In this document: one piece after another, positions 1 through 64,000 of the stretch
Layout: every line of letters begins with the position of its first letter
Position numbering within the stretch: the first letter of the stretch is position 1
Assembly: GCF_024323335.1 (NCBI RefSeq)
Contig: NC_066583.1
Location: 17,654,665-17,718,664 of the forward strand
Reading direction: 5' to 3'
Length of the DNA stretch: 64,000 nucleotides
Origin: Lathyrus oleraceus
Taxonomy: Eukaryota; Streptophyta; Magnoliopsida; Fabales; Fabaceae
Notes under the pieces: model-generated
What the model was told of the DNA's origin: nothing
Databases searched by the model: none
What the model saw: only the letters and a program-made list of their open reading frames with translations
Made by a program: the position numbers and the translations under genes

Positions 1-759
1 AGAGATATCATCATTAGTGAGAGACATAAGTCTCGTGGACCACCGTAGACATCCCTTATTCTCCTTGAAGGCAAGCGTCTGAGGCAAGTGCAAAATAAAC
101 CACTTGTACAACAGAGGCAGACAACACACAATGGAATCACCACCCTTTACATTCCTCATATGCAAAGAGAAATAAGTGTCACCCAACAGAGTCGGAACGG
201 GATTAAGAGAAGAGAAAATCCTAATAGCGTTCACGTCCACAAAGTTGTCGATGTTGGGAAATAACACTAGCCCATAGATGAGGAATACGAATATGGATTC
301 AAAAGCTTCCTTACTCATGGCCTTCCCAAATAAAGTAGCTATGGCAATCAGAAAATCAGACGGGAGACCTTGAACTCCACCTTTGGTAGTCATATTAGCA
401 ACAATGTCAGATACATCCATATGAAGCATGTTAGCAATCCCTTGAGAAGACGGAATCTTCTCTAAGCCACTGAACGGCAACTGGTCAAGAATAGGTATAC
501 CCACATGATATGCATACTCCTCTAACGTAGGCAAAAGCTGGAAATCCGGAAAAGTGAAGCATCGATACAGAGGGTCGTAGAACTACACCAACACACTCAT
601 CAGATCTTCATCCACCTTAGTAGAAAGAATAGACAGAAGCTTCCCATGGCGGGCTTTGAACTCCAAAGGCTCTAATACATAAGATGCCAAACTCCTTAAC
701 TCTTTCAAGCCGGGTTGTCTGAAACTGTACTTCTTCGTATTTCTTCTTTGCTTATCCAT
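1..759 (-). pseudogene. Tat/Ogre ORF1 fragment (function unknown), truncated by window edge
   Basis: The minus-strand reading frame opens with ATG at 757-759 and stays open to the window edge except for one in-frame TAG at 583-585 (codon 59), where relatives have Gln. It is recognisable by similarity to the ORF1 of the complete Ogre1 at 24299-26018: both contain a block FYDP..RCFTF.D.QL.PTLEEY followed by a segment around NPVPTLL.DTYY/F. In Ogre elements this ORF lies between the 5' LTR and gag, and its function is unknown. The helical PTLEEY block faintly recalls plant mobile domains, which is inference only. The rest of the gene and of its element lies to the left of the window. Confidence 0.75.
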
Positions 760-1689
760 GTCTGAAAATTCTCAAATAGACCTCTTAAGTTCCTTGAAAA
801 ATCTTTATTGTTGATGATATGGATGCGAATGTATGCATGAATGCATGGATGCAACAATCACACTCAAGGATCAAGCAAGTCACACCACACAAAAGTCACG
901 GGATGGCTCAAGTCATCATCAATATCAATCATCCATTTTGGTGGATTATGGCTTACACCTTACCAACACCCAATTTCCATTGATATTGAGGATATACAAG
1001 AACGGATCAACTGCGAATCAAGGGTTTGTTGTAAGTCAAGAGCATGGAGTCTCGGTTAAGAACCACCCAACGGGAGTGTACTATGGTTAAACCTGACAAT
1101 CATGTTCTAAAAAGGTTCCCATAGTCATCATCCCATCTTTCGGATATTATCGGATAAAACGACTACTCATATTCCAAAAATATTCTCAAGAGAGACTCTT
1201 ATGAGTGTAGTATTGCGTAACAATCACCTCAAGTCTTACACTTGAACGACCTTCGCACTACATCCTAAAATAGGCCAAGATAGGCTAGGTATCTAAGGTC
1301 CTTAGCTTCTAAGATTCCTATTGGAAAGAGTAATGCCTAACCATGACTACTCGTGTGACATTATTGATCCAACAAGACCTCCACCAAGTGAATGGATTTG
1401 CAAGTTAACTTGTTAAGGAATAACTCCACACAAGTCAACAAGACTATGCCATTCTCCTATCATAAGTTCACTCGAGTTCGGGTATAGAACTCATCTCACA
1501 AGAAACCACCAAGCATACAAGCAATTAATATATCAAGCAATTCATACATTACAAACAATACATTTATCTCAAAGTTAATATTATTGGATTTAGGGGATTG
1601 ATGGAATGTACATTCCATCTCCCAAAATGAATGAATAATATTAATTTGATAAAAGTCCTCCTTTGACCAATTTGTGATCTCATTCATCC
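760..1689. other. Gene-free stretch, probable leader of the ORF1-bearing element
   Basis: No open frame here resembles a protein. It lies directly upstream (in minus sense) of the ORF1 fragment, where an Ogre leader is expected, but I could not see a PBS or an LTR end, so the element is probably truncated. The boundary with the LTR fragment on the right is approximate. Confidence 0.4.
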
Positions 1690-3549
1690 CTTTCCCTCTT
1701 CATCTAACTACCCCTCTTCATCCATTCATTTTCAATTGGTCAATGACATCTCAAAGTCCTAATGCTAGTTGATTGAAAGATTAACATGAGTATGGATGAG
1801 ATTAGGCCACACTCTTTTGCATATTTTTTGTGTGTGGTATGTTTAATGAGCATAGTTCATAATACTATGTCTCCAACATGCATTAACACCAAAAGTTTTT
1901 TGCCTGGCCTCAAATAGTTGTGACTTCTACATAAGTCCAATTACGATTGCTTAACATAGCACTAAATTTGTAACATAAAAGGCATAAGCATTCTAGTTAG
2001 TGAGATTGTAAGTCTCCCATCTTCCATGGTATTGTATGGAAACTTGGCCTTCTTTCCTTCCTTTGGAAGATGTTTTGGTTCAAGGATCCATGCTTGTGGC
2101 AAGTGGGTTGAGTGTTCTCCAAAGAATGTCTTGAAATCAAAAGCAAAACAAAACTAACTACTAACTTACTAACTATTAACTTTTAAATTCAAGCTCTTAC
2201 TTTTAATGCAATTTACTTTTAGCTCTTTATATCATTTTGCCATTATACATATCATTATAATTGTTTATGTTAATGTAATTTTCCCTTTGCCCATTTGGAC
2301 CATATTGTGTGATATTATTTTGTTTGTGTATACCTTGTTTGCTTGTTTGGTCCTTGACCATGAATACACTTAATAATAACAAAAAACCCTAAAAGACTTT
2401 TGAGTGGACTGTTGTTTTGATCTCCCCCAATTGGACTTAGAATTTACGCAACATTCCTTTGCTAATGGACTTGGCCAATGCCAATTTGTTGAAGAACCAA
2501 GTACTTGCAATTTGAATTCATCTGATACATCATTCAAGATCTCTCCAGTTCATCTGCAACATTGATCATTATTAAGCTGTTATGTTGAACCAGTGACTTG
2601 TGGAATTCATATGCTACAGAAGCTATTTTGAAGAAGATCATGAAGTGGATAAGCTTGGATGAGGCCATCTTTATTTGATGCCTTTTCTCTTCAAGATTGA
2701 TATAATTGTGCATTTGTGTGTTGCTTGATTCTAAAAGTCCAAAGCAAATTCTGGGTTTCTATTCACATACTTGTCTACTGGATTGCTCCCATTTGGTCAG
2801 ATCTTTTCAACTTTAAACTTTTAAATTTTTGTGCATAGGGTAGTCTCTTCATCTTCTCCCCACTTCTTTAATTTCAAAATATCTCCCTCCATTTTCAAAA
2901 ACTTCTTTGTGTGAACTACTTTTGTCCTAAACTTTGACCACTTTTACAAAAAAAGATAGAAACTTTGGCCTTATGCCATTGCATTTTCAACTCATTTTCT
3001 TAAATCAAACTTGTAAATAAACTTAACTATACTTGACTTAAACTTTCAAAAAAAGCCAAAAAGAACTAACTCATTCAAACCATTTTCAGGCCTTTGTGCC
3101 TTTCAAGCTTAAATTTTGTTTAAACCAACACACTCATTTTGAAATTTATAGCACGAACTACGAGGTTTTGATCCCTCATTTATATGTTGGTACATAGGCA
3201 CAAGACCGAAGGTCTTGTTAAATACAAAAATATAATTAATGAATTCTTTTCTCATCCCCCCATTCTATTTGTTTGTAAACATCACTTTGTACAAAATACA
3301 TATGCACACAAAAAGGGCTCCCTAGGAGTACCTAGGACACTTTGGGTGCTAACACCTTGCCTCTGTGTAACCAACCCCCTTACCTGTGATCTCTGATTTT
3401 TATTAGTTTTCATTTGAAAACTTCTTACTAATTGGGTTTTGTTCGTATTTTTTCCCTTTTCCCTTGGAAACAATAAAAGCGCGGTGGCGACTCTTGTTAA
3501 TTGATATTTAGCTTATCAATATCTTGATGATCATGAATTTCCCGCTACA
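1690..3549 (+). repeat. 3' portion of an X-family (Tat/Ogre-like) LTR
   Basis: This segment matches parts of the LTR at 46604-51020, for example the block around 1909-1975 matches 49645-49705. It matches the parallel fragment 4557-5981 over its last 1.4 kb. Its end carries the R-U5 features shared with Ogre LTRs: an AAGACC-GAA-GGTCTT inverted repeat near 3202-3216, a GGGTGCTAACACCTT block near 3343, then AATAAAAGCGCGG and TGGCGACTCT (3485-3494), finishing in CTACA at 3549. No PBS follows, so this is an LTR fragment. The left boundary is approximate. Confidence 0.6.
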
Positions 3550-4556
3550 ATTTGTATTTGGCATGAAGGCGTTATGCATTTTAGAAGTTGAGGAAAATTG
3601 CTTGTTCAATGGTAATGGCCTAAAATGACCTATGATGTTTCCTCTTGGAACATGCCATTGCAAGTTGAATTTGAAGTTTCTCAAAGAATCAAAGTTGGAA
3701 AAGACATCTTGAAGTTTATCATGAAACTTGGATGGCCTTCATCTCATAAAAATTGAGCAAGTTATGGTCCTTAGAAGTTGACCTCCTAACTAGGGTTCAG
3801 ACAAAATGACCTATAATCTATCACCATAAACAATGACTTTACAAGAAAAACTAACTCTTGATGTCAACATGAAAGTTGTTTGAAATGTCATAAATAGTAG
3901 CGTTTCTCTTGGGATAATTTTCATATGACAAGAATTGTAGGAGATAGGGTGTAGGGAACCCCAGTTTTGACCAGTCGACTTCCTCTGGTCAACCTCTTTG
4001 AACCAACTTGCAAACTTGAAGTTGTCTTGATCTTTGGGACTCATGGAGGATAATATATGTATAAGATGATGTAATATGAAGTATACCTTTAAATATTTGA
4101 TCAAATGATGAAGAAACTTGCTAAGGAAGTCACACAAGATACCCAGATGAACTAGGGCTTCCAAGGTAAACAAGCTTCAAACTCTTGATGAATTCTTGAT
4201 CAAAATGATAAATAAAGATCATGGGGATCCATAGATGATGTATAAAGCCATTGTGAACCATTCCTTGATTGATCTCTTGAACTAAGGGTCTCAAACCCTA
4301 GTTGTGAGCTTGGTGCGACATTGGTGGATGCATACACTACCTACAAAAGAAATAAAGCTATACATTGACATATTTTTGGTATTTTGGTTAGTAAACAAAG
4401 AAAAATAAAGTATGATACAATCAAATTTTCTTGGTGATCTCTCCCAATGCAAACCCAATGGATGAGGGGTAAGGAGGATGCCAAGGTGTGATCCCAAAGC
4501 CAATGCACATGATGTGATAGCATAAGGGATCTTAGGGTCAAAATTGGGGTCTTACA
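3550..4556 (-). repeat. 5' portion of an X-family LTR in inverted orientation
   Basis: Read on the minus strand it begins at 4556 with TGTAAGACCCCAATTTTGAC, nearly the same as the LTR start at 32692 (TGTAAGACCCTAATTTTG). It keeps further shared words such as AAGATCCCT and GAGATCACCAAG. It separates two plus-strand fragments of the same family. It therefore looks like a truncated, inverted copy inserted into or joined with its relatives. Confidence 0.6.
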
Positions 4557-5981
4557 ACTAACCATTGACTAACTCTTATTCATTACGCTTTTACTTTAAA
4601 GTCATTTACTTTATGCAATTTAAATTTTAGTCATTTATCATTCATTGCCATTTACATTTCATGCAACTTGTTTATGTTTCAAGTCATTTTTACTTTGCTC
4701 ATTTGATTCATATCTTGTGATTGTATATATTTGTTTGTGTGTTCTGTTTTTGTTTATGGTCCTAAGATCTTAAAACACCTAATAACAATAAAATTCCTAA
4801 AAAAAAATTTGGTGGTCTGTTGGACTTGATCTAGGCCTTTTGGACTTAGAATTAGGTAACATTCCCTATGCTAAAGGACTTGGCCAATGCCAACATCTGA
4901 GACTAAACTATATTTGACAATGACTTTCATATGATACAAGACCTTGGATCTCTTTGATTCATCTACTACTTTGTCTCTGCGCTTAATTGTTATTTTATTA
5001 TTGTCTATGTCTGATGTTTTTATTCTGAATTGATAAAGGAATATTTCATCTGATACATTCGAAGACACTGGAGACTGCTAGATATTGGAGTGCTTGATTA
5101 GATATGACTATCTTTATTTGAAGTCTTGGTTTTCACTTGATGCTTGGACATTGCTCATTGCTTATTTCTTATTGCCTATCAAATTCCAAAGGAAAATGGG
5201 TTTCTACATGATATTCTTGTCTGTTGGATTACATCTCATTGGTCAGATCTTTTCAACTCTTAACTTTTAAATTTTTGCTTAGGGTAGTATCTTCATTTCC
5301 TCCTACTTATTTAATTTCAAAATCTATCCTTTTTTTCAAAAACTTTTTTTGCTTGTAAATTTCAAACTCAGACATGTTTTAATGATTAGAAACTTTGGCC
5401 TTATGCCATTGAATTTTTAAACTTCTTTTCTTAAACCAAATTTGTAAATAAACTTAACCATACTGACTTAAATTTCAAAAGACAAAAAGAACTAACAAAC
5501 CCATTCAAAATTTTGGCATTTTGTGCCTTTTCATTTAAACCTTTGTTAAAATCAATTCACCAACTTTTTTTTGAAATTTTTACCATGAACTACGGGGTTT
5601 TGATCCCTCATTTTTATGTTGGTACGTAGGCATAAGACCGAAGGTCTTGTCAAACACAAAAAATATAATCAATAAATTCTTTTTTCATCTCCTCACTCTA
5701 TATTTTATCAAACATCATTTATACCAAATCACTTGCACACAAAAAAGGGCTTCCTAGGAGTACCTAGGACACTTTGGATGCTAACACCTTCCCTCTGTGT
5801 AATCAACCCCCTTACTTGTAATCTCTGACATTTTATTAGTTTTGATTTGAAAACTTCTTATCTTTGGGTTTTGTTCGTACTTTTTCCTTTTCCTTTGAAA
5901 ATAATAAAAGCGCGGTGGCGACTCTGGTTTTACTGACGTCAAGTTTATCCATAGCTTGATGGTCGTGAATTTACCTCTACA
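4557..5981 (+). repeat. 3' portion of an X-family LTR (second copy)
   Basis: It is colinear with about 2150-3549: the same Leu/Lys-poor AT-rich stretch, the same ACTACGGGGTTTTGATCC block, the AAGACC-GAA-GGTCTT inverted repeat near 5634-5648, the GTGCTAACACCTTCCC block, AATAAAAGCGCGG and TGGCGACTCT (5916-5925). It ends in CTCTACA at 5981. The two copies differ at many positions, so they are old or from different subfamilies. No PBS follows. Confidence 0.6.
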
Positions 5982-6019
5982 GAAATTACACACATACCTC
6001 TCAATAAGTTAAAACATAG

Positions 6020-6523
6020 TTGGGAAATTTCTTTTCTATGAAACATTTGGGTGAAGTAACATTATATATTAGGAATGAAGATATATAAGAAAGGGTTCAT
6101 TCTCATATCACATGAAGTACGTCTATCAAAGGTATAATCATGTTCAATGAAAGAAGAAAGGGATCAAATGAATAATATTTCATATACATATCAATTGGAT
6201 ATACCATGTATTACATGTTGTATACTCGACCATATATCTCGTATGCTTTGAGCATAATGAGCAGGTACCAGTCGGATCCTAACAATGATGATCATTGGAT
6301 TTATGTTAAGAATATCCTTACGCATTTGAGAAGAATTAAGAATTCATTATTAGTATATGGAGGCCAAGAAGAGATAATTATAATAGGTTACGTCGATGCT
6401 ATCTTTTATATAGATAAAGATGACTTCAGAGTACAATTTGCTTATGTGCTTTATTTAAATGGTGGTGTTTTGACTTTAAAAATACAGATCCTCTTTGGTC
6501 GTATTAAAAACTGTAAGCCATAG
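6020..6523 (+). pseudogene. Ty1/copia reverse transcriptase-RNase H relic
   Basis: The frame from about 6032 reads FSMKHLGEVTLYI, the typical end of the copia RT (FSMKDLGEA.YILG). After stops and indels the frame 6206-6523 gives MYYMLYTRPYISYALSIMSR, then YQSDPNNDDHWIYVKNILTHLRR and GYVDAIFYIDKDDF. These are the connection and the start of RNase H in copia elements (consensus YAMLCTRPDI.YA...SRYQS.PG..HW..VK.IL.YLR). RNase H normally has D.SF at the position reading DAIF here. No LTR belonging to it is visible. It is a short decayed fragment with no coding potential. Confidence 0.8.
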
Positions 6524-7549
6524 TTATAATTTGTATAAGTTAAAGTATTATGGACTTTTTTTTTCTTGCTCCTGCTAAAAAAAATTATGGAACAACCATT
6601 GATTGTAGTGTTTATTAAAATTGTTTTAATGTAAGTTATAAATGGTCTGACAAAGTATCTCGTCACCACTCAATTAAATTTTTCCAATATAAGTTATGTT
6701 AGAGGATAAATTAACTTTGATAAATCAAAACTTTAAATTCCCTACAAATAGATTAACCGATTAGGCCCAATCCATTTTGCTAAGTATAATTTTAGAGGAT
6801 TTTTGGATGAGGTAATTGAGAATTTTTAGAGAATTTAAAATTTTAAGTAATTTAAATGATTCAATTGAAATTTATTTATTTTTAAATTCTTTTGTTTAGA
6901 TAGAGTATTACAATGATTCATTGTTAAATTTTTGGAGCCATTTTTATAAATTTAAATTTTTTTGAGCTAAATTTAAAATATGAAAAATAGAGATCAATTT
7001 GCAAATTTTGCAATTTTGAAGGACTAATTTGTAAGGTTTTAAAAGTATTAAGGACTTATTTGTAATTTTTTGAAAATTTTAAAAATGAATTTAAAATTTT
7101 CATAAAATACGAGGACCATCTTACAAAATTTCAAAAATTAATAATAAATAATTTAATATTTGCATTATATATAGTAAAAGAGAAATTTCAAATTCTTTAT
7201 CTTTTGGTGTCATTTTAAATTCCTTAAATTTAACTTAAATAAAATACTTCATAAACTTACATCATTTTAACAATTATGTATATTTTTTTATCCAAACAAT
7301 AAATTTTGATCAAGTCATTTTAAATTTTCTCAAAAAAATATTTTTTCTCATTAAAATTCATTCAAACACAATATATATAGTGATATGACAATGACACATT
7401 GTTATAATTATTGCATGGTTATGGATAAATATAATATGATTTCTTATAGTAGAAATTAAGAACTTTTTTTTTTAAAATAATCAGTTTTTTCAAAAAAATA
7501 TCGAAAATAATTAATAATTCAAACAAAATACCAAAATAATCAGGTTTTT
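6524..7549. other. AT-rich intergenic DNA
   Basis: Very AT-rich with long A and T runs. I see no gene, terminal repeat or recognisable transposon motif in it. Confidence 0.6.
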
Positions 7550-7770
7550 TAGAGGATGCACCATATGAAATGGCGCACCCCCAATACAGTAAGAGGAGGC
7601 ACCAATAGCATTGACACATGCGTTGGGCTCCTCATGAGGAGGAACCAATGCTATTGGCGCATGCATTAACCCTCATGAGGAGGCGCCAATACTCCTGGCG
7701 CTTAGGTACAATGGTTGGTGTATGCGCCATTCATCTGGCGCATACACCCCCACCCCTTGTATTTTTTTTT
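7550..7770. repeat. Imperfect tandem repeat with GGCGC / CGCATGCG words
   Basis: About three diverged units of roughly 45 bp are visible, each with a CTCATGAGGAGG word, CCAATNNTATTGGCGC and a GCATGC core. It is followed by a T/A homopolymer-rich stretch up to about 7900. It lies on the 3' side of the minus-strand transposon-like remnant at 7920-8481 and may belong to it. Confidence 0.4.
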
Positions 7771-7919
7771 TAATTTTTTAATTTTTTAGTTTTTTAAATT
7801 TTTTAAATTTTTAATTTTTAATTTTGTTTATTTAATAAATAAAAAATAATAATGGAAAAAAATATATTTATTGATGATGTAATAATTGATTACATTGGAA
7901 AGACAATAAAGTAATGACC

Positions 7920-8481
7920 GACCCGATTATAACGTCCCCTTGTTCAACATCCAGATGCGTTAGTTTGTCTCCGAGGTCTCCCACGATTTTCTTGAGGTGT
8001 TTGAGGTCTTTGTGTGCTGACCTGATCGAGCGATGACTGGTGGGAAGGTCTGGCGGAAGTTCCAGCGATATTTGATAGATGTGTCATCATTTGCTCCCAA
8101 TATCCGGAGGGGCTCTGGCCAGCGGCGTTTCCGTAATGGAGTTCGGTGTCCATGTCATCGTTGGGGTTGGGTGAATTAGGGACGATATAATTGCCAAAAC
8201 TGGTCCATTGAGTCATTTTGGAAATGAAACAATGGTTCCTGGGGCGTACTACAGTTAAACAATGGTTGGGTGTTATGTTGATGAGATGTTTGGGTGGTCA
8301 TTGGTGGGGAGCTACGATGAAGTGACCCATATGAATCATCTGGGCTATAGACAATTGTGGTTGTGGAGTTTGATTCTTGGTTTTGTGTTTGGGTGGGGTG
8401 GTATGAATGGATTGCGACATTGGATGGTTGGTTGTTGGGTGGATGACATGAACGAGTTGCGAGATTGGATGTTTGTGTTGG
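7920..8481 (-). pseudogene. Remnant resembling the C-terminal tail of a plant-mobile-domain transposon protein
   Basis: The minus frame 8216-7944 encodes 90 residues rich in Pro, Gln, Ser and Arg, ending GRPRRQTNASGC before a stop, with GRYNRVGH encoded just past it. The stretch 8217-8481 continues upstream in other frames with Gln/Pro/His-rich sequence (QPLFNCSTPQEPLF and similar), so frameshifts are present. Low-complexity tails ending in an R-rich, Cys/Gly-containing motif are typical of plant mobile domain proteins carried by Mutator-like elements in legumes. The globular domain itself is not visible here, because the copy is cut by the LTR starting at 8482. The assignment is an inference from composition and end motif only. 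Confidence 0.3.
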
Positions 8482-9011
8482 TGTAAGCCCTAGAGGCCAA
8501 TACTTTTGGTACTTGTATCAAATTATTTATTAATAATAAAAGGCTTTTTGTTTATTATGTTTGTTTAATAAAGTCCCTAGAATAGCTAGTCCGTTTAATG
8601 TATCAAGTGTGACTTAATCATGAGATCACATTAAACATAAGGACATTATTCTTAAAGTATCCGTAGTCGAGCTTTATTGTGAAGTGGGATAACATTAAAG
8701 CATTAAGACTATTATGTATATAGACTGATGATCACATCTCATGGATCATGGATAAGGAGTTATCAAGTCTTAAACATAGGTATGAATATTAAGAGTAATA
8801 TTTATACTGGATTGACCCGCTATGAGAATACTATATAGAATGTTATGCAAAGTGTCATAAGTTATTCTCATGGTGATAATGGTGTATACCACCCTTCGAC
8901 CTGAAACCACTATGGACCCTAGATGTAGAGTCGAGTGCCTTATTGCTGATCAAACATTGTCCGTAACTGGATGACCATAAAGACAGTTGATGGGTACTCC
9001 ACGAAGCATGC
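8482..9011 (+). repeat. Left half of an LTR split by Ogre1 (probably Ty1/copia)
   Basis: It begins TGTAAGCCCTAGAGGCC and continues without coding potential to the CATGC target site at 9007-9011. The sequence resumes after Ogre1 at 32039. Joining the two halves gives about 1.2 kb with a TATA box and a short CT-rich leader, as in a copia-type LTR. Classification is by overall appearance only. Confidence 0.5.
9007..9011. repeat. Target-site duplication of Ogre1 (left), CATGC
   Basis: CATGC directly precedes the TG of the Ogre1 LTR at 9012 and is repeated exactly at 32039-32043 after the CA end of the other LTR. Confidence 0.95.
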
Positions 9012-12000
9012 TGTCGCTCTCCGGATTTCCCGAATCCAAGTACAAACGCGAAAAGGAGTGGCGAGGAAAAAGAGTAGAGTCGCCAGCTATGTACTTTTAT
9101 CCCAAGAGGAGGGAAAGGTAGTACTACATAACCAATAGGGAACGGATAAAACAAAGTCTCGAACCAAAGAAAACCGAGTAAGGGGGCCGGTTACGTGAAG
9201 GGAAGGTTATCGCACCCCTTCACGTCTGTGGTACTCCACAGGATCCACGCTTGCTATTTATGTCTAAAGTGTGTCTATAAAAAAGTCCTATATGCGATGC
9301 GAAAGAGAGAAAATCAAAGTAGGGAAAGGAAAGAGTTATTGCTCGCATAGGCCCTACCCTGCTGCATACGTATCTCAAGAAGGATTGAGAATCAGAGCAC
9401 CGTAGCTCGGCTAACCTATTTTTGTTTGTTTTGTGTTTTTTAGATGAACGACGTTACTACGCAATCTACCGGATGCTCGACCTTTGGAGACTTACTCACC
9501 TGTAGTAGAAGGAGTTAACATGTTCTTAAGAAAAGAAAACCAAAGATTTTGTTTGTGTTTTAGGAATGCTCATGCAAAAAGGAAGTCCTAGACGAAGGAA
9601 CCGTGCTACCTTAATTGACATGCAAACGAGAGACTATACGAAGCCTAGCAGTCATATGGGGAGACCATCACACCACATAAAAACATATAGCATAAAGTAA
9701 ACGAACCAACAAGGGGGCTCAAACATACATGGGTAGGGCTTTAGTCAAGAGGGGTTATGTCAACCTCGACAAACAAGCCATGGAAAGGTAATCAAATGGG
9801 CTCTTAACCAACTGACATTGAACGTCAGGGTGAGCAGATCAAAAGGGTAATGAGGATAAGACCTCATAGCTCTTAACCCTGGACAGGGTGAGCTCATGAC
9901 AAAGCGTGGGGGTTCAAAAAGATGAAACCCTCTCCACTGACTGACCGGACAAAAGATCTTGGGCTTTTATTCTGAAGCATCGACACGTAGTGCGAGCATA
10001 AAGAATGATACACTGAATAACGGGGGATTGACTACTAATCCCTTTTATCCGTCAATTGCCTCTTCATGGAGGTCTTTAGCACTGGTGCCTCCTCCTCGAG
10101 GTCTTTGGGCACAAAAAGTAAACACACAAAAACACTGCCTCCTATCGTGGTCTTCCAGCTAAGAAAGTGGTAAAATGTTGGAAAGATGTAAAAGGGATCA
10201 AGAGATCTACCACACGGATAAAGATCCGAAGTAACAACAACTAAAGAAACAAGAAACCCAGAGATCTCTCAAGCTAGCACCGTCAAAGAAAATAAGTCAG
10301 CAAAGCAATCAGAATAAATCTTCAAATGATATCCCACAAATAAAGTGGAATACCAAGCAAACTATCTCTTCAAGAGTCATGTGAGCCCTCACAAAAACTC
10401 AACAAAAAAGTTAGAATAACAAGATGGGGTGCAATCAAGAGTTGCACCAAACAAAAGAATCATAGCAACCACAGTGTCAGGTAAACAGTGCACGGATGCG
10501 ATAGAAAGCATGTCATAACAAAGCATGAATGATGAAAGGAGGATACAATAGCACCAAGTTAGAAGTGACATCAATTCAATAAGTGTCTCAAGAACTCAAC
10601 TCAACAAGATCAAAGCAAAAGCACTAAACATCCAAAGATGCATCAAAGTCAAACAAGTCAACGTACAAGTTCAAAGTGCTTCAACTTCAACAATGAGTCA
10701 TAAAAGGTAAAGGCATGAGGCAAGGGTCAAGGATTAGACAATTAAGCATACAAACAGAACCAAATGACTCCTAAAATATCAAACAAAAGTCATTTAAACC
10801 CAACTTAGCAAAGTGGAAGTCAATCATGTCAAAGCACCTCAAAATGCAACAAAAGCATTATAGACAAGTTCATGCAATTATGTGTCAAGATGAAATGAAC
10901 ATGGAAGCAAGGTATGCCCATAATAAGCATGTCAAATGAGCTATGTAATCAATATGCAAACCTCCAAGTTCATATCATAAGCATAGAATCACTTTTGGAT
11001 CAAAATCAAACAAAGTGTATCATGAAACTCTAATGCGTCTTTCATGCTCAAATGAATACAAAAAGGAGCTCGTTATGAATAGATGCATAAAAACTTGATA
11101 GAAGCATCATAGAACAGGGTAGAACACATGTGCAAAGGCACCAAACCAGAATCAAAGTGTAACCACATGAATCATGCTATTAAAGTTCGCAAAAGTTCGC
11201 AAAAACAACCAAGGATAGGAGGCCCAAACCTCTTGTCAAACAAATGCATCAAAAGGGTATCAAAACTCAAAGTCAGGGGGAAAGGATCCACACATCAAGA
11301 CATGACATACATACTAAAACATGTGCAAAAGGATTGGTTTCAACACTCAAAGGAAGTGGCACAAGTGCCTCATGCTAAGCAAGCATCAAAATAGGGACCA
11401 AAATGCAAACATCAACTTCAAAAATCCAAATCAAATTGAAAATGCATCCTAAATTCATGGGATTTTAACACAAGGTTCCACTAGGCATATATAAACATCA
11501 TACAAAAAATCAGGAGTATCCAGATTCATTTGATATTAAAACAAAAATTGAGAAATTGAGAATGCAAAAACATGTCCTAAAATGCAACATTTAAATTCAT
11601 GTGTCAAACCCTAGCAAAATGACATAGAAAATAACCAAACTAGTTACCACATCTTAGTATCATGTATGAGGATGGTGTGTGCAAAGGCTTGGGTCATAAT
11701 GGTTAAAATATGGGATTTCATGAAGGTTTGAATGCAAATGGTCAAAAATGCACATAAATGAATCAGAAATTCATATTAAATTACACTTGTCATGAAATAA
11801 TTGGGCAATGGTACCAAAAAATCAAGGACTCGACAGGGATCACTCACGAAAAATTTCATATTTTTTTAATTGTTTTTGCTATTTTTAAAAAATAAAATAA
11901 AACGGGGTAAAATATGTACATGGCATGTGACACATATGCAACAAAATCAATTGGTCACACAAGTCACTTAAGTGACTAATAAAAAATAAATAAATAAAAA

Positions 12001-14308
12001 ATCAGAAAAAATGTGGGCCTTTGGATCAAAAGAAAAGGTCAAAGCGATCTAACGGCCATGAGATCGTCTTCTTCCTCAAGACAATCCGGCCATGAACAGT
12101 AACGCCGGTAGGATTCCGGCCACCCTCGGCGGCGGCCCAGAACTTCACGAAAATGGGGCTACCCCCCCTAAACCATATGCTAGGAACTCAAAAATCACAT
12201 TATTTTTTCATGAATCCTCACCAATCTCTCAAATCACAACCAACAAGTTTGAACATCAAAACTTTAAATCAAGTTTTCTCACTCAATATTGCATCATTTT
12301 AAAAAGTAAACACATCTACATCATCACCATAGCATGTAGTTTCATTTAGGCATAAGAAATGAGTGAAATAAGAGAGTCGAAATTTGAGTTACTGGAAATG
12401 GCGCCTTCTGAAACTTCAGTATGGTGATGAGTTAAGCTCCAGAATACCTCCCTTGAACTTCTATGAATGTTTGCTACCTTTGGTTGTGCTTGAAACGGTC
12501 CAGATCTTGAGATTCAAGAAGCAACCTCCATTAAAGCTCTGTTTAGAAACTGCTTGGAATGGCTCAAATGAAGGGTGGTTTGTGATCCTTAGAGTGTGTA
12601 GATCAAGAATATGCTATTGGTTTTCATTTTCCATGGATGTATGGAGAGATTTGATGAGAATAAAGTATGAGATTATTTTTGGAAAGTCATATTTTCAGTG
12701 TGTATGGAGGTTGCACGAATTAGGGTTTTGCTTAATTTCATTTTTAGAGTTTATACTCTAGTTTTTGTGGCTTGGTGGGCTCAAATGAAAGAGTTTCAAG
12801 TCCATGATCATTTTGGCTATTTTTGGAAATACCCCCCTTATTTGCACATGGACAACCTTGTTTAATGCATTAATCTTCTCTTGAGACTTGATTAATCATG
12901 ATTATATGAAAGAAATAACACAAAATGATGTCTAATGTCAATTTTGCAAAGGTGTAATTTTTGTGCATGCATGACTTTTCCACACATGTGGGAATGCATG
13001 GGCTCAAATTCCAAGGTGGATTTGGCCCAAAAAATAATGCTGAATAAATTCCCAATGATTGGCATGTGAGAATATTCCATGATGTCAACTTGTGTCCTTT
13101 TGCCTTTTCATGCAAGAAAGCTTGAAAAATGACTTGTACCATTGATGAATCATGCAAAATTATAGGTCATTTTGCATGTCATTTTGAATTACTTCTCAAA
13201 ACAAAACCATAGCAAAAAGAGCCACACCAATTGGACTTGTCAACCTCAAGTTATGCCTTTTTAAAGCCTTCATGCACACTTCATCATTCAATAACCATAA
13301 CTCTTCAACCATTCATCATATGGCCTTGAAATAGGACTTTTTGGAAAAGGGAGACAAAGATCTACAACTGTCATGTCTAAGAAAAATTCATTTGGAGCTT
13401 CCTTGGTGATGAAAAATGTTAAATGATCTTGGTACATCAGCAAGCTCGCTAGGCGAGTGAGGTAGCGAAGGGCTCGCTAGGCGAGCACTCAACGTGGTTC
13501 CAGCGAATACTCCCAGACTTGGATAAAAGCATAGCTAGCAATTACTCGCTAGGCGAGCATCCATCGAGCAAGTAGCGAGCAATTCCAATAGCAACATCAT
13601 CAAGGCTCGCTGGAGCGAAGGAGGAAGTGTGGGCTTCGCCTAGCGAGCATGACAGCTCAGGAAGTTTCTTCTGGGTGCAGGTGACTCTGGTGGCTTATTT
13701 TGGGGCTCGCTAGGCGAACCATTCTGCTCGCCTAGCGAGCATGACAGCTCAGGAACATCTTTCCAAATTTGGTAACCTGTGCACTGGACCTTTGTTCCTT
13801 CAAGATTAATGTTTTGAATGATGAATAGACCCCATTTGAACATGTTAGAAGTATCTCAAGTCATTCCCTAGCCATTTGACCCTCAGTTGACCAACAATTG
13901 ACTTTTGATTTCACAATTGTATTTTGAACTGTATTAAGCCCATTAAGCTTGATCCTTTAAAGAAAACCTCTGAAAATGAAACCCTAGCTCCCAAGAGCTC
14001 TACACAACATCCATAAGACCTTCAAACCAAGATTGCATCTCAATCCTTGAGGAACCCTACTTTGACCTTGATACCCAGATGAATACAAACTTCCTTGAGT
14101 GTTGAGAAAAACCCTAGTTGATGCACAATTTCCCTTGTGTTGACTGATCATTCAGATAGAACCCACAAAGTGACTTGGATGATATCCAAGCTTCTTGGAA
14201 GACAAACTCTTGGAGCTAATTCTGATTGACATGATGAAATGCAATATGAAAATGTTAAATGACCTAAAATGAATGCATGAATGAGGAGGGCAAATTTGAG
14301 GTGCTACA
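9012..14308 (-). repeat. Ogre1 3' LTR
   Basis: In sense direction it starts TGTAGCACCTCAAATTTGCC at 14308 and ends in GCGACA at 9012. It contains a cluster of CTCGCTAGGCGAG palindromes (13440-13745), a GC-rich CCGG/GGCGGC island near 12085-12140, long AT-rich stretches without coding potential, a structural R-region module at about 9365-9410 and a PBS-like motif in U5 at 9076-9085. Compared with the other LTR it lacks about 20 bp within the palindrome cluster. The short ORFs inside it, such as 12384-12761, look like chance frames. Confidence 0.95.
13440..13745. repeat. Cluster of CTCGCTAGGCGAG palindromes in U3 (Ogre1 3' LTR)
   Basis: Repeated near-palindromes of the form CTCGC-TAG-GCGAG, plus the opposite version TTCGCCTAGCGA, occur about 560-870 nt from the LTR start. 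The same cluster is present in the other Ogre1 LTR and in Ogre2. Confidence 0.85.
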
Positions 14309-14325
14309 GCTGCCCCTATTCAATC
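14309..14325 (-). other. Ogre1 polypurine tract region
   Basis: The minus strand reads GATTGAATAGGGGCAGC directly before the LTR start TGTAGC. This is the expected place for the plus-strand primer of reverse transcription. The same sequence adjoins the Ogre3 LTR at 58993-59009. Within it, TATTCAATC (14317-14325, plus) is complementary to GATTGAATA at 14382-14390. Confidence 0.75.
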
Positions 14326-14439
14326 AACTGTGAACCTGAACGGATGAAAGCAGCGGCTATCAGACTTTCAAGGTAAACAGGGATTGAATACCAAAAGAAC
14401 CAGAGAATTTGCACTCTGTAGGTGACGAATCAAGGAAAG

Positions 14440-15440
14440 CGGGGTCATTTACCGATGGCGGCTTCAAAACAAATTTGATATTTAACGATATCAAAGAAAG
14501 CGAGGCCATTTACCGATGGCGGCTTCAAAACAAATTTGATATTTACCGATATCAAAGAAAGCGAGGCCATTTACCGATGGCGGCTTCAAAACAAATTTGA
14601 TATTTACCGATATCAAGGAAAGCGAGGCCATTTACCGATGGCGGCTTCAAAACAAATTTGATATTTACCGATATCAAGGAAAGCGCTACAAGACCAGACA
14701 TTTACCGATGACTGGGAATGAACTCGATGTTTACCGACATCGAACAAAGATGTTTATAAGCAAAACAAGACCAGACATTTACCGATGACTGGGAAGGAAC
14801 TCGATGTTTACCGACATCGAACAAAGATGTTTATAAGCGAAACAAGACCAGACATTTACCGATGATTGGGAAGGAACTCGATATTTACCGACATCGAACA
14901 ATGATGTTTATAAGTGAAACAAGACCAGACATTTACCGATGACAGGGAAGGAACTCGATGTTTACCGACATCGAACAAAGATGTTTACAAGTGAAACAAG
15001 ACCATACATTTACCGATGACTGGGAAGGAACTCGATGTTTACCGACATCGAACAAAGATGTTTACAGATACCAAGGAGAGAAAACATTTATGAAACGAAA
15101 CCATTTACCGATGGCGAAAATGAAATACTCGATATTTACGGATAGCGAAAACACACAGTTGTTTAAACGACAAAACCATTTACCGATGGTTAACAAGCGA
15201 CTGATGTTTACCGACATCGAACAATGATGTTTACCGACACCAAAAAAGGAAAGGACACACACGGGTGTTGACAGAATGATTTTTTTTTGTAGACACCATG
15301 AGAGACATGCCATTTATTGATGGCCAACGATTGGAATTCGACGTTTATCGACATCGAAAGATGATGTTCGCCGACATCAAAGAAAAGCACAGACATTTAC
15401 GGGGACCAACACGACACTTACCGGTATCGCAAGGATGATA
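14440..15440 (-). repeat. Tandem array of hairpins with TCGGTAAA loop in Ogre1 3' UTR
   Basis: On the plus strand the octamer TTTACCGA occurs about 21 times between 14448 and 15237, and degenerate forms continue to about 15430. Each copy is flanked by short complementary arms: CCA/TGG, GATA/TATC, CGATG/CATCG, GACA/TGAC and others. In element sense these are hairpins with loop TCGGTAAA. They are embedded in larger direct repeats of about 60 bp (14440-14690) and about 77 bp (14690-15080). Tandem repeats in the Ogre 3' UTR are known to be hypervariable and a source of satellites. ORFs called here are repeat artefacts. Confidence 0.9.
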
Positions 15441-16801
15441 TTTACATATGTCAAAATAAGGCAAACGCTTACTGATGACTAAATCGGAAGAGAATCAAGC
15501 TTTCCTTTCACGGACTGGTAAGAAAATAAATCTCACGGGGATTATCGATTCTGAATGTTGCCAAGAGCAACTGCTGCAAATGTGCCACACCGATGTTGAA
15601 AAATGATCCGTCTCTTCCGGAGATATGATCCAATCTGGTTTAATACATGTACGCATATGTTTGAGTTTTCCGTGGCGTAATGCTCCATACTGAATGGAAA
15701 TGCTACGCGATTTGAGAATGCGAATGCAAATGATGATTACTACATGTAAGATGCGACGGAAGGAGAACTCCTTCTGGGAAAGCAAATGATCACTTTACAG
15801 AGCACACAATTTCTGATTCGATCTTCCAACTCTGTGGGGACATACAACAATTTCGCTGAGGATACTTACTGATCTAACATTCTCAGAAGGGTAGAGAAAA
15901 CAACTCAACTGGGGAGTCACTCGTTGGGAAAACACCAACCTCTCGACCATGCTGGGGAAACAAATTCTGAACTCGACTTAGACGACCCAACTTCTTACAC
16001 GACTGGACAGTGTTGAAACAACAGGGTCTTCCTTCGAACAAACTTTGGCTCATCTGCTTTAGCCATCAATCAAAGATAGTAACCTGCAAAACGGCAAGAC
16101 ATACATGCCCCAGGGGATTGTATGGACAAAATATACTCAAGTGTACTCAACATTCAAAATGATTTTCAGATGTTTTATCTTTCCGCACGTCATTGTCTAG
16201 CCTTCATGTTTTTAGATGCAATGTTTATCAAAAATTCGGACGTTTTTTTTTGCAAACAAAACAGTAGAAATAAAAAAAAACAAGAGAGCAATTTGACTGA
16301 ATAACGACTTTTATTGATTGAAAATGGCCTATAAAGGCAAATACATCAGGAAGCAATTCCTAGGAAGAGGTAATTGCGCCAAAAGAGAAAATAAACTATC
16401 CTATTGGCAATGTGAACACGGCATTCCACTATTTTCCAATTCTGTTATGACTCATATATCTTCACTTTCCCCCAAATTCTTTACTTTCTGAGAAGAGTGA
16501 TTGGACCGATCATATCCTTCAAGATGGTAGACACTGAAACAAGATGAAGTACAGGTAACTCAGATTGTAGTCTTCGCTTTAATCCCTCTTTTTCCTGGAC
16601 CGCCTTTTCAGGTTTTCAATCCACCGGGATACCCATTTTTGCCTAAGCCGCCTTTGCAGGTTTTCGACTTACCGGGTGTACATATTATTTTTTATTCTTT
16701 ATCCCTAACTTTTGCCCGAACCTTTTTCTTTTCTTTTTCTCTTGGTTCGCCGGGATGCCCCTTTTTTTCCTAGACTTTCTTTCTTTGTCCAGCAGGTCAG
16801 T
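15441..16801 (-). other. Remaining Ogre1 3' UTR
   Basis: Non-coding. It holds an imperfect hairpin near 15675-15708 (GCGTA ... TACGC with an inner CCAT/ATGG) that is conserved in Ogre3 near 60650-60690. Next to the integrase stop, at about 16580-16800, are diverged repeats of a GCC..CC.TTT..GGTTTTC.A.CCGGG type (plus-strand reading), also found at the same place in Ogre3 (63560-63670). Confidence 0.6.
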
Positions 16802-17860
16802 TTATGCGAAGTATTTTTTGACTACATCTGAATTCACAGGAGACGGAAAATCTTCACCATCCATAGTTGTAAGCATCAAGGCTCCACCATAAAAGACCTT
16901 TTTAACAACATATGGACCTTCATAATTCGGAGTCCACTTGCCCCTGTTATCTGTACCGGGAGGAAGGATCCTCTTCAAAACTAAGTCACCTATCTGATAG
17001 CTTCGAGGATGCACTTTCTGATCAAAGGCCTTCTTCATCCTTCTCTGATATAGTTGTCCATGGCACACAGCTGCTAATCGCTTTTCCTCAATTAAATTTA
17101 ACTCATCAAAACTGGCTTGAACCCACTCAGCCTCGTCAAGTTTTACATCCATCATCATCCTCAAAGAAGGGATTTCAACTTCTACTGGCAAGACTGCCTC
17201 CATGCCATACACAAGTGAAAACGGAGTTTCCCCGGTTGACGTACGCACTGAGGTACGATACCCATGCAAAGCGAAAGGCAACATCTCATGCCAATCCTTG
17301 TACGTCACAACCATCTTTTGCACAATCTTCTTAATGTTCTTGTTTGCCGCCTCTACAACACCATTCATCTTTGGTCTGTAAGGAGAAGAATTGTGGTGTT
17401 CGATCTTAAAGTCTTTGCAAAGCTCTTTCATCATCTTGTTATTGAGATTTGAACCATTATCAGTGATGATTCTCTCAGGAACCCCATAACAATAGATAAT
17501 TTCTTTCTTAATGAATCGAGCAACCACTTGTCTAGTAACATTGGCATAGGAAGCTGCTTCCACCCACTTGGTAAAGTAATCAATCGCGACTAGGATGAAG
17601 CGATGTCCATTAGAAGTAGTAGGTTCAATCTTTACAATCATATCAATGCCCCACATCACGAATGGCCAAGGAGAATTCATAATATTCAGAGGGTTTGGTG
17701 GTACATGCACTTTATCTGCATAGATCTGATATTTGTGGCACTTCCGAGCGTATTTGAAACAATCAGATTCCATGGTTATCTAGTAATAACCGGCTCTTAA
17801 CAACTTCTTGGCCATTGCATGACCACCAGCATGGGTACCAAAAGATCCCTCGTGTACTTC
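16802..17860 (-). pseudogene. Ogre1 integrase
   Basis: This is the last domain of pol and would insert the element cDNA into the genome. From the Met at 17773 (323 codons to the stop at 16802) the catalytic triad is complete: Asp44 (WGIDM), Asp105 (TDNGSN) and Glu141 (VVEAANK), with the canonical 35-residue gap. A GPY module (KWTPNYEGPYVV, about residues 280-290) lies near the C terminus, which ends DVVKKYFA. Upstream in the same frame are the zinc-finger histidines (VHEGSFGTHAGGH) and CHKYQ, where relatives have CHKC, so one zinc-binding Cys has become Tyr. A TAG at 17780-17782, where relatives have Trp, and the TAG at 17861-17863 interrupt the frame. Confidence 0.93.
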
Positions 17861-18706
17861 CTACATTAACATGTCTGCTTCGTGTCTAACCACGCATCTG
17901 AGCAGAACCATGTCAAAGTTCCTCTTGTACAACACATCATCCTTGTTCAAGTAAAAGCTTCCAGCTAGCCTTCTCAGTGTCTTCTTGTCATTCTTTGACG
18001 CTCCTTCAGGATGCTCTTGGCTTTTGAGGAAATTCTTAATATTATAAAACCACGACTTCTCATCAATAACAGACTCGGCTGCAAACACATACGCAGGCCT
18101 CTCGAGTCGATTCACAGCAACGTGTGGCACATGATTCTGCCAATGAACTTTGATCATGGAAGACAATGTGGCTAAGGCATCAGCCATTTGATTTTCATCT
18201 CGGGGTACATGATACAACTTTACTGTCTTGAAGAAAGTCAGGATCCTTCTGGTGTAATCTCTAAAAGGAATCAAATGCGGCTGATGAGTATTCCAGTCTC
18301 CATTGACTTGGTTAATCACTAGAGCAGAATCTCCATAAATGTCCATAGTTTTGATCCTTAGATCGATGGCTTCCTCAATCCCCATGATACAGGCCTCGTA
18401 CTCATCTTCGTTGTTGGTTACTTCAAAAGTCAATCTGGCGGAAAAAGGTATGTGTGCACCTTTAGGATTAATGAGTATTGCCCCAACACCATTTCCATTC
18501 ACATTTACCGCCCCATTAAACATCAGTGTCCACTTGTCATCGGGATCCGGTCCTTCCTCGACAAGAGGCTCTTCACAATCTTTCATCTTTAAGTACATGA
18601 TATCTTCATCGGGGAATTCAAACATCATCGGCTGATAGTCATCAATTGGTTGCTCGACAAGGTAATCAGACAGAATACTACCCTTGATGGCCTTTTGCGA
18701 CGTGTA
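17861..18706 (-). pseudogene. Ogre1 second (Tat-specific) RNase H
   Basis: The frame 18628-17861 (255 residues) carries an RNase H typical of the extra domain of Tat-lineage elements, placed between the RT-linked RNase H and integrase. Motifs: LMFNGAVN (residues 36-43), NEDEYEAC (73-80), YGDSALVI (98-105) and ENQMADALA (145-153). The first catalytic Asp of this family (FDGA) is Asn38 here, while the Glu and the other two Asp are kept. The enzyme would degrade RNA in the RNA:DNA hybrid and process primers. The frame continues directly from the RT/RNase H frame after a TAG at 18707-18709, and is closed by TAG at 17861-17863 where relatives have Gln. It is degraded by substitution rather than rearrangement. 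Confidence 0.9.
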
Positions 18707-19200
18707 CTAGATATCATACTCTGTCAAAATCATCTGCCAACGAGCCACTCGTCCGGTAAGAGCCGGATTTTCAAAGATATACTTTACTGGGTCCATCTTA
18801 GAAATCAACAAGGTAGTATGGTTCAACATATACTGTCTCAGTCGGCGAGCAGCCCATGCCAAAGCGCAGCAAGTTTTCTCGAGCAGCGAGTATCTTGTTT
18901 CACAGTCGGTAAACTTTTTGCTAAGGTAGTATATTGCATGCTCTTTTCGACCAGACTCGTCATGTTGTCCCAATACACACCCCATCGAATTCTCTATTGT
19001 TGAAAGGTACATTATCAGAGGCCTCCCAGGAACTGGAGGTATAAGAATTGGAGGTTTCTGCAAATATTCTTTTATCTTATCAAAAGCTTTTTGACAATCA
19101 TTGTTCCACCTGATTGCTTGATCTTTTCTTAGCAATTTAAATATCGGTTCACACGTAGCTATTAGGTGAGATATGAACTGCGCAATGTAGTTCAGCCTCC
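18707..19200 (-). pseudogene. Ogre1 RT thumb/connection and first RNase H-like domain
   Basis: The frame covering 19135-18707 reads through the usual pol sequence after RT: LRKDQAIRWNNDCQKAF, RPLIMYLS, GCVLGQHDESG, HAIYYLSKKF, ETRYSLLEKTCCALAWA and ending LTEYDI before a TAG at 18707-18709 (Gln codon in relatives). The position that holds the first catalytic Asp in ordinary gypsy RNase H is LYLS-like, as expected for Tat elements where this domain is inactive and the additional RNase H supplies activity. It is out of frame with RT because one T is missing in a T run at about 19203-19207. Confidence 0.85.
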
Positions 19201-20275
19201 CTAAAAACCCCGAACCTGCTTTTTCGTTCTTGGTTCAGGCATTTCTTGAATAGCTTTTACTTTCGCTGGATCAACCTCAATCCCTTTCTCGCTGACAATG
19301 AAACCTAACAGCTTTCTAGATCTCACTCCAAACGTACACTTGTTTGGATTCAGCCTCAGTTTGAACTTTCTCAATCTTTCAAACAACTTTTGCAAGTTTA
19401 CCAAGTGCTCCTCTTCTGTCTGAGACTTCGCAATCATATCATCCACGTACACTTCAATTTCTTTGTGCATCATGTCATGAAAGAGAGTCGTCATAGCCCT
19501 TTGGTAGGTAGCACCGGCGTTCTTCAACCCAAATGGAATTACCTTATAACAGAACGTGCCCCAAGGTGTAATGAATGTCGTCTTCTCCATCTCTTCTGGC
19601 GCCATCTTGATCTGATTATAGCCAGAAAATCCATCCATGAAAGAGAAAACCGAGGACTGAGCAGTGTTATCGACCAATACATCAATGTGAGGTAATGGGA
19701 AGTCATCTTTCGGACTGGCTCTGTTTAAATCTCGGTAATCGACAAACATCCTGACTTTACCATCCTTCTTTGGCACGGGTACGATGTTGGCCACCCAAGG
19801 GGGATAATTGGTAACTGCTAGAAAACCTGCATCCAACTGTTTCTGAACCTCCTCTTTGATCTTGACAGCCATATCAGGACTAGTTCTGCAAAGCTTCTGC
19901 TTTACTGAAGGACAATCTTCCCTGAGAGGTAGCCTGTGCACCACAATATCTGTATCCAAACCAGGCATATCTTGATACGACCATGCGAATACATCCACAT
20001 ATTCTTGCAGCATTTCAATTAGCCCTCTCTTGACCTTTTCCTCTAAAGTAGCCCCTATCTTGATCTCTTTCTTTGCGTCCTCAGTACCAAGGTTAATGAC
20101 TTCCAACTCTTCCTGATGAGGTTGAATGACCCTTTCCTCCTGTTTCAATAGTCTGGCCAATTCTTTGGGGAGTTCACAATCTTTTTCACTCTCCTCTTCG
20201 GCTTGGTAAATGGGATTATCGAAGTCATACTGAGCCATAACAAAACTGTTTTTAATGGAATCCGCAAGATCAATT
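19201..20275 (-). pseudogene. Ogre1 reverse transcriptase
   Basis: RT copies the element RNA into DNA. The open stretch runs from the proposed splice acceptor at 20275 to a stop at 19201. Numbered from the in-frame Met at 20295, it has VPKKDGKVRMFVDYRDLN (about 174-191), the first catalytic Asp in FSFMDGFSGYNQI (Asp221) and the YVDD box (283-286). It ends at KKQVRGF, where one missing T makes a stop, while relatives continue FLGRLNY. The region before RT (residues 20-120, DFDNPIYQAEEE onward) is the usual Ogre linker between protease and RT. The Met at 20295 lies within the intron, so the likely start is by splicing rather than initiation here. Confidence 0.93.
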
Positions 20276-20528
20276 CTGCACGAACGGTGTTTCATGCTTT
20301 ATTTTAGAAAAGAGTTCAAGGAAGTCACAAAAAAAACATTGCCATTTTTATTGTTTTGAAAATGAAAGTAATAAAACAGAAAGACAGTGAACACAAATTT
20401 GATTACAAAACGTCCTTTATTGATGATAATCATTGAAAACTCAAAACATGATGTGGCCCTACAATGAACCACTACGCCTTGGGCAGAGGTAGGGCTTTCA
20501 TGCAAAATGAAAAACAGAAGAAAATTAC
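20276..20528 (-). other. Predicted intron between Ogre1 protease and RT
   Basis: In minus sense the segment starts GTAATTTTC right after ACAGA and ends CGTTCGTGCAG, so it has GT/AG ends and an AT-rich body with pyrimidine-rich stretches. The donor lies inside the last codons of pro and removes its TAA (20525-20527). Joining ...CAG ACA GA to A ATT GAT keeps the frame exactly into RT. Splicing at this place is an established property of Ogre elements. These exact sites are my reading of this copy. Confidence 0.8.
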
Positions 20529-21850
20529 TCTGTCTGAAGAGTAACTTGGACTATTTCTTCAACAGTCCAGTTGTTGATCTTCTCCCCTGGAGCACACGGG
20601 CGCACCCAATTATCCATATCACAATCACTGTCACCATCTTCATTGTCTGTTGCAAAGACATCCCCGTGATTCATCAATCCAGCACTAGTGAAAGTGCACG
20701 GCCCTTTCAGATTCTGGACACCCTGCTCTGATGATTGAAAAGGCTGATAACCAATGCCAAACATGTCTTCTTTTATGGGCACATCAATCACCTTGCCCCA
20801 GCCTTCCGCGTTACCCGAATGAATGACCTCTAGAGCTTGTTTATAGGACGCGATCGAGGTACCTGATTTCTTCTGTTCAATACTGACAGTCTCAAAAGCT
20901 TGACATAGAGTTTCATGAATTTTGCCATCCATCTCCACATATTTGAAGGAGGATAAATGGCTCACAAAGATGTCCTCTTCGCCACACACGGTCACAACTT
21001 GACTATCCCACACATATTTTAGCTTTTGGTGGAGAGTCGAAGAAACTGCTCCGTCTCCATGTATCCAGGGATGCCCCAACAGACAACTATATGCTGGTTG
21101 AATATCCATCACATAGAAGACAATATTAAACACTTCCGGGCCGATCTTCACAGGCAACGTGACTTCACCAAAAACCGATCGCTTGGATCCATCAAAAGCA
21201 CGGACAACAAGATCACTTGGTGTGAGAACAACCCCTTCAGCATCAAGCTTACTCAGAGCCTTTTTGGGCAGCACATTCAAAGAAGAACCGGTATCCACCA
21301 AAACATGCGACAAAATGGCGCCTTTGCATTCCATCGTGATATGCAGAGCTCTATTATGATTGCGACCCTTAGGTGTCAAGTCTAGATCCGTGAATCCCAA
21401 ACCATGTCTCGTGTTAACATTTGCAATAACACCTTCAAGATGGTTAACAGAAATCTCTTGACTCACGTAAGCCATATTCAACATTTTCAACAGGGCGTTA
21501 CGATGTGCCTCGGAACACATCAACAGAGAGAGAATAGAGATTTTTGACGGTGTCTGGTTCAACTGATCCACGATCTTGTAATCATTCTTCTTGATAATTC
21601 TCATAAATTCCTCCACGTCCTTCTCAAAAGAACCCTCGGGCACTTCCTTTCACACTGGTTCTTCTTCAACTACAGCTTGTTTTCCTTTTGTTCTAGCAAG
21701 AACCTCAGTATTATTATCCTCCGGAACCTGTGGTGCAAACAAACGACCACTTCTCGTAAATCCTCCGGGTCCTCCCACATTACCCACAACCGAACCATCT
21801 GTTACTGGAGTCTTATTTGACGAACCAATCGTCACTGGAGTATGATTTAC
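20525..21850 (-). pseudogene. Ogre1 protease and flanking linker
   Basis: This is the C-terminal part of the gag-pro frame. The open stretch 21643-20525 encodes 372 residues with the retropepsin active site VLVDTGSSLNVLP (Asp117-Thr-Gly, near 21287-21295), followed by GEVTLPVKIGPEVFNIVFYVMDI and SCLLGHPWIHGDGAV, the usual flap and C-terminal protease segments. It would cleave the polyprotein. The reading frame is the same as gag, interrupted by TGA at 21851-21853 and TGA at 21650-21652. About 180 residues after the protease form an acidic linker up to the intron donor, where the frame would join RT. Confidence 0.9.
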
Positions 21851-23893
21851 TCATCTGGTCTGATTCTCTGGTCTTCTATTTCTGCAAAAAGCATTGTCAT
21901 ATTGCCATGGAATTGTTATACTATTCTCAAAAAGTCTTCCACTAGAAGCAACAATGGTGGTAGGAGTACTGACAGTTACTGGAGCATTAATAATCACAGG
22001 AACACCAACAGTCACCGGAGCAGATATGGTCACGGGCGCAGCTATGGTCACGGGAGTACCAATAGTCACAGGCGTACTAATAGTTCTTGGAGCACGTACA
22101 GGACCTTATGACGGCGTAAAGTAAATGGTAACAGTCGATACCTCTTCACGGTCATTCACTACTCGATCAAACTGTAAACAACCTTCATCCATCAATTCCT
22201 GGATACCTTCTTTCAATTTCACACAGCCGTATTCATGATTACGGCAATCTGAACAATTCTTGTCACATCCCGGGAATACTCCCCCTCTAAGCAGACGTTC
22301 CTTCACTACAAACAACGAAGTCTGAACATCATTAATATTGACTACCAAGTTCAAATTTTCCCCATCTTCCACACCATTTACTCTGGGCCCTCCATGCTGA
22401 GGCATAGGATTATTCACCACATTCGGAGTAGGACCAAAGTTAATCATCTTGGCATCAATCAAATCTTGAACTTTATGGTGAAAAGCCCGGTAATTCTCGA
22501 TGTGGTGCCCTGGCACACCAGAATGAAAATCACAACGGACATTAGCATCATAAACAACGGGAATCCTTGTTAATGGAGCCATAGTGCGAAGTTCAACAAA
22601 CTTTAACCTGAGTAGTTCAGGGAGTAATTCAGCATAAGTCATTGACAACGGATCAAAATGACAATCTGGCATACTTTGTCTTGGTTGGAATTGGCGTTGT
22701 TGTTGTTGTTGTTGTTGTGGTTGTCCTCTTTGTTGTTGTTGAGGTTGGGTTGCTGGAATAGTCACAATAGAAACTTGACGGTATTGTTGTCCTCTGTTTC
22801 CATTTCTCTGATTATGTATAGCATTTATCTCACCCTCTCTCCTTCTGGGTGCCCCTGAAAACGGTTTCTTAGCACTTGAAGAACTTGAAGAACCAGGGTC
22901 TTGGATTTTTCCCGCTTTGATAAGACTTTCAGTTCTTTCTCCGCAAATCACAACATCCGAAAAACTACCAAATGGGCAACTTCCCATACGATCCATGAAT
23001 ACACCTTGCAGGGTTCCAACGAACATATCAGTCAATTCTCTCTCCAACATCGGAGGTTGTACTCTCGCAGCTAGTTCACGCCACCTCTGGGCGTATTCCT
23101 TGAAACTCTCACGGGTCTTTTGAAACAAGCTCTGCAACTGGGTTCTGCTCGGAGCCATGTCCATGTTATGCTTGTACTGCCTCAGAAAAGCTTCACCTAA
23201 CTCTCTCCAGCTTCTGACAGATTCTTTTTTCAAGTCCATGTACCAATCCAAAGAGGCTCTAGACAAGCTGTCTTGGAAAAAGTACATCCACATTTTTTCA
23301 TCATCAGTATAAGCGGATATCTTCCGGTAGTAAGCTTGCACATGAGTTCGGGGACAAGAAGTGCCATTGTACTTGTCGAAAGATGGCACTTTGAACTTGT
23401 ACGAGATCCTCAACCCATCAACTAAACCCATGTTAGTAACATCAAAGCCCAAAGAATTCTGACACTCCATGGCGCGAATCTTTTCAGCAAGGGCGTCAAC
23501 CTTTCTATCTCTCTCTTCCGCCTTTCCAAATTCATCATCATCACTGAGAATAGTTAACATATCTTCTTGCTTGTCAACCAAATGAGAAGGATGGTTAACT
23601 AGAGCACGTGTCGCTCGAGCATTAACAACCTCTGTAATGATGGTTTGTCCATTGATTCTAATACCACGCAATTCGTCACCAGTAGCATAGTTGTTGACAG
23701 GGCTGGTAGCAGCAGCGGTGTCATTGACAGGGGTTCCTTCTGGCGGATTCTGACCGATAGGGGGAATCATAGTTTCTTTTCTCTAGACCAAGGCTCGGAT
23801 TTCCTCTTGCCCTTGCACTACCCCTTGCATCATATTCATGAACTGGGCCATGTTGGTCCTCATCTCTGCTAGATCTGCTTGAAATTGATCCAT
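21851..23893 (-). pseudogene. Ogre1 Gag
   Basis: Structural protein of the particle. The likely start is ATG at 23891-23893 (MDQFQADLAEMRTNM...), because the frame continues into the long open stretch 23770-22106 through one TAG at 23783-23785 (codon 37). Counted from the Met at 23770, the retrotransposon gag core lies at about 125-265 (WMYFFQDSLSRASLDWY, FLRQYKHNM, YAQRWRELAARV). A Gln-rich stretch is at about 345-370, and a zinc-knuckle-like CDFHSGVPGHHIENY is at about 425, with Tyr where relatives have the last Cys. After TAA at 22106-22108 the frame continues with a PVTI/APVTV repeat region (22105-21880) before the protease. Confidence 0.9.
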
Positions 23894-24298
23894 GGTCTTC
23901 TGTTGATTCTGCCTTGTTGCATAACGGTGCGGACGATACTCAGTAATCCTGCCTGAAACGGGAACAAGAATGAGAAATCCTCTTCAAGAACACCTGTAAT
24001 GATGCAAGAATGATATGTGTATGATGCGTATGCTATGTTTTATCATTTCTCAGGTATTCAAGAGTCTCGTCCACCTTTGAAAAATGGCAACCTGCACCCG
24101 TAAGCGGAACATAAACAACAAAGAAGCAACATACACTGGGCGGCAAGCAAAAGTGAAACATCAATAATCTCATCCATAGACATAAGAAATAAGGTTCATA
24201 CAAACATGGTTCAAGCAAAGATTTAGTTCATCAGTGTAGAACAAGGAATCCCACCCAACAATTCTGGAGGTGATTCTCAAAATAAACAACAAGACAAA
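23894..24298. other. Spacer between Ogre1 ORF1 and gag
   Basis: About 400 nt without a meaningful reading frame, separating the end of ORF1 from the gag start. I see no promoter or second splice signal that I could defend. Confidence 0.5.
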
Positions 24299-26018
24299 CT
24301 AGGGAAGTCGTCCTTCAGGAATGAGAGTCTTCAAATACTGGCACTGATCCATCAATCGGTCACACTCTGAAAACTCAGGTAGAGGGGTGAGTTTCTCTTT
24401 CAGTTGCACCCTGAGTTCAACAACTTCCTCTCGAAAATGAGATGCACGGAAGTCACTTCCTCTGAGTTGGCTCTCTGCTGCATGCCTCAGATCTACCTCT
24501 TTCTTCAACTGAGTATCTTTGTCCTTAAGCTGTCTTTCCAAGTCTCGTATCTTCCTTTTGTAATTGGCTTCCGCTTTTTGTAATCTCAAGCGTTCATGGT
24601 GTTCTTCATCCCACATTGTTTCTATCTCATCATAGGACCTCTTTTTTGTTTCCCGATCTACTAGAACTTTTACCTTGCACTCCTTTGAGTTTATGAGCCA
24701 AATTCAACCTATCAGCTTTTGCTTTGTAAAGCTCCATTTGGATCTCTTGTTCATTTTCTTTCAACTGGCGATTCTCCATTAAGGCTTGTTTGTAATACTC
24801 AGCAGGCACACTCTCAGAAAGGATTAAAGGCAGTTGCTTCTGTAATGGTTCCATCCGGTCATATGGTAGCAACAAAGTCCCAACTCTTTCCTTGACTCAC
24901 TCAGTGTAAGCAGGCATAGCAATTGCAAACTTCCTCCCTAAAACAGATCCATCTTTTATACCAATATTCTCCCAAGCTTTTCCCACTTGCTCCAATCTTG
25001 CTGGATCGCTCTGTTTCTCAAAGTACACATTTTCAGCTATCTCGACATCTTGCGGCCTTTCATTCATGACAAAAGCCAACTGACGGAGAGAAAGAACCGG
25101 GTTGTAGTTGATGCAACCCCTAGTTCCTATGAGTGGAGCATTGCGAAACTCTCCACAACTCATAATGATGTTGCTCACATTAATCCTATAAGCTTGCCAC
25201 TTGATATTATAAGATGTGAGCGACATGATCCTCTGAGTCCATTTGTGAGTATTCTGAGTATCCACAAACGGTCCATTGGTTTGTAGAAAAGACAAGAATC
25301 ACTTGAGTAGCAACAGGAGATAACACCTGATAGCTCCACACTTACCATGCCTGTTGTGTATCGCATAATAGGTGTCAGCTAACAAGGTAGGCACCGGGTT
25401 TCCTCCAATGAAAATAGTGATTGCTGCCAGGTCCACGAAACTAGGCATACTAGGGAACAAAATAACTCCATAAATCATGACAGCCAACTGAGCGTTGAAA
25501 GCTACCCAATTTCCTTTCTTTGCTTCTTCTTTAGCCATCCTTACCAATAACTTCAAGGATAAGCCCACAACATCACCGCTTGGTTTCCAATTATCGCTCA
25601 CCTCCTTGATGCTCAAGTAAAGAGCCTTAGCGACAACTTTGAAATCCACCTCCTTTGGCACATCCAGGAAAGGTACTCGATTTTTGATTCTGACATTCAT
25701 AAGAATGGAATACTCTTCAAGAGTGGGAGCTAGCTGGTAGTCCTGAAAAGTAAAGCAACGAAGCTCCGGATCATAGAACTGTAAGAGAGTCTGCAGAGGT
25801 ACCGGATCAACCACTATCTTCAACAATGCCAAGATATCCCCATACTGATCATCAAAAACTTTCTGATTACTGTCGGTCACGAGATTACCCAATTCTTCCA
25901 AAGATGTCAACGGCTCACGGTAAAAGCTGTAGGTGCAAGTCTTCCTCTTCAACTCTGGAATGGCAGTCATCTCTCGGTGTGAACAGACTCCTGAATAAAC
26001 CTGAAAAATGATATGCAT
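24299..26018 (-). pseudogene. Ogre1 ORF1 (function unknown)
   Basis: This is the Ogre-specific ORF between leader and gag, about 570 codons. It starts at the first Met of the open frame (26018). The N-terminal half (239 residues) carries FYDPELRCFTFQDYQL, PTLEEYSILMNVR, GVILFPSMPSFVDL and NPVPTLLADTYY. It continues in frame through a TGA at 25299-25301 (Trp in relatives) and a TGA at 24897-24899. It then shifts frame at an A-run (plus-strand T-run 24641-24646). The C-terminal part is a strongly charged coiled coil (RKIRDLERQLKDKDTQLKKE... and RVQLKEKL) ending before 24299. There is no enzymatic motif. Similarity to plant mobile domain helices is a weak impression. Confidence 0.85.
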
Positions 26019-26699
26019 ATGCGGGTTAACTTTTTTTTTCCTTTTTATGCATTATTATTTTTTGAAAATAAACATGCTATGATGAAAAATGATGAAACAA
26101 TGGCTGGTTGGTTGTGTATCACAAGGCACAGGATCGGAACCGGGAACCATATAACACAATCATCAACTTAGAACCCATACTTCAGAACCAACGGTCACCC
26201 ACAAGAACCAAACAAAAGTCACCAACAGGACACAGTCACTAACAGAACAAGTCACCATCAGTACCTGTAAATGATTCATTCCCGCCCCACTCACGAGTGT
26301 AATCTAGGCCAGGGTAAGGTCAAGAGAAACGCAGGATAAACAATCCTTTCAAGAATATCATCATATGCACACCAGGTGTATGCAACGATAATACCCCATC
26401 AGAATCTGAACTGCTCGTGATACCATGTTCCGCTAAGTGGCGCCACACCACCCGCTTCCCATGAATCACTCTATTCCTTGGTGTCCTAAAGTTCACTCAT
26501 AGCCTGTGTATTGGGCCTTTTACCTCTTGTGACTCCCACCCAACGGCGAAACAGATACACAACCAACATAGTATGCATGAAACAGTAAAGCACACATAGG
26601 ATGCAATGCAAGCAGATAAGTATGCAAAGCAATAAATAAATAACACACAATAAACAATAAATAAACAAACGCTAGGAAAGGCCCACTAGGGAAAATAAA
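26019..26699 (-). other. Ogre1 5' leader
   Basis: Non-coding stretch between the PBS and ORF1. It should contain the packaging signal by position, but no motif can be named from the sequence alone. Confidence 0.6.
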
Positions 26700-26717
26700 T
26701 CCCCAGCAAAGTCGCCA
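26700..26717 (-). other. Ogre1 primer binding site (tRNA-Arg type)
   Basis: Two bases after the end of the 5' LTR the minus strand reads TGGCGACTTTGCTGGGGA. Ogre elements are known to use tRNA-Arg. The Ogre2 PBS in this window (TGGCGGCTCTGCTGGGGA) differs at only two positions. Confidence 0.9.
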
Positions 26718-26719
26718 GC

Positions 26720-29700
26720 TGTCACTCCCCGGATTTCTCGAATCCAAGTACAAACGCGAAAAGGAGTGGCGAGGAAAAAGAGTAGAGTCTCCAGCAATAT
26801 ACTTTTATCCCAAGAGGAGGGAAAGATAGTACTGCATAACTAATAGGGAACGGATAAAACAAAGTCTCGAACCAAAGAAAACCGAGTAAGGGGGCCGGTT
26901 ACGTGAAGGGAAGGTTATCGCACCCCTTCACGTCTGTGGTACTCCACAGGATCCACGCTTGCTATTTATGTCTAAAGTGTGTGTATAAAAAAGTCCTATA
27001 TGCGATGTGAAAGAGAGAAAATCAAAGTAGGGAAAGGAAAGACTTATTGCTCGCACAGGCCCTACCCTGCTGCATACGTATCTCAAGAAGGATTGAGAAT
27101 CAGAGCACCGTAGCTCGGCTAACCTATTTTTGTTTGTTTTGTGTTTTTTAGATGAACGACGTTACTACGCAATCTACCGGATGCTCGACCTTTGGAGACT
27201 TACTCACCTATAGTAGAAGGAGTTAACGTGTTCTTAAGAAAAGAAAACCAAAGAGTTTGTTTGTGTTTTAGGAATGCTCATGCAAAAAGGAAGTCCTAGA
27301 CGAAGGAATCGTGCTACCTTAATTGACATGCAAACGAGAGACTATACAAAGCCTAGCAGTCCTATGGGGAGACCATCACACCACACAAAAACATATAGCA
27401 TAAAGTAAACGCACCAACAAGGGGGCTCAAACATACATGGGTAGGGCTTTAGTCAAGAGGGGTCATGTCAACCTCGACAAACAAGCCATGGAAATTTAAT
27501 CAAATGGGCTCTTAACCAACTGACATTGAACGTCAGGGTGAGCAGATCAAAAGGGTAATGAGGATAAGACCTCATAGCTCTTAACCCTGGACAGGGTGAG
27601 CTCATGACAAAGCGTGGGGGTTCAGAAAGATAAAACCCTCTCCACTGAATGACCGGACAAAAGATCTTGGGCTTTTGTTCTGAAGCATCGAAACGTAGTG
27701 CGAGCATAAAGAATGACACACTGAATAACAGGGGATTGACTACTAATCCCTTTTATCCGTCAATTTCCTCTTCATGGAGGTCTTTAGCACTGGTGCCTCC
27801 TCCTGGAGGTCTTTGGGCACAAAAAGTAAACACACAAAAACATTGCCTCCTATCTAGGTCTTCCAGCTAAGAAAGCGGTAAAATGCTGGAAAGATGTAAA
27901 AAGGATTAAGAGATCTACCAGATGGATAAAGATCCGAAGTAACAACAACTAAAGAAACAAGAAACCTAGAGATTTCTCAAGCTAGCACCGTCAAAGAAAA
28001 CAAGTCAGCAAAGCAATCAGAATAAATCTCCAAATGGTATCCCACAAATAAAGTGGAATACCAAGCAAACTATCTCTTCAAGAGTCATGTGATCCCTCAC
28101 AAAAACTCAACAAAAAAGTTAGAATAACAAGATGGGGTGCAATCAAGAGTTGCACCAAACAAAAGAATCATAGCAACCACAGTGTCAGGTAAACAGTGCA
28201 CGGATGCGATAGAAAGCATGTCATAACAAAGCATGAATGATGAAAGGAGGATACAATAGCACCAAGTTAGAAGTGACATCAATTCAATAAGTGTCTCAAG
28301 AACTCAACTCAACAAGATCAAAGCAAAAACACTAAACATCCAAAGATGCATCAAAGTCAAACAAGTCAACGTACAAGTTCAAAGTGCTTCAACTTCAACA
28401 ATGAGTCATAAAAGGTAAAGGCATGAGGCAAGGGTCAAGGATTAGACAATTAAGCATACAAACAGAACCAAATGACTCCTAAAATATCAAACAAAAGTCA
28501 TTTAAACCCAACTTAGCAAAGTGGAAGTCAATCATGTCCAAAGCACCTCAAAATGCAACAAAAGCATTATAAACAAGTTCATGCAATTATGTGTCAAGAT
28601 GAAATGAACATGGCATCAAGGTATGCACATCATAAGCATGTCAAATAAGCTATGTAATCAATATGCAAACCTCCAAGTTCATATCATAAGCATAGAATCA
28701 CTTTTGGATCAAAATCAAACAAAGTGTATCATGAAACTCTAATGCGTCTTTCATGCTCAAATGAATGCAAAAAGGAGCTTGTTATAAATAAATGCACAAA
28801 AACTTGATAGAAGCATCATAGAACAGGGGAGAACACATGTGCAAAGGCACCAAACCAGAATCAAAGTGTAACCACATGAATCATGCTATGAAAGTTCACA
28901 AAAGTTCACAAAAACAACCAAGGATAGAAGGCCCAAACCTCTTGTCAAACAAATGCATCAAAAGGGTATCAAAACTCAAAGTCAGGGGGCAAGGATCCAC
29001 ACATCAAGACATGACATACATACTAAAACATGTGCAAAAGGATTGGTTTCAACACTCAAAGGAAGTGGCACAAGTGCCTCATGCTAAGCAAGCATCAAAA
29101 TAGGGACCAAAATGCAAACATCAACTTCAAAAATCCAAATTAAATTGAAAATGCATCCTAAATTCATGGGATTTTAACATAAGGTTCCACTAGGAATATA
29201 TAAACATCATGCAAAACATCAAGAGCATCCAGATTCATTTGATATGAAAACAAAAATTGAGAAATTGAGAATGCAAAAACATGTCCTAAAATGCAACATT
29301 TAAATTCATGTGTCAAACCCTAGCAAAATGACATAGAAAATAACCAAACCAGTTACCACATCTTAGTATCATGTATGAGGATGGTGTGTGCAAAGGCTTG
29401 GGTCAGAATGGTTAAAATATGGGATTTCATGAAGGTTTGAATGCAAATGGTCAAAAATGCACATAAATGAATCAGAAATTCATATTAAATTCCACGTGTC
29501 ATGAAATAATTGGGCAATGGTACCAGAAAATCAAGGACTCAACAGGGATCTCTCACAAAACATTTCATATTTTTTTTAAGTATTTTTGCTATTTTTAAAA
29601 AATAAAATAAAACGGGGTAAAATATGTACATGGCATGTGACACATATGCAACAAAATCAATTGGTCACACAAGTCACTTAAGTTACTAATAAAAAATAAA

Positions 29701-32038
29701 TAAAAACAAAAATCAGAAAAAATTTGGGCCTTTGGATCAAAAGAAAAGGTCAAAGCGATCTAACGGCCATGAGATCGTCTTCTTCCTCAAGACAATTCGG
29801 CCATGAACAGTAACGCCGGTAGGATTCCGGCCACCCTCGGCGGCGGCCCAGAACTTCACGAAAATGGGGCTACTTCCCCTAAACCATATGCTAGGAACTC
29901 AAAAATCACATTAGTTTTTCATGAATCCTCACCAATATCTCAAATCACAACCAACAAGTTTGAACATCAAAACTTTAAATCAAGATTTCTCACTCAATAT
30001 TGCATCACTTTAAAAAGTAAACACATCTACATCATCACCATAGCATGTAGTTTCATTTAGGCATAAGAAATGAGCGAAATAAGAGATTCGAAATTTGAGT
30101 TACTATAAATGGCGCCTTCTGAAACTTCAGTATGGTGATGAGTTAAGCTCCAGAATACCTCCCTTGAACTTCTATGAATGTTTGCTACCTTTGGTTGTGC
30201 TTGAAACGGTCCAGATCTTGAGATTCAAGAAGCAACCTCCATTAAAGCTCTGTTTAGAAACTGCTTGGAATGGTTCAAATGAAGGGTGGTTTGTGATCCT
30301 TAGAGTGTGTAGATCAAGAATATGCTATTGATTTTAATTTTCCATGGATGTATGGAGAGATTTTATGAGAATAAAGTATGAGATTATTTTTGGAAAGTCA
30401 GATTTTTAGTGTGTATGGAGGTTGCACGAATTAGGGTTTTGCTTAATTTCATTTTTAGAGTTTATACTCTGGTTTTTGTGGCTTGGTGGGCTCAAATGAA
30501 AGAGTTTCAAGTCCATGATCATTTTGGCTATTTTTGGAAATACCCCCCTTATTTGCACATGGACAACCTTGTTTAATGCATTAATCTTCTCTTGAGACTT
30601 GATTAATCATGATTATATGAAAGAAATAACACAAAATGATGTCTAATGTCAATTTTGCAAAGGTGTAATTTTTGTGCATGCATGACTTTTCCACACATGT
30701 GGGAATGCATGGGCTCAAATTCCAAGGTGGATTTGGACCAAAAAACAATGCTGAATAAATTCCCAATGATTGGCATGTGAGAATATTCCATGATGTCAAC
30801 TTGTGTCCTTTTGCCTTTTCATGCAAGAAAGCTTGAAAAATGACTTGCACCATTGATGAATCATGCAAAATTATAGGTAATTTTGCATGCCATTTTTAAG
30901 TACTTCTCAAAACAAAACCATAGCAAAAAGAGTCACACAAATTGGACTTGTCAACCTCAAGTTATGCCTTTTTAAAGCCTTCATGCACACTTCATCATTC
31001 AAGAACCATAACTCTTCAACCGCTTAGCATATGGCCTTGAAATAGGACTTTTTGGAAAGGGGAGATAAAGATCTATAACTGTCATGTCTGAGAAAAATTC
31101 ATTTGGAGCTTCCTTGGTGATGAAAAATGTTAAATGATCTTGGTACATCAGCAAGCTCGCTAGGCGAGTGAGGTAGCGAAGGGCTCGCTAGGCGAGCACT
31201 CAACGAGGTTCCAGCGAACACTCCTAGACTTGGATAAAAGCATAGCTAGCAATTACTCGTTAGGCGAGCATCCAACGAGCAGGTAGCGAGCAATTCCAGT
31301 AGCAACATCATCAAGGCTCGCTGGAGCGAAGGAGGAAGCGTGGGCTTCGCCTAGCGAAGGATTGCTCGCCTAGCGAGCATGGCAGCTCAGGAAGTTTCTT
31401 TTGGGTGCAAGTGACTCTGGTGGCTTATTTTGGGGCTCGCTAGGCGAACCATTCTGCTTGCCTAGCGAGCATGACAACTCAGGAACATCTTTCCAAATTT
31501 GGTAACCTGTGCACTGGATCTTTGTTCCTTCAAGATTAATGTTTTGAATGATGAATAGACCCCATTTGAACATGTTGGAAGTATCTCAAGTCATTCCCTA
31601 GCCATTTGACCCTCAGTTGACCAAGAGTTGACTTTTGACTTCATAGTTGAATTTTGAACTGTACTAAGCCCATTAAGCTTGATCCTTTAAAGAAAACCTC
31701 TGAAAATGAAACCCTAGCTCCCAAGAGCTCTACACAACATCCATAAGACCTTCAAACCAAGATTGCATCTCAATCCTTGAGGAACCCTACTTTGACCTTG
31801 ATACCCAGATGAATACAAACTTCCTTGAGTGTTGAGAAAAACCCTAGTTGATGCACAATTTCCCTTGTGTTGACTGATCATTCAGATAGAACCCACAAAG
31901 TGACTTGGATGATATCCAAGCTTCTTGGAAGACGAAATCTTGGAGCTAATTCTGATTGACATGATGAAATGCAATATGAAAATGTTAAATGACCTAAAAT
32001 GAATGCATGAATGAGGAGGGCAAATTTGAGGTGCTACA
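26720..32038 (-). repeat. Ogre1 5' LTR
   Basis: 5,319 bp, colinear with the 3' LTR from TGTAGCACC (32038) to GTGACA (26720). Substitutions are scattered, and several lie close to the 26720 end (GTCACTCC against GTCGCTCT). The U5 PBS-like motif is mutated (TGGAGACTCT at 26784-26793). It contains the palindrome cluster at 31150-31475, with one more unit than the 3' LTR, and the R-region hairpin at 27081-27098. The element promoter must lie here; I did not find a convincing TATA box. Confidence 0.95.
31150..31475. repeat. Cluster of CTCGCTAGGCGAG palindromes in U3 (Ogre1 5' LTR)
   Basis: Same cluster as in the other LTR, with an additional TTCGCCTAGCGAAGG-type unit near 31346-31366. It explains most of the 22-bp length difference between the two LTRs. 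Confidence 0.85.
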
Positions 32039-32043
32039 CATGC
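32039..32043. repeat. Target-site duplication of Ogre1 (right), CATGC
   Basis: Exact copy of 9007-9011, directly after the CA end of the 5' LTR. Confidence 0.95.
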
Positions 32044-32691
32044 TAAGGGACATGAGTGACCTAGATGGAATTTGCCCATCCTGCGTAACAGGATAAATGT
32101 CTATGGGCCCAATATTGAACTGGACAAGGATGACACGGTCTATGCCTTGTGTTCAATATAGACATAAGGGAAAAAGGGTAATTGTACATATAAGTATTAT
32201 CACAAAAGGATTTGTCAGATCACATGACATTTTCGTTTCTTGGATAGCAGTGATGTGTTGCTAGATACCGCTCACTATTTATTATGTTAAATACGTGATT
32301 TAATATAATTGCCAATGCCGCGAAAACCTACAGGGTCACACACAAAAGGACAGATTGATGAGAGATAAAGTAACTAAGGAATACCATAATGTACGGTGCC
32401 CTTAAGTAAATTGTAGAACATCGTAAGATACGGTGTACTTAAGTAGAATACGAAATATGGTAAGGTACCACGCGCTTAAGTGATTTTGGCATATTATAAG
32501 ATATGGGCCACATACACTTGAGTGAGTTTTTTTTTAGCTTGCAGCCCACACAAGTGGTTCTATAAATAGAGCCCTTGTGTAGAAGCATTAGTGCAGTTGC
32601 AATTTCGTTTCTCTCTCTCTCTCTCTCACTCAAAGCCTTCATTCATAGCAGCTAGCACGGAGATTGAAGGAATCCGTTCGCGTGGACTGAG
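32044..32691 (+). repeat. Right half of the LTR split by Ogre1
   Basis: Continuation of 8482-9011. It holds several AAGATACGG..TACTTAAGT-type short repeats (32370-32500), a TATA box, a CT-rich leader (about 32609-32628) and then CCGTTCGCGTGGACTGAG. There it is cut by the X-family LTR beginning at 32692; CTGAG at 32687-32691 is the probable target site. The expected CA end of this LTR is not seen in the window. Confidence 0.5.
32561..32568 (+). promoter_or_regulatory. TATA box of the split LTR
   Basis: TATAAATA preceded by TGGTTC and followed within about 50 bp by a CT-dinucleotide tract, a typical plant LTR promoter layout. Confidence 0.6.
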
Positions 32692-32920
32692 TGTAAGACC
32701 CTAATTTTGTCCCTAAGATCCCTCATGGCATCATAACATTGCATTTGCATTGCCTCAAGGATCATTAGCATCTTGGTTCCCTTTGCCTTTGGGTGAGACT
32801 TCTTGAGAGTGGTTTGAGATCACCAAGCATGCTTGAATTGTATATCATTGCTTTTCTTATTTTGTTTACTAACCAAAAGCACAAAAATATGTTACTAACA
32901 TCTTTTGTTTTTAGCTTGAG
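32692..32920 (+). repeat. X-family LTR, first 229 bp (left of the Athila insertion)
   Basis: It begins TGTAAGACCCTAATTTTG and is interrupted at TTGAG (32916-32920) by the Athila element. The same LTR continues at 46604. The inverted fragment ending at 4556 shares this start. Confidence 0.7.
32916..32920. repeat. Target-site duplication of the Athila element (left), TTGAG
   Basis: TTGAG immediately before the LTR start TGATGCG and again at 46604-46608 after the LTR end TTATCA. Confidence 0.95.
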
Positions 32921-33714
32921 TGATGCGTGGTTTTCGCAAGTATACGAACGCGTCAGAGTAATATAAAAGATTATCGAATCCACAGAGACCAAGTGTCAAT
33001 CTATCGTTATCTGTTGTTATGGTGTTTATCAAGGCAATCAAAATAAGTGTTTTTGGAGTGTGCAATGAAAAGTAAAGTGTTGAATAAAGATTAATTAATA
33101 AAGACAGGGTCGAATGTAATTCACATAATTAATTGATAATCCAAGTACTTGCTAATAGAGCTACTTATGGACAATGTTTCCTACTTTGAAAAGAACTAAT
33201 TTAACAGGAACTGTCGCTTTCACGTATTCAGAACCGAGTTGTACTCCCTAATCAAACCCTCTTATTATGACTTATAAAAAGGCGCACATTGCATTAGAGT
33301 AGTAAACCTATTTTTAAGAAATATAGTATCTTGACTAACTTGAAAAGTATTATAACTTGGATTTCTTAACCAAAAGAGGTTCTCACGAACCAGACTCTAA
33401 ACTTATAAACGCGTCCGAAAATAGTTTTAAAATCTCTTTTCTTCTTTATGTTAAAAACTCCTAATGAACTAGACAAAGCGCTTTCGCTGTTTTTGAAATA
33501 GTTAAAAACAATTAAGTTTAAAAAGACGTTGGACGGCTTTCGATCTTACCAAACGGAATTGAAGTGCGGGAAAACTTAAGTTGAAAGTTAAAATAGCCCT
33601 TAAGTGTTTCTACGAACAATTGTACGGATTATCGGTTCAATTACGATCCTTACATTCTAACCTTTTGGATTTAGTTAGACATGGTAAAGTAAAAGTGCAT
33701 TAAAGTAAATAAAA

Positions 33715-34050
33715 GTAGTGCGAGTGCGGAAAGTAAATAAAAGTAGTGCGAGTGCGAGGAAATAAATAATTTAAAGCGAGTGCGAGGAAATAAATAATTT
33801 AAAGCGAGTGCGAGGAAATAAACAAAGTAAAGCGAGTGCGGGAAATAAATAATTTAAAGCGAGTGCGAGGAAATAAATAATTTAAAGCGATTGCGAGGAA
33901 ATAAACAAAGTAAAGCAAGTGCGGGAAATAAATAAAGTAAAGCGAGTGCGGGAAATAAACAAAGTAAAGCGAGTGCGGGAAATAAACAAAGTAAAGCGAG
34001 TGCGGGAAATAAATAAAGTAAAGCGAGTGCGAGAAATAAATAAAGTAAAG
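33715..34050. repeat. 27-28-bp tandem array in the Athila LTR
   Basis: About a dozen units of GCGAGTGCGGGAAATAAA with CAAAGTAAA or TAATTTAAA endings. The same array is present in the other LTR at 45655-46000. Confidence 0.9.
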
Positions 34051-34315
34051 ACAAGTAATAAAAACCTGCTCCAATCGGAGGGCTAAGTAAATTGCAATGC
34101 GGAAATGAAAATGGCGGCAGGACTAACTTCCTTCCAAAGTGCTCGAAACTCGATTACAGACTCTATCACAGACTTGATTACACAATTGTGGTAACACTCC
34201 AATGCGAAGCGATTACCACTATAAAATACTGAATATATGCCTAAGTGAAACAAATTTGCTTCCGAGTTTGCCTCTATTCTAAGTTTGGATGATTGTAAAA
34301 GTGAATTCGCGTTTC

Positions 34316-34323
34316 TATTTATA
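34316..34323 (-). promoter_or_regulatory. TATA box in the Athila 3' LTR
   Basis: TATAAATA on the minus strand; the same motif is at 46216-46223 in the 5' LTR, where it would drive the genomic transcript. Confidence 0.65.
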
Positions 34324-34724
34324 AGCAAGTAAAAAGATGGAAATGACTTGGATGCCCTTCAACTTGAAAATAGGAGGGAACCGTTTTTCCTCTTGTGGCG
34401 CCCGCCACAAGGCCATGGCGCCCGCCACAAGCACAATATGGGGCGCCTTAGTGGAAGTAGTGGGAAAACGTGGGAGTTGATGGAAGTTGAATTTGACACG
34501 TCATGGAAGGGTCTATGGCGCCAGCCATGGGGTAGGCCACAAAAACAAAATGCTGGATTTTAGGGTTTTTAGCCCTTTTTCACTCCTTTTCTTGATCGGG
34601 GCTCCGATTAAAGTAAAAACCTGAAAACAAAGGAAAACATAGAAATAACACAACAAAATGACAATAAAACAACTAGAATTCATGTGAAATCGGAGTCGAA
34701 AATACGTAAATTTCAGTGTTATCA

Positions 34725-34745
34725 AACTCTCCCATACTTAAACCT
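34725..34745 (-). other. Athila polypurine tract region
   Basis: The minus strand reads GTATGGGAGAGTT directly before the LTR start TGATAAC, the expected site of plus-strand priming. Confidence 0.65.
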
Positions 34746-35840
34746 TTACTTGTCCTCAAGCAAAACATTATAAAGCTCATGAAAGAAAAACTGGTGTAAA
34801 CGAATGCTTCAGGTAAATATTCTAAGTTCAAGTCAGGATGCAGTGATAGGTACTAACTGAGTGAACTAAGGGTATCATGATGACACTAATCCGCAAATAC
34901 GGACATAAACTTCATTCCTATATTAACCAACCCATATTATCCCACAATACCTAGGCCTGCCTCTTCATCTCTTTTTGTGTCCTTTTCATTCAGGCGCAAT
35001 CACATTAAGCCCGTTATCCGTACATGCTTCATAGTAGAGTGGCCTGTTAGTGATTATGATATGAGAATGGGGTTTCTGGCACATAAATATGTGTAAACCC
35101 TTTTATTGGACCCAATTGAAGTTGTGGGGGATCAGATCGTAACCCGCCCTACCGAGTTCAGTGCCAGATACCTCTGAACCAACTAACAGTGGGTAAATTT
35201 TTCTTTTTCTTTTTCTTTTTCTTTTTGTAGCAATTTTTACAATTCTTTGGTTTAAATGACTTTGTGAGGGTCACCTATACCGGAGTTGCCTTTTTGCTTT
35301 CTTTTATTTTTTTGTTTGTTTTTCTGGATCATTCACTTATTTGCATCGGTCCCCTACGTAGAGGATGCGTAGGCCGGAGCTGACTGCTGAGATAAACTAC
35401 TGAGGACTTATACGGAAATGATGATTAAGGCCATGGTATATGGGGTTTCGGGAATGATTCCTATATTTACGAAGCTTATGGTGCTAAAACAGATACTGCT
35501 GTTTCGCAAAGTTCTCCCAAGTCATCGCATCCTTACTCAAAACATGTCTTTAAAACCTGAAAACTTTCGGAATAACACTATTTTCTTTTGCAATTTTTTT
35601 TCTGGTGGGGCTAAAGGTATGGGGAGGTAGGATTGTACTAAAGATCTACTGTATTTGGTGACTCGTCAGACTCATGCATTATATTAAGAAGCAAAATAAA
35701 CAACTAAAAGGAAATAAACTATCTAAAAACAGCAAATAAAACTGGAAATATAAGGAAAACGATAAATGCTCCTCCCACACTTAAATCGAACATTGTCCCT
35801 AATGTTTCGAAATAAGATAAGGGAAGAGTTACCTGGAGAC
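34746..35840 (-). other. Athila 3' untranslated region
   Basis: Non-coding. It includes a plus-strand TTTTTC repeat at about 35196-35228, which in element sense is a GAAAAA purine tract. I saw no other gene-like feature. Confidence 0.6.
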
Positions 35841-37296
35841 CTATTGCTGACCACTAATGCCCTCGCCATCCTGAGGTGGACGATGGGATCGGGTACGACG
35901 ACGATCTCTCTGATCCATCCTCGCCTGCAGGGCATCCTGAGCGGTCCTCACCTCTCGAAGGTTACCTAAAATGGAACCTTGAGTAGCTTCGATGAGCGCC
36001 ATGTGTCGCTGGTTGTGTTGTTGCTGACGGGCTTGCGTATTTGTTATCGCTTGCAGAGACTGTAGAACAGTGTCGTAGGACCTGTCTGTCCTCCGCTGCG
36101 ACTCTTGCATAAAGCTCATGTTGTCCGACATTTGTTGCTGGATGGTAGAGAGTAGGTCATCTTGCCTTTGCTCTCTAGCCATGTGGTCTCGCCACATCTC
36201 CTCTGTAATATAGAAGCCAGGAGTGGTACCTGCAGAAGAAGAAGATGGTGCGGTGTGTGGTGGTGAAGGATGATGGGGGGACACATGGGGTACGGGAGAT
36301 CTCTCTCTCCGATCATATTCATCATCAGTGTCTGGTCCCGCCTCATCAGGAATGTTAGGAGGAAGAGGACCCAAAACAGGTGGAGCATCTAAATCGTAGG
36401 TCCAATTCCTCTCATCTCGTTATCTGTACGTCTAGTACAAGGTAGGATAATAGATGGGATGGCTACACCATGAACCATAAGTGTATTACCTCCTTCTCTC
36501 CTTGAACGATACAATTTCATGTCTCACATAAATTTTAGGGTAATTGTGCGAGGAGGTAAGGGGTCTAGGGTGGCCATCTCATTGTTCAGGTTAAGTGCCC
36601 GAGCAATAGAAGTAATCAATCTACCAAAAGAAATCGGTCCCGCTTTATTCAAAGTTAAAATCATATGGGCAAGTATGAACGGAACCGAATTAATTAGCCT
36701 ATTTGTGAGGCTTCCTTGCAAATATAGAATTCTCTAGCGTTAACCTTATTTGGATTCTCCCAGCCAAAAATAGTGCATGCCAACAGATATCTAAAAACTC
36801 TGATGGTCGGGTTATGGATAGTTGAGGCAAGAACTCCTTCAAAAGAGTTTATGGAAGTGTTTGATAAACGCTCCCAGAAGGAAAATACCTCAACAGACCA
36901 TTCGGAATCCAAAGGGGCCTCACAAATAGCACCTTCCCCATGAGGGATCCCTAACAAGCTGGCTAGTTCGTTGGTACTGAACTCGTATTCAACAACAAAC
37001 ATTCTAAATTTAACAGTACCAACTGTGCTAGCAGTGTTAGGGTTGACAATATAGATTAAGGAACTCAAAAATTCAATTGTTAACCGCTCATAGGTGGGTT
37101 CTTTGATGGTAAAGAAATTATGCAAACCTAAGTTATCTAATAAATGGAAAATGCTATGATAGATACCTAAAGTGTAGAGACAGTTTTCGTCAACATACCT
37201 TGTCGGGAGGATTTCCCGATTTTGCAACCGTTCAATAATTTTTCTTTGTCTATCCCCCGGTTTCCCTCCTCGAAGAATGAATCCGTTGAACTCCAT
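35841..37296 (-). pseudogene. Athila 3' ORF, copy B (ATHILA ORF-1-like, function unknown)
   Basis: It starts at Met 37296. The first 200 residues contain [51 protein letters not shown] and [19 protein letters not shown], ending in a frameshift near 36720. The frame then continues with [14 protein letters not shown] and GPISFGRLITSIARALNL (36721-36524), and after further shifts with a Pro/Ser-rich and Gln-rich C-terminal part (36374-35841, 177 residues, many DNM/QR/Q runs predicting coiled coil). It resembles the ORF found in the env position of Athila relatives. I see no signal peptide or membrane segment, so a true envelope function is unlikely for this copy. Confidence 0.7.
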
Positions 37297-37951
37297 TTGA
37301 ATGCTCTTAAAAAGTGAATGAAGAAGATGAAGTGGTTGGTGAAAAGGTTAGATTTTTACAAAATCCGACGGATGAAATCGAAAATGGAAAGTGGATTAAT
37401 GATTTGTGTGGTATGGTGGTTAGGAAAGTATGAGCTTTTTGTGGGTTCAAGGACTTTTTTTCCAAGGTGAAAAAATGGGTTTGGGAGGTTGTAAGTTGCA
37501 AAAATGGTGAAGAAAAGGGGTCTGCCCCGACCATTTACAGACGCTGTGACGGGCGCCACAGGTCCTATGGCGGGCGCCACAAGGCAAAATCTGGCTGGGC
37601 CAGATTTTGGTCCTTTGGTTTGGGCTTCTCTTGTCTTTTGGCTTTGATGGGTCTGGATAACATTTGTCTTGTGATTCTCCTAGTCTCTTTGACTTGCATA
37701 ATTTTATAAAAGTAAAAACGAAAAATAAAAAGTGAAACTGAAACAAAAACAAAAACAGAAATTAAATATAAATAAATAACTGAAAAATTAAAATGCACAT
37801 AAAGTAAATATAAAACATATATAGATAAAAATAGAAATACTAATGTATAGTAGTGGTTTATATAATATTCTAAATGCTATAAAATAAAATAGATTATATA
37901 AATACGATAAATATATATAAAAGAGAAATAAAATGAAATGAAATGGTGAGA
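37297..37951. other. Spacer between the two Athila 3' ORFs
   Basis: AT-rich, no credible gene. At about 37548-37582 it carries GACGGGCGCCACAGG and GGCGGGCGCCACAAGG words, similar to the GGCGCCCGCCACAAGG words of the element's own LTR. Confidence 0.55.
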
Positions 37952-39229
37952 TCAGGTAGTAGGGGTGTCGTCTGCCTGAATGGATCCACGGAGCATGGCT
38001 ATCTCTTGCCTGAGCTCTACGATCTCCTGATATAGACAATCAGCTTCAGTAGCATGGGTGAGATCAGGCACTCCCATCTGTAAAGTTAGGTCTGCCACTT
38101 CCTGTCTAAGCTCTACAATCTCTTTACGGCACTCACCAATCTGGATGCGTATGTCGGGTGTCTGCAATGAATGATTATTAGAGAAAACAGTGATTCTAGG
38201 AGATGGTGGTGTAGGCGTGTATTCAGCAGCGGGTGGTGATCTCGGTGCCTCGACGGTCTCTCCCTGGCCCTCTAGAGTATAACTCCAATTCGCTGGATCA
38301 TGCACACTGGTCATCATAGGGTCTGGCAGTGTGAAATAATGGATGGCCTCACTGTCGACTAACAATCGGAACTAACATGGGTGGAAAGAGGCTCTCCTCA
38401 TCAATCCTCTGGTCAAACAGAAATCGATGTCCATGGTAGTGTATCCACAGTAGATCCGAAGATGTGACAGCTTGCGAGACAGACCTAAAGCGACAACAAT
38501 CTGTGTGATGATTCCACCCACATGGATGACTCCTTTGGTGGATCTGGAGATATCGCTGAGACTGTATAATAAAAAGCTCCCACATGCTACTGGACGAGAC
38601 TGGGATGCACAAAATAATAGGAAGATCTCCTCTTCACTCAGTAGTGTCTCTGCATCCGGTCTTCCCAGGAAGGAATGTGCTAATATCATCTGAAAATATC
38701 TAAAGGCTGGGTTATGTATGACATAAGATAGCTGCATAGATGGATCTTGGCTTCCGCCACCTGATATATCACTCCAAAACTTCTCCACCTCCTTACCCAG
38801 AAAATATCCCATAGGTGTCTCTGGGATAGCATCGGGAGTGGTCTAGAAACCCAACAGGTCGCCGAACTCTTTCTGGCTGAAGGAGTACTCAACTCCGAAA
38901 ATTCTGAAAGTAGCATACCCATCTGGTCCAGAGTATGGGTCGTAGTTGAATGAACTTAGGAACTCCAAAGTCAGGTTCCTATATGTGTTACTCAAGTCAT
39001 CGACAAATTCGTCCCAGTGAAGCTGGTGGCTAAGGAATCGGATACTCGGCTCGATACCCAGTGCCTCTATACAGTGCTGATGGGGATAACATGTGGGTGC
39101 CATAGGACGCTGATACAGAGCGATGTAGCGCTCTCTCTGAGCATTATCTCTATAGGCCACGTGCATGTCATCGAAATCCTGCATCCTGTAAAAGTTAAGA
39201 AAGTGATCCTGAAAATACAAACCATTCAA
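37952..39229 (-). pseudogene. Athila 3' ORF, copy A (ATHILA ORF-1-like, function unknown)
   Basis: A single frame of 426 codons from Met 39229 to the stop at 37952, interrupted by TAG at 38843-38845 and TAG at 38372-38374. Motifs parallel copy B: CIEALGIEPSIRFLSHQL, LTLEFLSSFNYD, FRIFGVEYSFSQKEFGDLLGF, VIHNPAFRYFQMILAHSFLG and IHVGGIITQIVVALGL. The tail has two heptad segments, KEIVELRQEVADLTLQ and QEIVELRQEIAMLRG, predicting a coiled coil. It begins 145 bp after the integrase stop, in the env position. It is paralogous to copy B but clearly diverged. No membrane segment is evident. Confidence 0.75.
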
Positions 39230-39374
39230 ATCTTAGTCTCAATGCAAAATATGATATTATAAAATAAAAATAAAAATAAAAATAAATAAATGTGAAAAAA
39301 GTAAAATGAAAGAAAAACCATGGGTTGCCTCCCACGCAGCGCTTGTTTAACGTCATTAGCTTGACGATTAGAAT

Positions 39375-41840
39375 TTATACACCTGTAGTAGTAGGAATTG
39401 GTGGATCAATCAGGGTGTGGCTTGAGTAGTATGCTGGAATGTCTCCTCCTTCGTAGAGCTTCAGTCTTTGTCCATTTACAATGAATGGACTACAGGTTTC
39501 GTTCTTGATTTCTACGGCTCCGGATCTTAGAATCTTGGATACTCCGAAAGGACCAATCCATCTTGGACGTAGCTTTCCAGGGAAGAGTCGCAATCTAGTG
39601 TTGAAAAGGAGAACAAAATCGCCTATATTAAAGTTTTTCTTTACTATTCTTTTGTCGTGATAGGCTTTTGTCCTCTCTTTATATATTTTTGCATTCTTGT
39701 AGGTCGATTGCCTAAGTTCTTCTAATTTATGAATGTCTAGGGTACGCTTTTCTCCAGCGGCTAGGTAGTATAAATTCAAAGTTTTAATGGCCCAATAGGC
39801 TTTATGCTCTAATTCGAACGGTAAGTGACAAGATTTTCCATAGACTAGTTGGTAAGGAGTAGTTCCTATAGGGGTTTTGAAAGCGGTTCTATAGGCCCAT
39901 AATGCTTCATGAAGCTTCTGAGACCAGTCTCTCCTAGAAATAGAAACAGTTTTCTCTAGGATTTGTTTTATCTCCCTATTAGATACTTCTACTTGGCCAC
40001 TAGTCTGTGGGTGGTATGGTGTTGCTACTCTATGTTTAACTCCATATTTTCTTAAAAGTTTGTCAAATATTCTCGATATAAAGTGTGATCCTCCATCGCT
40101 TATGACTAAACGTGGTGTTCCAAATCTAGGGAATATATAGTTTTTAAATAGTTTGATTACTACCCTAGTGTCGTTTGTGGGTGCAACTATAGCTTCAATC
40201 CACTTAGACACATAGTCTACAGCTACTAAGATATACCTGTTTCCTAAGGATGGTGGGAAAGGTCCCATGAAATCTATACCCCATACGTCGAAGAGTTCTA
40301 CTTCCTGAATGTTTCTTAGAGGCATTTCATCACGTCTTGAAATGTTTCCAGTGCGTAGACATCTATCACACTTGACAATGTAAGCATAGACATCACGCCA
40401 CATGGTAGGCCAGAATAGGCCAGCTTGAAGAATCTTGGCGTATGTCTTAGAGGTGCTCGCATGTCCACCATAAGGTGCAGAATGACAATGCTCGATAATA
40501 CTATTTACCTCTTCTTCTGGAACGCAACGGCGAAAAATGCCATCTTTACCCCTTTTGAAAAGGAGTGGTTCGTCCCAATAGAAGTTTCTCACATCGGGGG
40601 AGAATCTCTTCTTGCGGTGGTAGTCAAGATCAGGGGGTACTATATCAGCAGCTAGGTAATTAACGAAGTCTGTATACCAGGGTACGTTACTTATTGCTAA
40701 GGAATTTTGGGAGTGCTCATAAAGATCTAGGTTATTATCTTCAATGGTTTCTACTCTAGCTATCAGTCTATCATAGGCAAAATCATCATTTATGGGTACT
40801 AGTTCAAGTTTTTGATGTTCTAGCCTAGAAAGGTGATCGGCTACTACATGTTCAGTTCCTTTTTTATCTCTTATATCTAAATCAAACTCTTGTAGTAATA
40901 GAATCCATCGGAGTAACTTGGGCTTGGCATCTTTTTTACTTAATAGGTAACGAATGGCAACATGATCGGTGTAAACAATAATTTTTGCTCCTACTAGATA
41001 AGATCTAAATTTGTCTATAGCGAAAACTACAACGAGTAATTCTTTTTCAGTTGTTGCGTAGTTAAGTTGGGCAGCATCTAGGGTTCTACTGGCATAATAA
41101 ATGGCATGTAATTTTTTATCTTTCCTTTGTCCTAGAACGGCTCCAACTGCGTAATCACTAGCATCACACATTATCTCAAAAGGTTCCGACCAATCGGGTG
41201 GTTTTATAATGGGTGCTGAGATTAATGCTTGCTTTAAAAGATTAAATGCGTCATTACATTTTTCATCAAAAATGAATTCAACATCTTTCATTAAAAGTCC
41301 AGTTAAAGGTTTGGTTATTTTGGAGAAGTCCTTAATAAAACGCCGGTAGAATCCAGCGTGTCCAAGAAAGCTTCGGACTTCTCTGATGGTTTTGGGGGGT
41401 TTTAGGTTTTCTATAACTTCTATTTTGGCTTTATCTACCTCTATACCTTTTTCGGAAACTATATATCCTAAAACTATTCCTTCGGTCACCATGAAATGAC
41501 ATTTTTCCCAGTTTAGCACGAGGTTCACCTCCACACATCTCTCCAGGATTTTCTCAAGGTTAGCAAGACAATTGTGGAAATCAAATCCGCAAACCGAGAA
41601 ATCATCCATAAACACTTCCATGATAGCATCTAGGTAATCTGCAAAGATTGACATCATGCAGCGTTGGAAAGTAGCTGGGGCGTTACAGAGGCCGAACGAC
41701 ATTCGTCTGTAGGCAAAAGTTCCATAAGGGCATGTAAAGGTAGTTTTTTCTTGATCTTCGGGGTGAATAGGTATTTGGAAAAATCCAGAGTATCCATCTA
41801 GATAACAGAAGTAAGAGTGTCTGGCTAGACGCTCCAACAT
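39375..41840 (-). pseudogene. Athila RT (C-terminal part), RNase H and integrase, open over 821 codons
   Basis: The longest open frame in the window. RT box FMDD at residues 77-80. RNase H catalytic residues all present: Asp226 (CDASD), Glu267 (TEKELL), Asp292 (YTDH) and Asp335 (VADHLSRL). Integrase zinc finger His451/453, His460, Cys491, Cys494, and catalytic Asp523 (WGIDF), Asp582 (SDGGSHF), Glu618 (QVEVSNRE) with the 35-residue gap. The C-terminal part contains [13 protein letters not shown]. It is the continuation of the gag-pro-RT frame, separated only by a TAA at 41841-41843, where relatives have Gln. No inactivating change is seen within this stretch. Confidence 0.95.
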
Positions 41841-42707
41841 TTAGTCTATAAATGGTAAAGGGAAATGATCCTTCCTAGTTGCTTTATTTAATTTTCTATA
41901 ATCTATACACATCCGCCATCCTCCTTCTAAACGTTTTGCTACATGTTCGCCTTTATCGTTTTGCACGACTGTGATGCCTCCCTTTTTAGGTACTACATGC
42001 ACAGGGCTCACCCACTTACTATCCGAGATCTGATAGATTATACCTGCCTCAAGTAACTTAAGAACTTCCTTCTTAACAACATCACTCATTATAGGGTTTA
42101 TTCTTCTCTGATGCTCCCTAGAGGGTTTTGAATCTTCTTCTAGCGAAATCCGATGCATGCATACGGATGGGCTTATACCTTTCAGGTCAGAGATATTATA
42201 TCCTAAGGCTGAGGGATGTCTTCGTAAAACGTCTAAAAGTTGGTTCGTTTCCTCATGGCTTAAGGTAGTGCTAACTATCACTGGACGGTTCATCTTTTCA
42301 TCGAGGAACTCATATCTCAGGTTCTTAGGCAGTTCCTTAAGTTCTAAGGTTGGTTTCTTAGGGCATGGCAAAGGATCTGGGGTAAGGGATAAACATTCGT
42401 AAAGGTTATCATCGATGTAGGGTTTCTTAAAGTCATCATCTTCCCTTATGAGAGTTGATGGTAACTTAATTGTTTTTATAATTTCTTTTTGTTCTAACTC
42501 TCTAACACATTCATCAATGATATCTAAGGCATAACACGAGTCTCCCATCACAGGTGCCATAAGAAATTTCGAAAGTATAAATTCTATTTTCTCGTCACTT
42601 ACCTCAAATGTCAACTTTCCTTTCTTGACATCTATTATGGCTCCTGCAGTCGATAAGAATGGTCTACCTAGAAGGATTGGTATATCATTGTCCTCTTTGA
42701 TGTCCAT
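41841..42707 (-). pseudogene. Athila protease C-terminus to RT N-terminal part
   Basis: It opens with VMDIKEDNDIPILLGRPFL, the protease end (ILLGRPFL), and continues through a linker to RT motifs ISDSKWVSPVHVVPKKGG, WRMCIDYRKLNKATRKDHFPLP and FID. The frame is shifted relative to gag because one base is missing near 42739-42740. It ends at the TAA at 41841-41843, after which RT continues in the same frame. Confidence 0.92.
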
Positions 42708-44776
42708 GACAATGAAATCAGTAGGGATAAATAACTGACTATCCTAACAGGAACATCTTCTAAAATGCCTATCAGATACTTGACAAATCTATCGGCTAAC
42801 TGAAGTGACATCTTAGTGGGTTGTAATTCTCCTAAGTTTAACCTCTCACAAACCGCTAAAGGCATTAGGCTCACACTAGCTCCTAAGTCTAGAAAAGCTT
42901 TATCGATGATATGATTACCCAGAAGACAAGGAATGGAGAAATTTCCAGGATCTTTATCTTTCTTTGCTAATTTATCCTCAGAAATAGCATTACATTCCAA
43001 AGGCTTCGGATCGTCAAGTCTACGTTTGTTGGTAAGGATGTATTTCAGAAACTTTGCATAAGAAGGTATTTGGGTGATGGCTTCTATGAAAGGGATTTCT
43101 ACATGAAGTTTTTCTATAACTTTAATAAATTTTTGATACTGTTTATTAATCTGGGTTTGTTTGAGTCTTTGTGGATATGGTATAGGTGGTTTATATGGCG
43201 GGGGTGGTACGTAAATTTTATCTTTAGGTTCTTCTCCTTTCTCTCGACCTCCTTGGTTTTCAGATTCCTCTGGTTCCTTTACTTTGTCCGGGAGTTTGGT
43301 ACATTCCTTAGAAGTTTTGGGTTCACTCAATCTTGGGTTTGGTGGCTCATCATAAGCGTTCCCACTTCGTAGGGTAATGGCATTGGCTTGTCCTCTCGGA
43401 TTTTGTTGAGGTTGTCCAGGGAATTGTCCTCCAGGTGTAGTCTGAGGGGCTTGGTTTAAAGCTACCTGAGAGATCTGGGTTTCAAGCATCTTGGTATGAG
43501 TAACTATTTGGTCAACCTTGGTTCCTAACTGAGTAATCAATTCGTTAACATGAATGTTTTGGTTCATGAACTCCTTGTTTTGTTGGGTTTGAGCAGTGAT
43601 AAAATTTTCCATAATTTTCTCAAGGCTCAGCTTTGGTGGTACAGGTTGCATAGGTTGATTTGATCTTGGGGCTTGATAACTAGGCCTCGGAGGTGCATTA
43701 TTTTGAATAGGGTTATTGTTTTTATAGGAGAAGTTAGGGTGATTCCTCCATCCAGGGTTATAGGTATTCGAGTATGGGTTCCCTTGGGTGTAGTTCACTT
43801 GCTCAGAGTGGGTTTCATTTAATAGACTGCATTCTGCAGATTGGTGTCCTTTGGTTCCACATATCTCACAATCCGACGAAACTGCGACTACAGTATTCGG
43901 GTTTGTGTACATATGTTCGACTTTGAGGGCTAATGCGTCCATTTTAGCTTGCATCATGTCTATAGAGCTTAGTTCATGCACTCCTCCTTGGGCTTCCTTC
44001 TTTTCAACTGTCGCTCGTTCGACTCGCCATGATTGATGGTTTTGAGCCATGTCTTCAATGAGGGCACTAGCTTCAGGATAAGGTTTGTTCATCAGAGCAC
44101 CGCCTGCGGCAGCGTCGATGGTCATCTTTGTGTTATAGTGAAGTCCATTATAGAAGGTTTAAATGATTAACCAATTTTCTAAGCCATGATGTGGGCATGC
44201 TCGTAACAACTCTTTATATCTCTCCCAAGATTTGAACAACGATTCTCCTTGGTTTTGGGTAAATCTAGTTATATGGTTTTGAAGAACGGCGGTCTTACTC
44301 GGGAGAAAATATCTAGCAAGGAAAACTCTTCTAAGGTTATCCCAAGTCGTAATGGAATTGGGTGGAAGGAAATCTAACCATGATAGGGCTTTATCTCTGA
44401 GGGAAAAAGGAAATAATCTTAAACGTATTGCCTCAGGAGAAGCTCCATTGGTTTTAAAAGTATCTGCTAATTAAAGAAATATTTTCAAATGTTGGTTAGG
44501 GTTCTCGGTAGCGAGACCCGCGAATTGTCTCTGTTGCACTAGTTGCAACAGGGATGGTTTAAGTTCGAAATTATTTGCTGGAATTATTGGGTTTACTATA
44601 CTAGAACTAGGTTCTTCATTAGATGGTTGAGCGAAATCTTTAACAGGTCTTTGGTTTTGATCTTCGGCCATAGCTCTCTTAATTCTATGAAAGAATAAAC
44701 GTGCGCGAGCGTAACGTTCAGGTTCCGCCAGAGGGTTTACTAAGCTTAAACTTCTGGTGCTGCGAGTTCTTCGCAT
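42708..44776 (-). pseudogene. Athila Gag and protease active site
   Basis: Frame from Met 44776 (MRRTRSTRSLS) through a TAA at 44471-44473 and another at 44159-44161, both at Gln-type positions, then open to about 42740. The gag core (RLRLFPFSLRDKALSWLDFLPP, FLARYFLPSKT, ESLFKSWERYKELLRACP) lies between the two stops. A CCHC zinc knuckle, CEICGTKGHQSAEC, is at residues 86-99 of the 44125 frame, and the protease active site DLGAS (413-417) follows a Pro-rich linker. A one-base deletion near 42739 breaks the frame just after GILEDVPVRI. The start is chosen because it lies close downstream of the PBS and matches the usual Athila gag N terminus. Confidence 0.9.
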
Positions 44777-44843
44777 TGACCGGCGGGAAATAACCTAAGT
44801 CTAAACGATATAACAACAGGAAAATGAAATTTGACGAAATTGG

Positions 44844-44861
44844 TCCCCGACAACGGCGTCA
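44844..44861 (-). other. Athila primer binding site (tRNA-Asp type, two changes)
   Basis: The minus strand reads TGACGCCGTTGTCGGGGA, six bases after the LTR end. The canonical Athila PBS is TGGCGCCGTTGCCGGGGA, so this differs at two positions, one G-to-A and one C-to-T. Confidence 0.85.
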
Positions 44862-44867
44862 AAAACT

Positions 44868-46603
44868 TGATGCGTGGTTTTCGCAAGTATACGAACGCGT
44901 CAGAGTAATATAAAAGATTATCGAATCCACAGAGACCAAGTGTCAATCTATCGTTATCTGTTGTTATGGTGTTTATCAAAGGCAATCAAAATAAGTGTTT
45001 TTGGAGTGTGCAATGAAAAGTAAAGTGTTGAATAAAGATTAATTAATAAAGACAGGGTTGAATGTAATTCACATAATTAATTGATAATCCAAGTACTTGC
45101 TAATAGAGCTACTTATGGGCAATGTTTCCTACTTTGAAAAGAACTAATTTAATAGGAACTGTCGCTTTCGCGTATTCAGAACCGAGTTGTACTCCCTAAT
45201 CAAACCCTCTTATATTCACTTATAAAAAGGCGCGCATTGCGTTAGAGTAGTAAACCTATTTTTAAGAAATATAGTATCTTGACTAAGTTGAAAAGTATTA
45301 TAACTTGGATTTCTTAACCAAAAGAGGTTCTCACGAACCAGACTCTAAACTTATAAACGCGTCCGAAAATAGTTTTAAAATCTCTTTTCTTCTTTATGTT
45401 AAAAACTCCTAATGAACTAGACAAAGCGCTTTCGCTGTTTTTGAAATAGTTAAAAACAATTAAGTTTAAAAAGACGTTGGACGGCTTTCGATCTTACCCA
45501 ACGGAATTGAAGTGCGGGAAAACTTAAGTTGAAAGTTAAAATAGCCCTTAAGTGTTTCTACGAACAATTGTACGGATTATCGGTTCAATTACGATCCTTA
45601 CATTCTAACCTTTTGGATTTAGTTAGACATGGTAAAGTAAAAGTGCATTAAAGTAAATAAAAGTAGTGCGAGTGCGGAAAGTAAATAAAAGTAGTGCGAG
45701 TGCGAGGAAATAAATAATTTAAAGCGAGTGTGAGGAAATAAATAATTTAAAGCGAGTGCGAGGAAATAAACAAAGTAAAGAGAGTGCGGGAAATAAATAA
45801 TTTAAAGCGAGTGCGAGGAAATAAATAATTTAAAGCGAGTGCGAGGAAATAAACAAAGTAAAGCGAGTGCGGGAAATAAATAAAGTAAAGCGAGTGCGGG
45901 AAATAAACAAAGTAAACCGAGTGCGGGAAATAAACAAAGTAAAGCGAGTGCGGGAAATAAATAAAGTAAAGCGAGTGCGGGAAATAAATAAAGTAAAGAC
46001 AAGTAATAAATTAGCGGCAGGATTAACTTCCTTCCAAAGTGCTCCAAACTCGATTACAGACTCTATCACAGACTTGATTACACAATTGTGGTAACACTCC
46101 AATGCGAAGCGATTACCACTATAAAATACTGAATATATGCCTAAGTGAAACAAATTTGCTTCCGAGTTTACCTTTGTTCTAAGTTTGGATGATTGTAAAA
46201 GTGAATTCGCGTTTCTATTTATAAGCAAGTAAAAAGATTGAAATGACTTGGATGCCCTTCAACTTGAAAATAGGAGGGAACCGTTTTTCCTCTTGTGGCA
46301 CCCGCCACAAGCACAAAATGGGGCGTCTTAGTGGAAGTAGTGGGAAAATATGGGAGTTGATGGAAGTTGAATTTGACACGTCATGACAGGGTCTATGGCG
46401 CCAGCCATGGGGTAGGCCACAAGAAAAAATGCTGAATTTTAGGGTTTTTAGCCCTTTTTCACTCCTTTTCTCGATCGCGAATCCGATTAAAGTAAAAACC
46501 TGAAAACAAAGGAAAACATAGAAATAACACAACAAAATAACAATAAAACAACTAGAATGCATGTGAAATCGGAGTCGAAAATACGTAAATTTCAGTGTTA
46601 TCA
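44868..46603 (-). repeat. Athila element 5' LTR
   Basis: 1,736 bp, near-identical to the 3' LTR apart from scattered substitutions and two indels. It contains the 27-bp array (45655-46000) and a TATA box at 46216-46223. Confidence 0.95.
46216..46223 (-). promoter_or_regulatory. TATA box of the Athila 5' LTR
   Basis: TATAAATA on the minus strand, about 380 bp from the LTR start in sense direction. Confidence 0.65.
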
Positions 46604-46608
46604 TTGAG
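46604..46608. repeat. Target-site duplication of the Athila element (right), TTGAG
   Basis: Exact repeat of 32916-32920. Confidence 0.95.
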
Positions 46609-47887
46609 CCATCACAAGGTCAAGAGCTTCAAAGAGATCACTTATGCAATAGTAAGGTTAAGAGGAGATGATAGCAAGCATGGTAATGGTTCCCAAAGCT
46701 CTCATCCATAAAATATGACTCCCTAGCATCATAATTCATTATTTTGATCAAAGCAAGTCAAAGGATTTGAGGTTGGTTCCCCAAAGAAACCCTAATTCAT
46801 ATGTGCACCACAATGCCTTGCTCATGAAGCAACCTCAGCCCATGATCAAATGAAATCAAGGGAAGTTCTTTTATTCATCATTTCATGCATATTTGAGCTT
46901 ATTTGAGTGTCCTCAATCATCAAGATATGAGTCATGGACTTGAGAAGTTGATCAGTGAATTCATCTAACTATTTTGAAATGCACTGAGACCTAACTTTTT
47001 ATGTGTTGGTCAAATGGAGATGATTCCAAAAGCAAGAATGTTCTTAAGGACAATATGAACAACTTTCATGTTCATCAGAAATTGATTTGAAGCTTGGAAG
47101 GCCATCTCCCATTCCAATACATTATAGGTCATTTTGACTGAAACCCTAATTTTGGGTCAACTTCCCAAGGACATAACTCATTCATTTTTTATGATTTTGA
47201 GGTGGGATCAAATGCATTGGAAATCTTACGATGTCTAATTCAAATTTTATGTTGAACAAAGTTTCAAAATCTCAAAGGAAATACATCTGATAATGCAAGA
47301 CATTATAGGTCCTTTTGGGCCAAATGCATTAAAAGGCAAAGAAGTCCAACTTCAAGTGCCCATAACTCTTTCATAAAAAATCCAAATGATGCAAAATTTA
47401 AGTCCACTTTAATTGCCTTGAAAAGATCTACAACTTTGATGTTGGAGGTGTTTCCATTTGAGGCTAGTATCATCAAAATAGAGGGGCTTGAAAATTGGCC
47501 AAATTTGGAAACCTTGCTTTGACATGTCATACACCTTGCACTTTAAACCCAAAAATTCATAAATTTCCACACTTCAAATGGATTTTTGTTCAACACAACA
47601 ATTGTTCCTTACATCAAGACCTTTCCAACCATTACTCACATGATCATGTTTGGACTTTCCAATTGGGACTTTCGAAGAGATGAATGTTTAGGTCAAATTA
47701 TGGAATGCACATGAAATCTTGATAGACAAGCAATTGCTATTCAAATTACACGTCCAGTTTAACTTGGTTGGTGTTCAGCATTCATTTGCATCACTTTTTG
47801 GGATTTGCACGCGCCTGTACAGGCCCATGCATGAAGGGTTCAAATTCCATGCACATGAGAATTCACCTTGCTTGCCTTGCCATTTGC

Positions 47888-47895
47888 TATAAATA
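47888..47895 (+). promoter_or_regulatory. TATA box of the X-family LTR
   Basis: TATAAATA in GCTATAAATAAG, about 1.5 kb into the LTR when the Athila insertion is removed. Confidence 0.5.
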
Positions 47896-50800
47896 AGTGT
47901 GCTCAGCTCCACTATTCTGGACCCTGATTCAACCTATTATGATGCACAAATCTCTCCATAGCCATTACTAAAGGAGTTTCAATTTTCTTCTAAAAATTCA
48001 GATCTGAATTTCAACTTCCTTGGTTGATTTTCAGACCTATAATTCCCCAACCTTGCTTCCTCTTCATCACTAGATCTCATTCAAGCTTTGGTTGTGAAAG
48101 ATCGTGCTCTCCAGACCTACATTTCAAAGGTGGATAACATAACTTTTTCTCTTCGAAACTCTTTATTCTTTGCTTATTTCTTGAGTTCCTTGGTCTGGCT
48201 GAAGTCCTCTCAATAGAGGCATTTGATTTGTGCTTTCAATTTTGCAAAAACATGAAGTTCATGATGAACACCATCATACTTCCAGCTCTGATTTCTCCAT
48301 TTATAGGGATCTAGAGTGGAAGTGCATGGTATAGGAGTGATGTACATCACTTCCTCTTTCGATTGATGTATAGATCGCTCCATTTGGTTGAGTTTGCCAT
48401 GTCTGCAATTCTCACCGGAACTGGAGGTCTCACCGGAGAAGACGGTGGCTCCGGTGGCCGCCCCAACTCCAGATCAATCCCTGGCCGTGTGATCTCTTTT
48501 CCAGATCTAATCTGGACCTTCCATTGTTATGACTTTTTATATTGCCTCGTGTGTCTCAGTTGACTAAGGCATATGGTACACGCGCGCTGAAAGCCCTTGG
48601 ATCTGCCAAGTCATTTAATGAAATGAATCCAACGCTCGTGCTTTTTTCTACTTTCTGATTTAATCCATTTTATTTTCTTAATTCCATTTTATTTCAAAAA
48701 AATCATAACTCTCTCATTTTTAATCAAAACATTATGGGACCAATTGCATTAGTCTCCAAATAATTTCTAGTTTCTATTTCTGATTTTTAATATTTTTTTA
48801 TTTTTTCATTTGATATTTTTGTGATTTTTTTATTTTCTGGTTGTTTTTAATTCATTTTAAATAGTTTTTGATATTCAAAAAATACAAAAATATTTTCTTA
48901 ACCTATTTGAATGATGATGGATCTATGAAAAATATTCTCATCAATTTTTAAATTGATTTGAGATTTATTTGACATTTTAGTTCAATTACGTTATTTTTAT
49001 TCATTTTTAATTGATTAAAAATAGTTTCTGACTTTTAAAAATGCTGAAATTTTTTGTCAAACTTTGTTTGACCTTGTTGAACTTGGGATAAATCACTTGG
49101 ACCTTCCAAGGTTGATTTGAAGTGATTTTGAAGTTTGACCTTTCTTTTATTTTTAATTCAAGTTTATTTTTAATATTAAAAAAATGCAAAAAAATATTTT
49201 TGTTCATTTCTTGACTTCCAATCTTCATCTCACTTCTGTTTTTTATTGTTTGACTTTGACTTTCAATGCCATTGGTCAACATATGTGGATTGGTACATGT
49301 TATTTCATTTAATGCACTTTAATTTTGCCATTTTCCATTTCTCTTACTCATCTCCTTCTTCTTCTTCTTTTTTCTTTTTGATCAATGAGTTGAAGGTTGA
49401 TAAGTTAGCATTGATTATGGAGATTTAATCTTCCTTGATCCAAATCTAATTCATCTTGATCAATTGATCAAGTGAATGGCTTTGCATTAAGGATAGGTTG
49501 TTTCCTAAATCATGCAAAAGGCTTAAACCAATACAAGATCAATTCTCTTCTTCTTTTTGGCATGGCAAGTTGTTGGAACTTGGTTCACTAATCAAGACTT
49601 CTAACTTGTGTTGTTGCCTACATTATTATTGACCGACCTCAGATAGTTGTGACTTCTACATAAGTCCAATTATGATTGCTTAACATAGCGCTAAATTTGC
49701 CTTATGGCACACTAACTACTAACACTAACTATTGACTATTAACATTTACTTTTTGCTCTTTAATTTTATGCAATTTAATAGTCTTGCACATATTATCCAT
49801 TTGCTTTTCTGTTTGCTCACTTGAGCACATGTTTATGTTAATGCCATTTACCTTTTGCTCACTCGAGCACATAATCGTGTATATACTATTGTGCTTGTGT
49901 TTTTGTTTTGATTGTTGTGAACCAAATGCAAAGAAATGGACTTAGTTTCTAGGACTTTCCCTATGCAAAGAATGGAGAATTGGACTTAGATTCTAGGACT
50001 TTCCTTATGCAAAATTGGAGTAAATGGACCTAAATGATGAAGATGGATTAGAAGGACCAAATCTCTAAACTCACTCTTGTCCATTCTTGGTTTACTTCAT
50101 GAAACTTTTGATATGTGTGCTTTTGTGCTAGGGGATTCTATGAGCTCAAATTGAAGGACCATTGCCATGTTCATCCAAAGTGAAAGATACCAGATACATT
50201 GAGGATCTCTTAAGAGGCTTGTTTGATGATTGTTTATGCTTTGTGATTGCTTATTTCAAAGGATGGGAGCTACTTGGATCATCTATATGATCTCAAGAGA
50301 GGGACTCTATTGTGGTTTTGTTTCTTCATCCCTCATCTTTTTGCTTTACTTAGGACTTTAGCCATTCTTCTTCTTCTCTCCACTCTAACCCAAGCCAAAA
50401 CTTTTTTGTGCAAACATTTAACTATTGTTTTCAAACATTAGAAACCTAAGCCTTATGCTTTTGATTTTCAAACTTTCCTTTCATAACACTTATTTTGAAT
50501 TGAACCTTTAAATCAACTTTGACCACTTTTGTATATACTTCTAATTGATAAATATAACCCATTCAAATTTCTTTTTGTGGTTCCAATGGCCACTTTCTTA
50601 ATCAAAATTTTCCATAACCTTTAGCTATTAGGTTTGAGTTATCCTTGTGGTAGATGTAATACTCACCTATATCCTTAGTGATGGATAATGAGTCTTCCAT
50701 GCTTATTATAGGGTTAACCCCTCACTAGCATGTTGAAGCTATCCTCACATGGTGGATTTGTGGTTTTAGGTTGAGTTTTCTCCCTTAGATAACAAAAGAC

Positions 50801-51279
50801 CTTAAGGCTTTTGGACCAATCAATTCACCAACTCATTTTGAGATTTTTACCCCGAACTACGAGGTTTTGATCCTAATCTTTTTATAAGATGGTACGTAGG
50901 CAATGGGTTTATCCATCCAAACACAAAAATGTAAATAAACTTGTACATTCTCCTCTCATCTCTTCAATCATGTTTGCACAAACAAAATTTTCACAAAAAA
51001 CAACAACCTTTACAACAAGTTGTAACACCCCAAAATTTGCCCTCCTCATTCATGCATTCACTTTTTAGGTCATTTAGCATTTCATACCACATTGCATCAT
51101 GTCAATCAGAATTAGCTCCAAGAAGCTTGAACATCATCCAGGACACTTTGTGGGTTTTATTCAGATGATCAGTCAACACAAGGAAAAGACTTGAGGTACT
51201 ACCAACAGGGCCAGATGGGGCCTATTCACCGTACAAATCGCCAAGCTGGAAGAAGCAAGAATCTGCTGCTGAGCTGTCA

Positions 51280-51365
51280 TGCTCGCTAGGCGAGCAGATG
51301 CTTCGCCTAGCGAAGAGCACTGCCATGCTCGCTAGGCGAGCAGATCCTTCGCTAGGCGAAGGGCG
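51280..51365. repeat. CTCGCTAGGCGAG palindromes in Ogre2 LTR
   Basis: Alternating GCTCGCTAGGCGAGC and CTTCGCCTAGCGAAG words; a second group lies at 51850-51920. Confidence 0.85.
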
Positions 51366-51442
51366 CGCATTTCAGAAAATATCAGAAAGATTTTGGGCTT
51401 GAGCTGTCCTCATTCAAAGCCCACAAGCTGCGAAATTTGGTC

Positions 51443-51450
51443 TATAAATA
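51443..51450 (+). promoter_or_regulatory. TATA box of Ogre2 LTR
   Basis: TATAAATA in GGTCTATAAATACC, 423 bp after the LTR start and just after the first palindrome group. Confidence 0.7.
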
Positions 51451-52494
51451 CCAGAGTGGTCAATGAAATAAACCCTGAACACTGGCTGAACAGAAAAGAC
51501 CAGAGACTGGAGAAAGAGACCTAGGAACTACTCTGTAGAAACCTTCAGGCAGCTCTGAGAAGTTCACTCCGCCTCACACAAACCCTAGTGTTACTTTGCA
51601 GATCCAGCCGTACCATTCAATCCTAATCAGTCTCTCTCATCAGGTATGCCTTTGTTCCTATTACCTTACGCCTTGAATTTGAATATTATGAATGTATGAG
51701 GTAATATCAGGTTTTGCCCGCGGGTTCGAATAGGCATGAATGTGTAACAATAACTTGAATGTTTTAATCGTTTTCGTTTATGAGATGGATCCCACAGGGT
51801 TTCGGATCATAGAGATCGAACTGTTATCAAGGAGGAATCCAAAACCCGCAGGCGCTCGCTAGCCGCTTCGCTAGGCGAGCACGCAGCGAAGCTTCGCTAA
51901 GCTTTCGCTAGGCGATGCAGTCGCGAATATGACAACATTCGCTCTTTTTGTTTTGTTTTGTTCTAATCTGTCCTTGTGTTGCCATGGCATTGATTTCCCT
52001 AGATTTCATCTTGTTTGTCTAACCTTTTGTCGAGTTTTTGTGAGGACTCACACACTCTTGCAGGGATACCATTCGGAGGTTTATTCTGATTACTCGTATT
52101 GACTGATTTTCTTTGATGGTTTAGTTGGAGAGATCTCAGGGTTGCTAATCCTTTAATTGCTGTAACGTCGGATCTTTATCCGTGTGGTAATTTTTTCCCT
52201 TTCTCGTACTTTACCGCTTTCTTAGCTGGAAGACCTCGATAGGAGGCAATGTTTGAGCCCCTTGGTGGCATTTTACTTTGAGATACATGTTTTGTGTTTT
52301 GTATTCATATCCCCACAGGTAGCGCGGTTCCTTCGTCAAGGACTTCCTGTTTGCCACCGAGCACCCCAAACCCTAAAACTCAAAGCAACATGTTATCTCC
52401 TTCTACTACAGGCGAGTAAGTCTCCAAAGGTCGAGCATCCGGTAGATTGCGTAGTAACGTTGTTCGTCCAAAATCCAATCCATAACCCCGTAGT

Positions 52495-52665
52495 TAGCCG
52501 AACTACGGTTCGCTCTGATTCTCATTCCAGATGAGATACGTAGGCATAAGACGCGATGTCTTAGCGAGCACACATCCCCCCAACCCATAGGTCAGCCGAG
52601 CTACGAAGACTCTGATTCTCATATTCAGATGAGATACGTATGCAGTGGATGCGACATCCGCGCGA
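52495..52665 (+). repeat. Two R-region hairpin modules in Ogre2 LTR
   Basis: Each module has an ACTACG/CTACG word, a TCTGAT word, hairpin A (TCTCAT...ATGAGA at 52520-52536 and 52617-52634), ATACGTA(G/T)GCA and hairpin B (TAAGAC-GCGAT-GTCTTA at 52547-52563; GGATG-CGA-CATCC at about 52647-52659). The unit is duplicated in tandem about 97 bp apart. Confidence 0.8.
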
Positions 52666-52977
52666 GTCATTTCTCTTAACCCTTTTTAGTAAATAAGCAC
52701 ATCAGGTAAACTCACACCCTTTAAACAAGAACTACACAAGTGGATCCCGTAGAGTACTACGGATGCGTAAGGGTGCTAATACCTTCCCTTCGCATAACCG
52801 ACTCCCGAACCCAAGATTTGGTTGCGAGACCCCGTCTTGTCCTTTCCTTTTTCAGGTTTACTTCGAGCGTTTCCTTTCCCTCCTTTGGGATGAATAACGC
52901 ACGGTGGCGACTCTTCTGTCATTTTCTTTTGCCGGTTGTTTTTTTTTCGCGCACTGTATTTTTCAGGCTGCGACAGC

Positions 52978-52995
52978 TGGCGGCTCTGCTGGGGA
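52978..52995 (+). other. Ogre2 primer binding site (tRNA-Arg type)
   Basis: TGGCGGCTCTGCTGGGGA, two bases after the LTR end, the same spacing as in Ogre1. Confidence 0.9.
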
Positions 52996-53806
52996 AAACA
53001 GAAGTTGACCTCTTGCTGGTCCATCTTCCCTAAGCGAGTCCCTCCTAGCTTTTGTGATTTCTGGTTCATTGGGTGTTCATGCTTTTGTACATTTGTTTAC
53101 TTACTTGCTTGCATTCATTTGCTGTATCTGTTGGAGCTGTTGTTTGTTTGTTGGGATGGGATGTTCTACGAGAGATAAGCCCATTACCCAGGCTTGAGTG
53201 TACACATAGGTTTTAGAGTGGATGATCATGAGGCTTGCGTGGCATGTTGCTACGTTAAGTAGTTCGTGAAGAACCACACCCAGACGAGGTTTCTTTTGGA
53301 TATATTATGTCCTACGGATGTTCCGTAACGACATGATGTTCCTTTAGAAATCGTCGACTCTGGTGACCATTTCCCGAGAACTCAGTCGAGGCCTCTCCTC
53401 CGAGACGTGATTATGTTAGCTCTGGTGGGCGCATTCTCGCTGATCAATCCGAGGACCCCGATACTGGGAACTTGCTTTAGGATGTCCTGTTGAGGGGAAT
53501 CAGTGGAGGTCCTTTATCCCGTAATAATGCCAAACCTTCAGTGGTAAACGTATTATTCGCGACTGAAGGGCTGAAGTTGACGAACTTCTGTTCTTAGAAC
53601 CTACTAGTGAGGGGCGGGCTAAATTCAGGAAACCTTAACCTCCAACCAACCCGGTTTTCTGGAGCAGAGCTTTGATCTTGTATTATATTCCTCAGTGGTT
53701 TTCTCTTCAGACAGTGTAACCCGACAAATGTTCAAGCAGATACAGCAATCCTGATTGACATGCCACTGCATTGCATTCACATCATCACATCATTTGCATT
53801 CATATC
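52996..53806 (+). other. Ogre2 leader fragment
   Basis: Non-coding leader between PBS and the Ogre3 insertion. ATATC at 53802-53806 is the likely target site of Ogre3; its partner copy would lie beyond the window. Confidence 0.65.
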
Positions 53807-56800
53807 TGTCGCATCACGCGAAAAACCGGCGGGAAAAGAAGAAACAACAGAGCCGCCACCGTGCGTTATTTATCCCAAAAGAGGGAAAGGAAACGCTCGA
53901 AGTAAACCTAGGAAAGAACATGGTCTCGCGACCAAAGAGAATGGGTTCGGGAGTCGGTTATGCGAAGGGAAGGTATTAGCACCCCTACGCATCCGTCGTA
54001 CTCGACGGGATCCACGCACAATATGAAGGGAAAATGGTTGCTAAAAACTGCTCAAACTCACACACACTGGCTGAAAGAGACGAAAGAAACTGACTGAAAC
54101 TGACTCGGCTGGATATCGCATCCTGGGCCTACTTAGTCTATCAAGCATAGACATCAGAGTCCAAGTAGTTCGGACTGGGGAAACGACACATGCTCGCTAG
54201 GATATCGCGTCCTATGCATACGTATCTTCTCGGACGAGAGAAGAATCAGAGCATTCGTAGCTCGGCTGACACGCACACAAACAAACAGACAAAGGCAAAC
54301 GTGAAGCCCGAATGCCAATCACTGGACTTACATCAGCATCCGAACCTAAACACACACACACTAGAACCCAAATGCCACTCGATGGACTTACATCGGCTTC
54401 CAAGCACACAACAACACAACAAGTTAATAGGGAGTCGGGGACTCGAGCCTATAACTGTCAAACAACACACACAAAAAAGAAAAAGGGCGCCCGGAGAGAT
54501 CAGCTCAATCTCCTGCCTACATACTTCATCTGGTATGAAGATCAGGGCGGTGTAGTTCCCCTACGCAGGGAAAAAGGACTAGCCTAACCAGATAACAGAG
54601 GGAGACACAACACTAGGGAGACTACGACTCGAGCCTAGATGTTGTCATGCAAAGTCGTCCCTAAGTTAAGGTTTCTAGCTAACTTGCCCAGGAGGCAAGC
54701 CTATCCTAAACATGACTTGCACAGGAAGCAAGCCACACACAAACCTAACTTGCACAGGAAGCAAGGGTCTCGATTGCAACTAGGGCAAGAGAAAGGGGAG
54801 GTCTCAATCGCAACGAGGGCGAGAGAAAAGAATTAGTGTTAGTTGTTAGTCAAACTCGACAAGACATCGCATCTCGTGCCTACGTATCTCATCTGGACAT
54901 GAGAATCAGAGTTGCCGTAGTTCGACTGAACTATTACGGTTGGTTTGTGTTTTTTAAGTGGACAATGTCACTGCACAATCTACCTGATGCTCGACCTTTG
55001 GAGACTTACTCACCTGTAGTAGAAGGAGTTAACGTATCCTTAAGAGGGGATGATGTTTGTTTGTGTTTTAAGAAAGCGCAAGCAAGAAAGGAAGTCCTAT
55101 ACGAAGGAACCGTGCTACCTTAATTGACATGCAAACGAGACTACGCGGAGTCTAACAAACCTAGGGGATACAATCACACCACACAAGCACCTACAGCATA
55201 AAATAAACACACCAACAAGGGGCTCAAACATGGGTTAGGTTTTAGTCGAGGGGTCACATCAACCTCAACAAACAAACCACTGGAACTGGGTAGTGTTAGC
55301 TCTTAACCTTGCCATTGAGGGGCTAAGGTGAAGCAGATGAAAGGTGATGAGGGGTGTGCCTCATTGCTCTTATCCCTGGCCAGGGAGAGCATTTGACAAG
55401 AATGTGCGGGTTCAGAAAGTGGGAACCCTTCTACACATTTGATACTGACTCAACTGTACAATTGTACAAGATCTTGGGTTTGTATCTGCCATGCATCAAC
55501 ACAGTGGTGTGAGCAAAGCAGAAGACACACAGAATAGCAGGGGATAGGTTGCTTATCCCTTGGTTCTGCCAATTGCCTCTTCACTTAGGAGGTCTTTGAC
55601 TATGTACAAGGACAAATTAAACATACACAAACATTGCCTCTTAAGGAGGACTTCAGACAGTTGCCTGGCCAAGTAACAGGTCAGGTCTTCCAGACTACAT
55701 GAAGATTAAGGGATATACCTCAATGCAAATTGCTTATACAAGCAAAGCAAAGCAAAAAGTTCACAAGGAACTAAGCAACTAAAAGCACCTGAAATAGTCA
55801 AGCAGATGTTAGTATGCAACTTAAATCAAAGCAAAAGGAGACAGACATTAACAGCTAATCAGAAGCATGTGTATGTGCAAGGCACAAGACTTAGGCATGT
55901 GAGCCAAGTCACCTACAAAACAAACAAGGTTAAACAATGATATTCAAGCAAACTCAATCAAAGATAATTGGCCTCATTGGTCATTTTGTTGGTCAACCTG
56001 AAAACACAAGCTCAAAAGTGAGTAACAGGACCACTAGGGCAAGCCTAGGGTCAAAAAAGAATGAAAAAGTCAAAACAGCAAAGGGAAAGCATTCAAAATC
56101 ATGTTTAATCAATCAAGAAACAATTCCAATTGGGTTCATGTTCATATCATGCATCATTATCATTTCATAAGCAAAAGAAGTCAAAGCATGGCAAATGAGA
56201 GCTCATAGAAGTCAACAGAAAGACTTACATCAAAAGTCAACTCAAACATTTCCAAAAATCACCAAATAAATCATGATCAATCCTAACACATAGCATGGTA
56301 AGAATGTCAAATTTCATCACATTTGGACAAGTGGAAGGCAGTCAATGAAAATCAGAAAGTCAAAGCAATTTTGAACATGCTTAAGGAAGTCAACCAAACA
56401 TGTATCAACTTAGAAAAATCATAAATCAGAGATGGTGTATGATAAATGAATGGGACTAAAACCATGGCAAAGATGAGGATGTCTAGTTATCTCATGCAAA
56501 ATTTCATGTCCATCTAATAAAGTATGAGGATTTCACAAATGAAATGGCAACATGCATCATAATAAGTCCACATTTTGGTCAAACAGGAGAGAAAATCTCA
56601 AACAATTAGGAAATGGCATAATTAATTCCAAGAAAAATCACAAGTGAACTAGACATATAAGAGTAGGTTCATGCAAAAAATCAGTTCATTTAGAGGTCAA
56701 GAAGCATGGATACAAAAATCAGCAATTTGCACATCCATGGTGTGACACAAGTTGTCACACCCTACTTCAAAAATTCACAACTCTCAAACCACATAAGATA

Positions 56801-58992
56801 AATTCATGATCTTTACATCAAAATAAACATGGATGAGTGTAGATTAAGCACAAAAAATTTCAGATCAAATGGATAAGGCATCACAATTTCACAATTGAAT
56901 TGGCAAGAGGTACAAAATGTGCATACATGTTACAAATCCTAATGCCAAACAAAAACCAATGATCAAAAAATTCTGGAAAATTTATGATAAAAAAGTAGAG
57001 ATCATGATGAAGATGATGCAAAAATTCTCACTAAATTTGGATTTGAAATGGATGATTTATGAATTTTCAAAGTTGGAGTTCAAAAAAAAGGAAATAAAAT
57101 GAAAAATGACAATTTAATTCAATGGGACACATGCCCCGAGTGGCAAACTTGTAAATAAGCCCACCACTTAACAAAACGACCACGTTTAGGATGTTGGAAC
57201 GAAATAACGCTATTGGCCAGCATGGGCCAACAGTGCCATGCGCACGACTGTATCATCTTCTGGGCAGTGCATGAAGAAATCTAGGGTTTTCTGGGCAACA
57301 GATACAATGTTCATCATCCCCAAATCGTGCTCAACAAAATTTTCCCAGAAATCTCAATTGAATACACACAAATACTCAGCAAGCTACCAATAACATGAAT
57401 CCAGCAATGATTTTCAATAAAACACAGTACATATCATAAATCGAGCAAGAATCGAAAACAACATTAAACTTCATTTCAGTGTAACTTCATGAATATCCAA
57501 CCATTTTCGAAAATAAAAGCATCATGAAGCTCAGCATGAAGAGATCTACACTAAGCATAGCATGGATTTGAGAAATAGAGAGATCGATTTCTTACTTGTT
57601 CTGAAGAGCAGATGAGATTCGATGGTTGTTCGGATGTTTAAGCTTGAAACAGGTGCTCACACAGCTTCCACAAGGTGAATGGTGAAGATACTTGGGCCTG
57701 AAACAACTTGAAACAGCTTCACTCGACCTTTGCCATGGATGATGCTTGGAAAGAACAGTCCAACAAAAGCTTTTTACAGTTGAAGAATGATAGTTGAAAT
57801 GGGCCTAAAATGATGCTTGGATGATGGAACAACAAAGGTATGGTCGTGGCCTTTGGGAGTTTCTTGCAGATTTTTGAAATGTCAAGAAATGGATTTTTGA
57901 GAGAGTGAGTGATTTCTGAGTTTGGAGGCTGCTGCTAGGGTTCACAATCACTCAGAAAAATCTTCTTATACTTCTGTTTTAACTCTCTTAATGCAATGCT
58001 AATCAAGTTTTGCTCAATTGAAACAAATTGCTAATTTGCCAATTTTGACCAAATGGTGGTGTGTGGTAGTATGAGCACGAAAATGGGCCCTTGGCAAGTC
58101 ACAAATAACATTCTGAACTAATTCCAATTGGTCATTTGGATGGAAATTACTTAATTCAAAAAGTCAAAATTGCACCTCACTTGAAATTAAACATGATAGT
58201 TCAAAAAGGGCCATTTTGATTGGCAATGTTTTGGCACATGAAATTTACATTTTTGGAAAGAGGAGGTTAAATGTGGTTTGTAGGAAAAAACCTCACCAAT
58301 TTTGGCCAAATGGTTTGAGAGATATGGCCTTTTGAAGTTCAAGATTTTGTGAAAATGAATTGATCATATCTTGACAACCATACATGGGAATTGAGAGTTC
58401 TTGGACTTTTTGGAAATGGGAGAACAAGATCTTCAACTTTCATGTTGGGCAAAAATTCATTTGAAGCTTGTATCATGATGTAAGTTTGGGATCAAGAAGT
58501 TTCCATTTTTGGCAGTAAAAATTACAGGTCCAGTTTCTATTTTTGGAAATTTTCTGTTTTGGCTTCAAATTCTTCAATGATGATGTTTGCCATGATATAT
58601 GAGGCCTATTGGGACATGAATAAGCTCTCTCAAACCAAATCCATCCATCAAAACCATAAAATCAACCACAGTTGACCAAGTTTGACTTTTTAGGGTTTCT
58701 GACTGATTGCGCATTGAATGATGACCCCTGAGCATCCAATCTTTGACCTAAACACTTCAAATGGATCCCCAAGTCATGTGAACATGTTGGACCAACCCTA
58801 GGGCCTTGGCTCCTTGAGAATTGTGCTTGCTTGCTTGGTTGACTGATCTCCTGATCAATTTGACCTAATTCTCTTGATTTGCTTGCACTTGAGGCAACTG
58901 GGACAATGCAATGCTATGCAGTGGACCATGATATGCTATGACCTAATATGAAAATGTATGTACAATGATAGGTGCAAATTTGAGGTGCTACA
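53807..58992 (-). repeat. Ogre3 3' LTR
   Basis: 5,186 bp from TGTAGCACCTCAAATTTGC (sense start at 58992) to GCGACA (53807). It shares with Ogre1 the start, the GACTATGCC...GGCAATTGCC and CTTGGGCT-type blocks and the R-U5 layout, but is clearly diverged. It lacks the CTCGCTAGGCGAG cluster where Ogre1 has it. It contains three R-region hairpin modules (54200-54265, 54505-54560, 54860-54930) and the U5 motif TGGCGGCTCT (53849-53858). Confidence 0.9.
54110..54930 (-). repeat. Three R-region hairpin modules in Ogre3 LTR
   Basis: Hairpin A copies: TCTTCT...AGAAGA (54225-54244), CTTCAT...ATGAAG (54524-54540) and TCTCAT...ATGAGA (54887-54904), each next to a TACGTAT or TACATAC word and a CGTAG(C/T)TCG word. 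Hairpin B-type words GGATATCGCATCC, AGGATATCGCGTCCT and AGACATCGCATCT occur near 54112, 54199 and 54862. Confidence 0.8.
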
Positions 58993-59009
58993 GCTGCCCC
59001 TATTCAATC
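58993..59009 (-). other. Ogre3 polypurine tract region
   Basis: The minus strand reads GATTGAATAGGGGCAGC before the LTR start, identical to Ogre1. TATTCAATC (59001-59009) can pair with GATTGAATA at 59066-59074, as in Ogre1. Confidence 0.75.
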
Positions 59010-59119
59010 AGCTGGGAACCCGAACGGATGATAGCAATGGCTGTCAGACTTTCAGGGTAAACAGGGATTGAATACCAAAAGAACCGTAGAAATTTGCACC
59101 GACTGGTTATAATAAAAAG

Positions 59120-60360
59120 AGAACCACGTCATTTACCGATGACAACCGCATGACAACTTCAGAAAAGCAAAACCATTTACCGATGGTTAGAAACTGGAAA
59201 CTTGATATTTACCGATATCAACTTCAGCGAGACCATTTACCGATGGCTGCTGGGAAAACAAACTTGAAAAAAAACAAAACCATTTACCGATGGTTGAAAC
59301 TGGGACCTTGATATTTACCGATATCAACTTCAGCAAGACCATTTACCGATGGTTGCTGGGAAAACAACTTCTGAAAAGCGAAACCATTTACCGATGGTTG
59401 GAAAACTTGATATTTACCGATATCAACTTCAGCAGGACCATTTACCGATGGTTGCTGGGAAACAACTTCAGAAAAGCGAAAACCATTTACCGATGGTTAA
59501 AAACTTGATATTTACCGATATCAACTTCAGCAAGACCATTTACCGATGGTTGCTGGGAAACAACTTGGTGCAGAAAAGGAAGCAAGACCATTTACCGATG
59601 GTGGCTTCTAGGTGACTTGATATTTACCGATATCAACTTCAACAAGGCCATTTACCGATGGCTACTGCAACTGGGAATTCGATATTTACCGATATCGAAG
59701 AGAACTGGGCCATTTACCGATGGCATCTCCGCTTGGGGAGGGACAAAATCTTTGTGGTGGAACCAGACAAGACGTTTACCGACGACTTCTGGGGATCTTG
59801 ATTTTATTAACAAGAGAACAAAGAATGATCAGACATTTACCGATGACTGGGATGAGACTCGATGTTTACCGACATCGAAAGATGATGTTTACCGACATCA
59901 AAAGAATGACCAGACATTTACCGATGACTGGGAATGAGAAATTTACTGGGGGAGAGACAAACAAATATTCACAACTGGAAACCAGATAGGACATTTACAG
60001 ATGACTCTACTGGGGATTTCTAGCTGGGGATTATCAGACATTTACCGATGACTGAGAGAAAGACTCGATGTTTACCGACATCGAAAGATGATGTTTACCG
60101 ACATCAAAAAAATGACCAGACATTTACCGATGACTGGGGTGAGACTCGATGTTTACCGACACCGAAACAATGGCGTTTACCGACACCAAAAAATGACCAG
60201 GCATTTACCGATGACTGGGTGAGACTCGATGTTTACCGACACCGAAACAATGGCGTTTACCGACACCAAAAAATGACCAGACATTTACCGATGACTGGGT
60301 GAGACTCGATGTTTACCGACACCGAAGCAATGGTGTTTACCGACACCAAAAAAATGAAAC
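59120..60360 (-). repeat. Tandem array of hairpins with TCGGTAAA loop in Ogre3 3' UTR
   Basis: About 35 copies of plus-strand TTTACCGA between 59132 and 60343, each between complementary arms: GTCA/TGAC, AACCA/TGGTT, TTGATA/TATCAA, TTCGATA/TATCGAA, TCGATG/CATCGA, TGATG/CATCA, TGGTG/CACCA. The larger repeat unit and spacing differ from Ogre1. ORFs called in it are translations of the array. Confidence 0.92.
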
Positions 60361-63300
60361 ACACGCGGGTGTTGACATGACACTTACTGGTATCACCAAA
60401 AAAATGACATCTTAGATACGTCAAAGTAAGGTTGATCACTTGCTGGGGGTCTCACTGAGGAGAAACAAACTTTCTGTCACCAACGGGTGAGGAAATAAAC
60501 CTCTGTGGGGATATCAATCCTGAATACTGTCAGGAGCAACTGTAGCAGACGTGTTGTGCTGATGTTGAACAGAATGATCCGCCTCTGCCGGGGATACGGT
60601 CTGATGGGGTTTTGAACACATGGATGCATATGTTTGAATTTTTCTATGGCATAATGCTCCATATGGAATGGAAATGCTACGCGGTTTTGAGGATGCAATG
60701 ATTACTATATGCAAAATGCAAAATGATGAAAACTCCGCTGGGGAAATACACAGGACGACTGTGCTGAGAAACCTTCAATACAACTCCGCTGGGGGGAAGA
60801 ACAAGGCAACTGTCGGGGAACCAATCAATACAACTCCGCTAGGGGAGGACAAGGCAACTCGCTGGGGAGTAATAAAGTAGCTTGCTACTGACAAAAGTAA
60901 AATTGCTGGGGATATCCCAGTCAATCCACAGGTAGGATAAACTCCGCTTGGGGAAATAGCTGCTCCGCTGGGGAAGATAAACCAGGAAACTCTCTGGGGA
61001 CAAGGCTCATACAAACCTCAGATACGATAAACTCTGCTTTGGAAAATATCTGTTACTCCGCCGGGGACGACCCATGCAATCCACAGGTAGGATAGACTCA
61101 AGCTGGGGATGCAGATATCAGTCTGCTACGGGAATTCGTCCAATCCATTGGTAGGATGAACTCTGCTGGAGAAAACAATCGAAAGATTGACCAAAGAGTG
61201 CATGAGATATATTATCTATAGCCGTCAAAAACGTAGATAATACACTCGCATGGAAGATTATCCATAACCGGGTTGCAGGTTGTTAAATGGATAAACAACC
61301 GAAAAGAAAGGCATCGGTACCAGGACTAGGTATGCAAAGATGACCAATCAAAAGAGGATAAAGTTGCTAACTCGGAGCAAATATCCAAAAAGAAGGGGAA
61401 GACCCAAAGGGGACAATACTGTTTGATCAAGGCAAGTATCCAGAGGGGAAAAGAAATCAACACCGCAAACCGGATACTGATAACTGCAAGGAGGGGATTA
61501 CATCTACCGGTTTGTAGGTAGAAAACCACGGAAAAGTAACCAGTCATCGATAGGATGAGCACACAGGGTTAACTCCACCAAGGGGATGAAAGTGGGATTT
61601 TACAACTACCAGCTAGTGGGTAGAAAACCACGACGATAGGACTTACAACTACCGGTTTGTAGGTAGAGGCCAACAAATGATCTACTGAGAGACAGAGTGA
61701 GAAAAAAGGATTTACAACTACCGGGTAGTGGGTAGAAGACCGTAAAGAAAGGACTTACAGCTACCGGTTCGTAGGTAGAGGCCCCCAAATAGAATGAACC
61801 ACAAAGGTTACCTCTGCTAGGGGGTGAAAGTGGGATTTTACAACTACCAGCTTGTAGGTAGAAAACCACGACGATAGGACTTACAACTACCGGTTTGTAG
61901 GTAGAAGCCAACAAATTCCGCTGAGGATAAGATGAATGAGTGTCGGTTAGTGAGCGACTATTCATTTATGCCCCAGGGAAGCACAGGAGACAGCCAACAG
62001 GAAGCCAATTTAGGATCGATCCAAAAAGGCAGACTGAAACAAGACTCATCCTAATGAGGAAAGAACTCAATAGGGAAAAACCCATCCCAATGTGTGTTGG
62101 GGGGAACGGAAACAACCGTCATCCACGAGGATGTATCTCAGTGGGGAAATGGCAGGAAAGGATAGACACTTTTTGCTTAAGGGGTTGGCTCTACATGGAG
62201 AGATCAGACACACCCATATCTGCTAGAGGAAAATCTACTGGAGAGATTCTTATCACCAAACAGCAGGAGGCAACAATCAACAGATACATGGCAACAGCTG
62301 CAACATGAGTATCTGAATGCTATGATTATGCATGTATGCTTTATACCTAAAATGTATGATGAATGTTGACAAACAGACATGCTCAAACCACAGGTCCGGG
62401 AATCGATCATCCGGAGAGCAAAACCAAAGTCACCAGAGAGCCAAGAAAATCCACTGGAGACTGGGACAATAGGGAACAATCATCATCCTGCAGGGGAGGA
62501 AGGCCACCAGAGGCTTCCGGAGGGATCGTCGGTCACAACCGGAGAACAGAGTTCAACATACTGGCGGACGCGCCACAACAACTCGTGCTGGAAATCAGAG
62601 ATGCCAAGGAGCAACCAGATCTCTGATGAGGATAGATAGGCATTGAGAAAGCTCATCATGCCAACAACTTCGCTCGGGGATCTATCTGAGGACATGATGG
62701 AGCACTGGGATGTCAATCCATAAAATACCGAATCTTCCAAAGAAAGGCACCCATGCTGGTGGAGAGGAGAAGAATGCTCTGCTGGAGAGGCGAAAGTTGA
62801 AGTCTTCGGTAAACGCTCTGCTAGGGGAACTGCCCCACAATAGTATTTCAACAGCAACCTTGTTGGGAATGCCCCTCGGTAGGGCTCAAACAAACCTCTA
62901 CTGGAAATGCCCCACGATAGGGCTAACAGGGACTTGGAGGAAGAATGTTGTACTGCCGGGTAACTTCAACCAACACTGCACTGAGCAACCTTGCTGAGGA
63001 GAAACCAAAAGAGGTTCGACAGGAGAAAGATAAAGTTATGCTCGAGATACGAACAAATGTCTTACCTGTTGGTAATCATACCACCCTCGGGAGAGCACTG
63101 CGGATCTCCTAAGTATCCTTCTATCATCGTGAATGTTCACTTTGTTTAAGAACAATTTTTTTTGAAAAATTTGTTTATTTTGAGAAACAATGATACTTTA
63201 TCAATTAAAACATGCAAAACATTTGTTGAGTTGAAACAAATAGGAGTGCAAATAATTGGATAAAAGCTCAAATTGATGTGATGGAATGGTAGTCTGCAAA

Positions 63301-63684
63301 GGGCGAGACTCCATAGATCTGTACAAGTTTGAAATCGGTGATATATATTGGAGAGGGCTACATTGAACATAATGACCTTTCCTCTACCATTCCGAATTTT
63401 CAATGTATTCAAAGCTTCAGTCGACGACGAATCGAGAATCCCTGACGGATGACAGATATAGAGCACAGTCTTGTCAAGATGCAGTTACTTGCCAAATCCC
63501 TAATTTTTGCCTAGATTGCCCCAGTGTGAGGTGATCAATCTAGCGGGATGCAAACTCTTTTTTCAATGTCTCTAACTTTTGCCTGGATCGCCCTTTCGGG
63601 TTTTCAATCCACCGAGACACTCCTTTTTGCCTAAGTCGCCCTTTGGGGTGTTCGACTTAGCGAGCTGTTTTGCTTTTTTTTCTT
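60361..63684 (-). other. Remaining Ogre3 3' UTR, repeat-rich
   Basis: No gene. From the left it holds a hairpin-containing block conserved with Ogre1 (60650-60690), many AACTCCGCTGGGGAA-like words (60720-61170), a second set of small hairpins with CTACC/GGTAG or ATCC/GGAT arms (60924-61900), further GCTGGGG- and TACTGG-type words to about 63000, and repeats of the CC.TTTCGGGTTTTCAATCC type beside the integrase stop (63560-63670). Confidence 0.65.
61500..61910 (-). repeat. Repeats with CTACC...GGTAG hairpins in Ogre3 3' UTR
   Basis: About seven diverged units of a TTACAACTACC...GTAGGTAG type are visible, with loops such as GGTTTGTA, AGCTAGTG and GGGTAGTG between CTACC and GGTAG. They are separated by GAAAACCACG or GAGGCCAAC words. 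Confidence 0.75.
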
Positions 63685-64000
63685 TTAGGCGAAGTATTTC
63701 TTGACTGCATCAGAATTCACAGGACAAGTGAACTTCTCCACCCATTGTTGTAAGTGTCAAAACATTGCCTGAAAAGGCTCTCTTGACAACAAATGGACAT
63801 TCATAGCTTGGAGTCCACTTGCCCCTGGACTCGGGCACGAAAGACAAGACTTTCTTGAGCACAAGGTCCCTCGGAACACACGAGGCTTGACCCTCTTATC
63901 GCGTGCTTTCGTCACTCTCTGCTGATGTAACTGACCATGCTACATGGCAGTTGATCTCTTCTTTTCGATTGGATTCACCTGGTCATAGTGACTCTGAATC
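63685..64000 (-). pseudogene. Ogre3 integrase C-terminal fragment
   Basis: Minus-strand translation gives GVHSKL-like sequence before the GPY module region, then WTPSYECPFVVKRAFSGN and LTLTTM, parallel to WTPNYEGPYVVKKVF...LTTMDGE of Ogre1. It ends PVNSDAVKKYFA and TAA at 63685-63687 after a one-base shift. The GPY motif reads CPF. The beginning of the domain is outside the window. Confidence 0.85.

Follow-up and report, generated by a model that had tools for sequence, protein, structure and literature searches.

Arrays of fixed-loop hairpins with compensating stems in the 3' UTR of pea Ogre retrotransposons: a probable multivalent element of the sense RNA

Tandem repeats in the 3' UTR are a known trait of Ogre/Tat LTR retrotransposons (Macas et al. 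2009, as cited in the Discussion of PMC7004042), as the original prediction for the present locus noted, and passages of the same paper treat them as arising incidentally from strand transfer or recombination and as seeding satellites. Other Ogre traits are a tRNA-Arg primer-binding site and a spliced intron (passages of PMC2206039 and PMC6317226), the intron being spliced in part (passage of PMC6317226), and the share of Ogre in the pea genome has been estimated at 20-33% (passage of PMC2206039). The locus analysed here raises the question of what is maintained in a 3' UTR repeat that presents one loop dozens of times on stems of changing sequence, and in which strand. The window, that is, the whole stretch of 64,000 nucleotides that was analysed, lies in a 3.795-Gb genome at G000:C5:17654665-17718664. 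About 35 hairpins with one fixed loop had been predicted, and 35 exact copies of TTTACCGA were found at 59132-60343, every one on the plus strand; in element sense the loop reads UCGGUAAA. Across the window TTTACCGA occurs 58 times against 1.62 expected (sd 1.37), comprising these 35 copies, 21 in a second array outside the original prediction and two lone minus-strand sites (18906 and 62806). The features of the main array are:

59132..60343, minus strand: hairpin array with 35 exact loops in the 3' UTR of an Ogre-type element
59127..59144, minus strand: hairpin closest to the 3' LTR, sense stem TGTCA/TGACG
60331..60348, minus strand: hairpin closest to the integrase, sense stem TGGTG/CACCA
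59994..60001, minus strand: loop variant TTTACAGA (sense TCTGTAAA) on a perfect inner stem of 2 bp
60152, 60232 and 60312: irregular stem CGATG/CACCG
60176 and 60256: irregular stem GGCG/CACC
59163-59661: tandem unit of 98 bp (TRF), inside the main array
60035-60353: tandem unit of 80 bp (TRF), main array
58993..59009, minus strand: purine-rich run, a putative polypurine tract judged from sequence
about 58992, minus strand: inferred start of the 3' LTR, TGTAGCACC, directly after the purine-rich run

Both irregular stems have the predicted polarity, sense being the minus strand, and the loop variant TTTACAGA recurs in 17 of 44 sampled arrays. A search of 58900-60500 against Rfam 15 returned no family match up to E 1. 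Five open frames of 92-142 codons traverse the main array antisense to the element (plus strand, 59206-60302), likely as a by-product of a stop-free repeat, and a further tandem repeat of about 50 bp with CTCCGCTGGGG cores lies between the main array and the integrase (plus strand, 60731-60859).

The assignment of the sense strand draws on the following features of the array-bearing element and of a neighbouring Ogre at 9-32 kb:

14448..15237, minus strand: second hairpin array, with 21 exact loops, in the 3' UTR of an Ogre that retains every coding domain
14429-14685: tandem unit of 61 bp (TRF), second array
14681-15064: tandem unit of 77 bp (TRF), second array
16802..26018, minus strand: Ogre coding frames (DUF7745 ORF, gag, protease, RT, RNase H, integrase), with the second array downstream of them
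63703..63999, minus strand: integrase fragment of the array-bearing element (two overlapping tblastn matches), also present in the adjoining region L050

The 9-32 kb Ogre has the order gag-pro-RT-RNase H-integrase on the minus strand with the extra DUF7745 ORF ahead of gag; its protease match is below Pfam's cut-off, and between its RT and INT frames sits an RVT_3 domain, with RH and aRH treated as one. Long LTRs in the form of direct repeats 17.7 kb apart flank these frames, with blocks between 9010-13935 and 26718-31665 that are 91-96% identical and place the LTRs approximately. Given the minus-strand frames and the flanking direct repeats, the array at 14-15 kb follows the integrase and precedes the 3' LTR, and its tandem repeats thus occupy the interval that characterizes an Ogre 3' UTR. 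For the element that bears the main array, the integrase fragment shows that the array follows integrase in the sense direction, and gag fragments (tblastn) were found on the minus strand within 1.5 kb past the window end, in L050. Minus is therefore taken as element sense, both from these upstream integrase and gag fragments and from the neighbouring Ogre frames. Queries for RT, RNase H, protease and ORF1 gave no tblastn match in window positions 56001-64000 or in L050, so the array-bearing element looks internally deleted; across 60360-64000 and L050 its integrase and gag fragments are about 0.8 kb apart. In the matched parts the two elements share 42-52% (gag) and 32-60% (integrase) amino-acid identity, and a 162-bp stretch over the LTR start and putative polypurine tract is 86% identical between them. 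The arrays of these two diverged elements share one loop and have stem classes in common. Elsewhere in the window, 27-bp tandem repeats occur in two copies 11.9 kb apart (33706-34050 and 45654-45998), which flank ATHILA-like ORF-1 and pol frames and apparently belong to that element's LTRs.

The arms on either side of the loop had been predicted to compensate each other in pairs, and they do. When right arms were re-dealt among the units, a procedure that ignores the kinship of units, the main array was expected to show 88.7 paired cells (sd 9.3; maximum 116 in 2000 re-deals), compared with 172 of 210 observed; the second array showed 100 of 126 against 60.0 (sd 6.8). Arm complementarity is thus far above that of shuffled flanks, the comparison fixed in advance. 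Sliding the register of the main array by 1-3 columns reduced pairing to 20-53% of cells. The 35 hairpins collapse to 17 distinct 5-bp stems, in which 90.6% of 85 cells are paired against 63.4% (sd 3.5), both-side changes fall in 31 cells against 11.6, and the covariation score is 0.866 against 0.362, none of 500 shuffles being as high on any of the three measures. Both-side changes occur at all five stem pairs, a count that is itself no excess in these stems (5 against 4.4; 247 of 500 shuffles), as is the number of further pair types (12 against 11.1; 193 of 500 shuffles). The U-A at the loop ends, as a sixth pair, is uninformative for the window because it is invariant there.

Can duplication of a few units account for this pattern? 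The array units are kin by duplication, so copies are not independent events, and the statistics were computed without a tree. One reading of the data holds that a few founder hairpins happened to carry G-U rather than A-C flaws and were amplified, without selection. Units clearly do duplicate, as the tandem 98-bp and 80-bp units attest, and hairpin types are correspondingly not independent. To that extent the objection raised with the original prediction stands, yet this single array holds 17 distinct stems with paired changes at all five positions, and we regard amplification of chance founders as very improbable.

The pattern ATTTACCGAT, a gap of 5-30, and GTTTACCGAC occurs 17468 times genome-wide (8959 + 8509), compared with none in a reversed control; for other hairpins the reversed-sequence control was discarded, as reversal preserves palindromes. 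A sample was assembled from loci L001-L030 and regions L031-L049 and L051-L070 (contig C1, 1.6-30.8 Mb) together with L050 beside the window, from which identical 128-base contexts and sites less than 60 bases from a locus end were removed. Filtering left 920 sites, of which 918 fall in 44 arrays of at least four hairpins and two were dropped; 42 of the arrays are from C1, where a search pattern that includes the loop located them, and the remaining two lie in the window. These arrays hold 4 to 38 hairpins each, and all comparisons are within one plant genome. A second pass, in which identical contexts were retained, accepted loops with up to two changes and at least three of four inner pairs, and yielded 1171 instances, 946 of them with the exact loop. 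Six further arrays from C2-C7 (106 hairpins) have mostly the stem classes of the C1 sample; their A-C count (seven copies of one type) is biased and was kept out of the totals, since these arrays were picked via an A-C hairpin.

Across the 44 arrays, 268 distinct 8+8 arm pairs have 254, 237, 186, 210 and 162 Watson-Crick cells at positions 1-5, against 144, 135, 75, 176 and 67 when re-dealt, and on 527 distinct arm pairs pairing reaches 84.6% in register against 12-42% when slid. The commonest stem class, GTCA/TGTC, has a U-U mismatch at pair 3 and is present in all 44 arrays, and its repaired forms GTCA/TGAC and GACA/TGTC occur in 18 and 13 arrays, respectively. Neighboring loops are 23-34 nt apart in 532 of 874 cases in these arrays, and examples of the spacers are U-rich in sense.

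Pairing alone leaves the strand undefined, as both strands fold well. The two array halves gave folding z-scores of -2.16 and -2.97 in sense and -5.88 and -4.12 in antisense, where the loop UUUACCGA is drawn with further pairs, and only 19 of 56 hairpin types present in at least two arrays are more stable in sense. Folding energy was accordingly rejected as proof of the sense strand, since it favours the antisense, and the argument rests instead on which imperfections persist. One transition in a stem creates a G-U pair in sense (A-C in antisense) and the other does the reverse, so that unselected decay should yield both about equally. Genome-wide, in counts that are copies rather than events and lower bounds for repeats, sense G-U and A-C number at least 4139 and 80 at position 2 (GATG class), 6351 and 30 at position 3 (CGATG class), and 10380 and 403 at position 4 (CCA class). 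Position 1 (GATA/GATG) runs in the opposite direction, with lower bounds of 228 G-U and 511 A-C copies; among exact-loop sample copies the numbers there are 2 and 6. Both flaws at position 1 are rare and mostly single among the places listed, as if neither had been propagated. Over positions 1-4, exact-loop sample copies comprise 244 G-U and 24 A-C, and G-U exceeds A-C in 43 of the 44 arrays, with one tie.

The four-corner table of the sample, which counts copies and admits loops with up to two changes, points the same way in the following squares. Position 4 has 90 ACCA/TGGT, 92 GCCA/TGGC, 80 G-U (GCCA/TGGT) and 1 A-C; position 3 has 145 GATG/CATC, 62 GGTG/CACC, 115 G-U (GGTG/CATC) and no A-C; and position 2 in the GATA class has 110 A-U, 20 G-C, 22 G-U and 2 A-C. 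Two squares go against the rule, position 1 of GATA/GATG (1 G-U, 5 A-C) and position 3 of TGAC/TGGC (1 G-U, 4 A-C). The predicted inequality of G-U and A-C by strand was thus borne out, and the broader claim of selection on sense RNA structure is supported by the covariation and by the G-U excess at positions 2-4, an excess that position 1 does not share.

Counts of types rather than copies are less one-sided. Among 67 four-pair types, those in at least three arrays have 7 G-U and 2 A-C cells and those confined to a single array have 21 and 12 (p 0.69), a null result for array sharing that is compatible with amplified chance founders. The 17 types that are repeated inside a single array have 10 G-U and no A-C cells, compared with 21 and 16 in the other 50 (Fisher two-sided p 0.0098, a split picked after the array-sharing split). 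Against such founders, five G-U types in the four-corner squares are found in at least 10 arrays each, while no A-C type is found in more than five. Private one-step stem changes are even, 15 types leading from Watson-Crick to G-U and 14 to A-C, the other private one-step types being 17 other mismatches, 48 loop changes and 34 unassigned. Shared spacer variants (17 groups, 195 positions) are balanced, with 13 C>T plus A>G and 14 G>A plus T>C, so the sense G-U excess among shared variants does not reflect a general strand bias; private spacer variants, uncorrected for composition, are uneven (7 and 27, respectively).

At least 13 of the 403 A-C copies at position 4 come from one 10-kb block, C1:247417619-247428043, in which the spacing is a multiple of 62 bp in 11 of 12 cases. 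The block is apparently a satellite of hairpin units that was expanded at the DNA level, and may serve as a natural control without RNA selection.

The polarity of the flaws also bears on two further explanations. Quasi-palindrome template switching can copy one arm onto the other and keep stems perfect without selection; the mechanism is described, and compensatory changes are possible in one step (passages of PMC8794818). The switch from A-U to G-C at position 1, with few intermediates of either kind, agrees with it. At positions 2-4, in contrast, G-U intermediates are plentiful and for the most part have the sense polarity, a stepwise and strand-specific pattern, and conservation of the loop is not accounted for, which makes mutational repair an improbable explanation of the whole. 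A signal in the DNA itself, such as cruciforms or palindromic protein-binding sites, would agree with the good folding of both strands; a strand-specific G-U preference is meaningless for duplex DNA, and the arms vary freely in sequence, as protein-binding half-sites do not, so that we give this explanation very little credence. From the covariation and the G-U excess at positions 2-4 we conclude, with good confidence, that pairing is selected in the sense RNA.

The loop shows a constraint of its own. Changes of C2 to T and of G3 to A are the two products of a single loop CpG, yet their fates are unequal, TTGGTAAA having 12 copies in 10 arrays and TCAGTAAA 74 copies in 28 arrays; among private one-step changes the gap narrows (5 and 9). 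Position 3 is also found as T (49 copies, 17 arrays) and as C (9 copies, 8 arrays), and position 4 as A (19 copies, 14 arrays), while single changes of U5-A6-A7 are limited to at most three arrays each. The U-A loop ends also occur as C-G, in CCGGTAAG, with 18 copies, once each in 18 of the 44 arrays, which may represent a single event. The outer loop U-A probably pairs, leaving a hexaloop C-N-G-U-A-A with a tolerant second base, and the variant spectrum marks C-N-G-U-A-A as the likely constrained loop. Small C-N-G loops are read by protein in the CNGG loops of Smaug/Vts1 targets and in the hexaloops of iron-responsive elements. The Ogre loop shares the C-N-G start and has U, not G, as its fourth base, so that the likeness is one of resemblance only. 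Pumilio, iron-responsive-element and Smaug loops were weighed as candidate identities and were not adopted; nor was U1-snRNA-like pairing of GGUAAA, which has the look of a 5' splice site. Kissing between the loop and sense TTTACCGA elsewhere was likewise rejected, the two lone minus-strand sites at 18906 and 62806 being about the chance number.

The main rival to selection on the element is drive at the level of the repeat during reverse transcription, in which hairpins in the template make reverse transcriptase pause or jump and units with stable stems in the sense RNA duplicate more often, at no benefit to the element. Sense polarity is expected here too, since the template is the sense RNA, and the range of array sizes from 4 to 38 hairpins and of tandem units (61, 77, 80 and 98 bp) suits such a process. 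Drive by itself leaves unexplained why the loop is fixed except at one tolerant base and why the two CpG products fared unequally. Moreover, jumping within the common loop predicts chimeric arms, and just 26 of 887 hairpins with standard arms depart from 13 listed pairs; of the 12 off-list combinations, 8 are each confined to a single array, and the most frequent, GATA/TGTC, seen in 7 arrays, differs from a listed pair by one G-U substitution. We consider such selfish units rather unlikely, if less so than the other alternatives.

Our preferred reading, held with moderate confidence, is that the array is a multivalent cis-acting element of the Ogre sense (genomic) RNA. Each unit would be a stem of 4-7 bp, free in sequence and required to pair, that displays the fixed loop UCGGUAAA; a trans-acting RNA-binding protein would read the loop, and the many copies would confer avidity. 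The fixed loop, the paired but free stems, the sense polarity and the high copy number fit a multivalent RNA ligand, and reading of the loop by a protein seems reasonably likely. From its place between integrase and 3' LTR the array should occur in both unspliced and spliced transcripts, a position that would suit either packaging of genomic RNA by Gag or export or stability of intron-containing RNA. The likeliest reader would be the Gag of the element itself, which would tag the genomic RNA for packaging, an assignment that in this specific form is still doubtful. The C-terminal part of the Gag of the 9-32 kb Ogre has, in translation, a C-x2-H-x5-H stretch similar to a variant zinc knuckle, and a scan of the window's Ogre Gag detected no standard zinc knuckles. 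The next choice would be a host factor that exports or stabilises intron-containing RNA, by analogy with retroviral transport elements, which sit near the 3' LTR. More tentatively still than the multivalent element as such, we picture dozens of near-equivalent hairpins, each selected for sense pairing and for C-N-G-U-A-A, a dedicated loop-binding protein whose response is tuned by copy number, and satellite-seeding "hypervariable repeats" that are worn copies of this array.

Repeated stem-loops that share a loop and vary in their paired stems, as found here, are a trait of packaging-signal arrays. In satellite tobacco necrosis virus, short stem-loops with the loop AxxA have been proposed as packaging signals read by the coat protein, and share with the Ogre array a common loop motif in variable structures; they are dispersed over the genome, whereas the Ogre hairpins are clustered in a retrotransposon 3' UTR, and the source itself weighs against those stem-loops as packaging signals in vivo (passages of PMC6475782). 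The CTE of MPMV and the direct repeats of RSV serve export of unspliced RNA and, unlike the Ogre array, are not described as fixed-loop arrays in the passages concerned (PMC3856414). The Ogre/Tat repeats of PMC7004042 are, in its relevant passages, alike in kind of element, place, variable tandem units and role as a satellite source; the paper calls them hypervariable, and its main text contains neither "hairpin" nor "palindrom". The motif letters do not occur in the main text of either PMC10027222 or PMC7004042, a literature search by these letters gave nothing evidently on Ogre by title among the matches listed, and the sole hairpin passage of PMC3290532 concerns tandem repeats of Silene. 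In titles and abstract openings of Ogre and LTR-repeat literature, among the matches listed and mostly non-subscription, the present hairpin design was not found. What appears to be new is the fixed-loop hairpin design; tandem repeats of Ogre 3' UTRs and the satellites that they seed were already known.

If the proposal is true, the arrays would amount to a naturally occurring collection of one RNA ligand in thousands of variants and offer a direct route to the reader protein. They would also make a case for reading RNA-level selection from the statistics of repeats, with satellite copies as a possible control. For the Ogre family, repeats that are selected RNA structures would give a purpose to a region long known as hypervariable.
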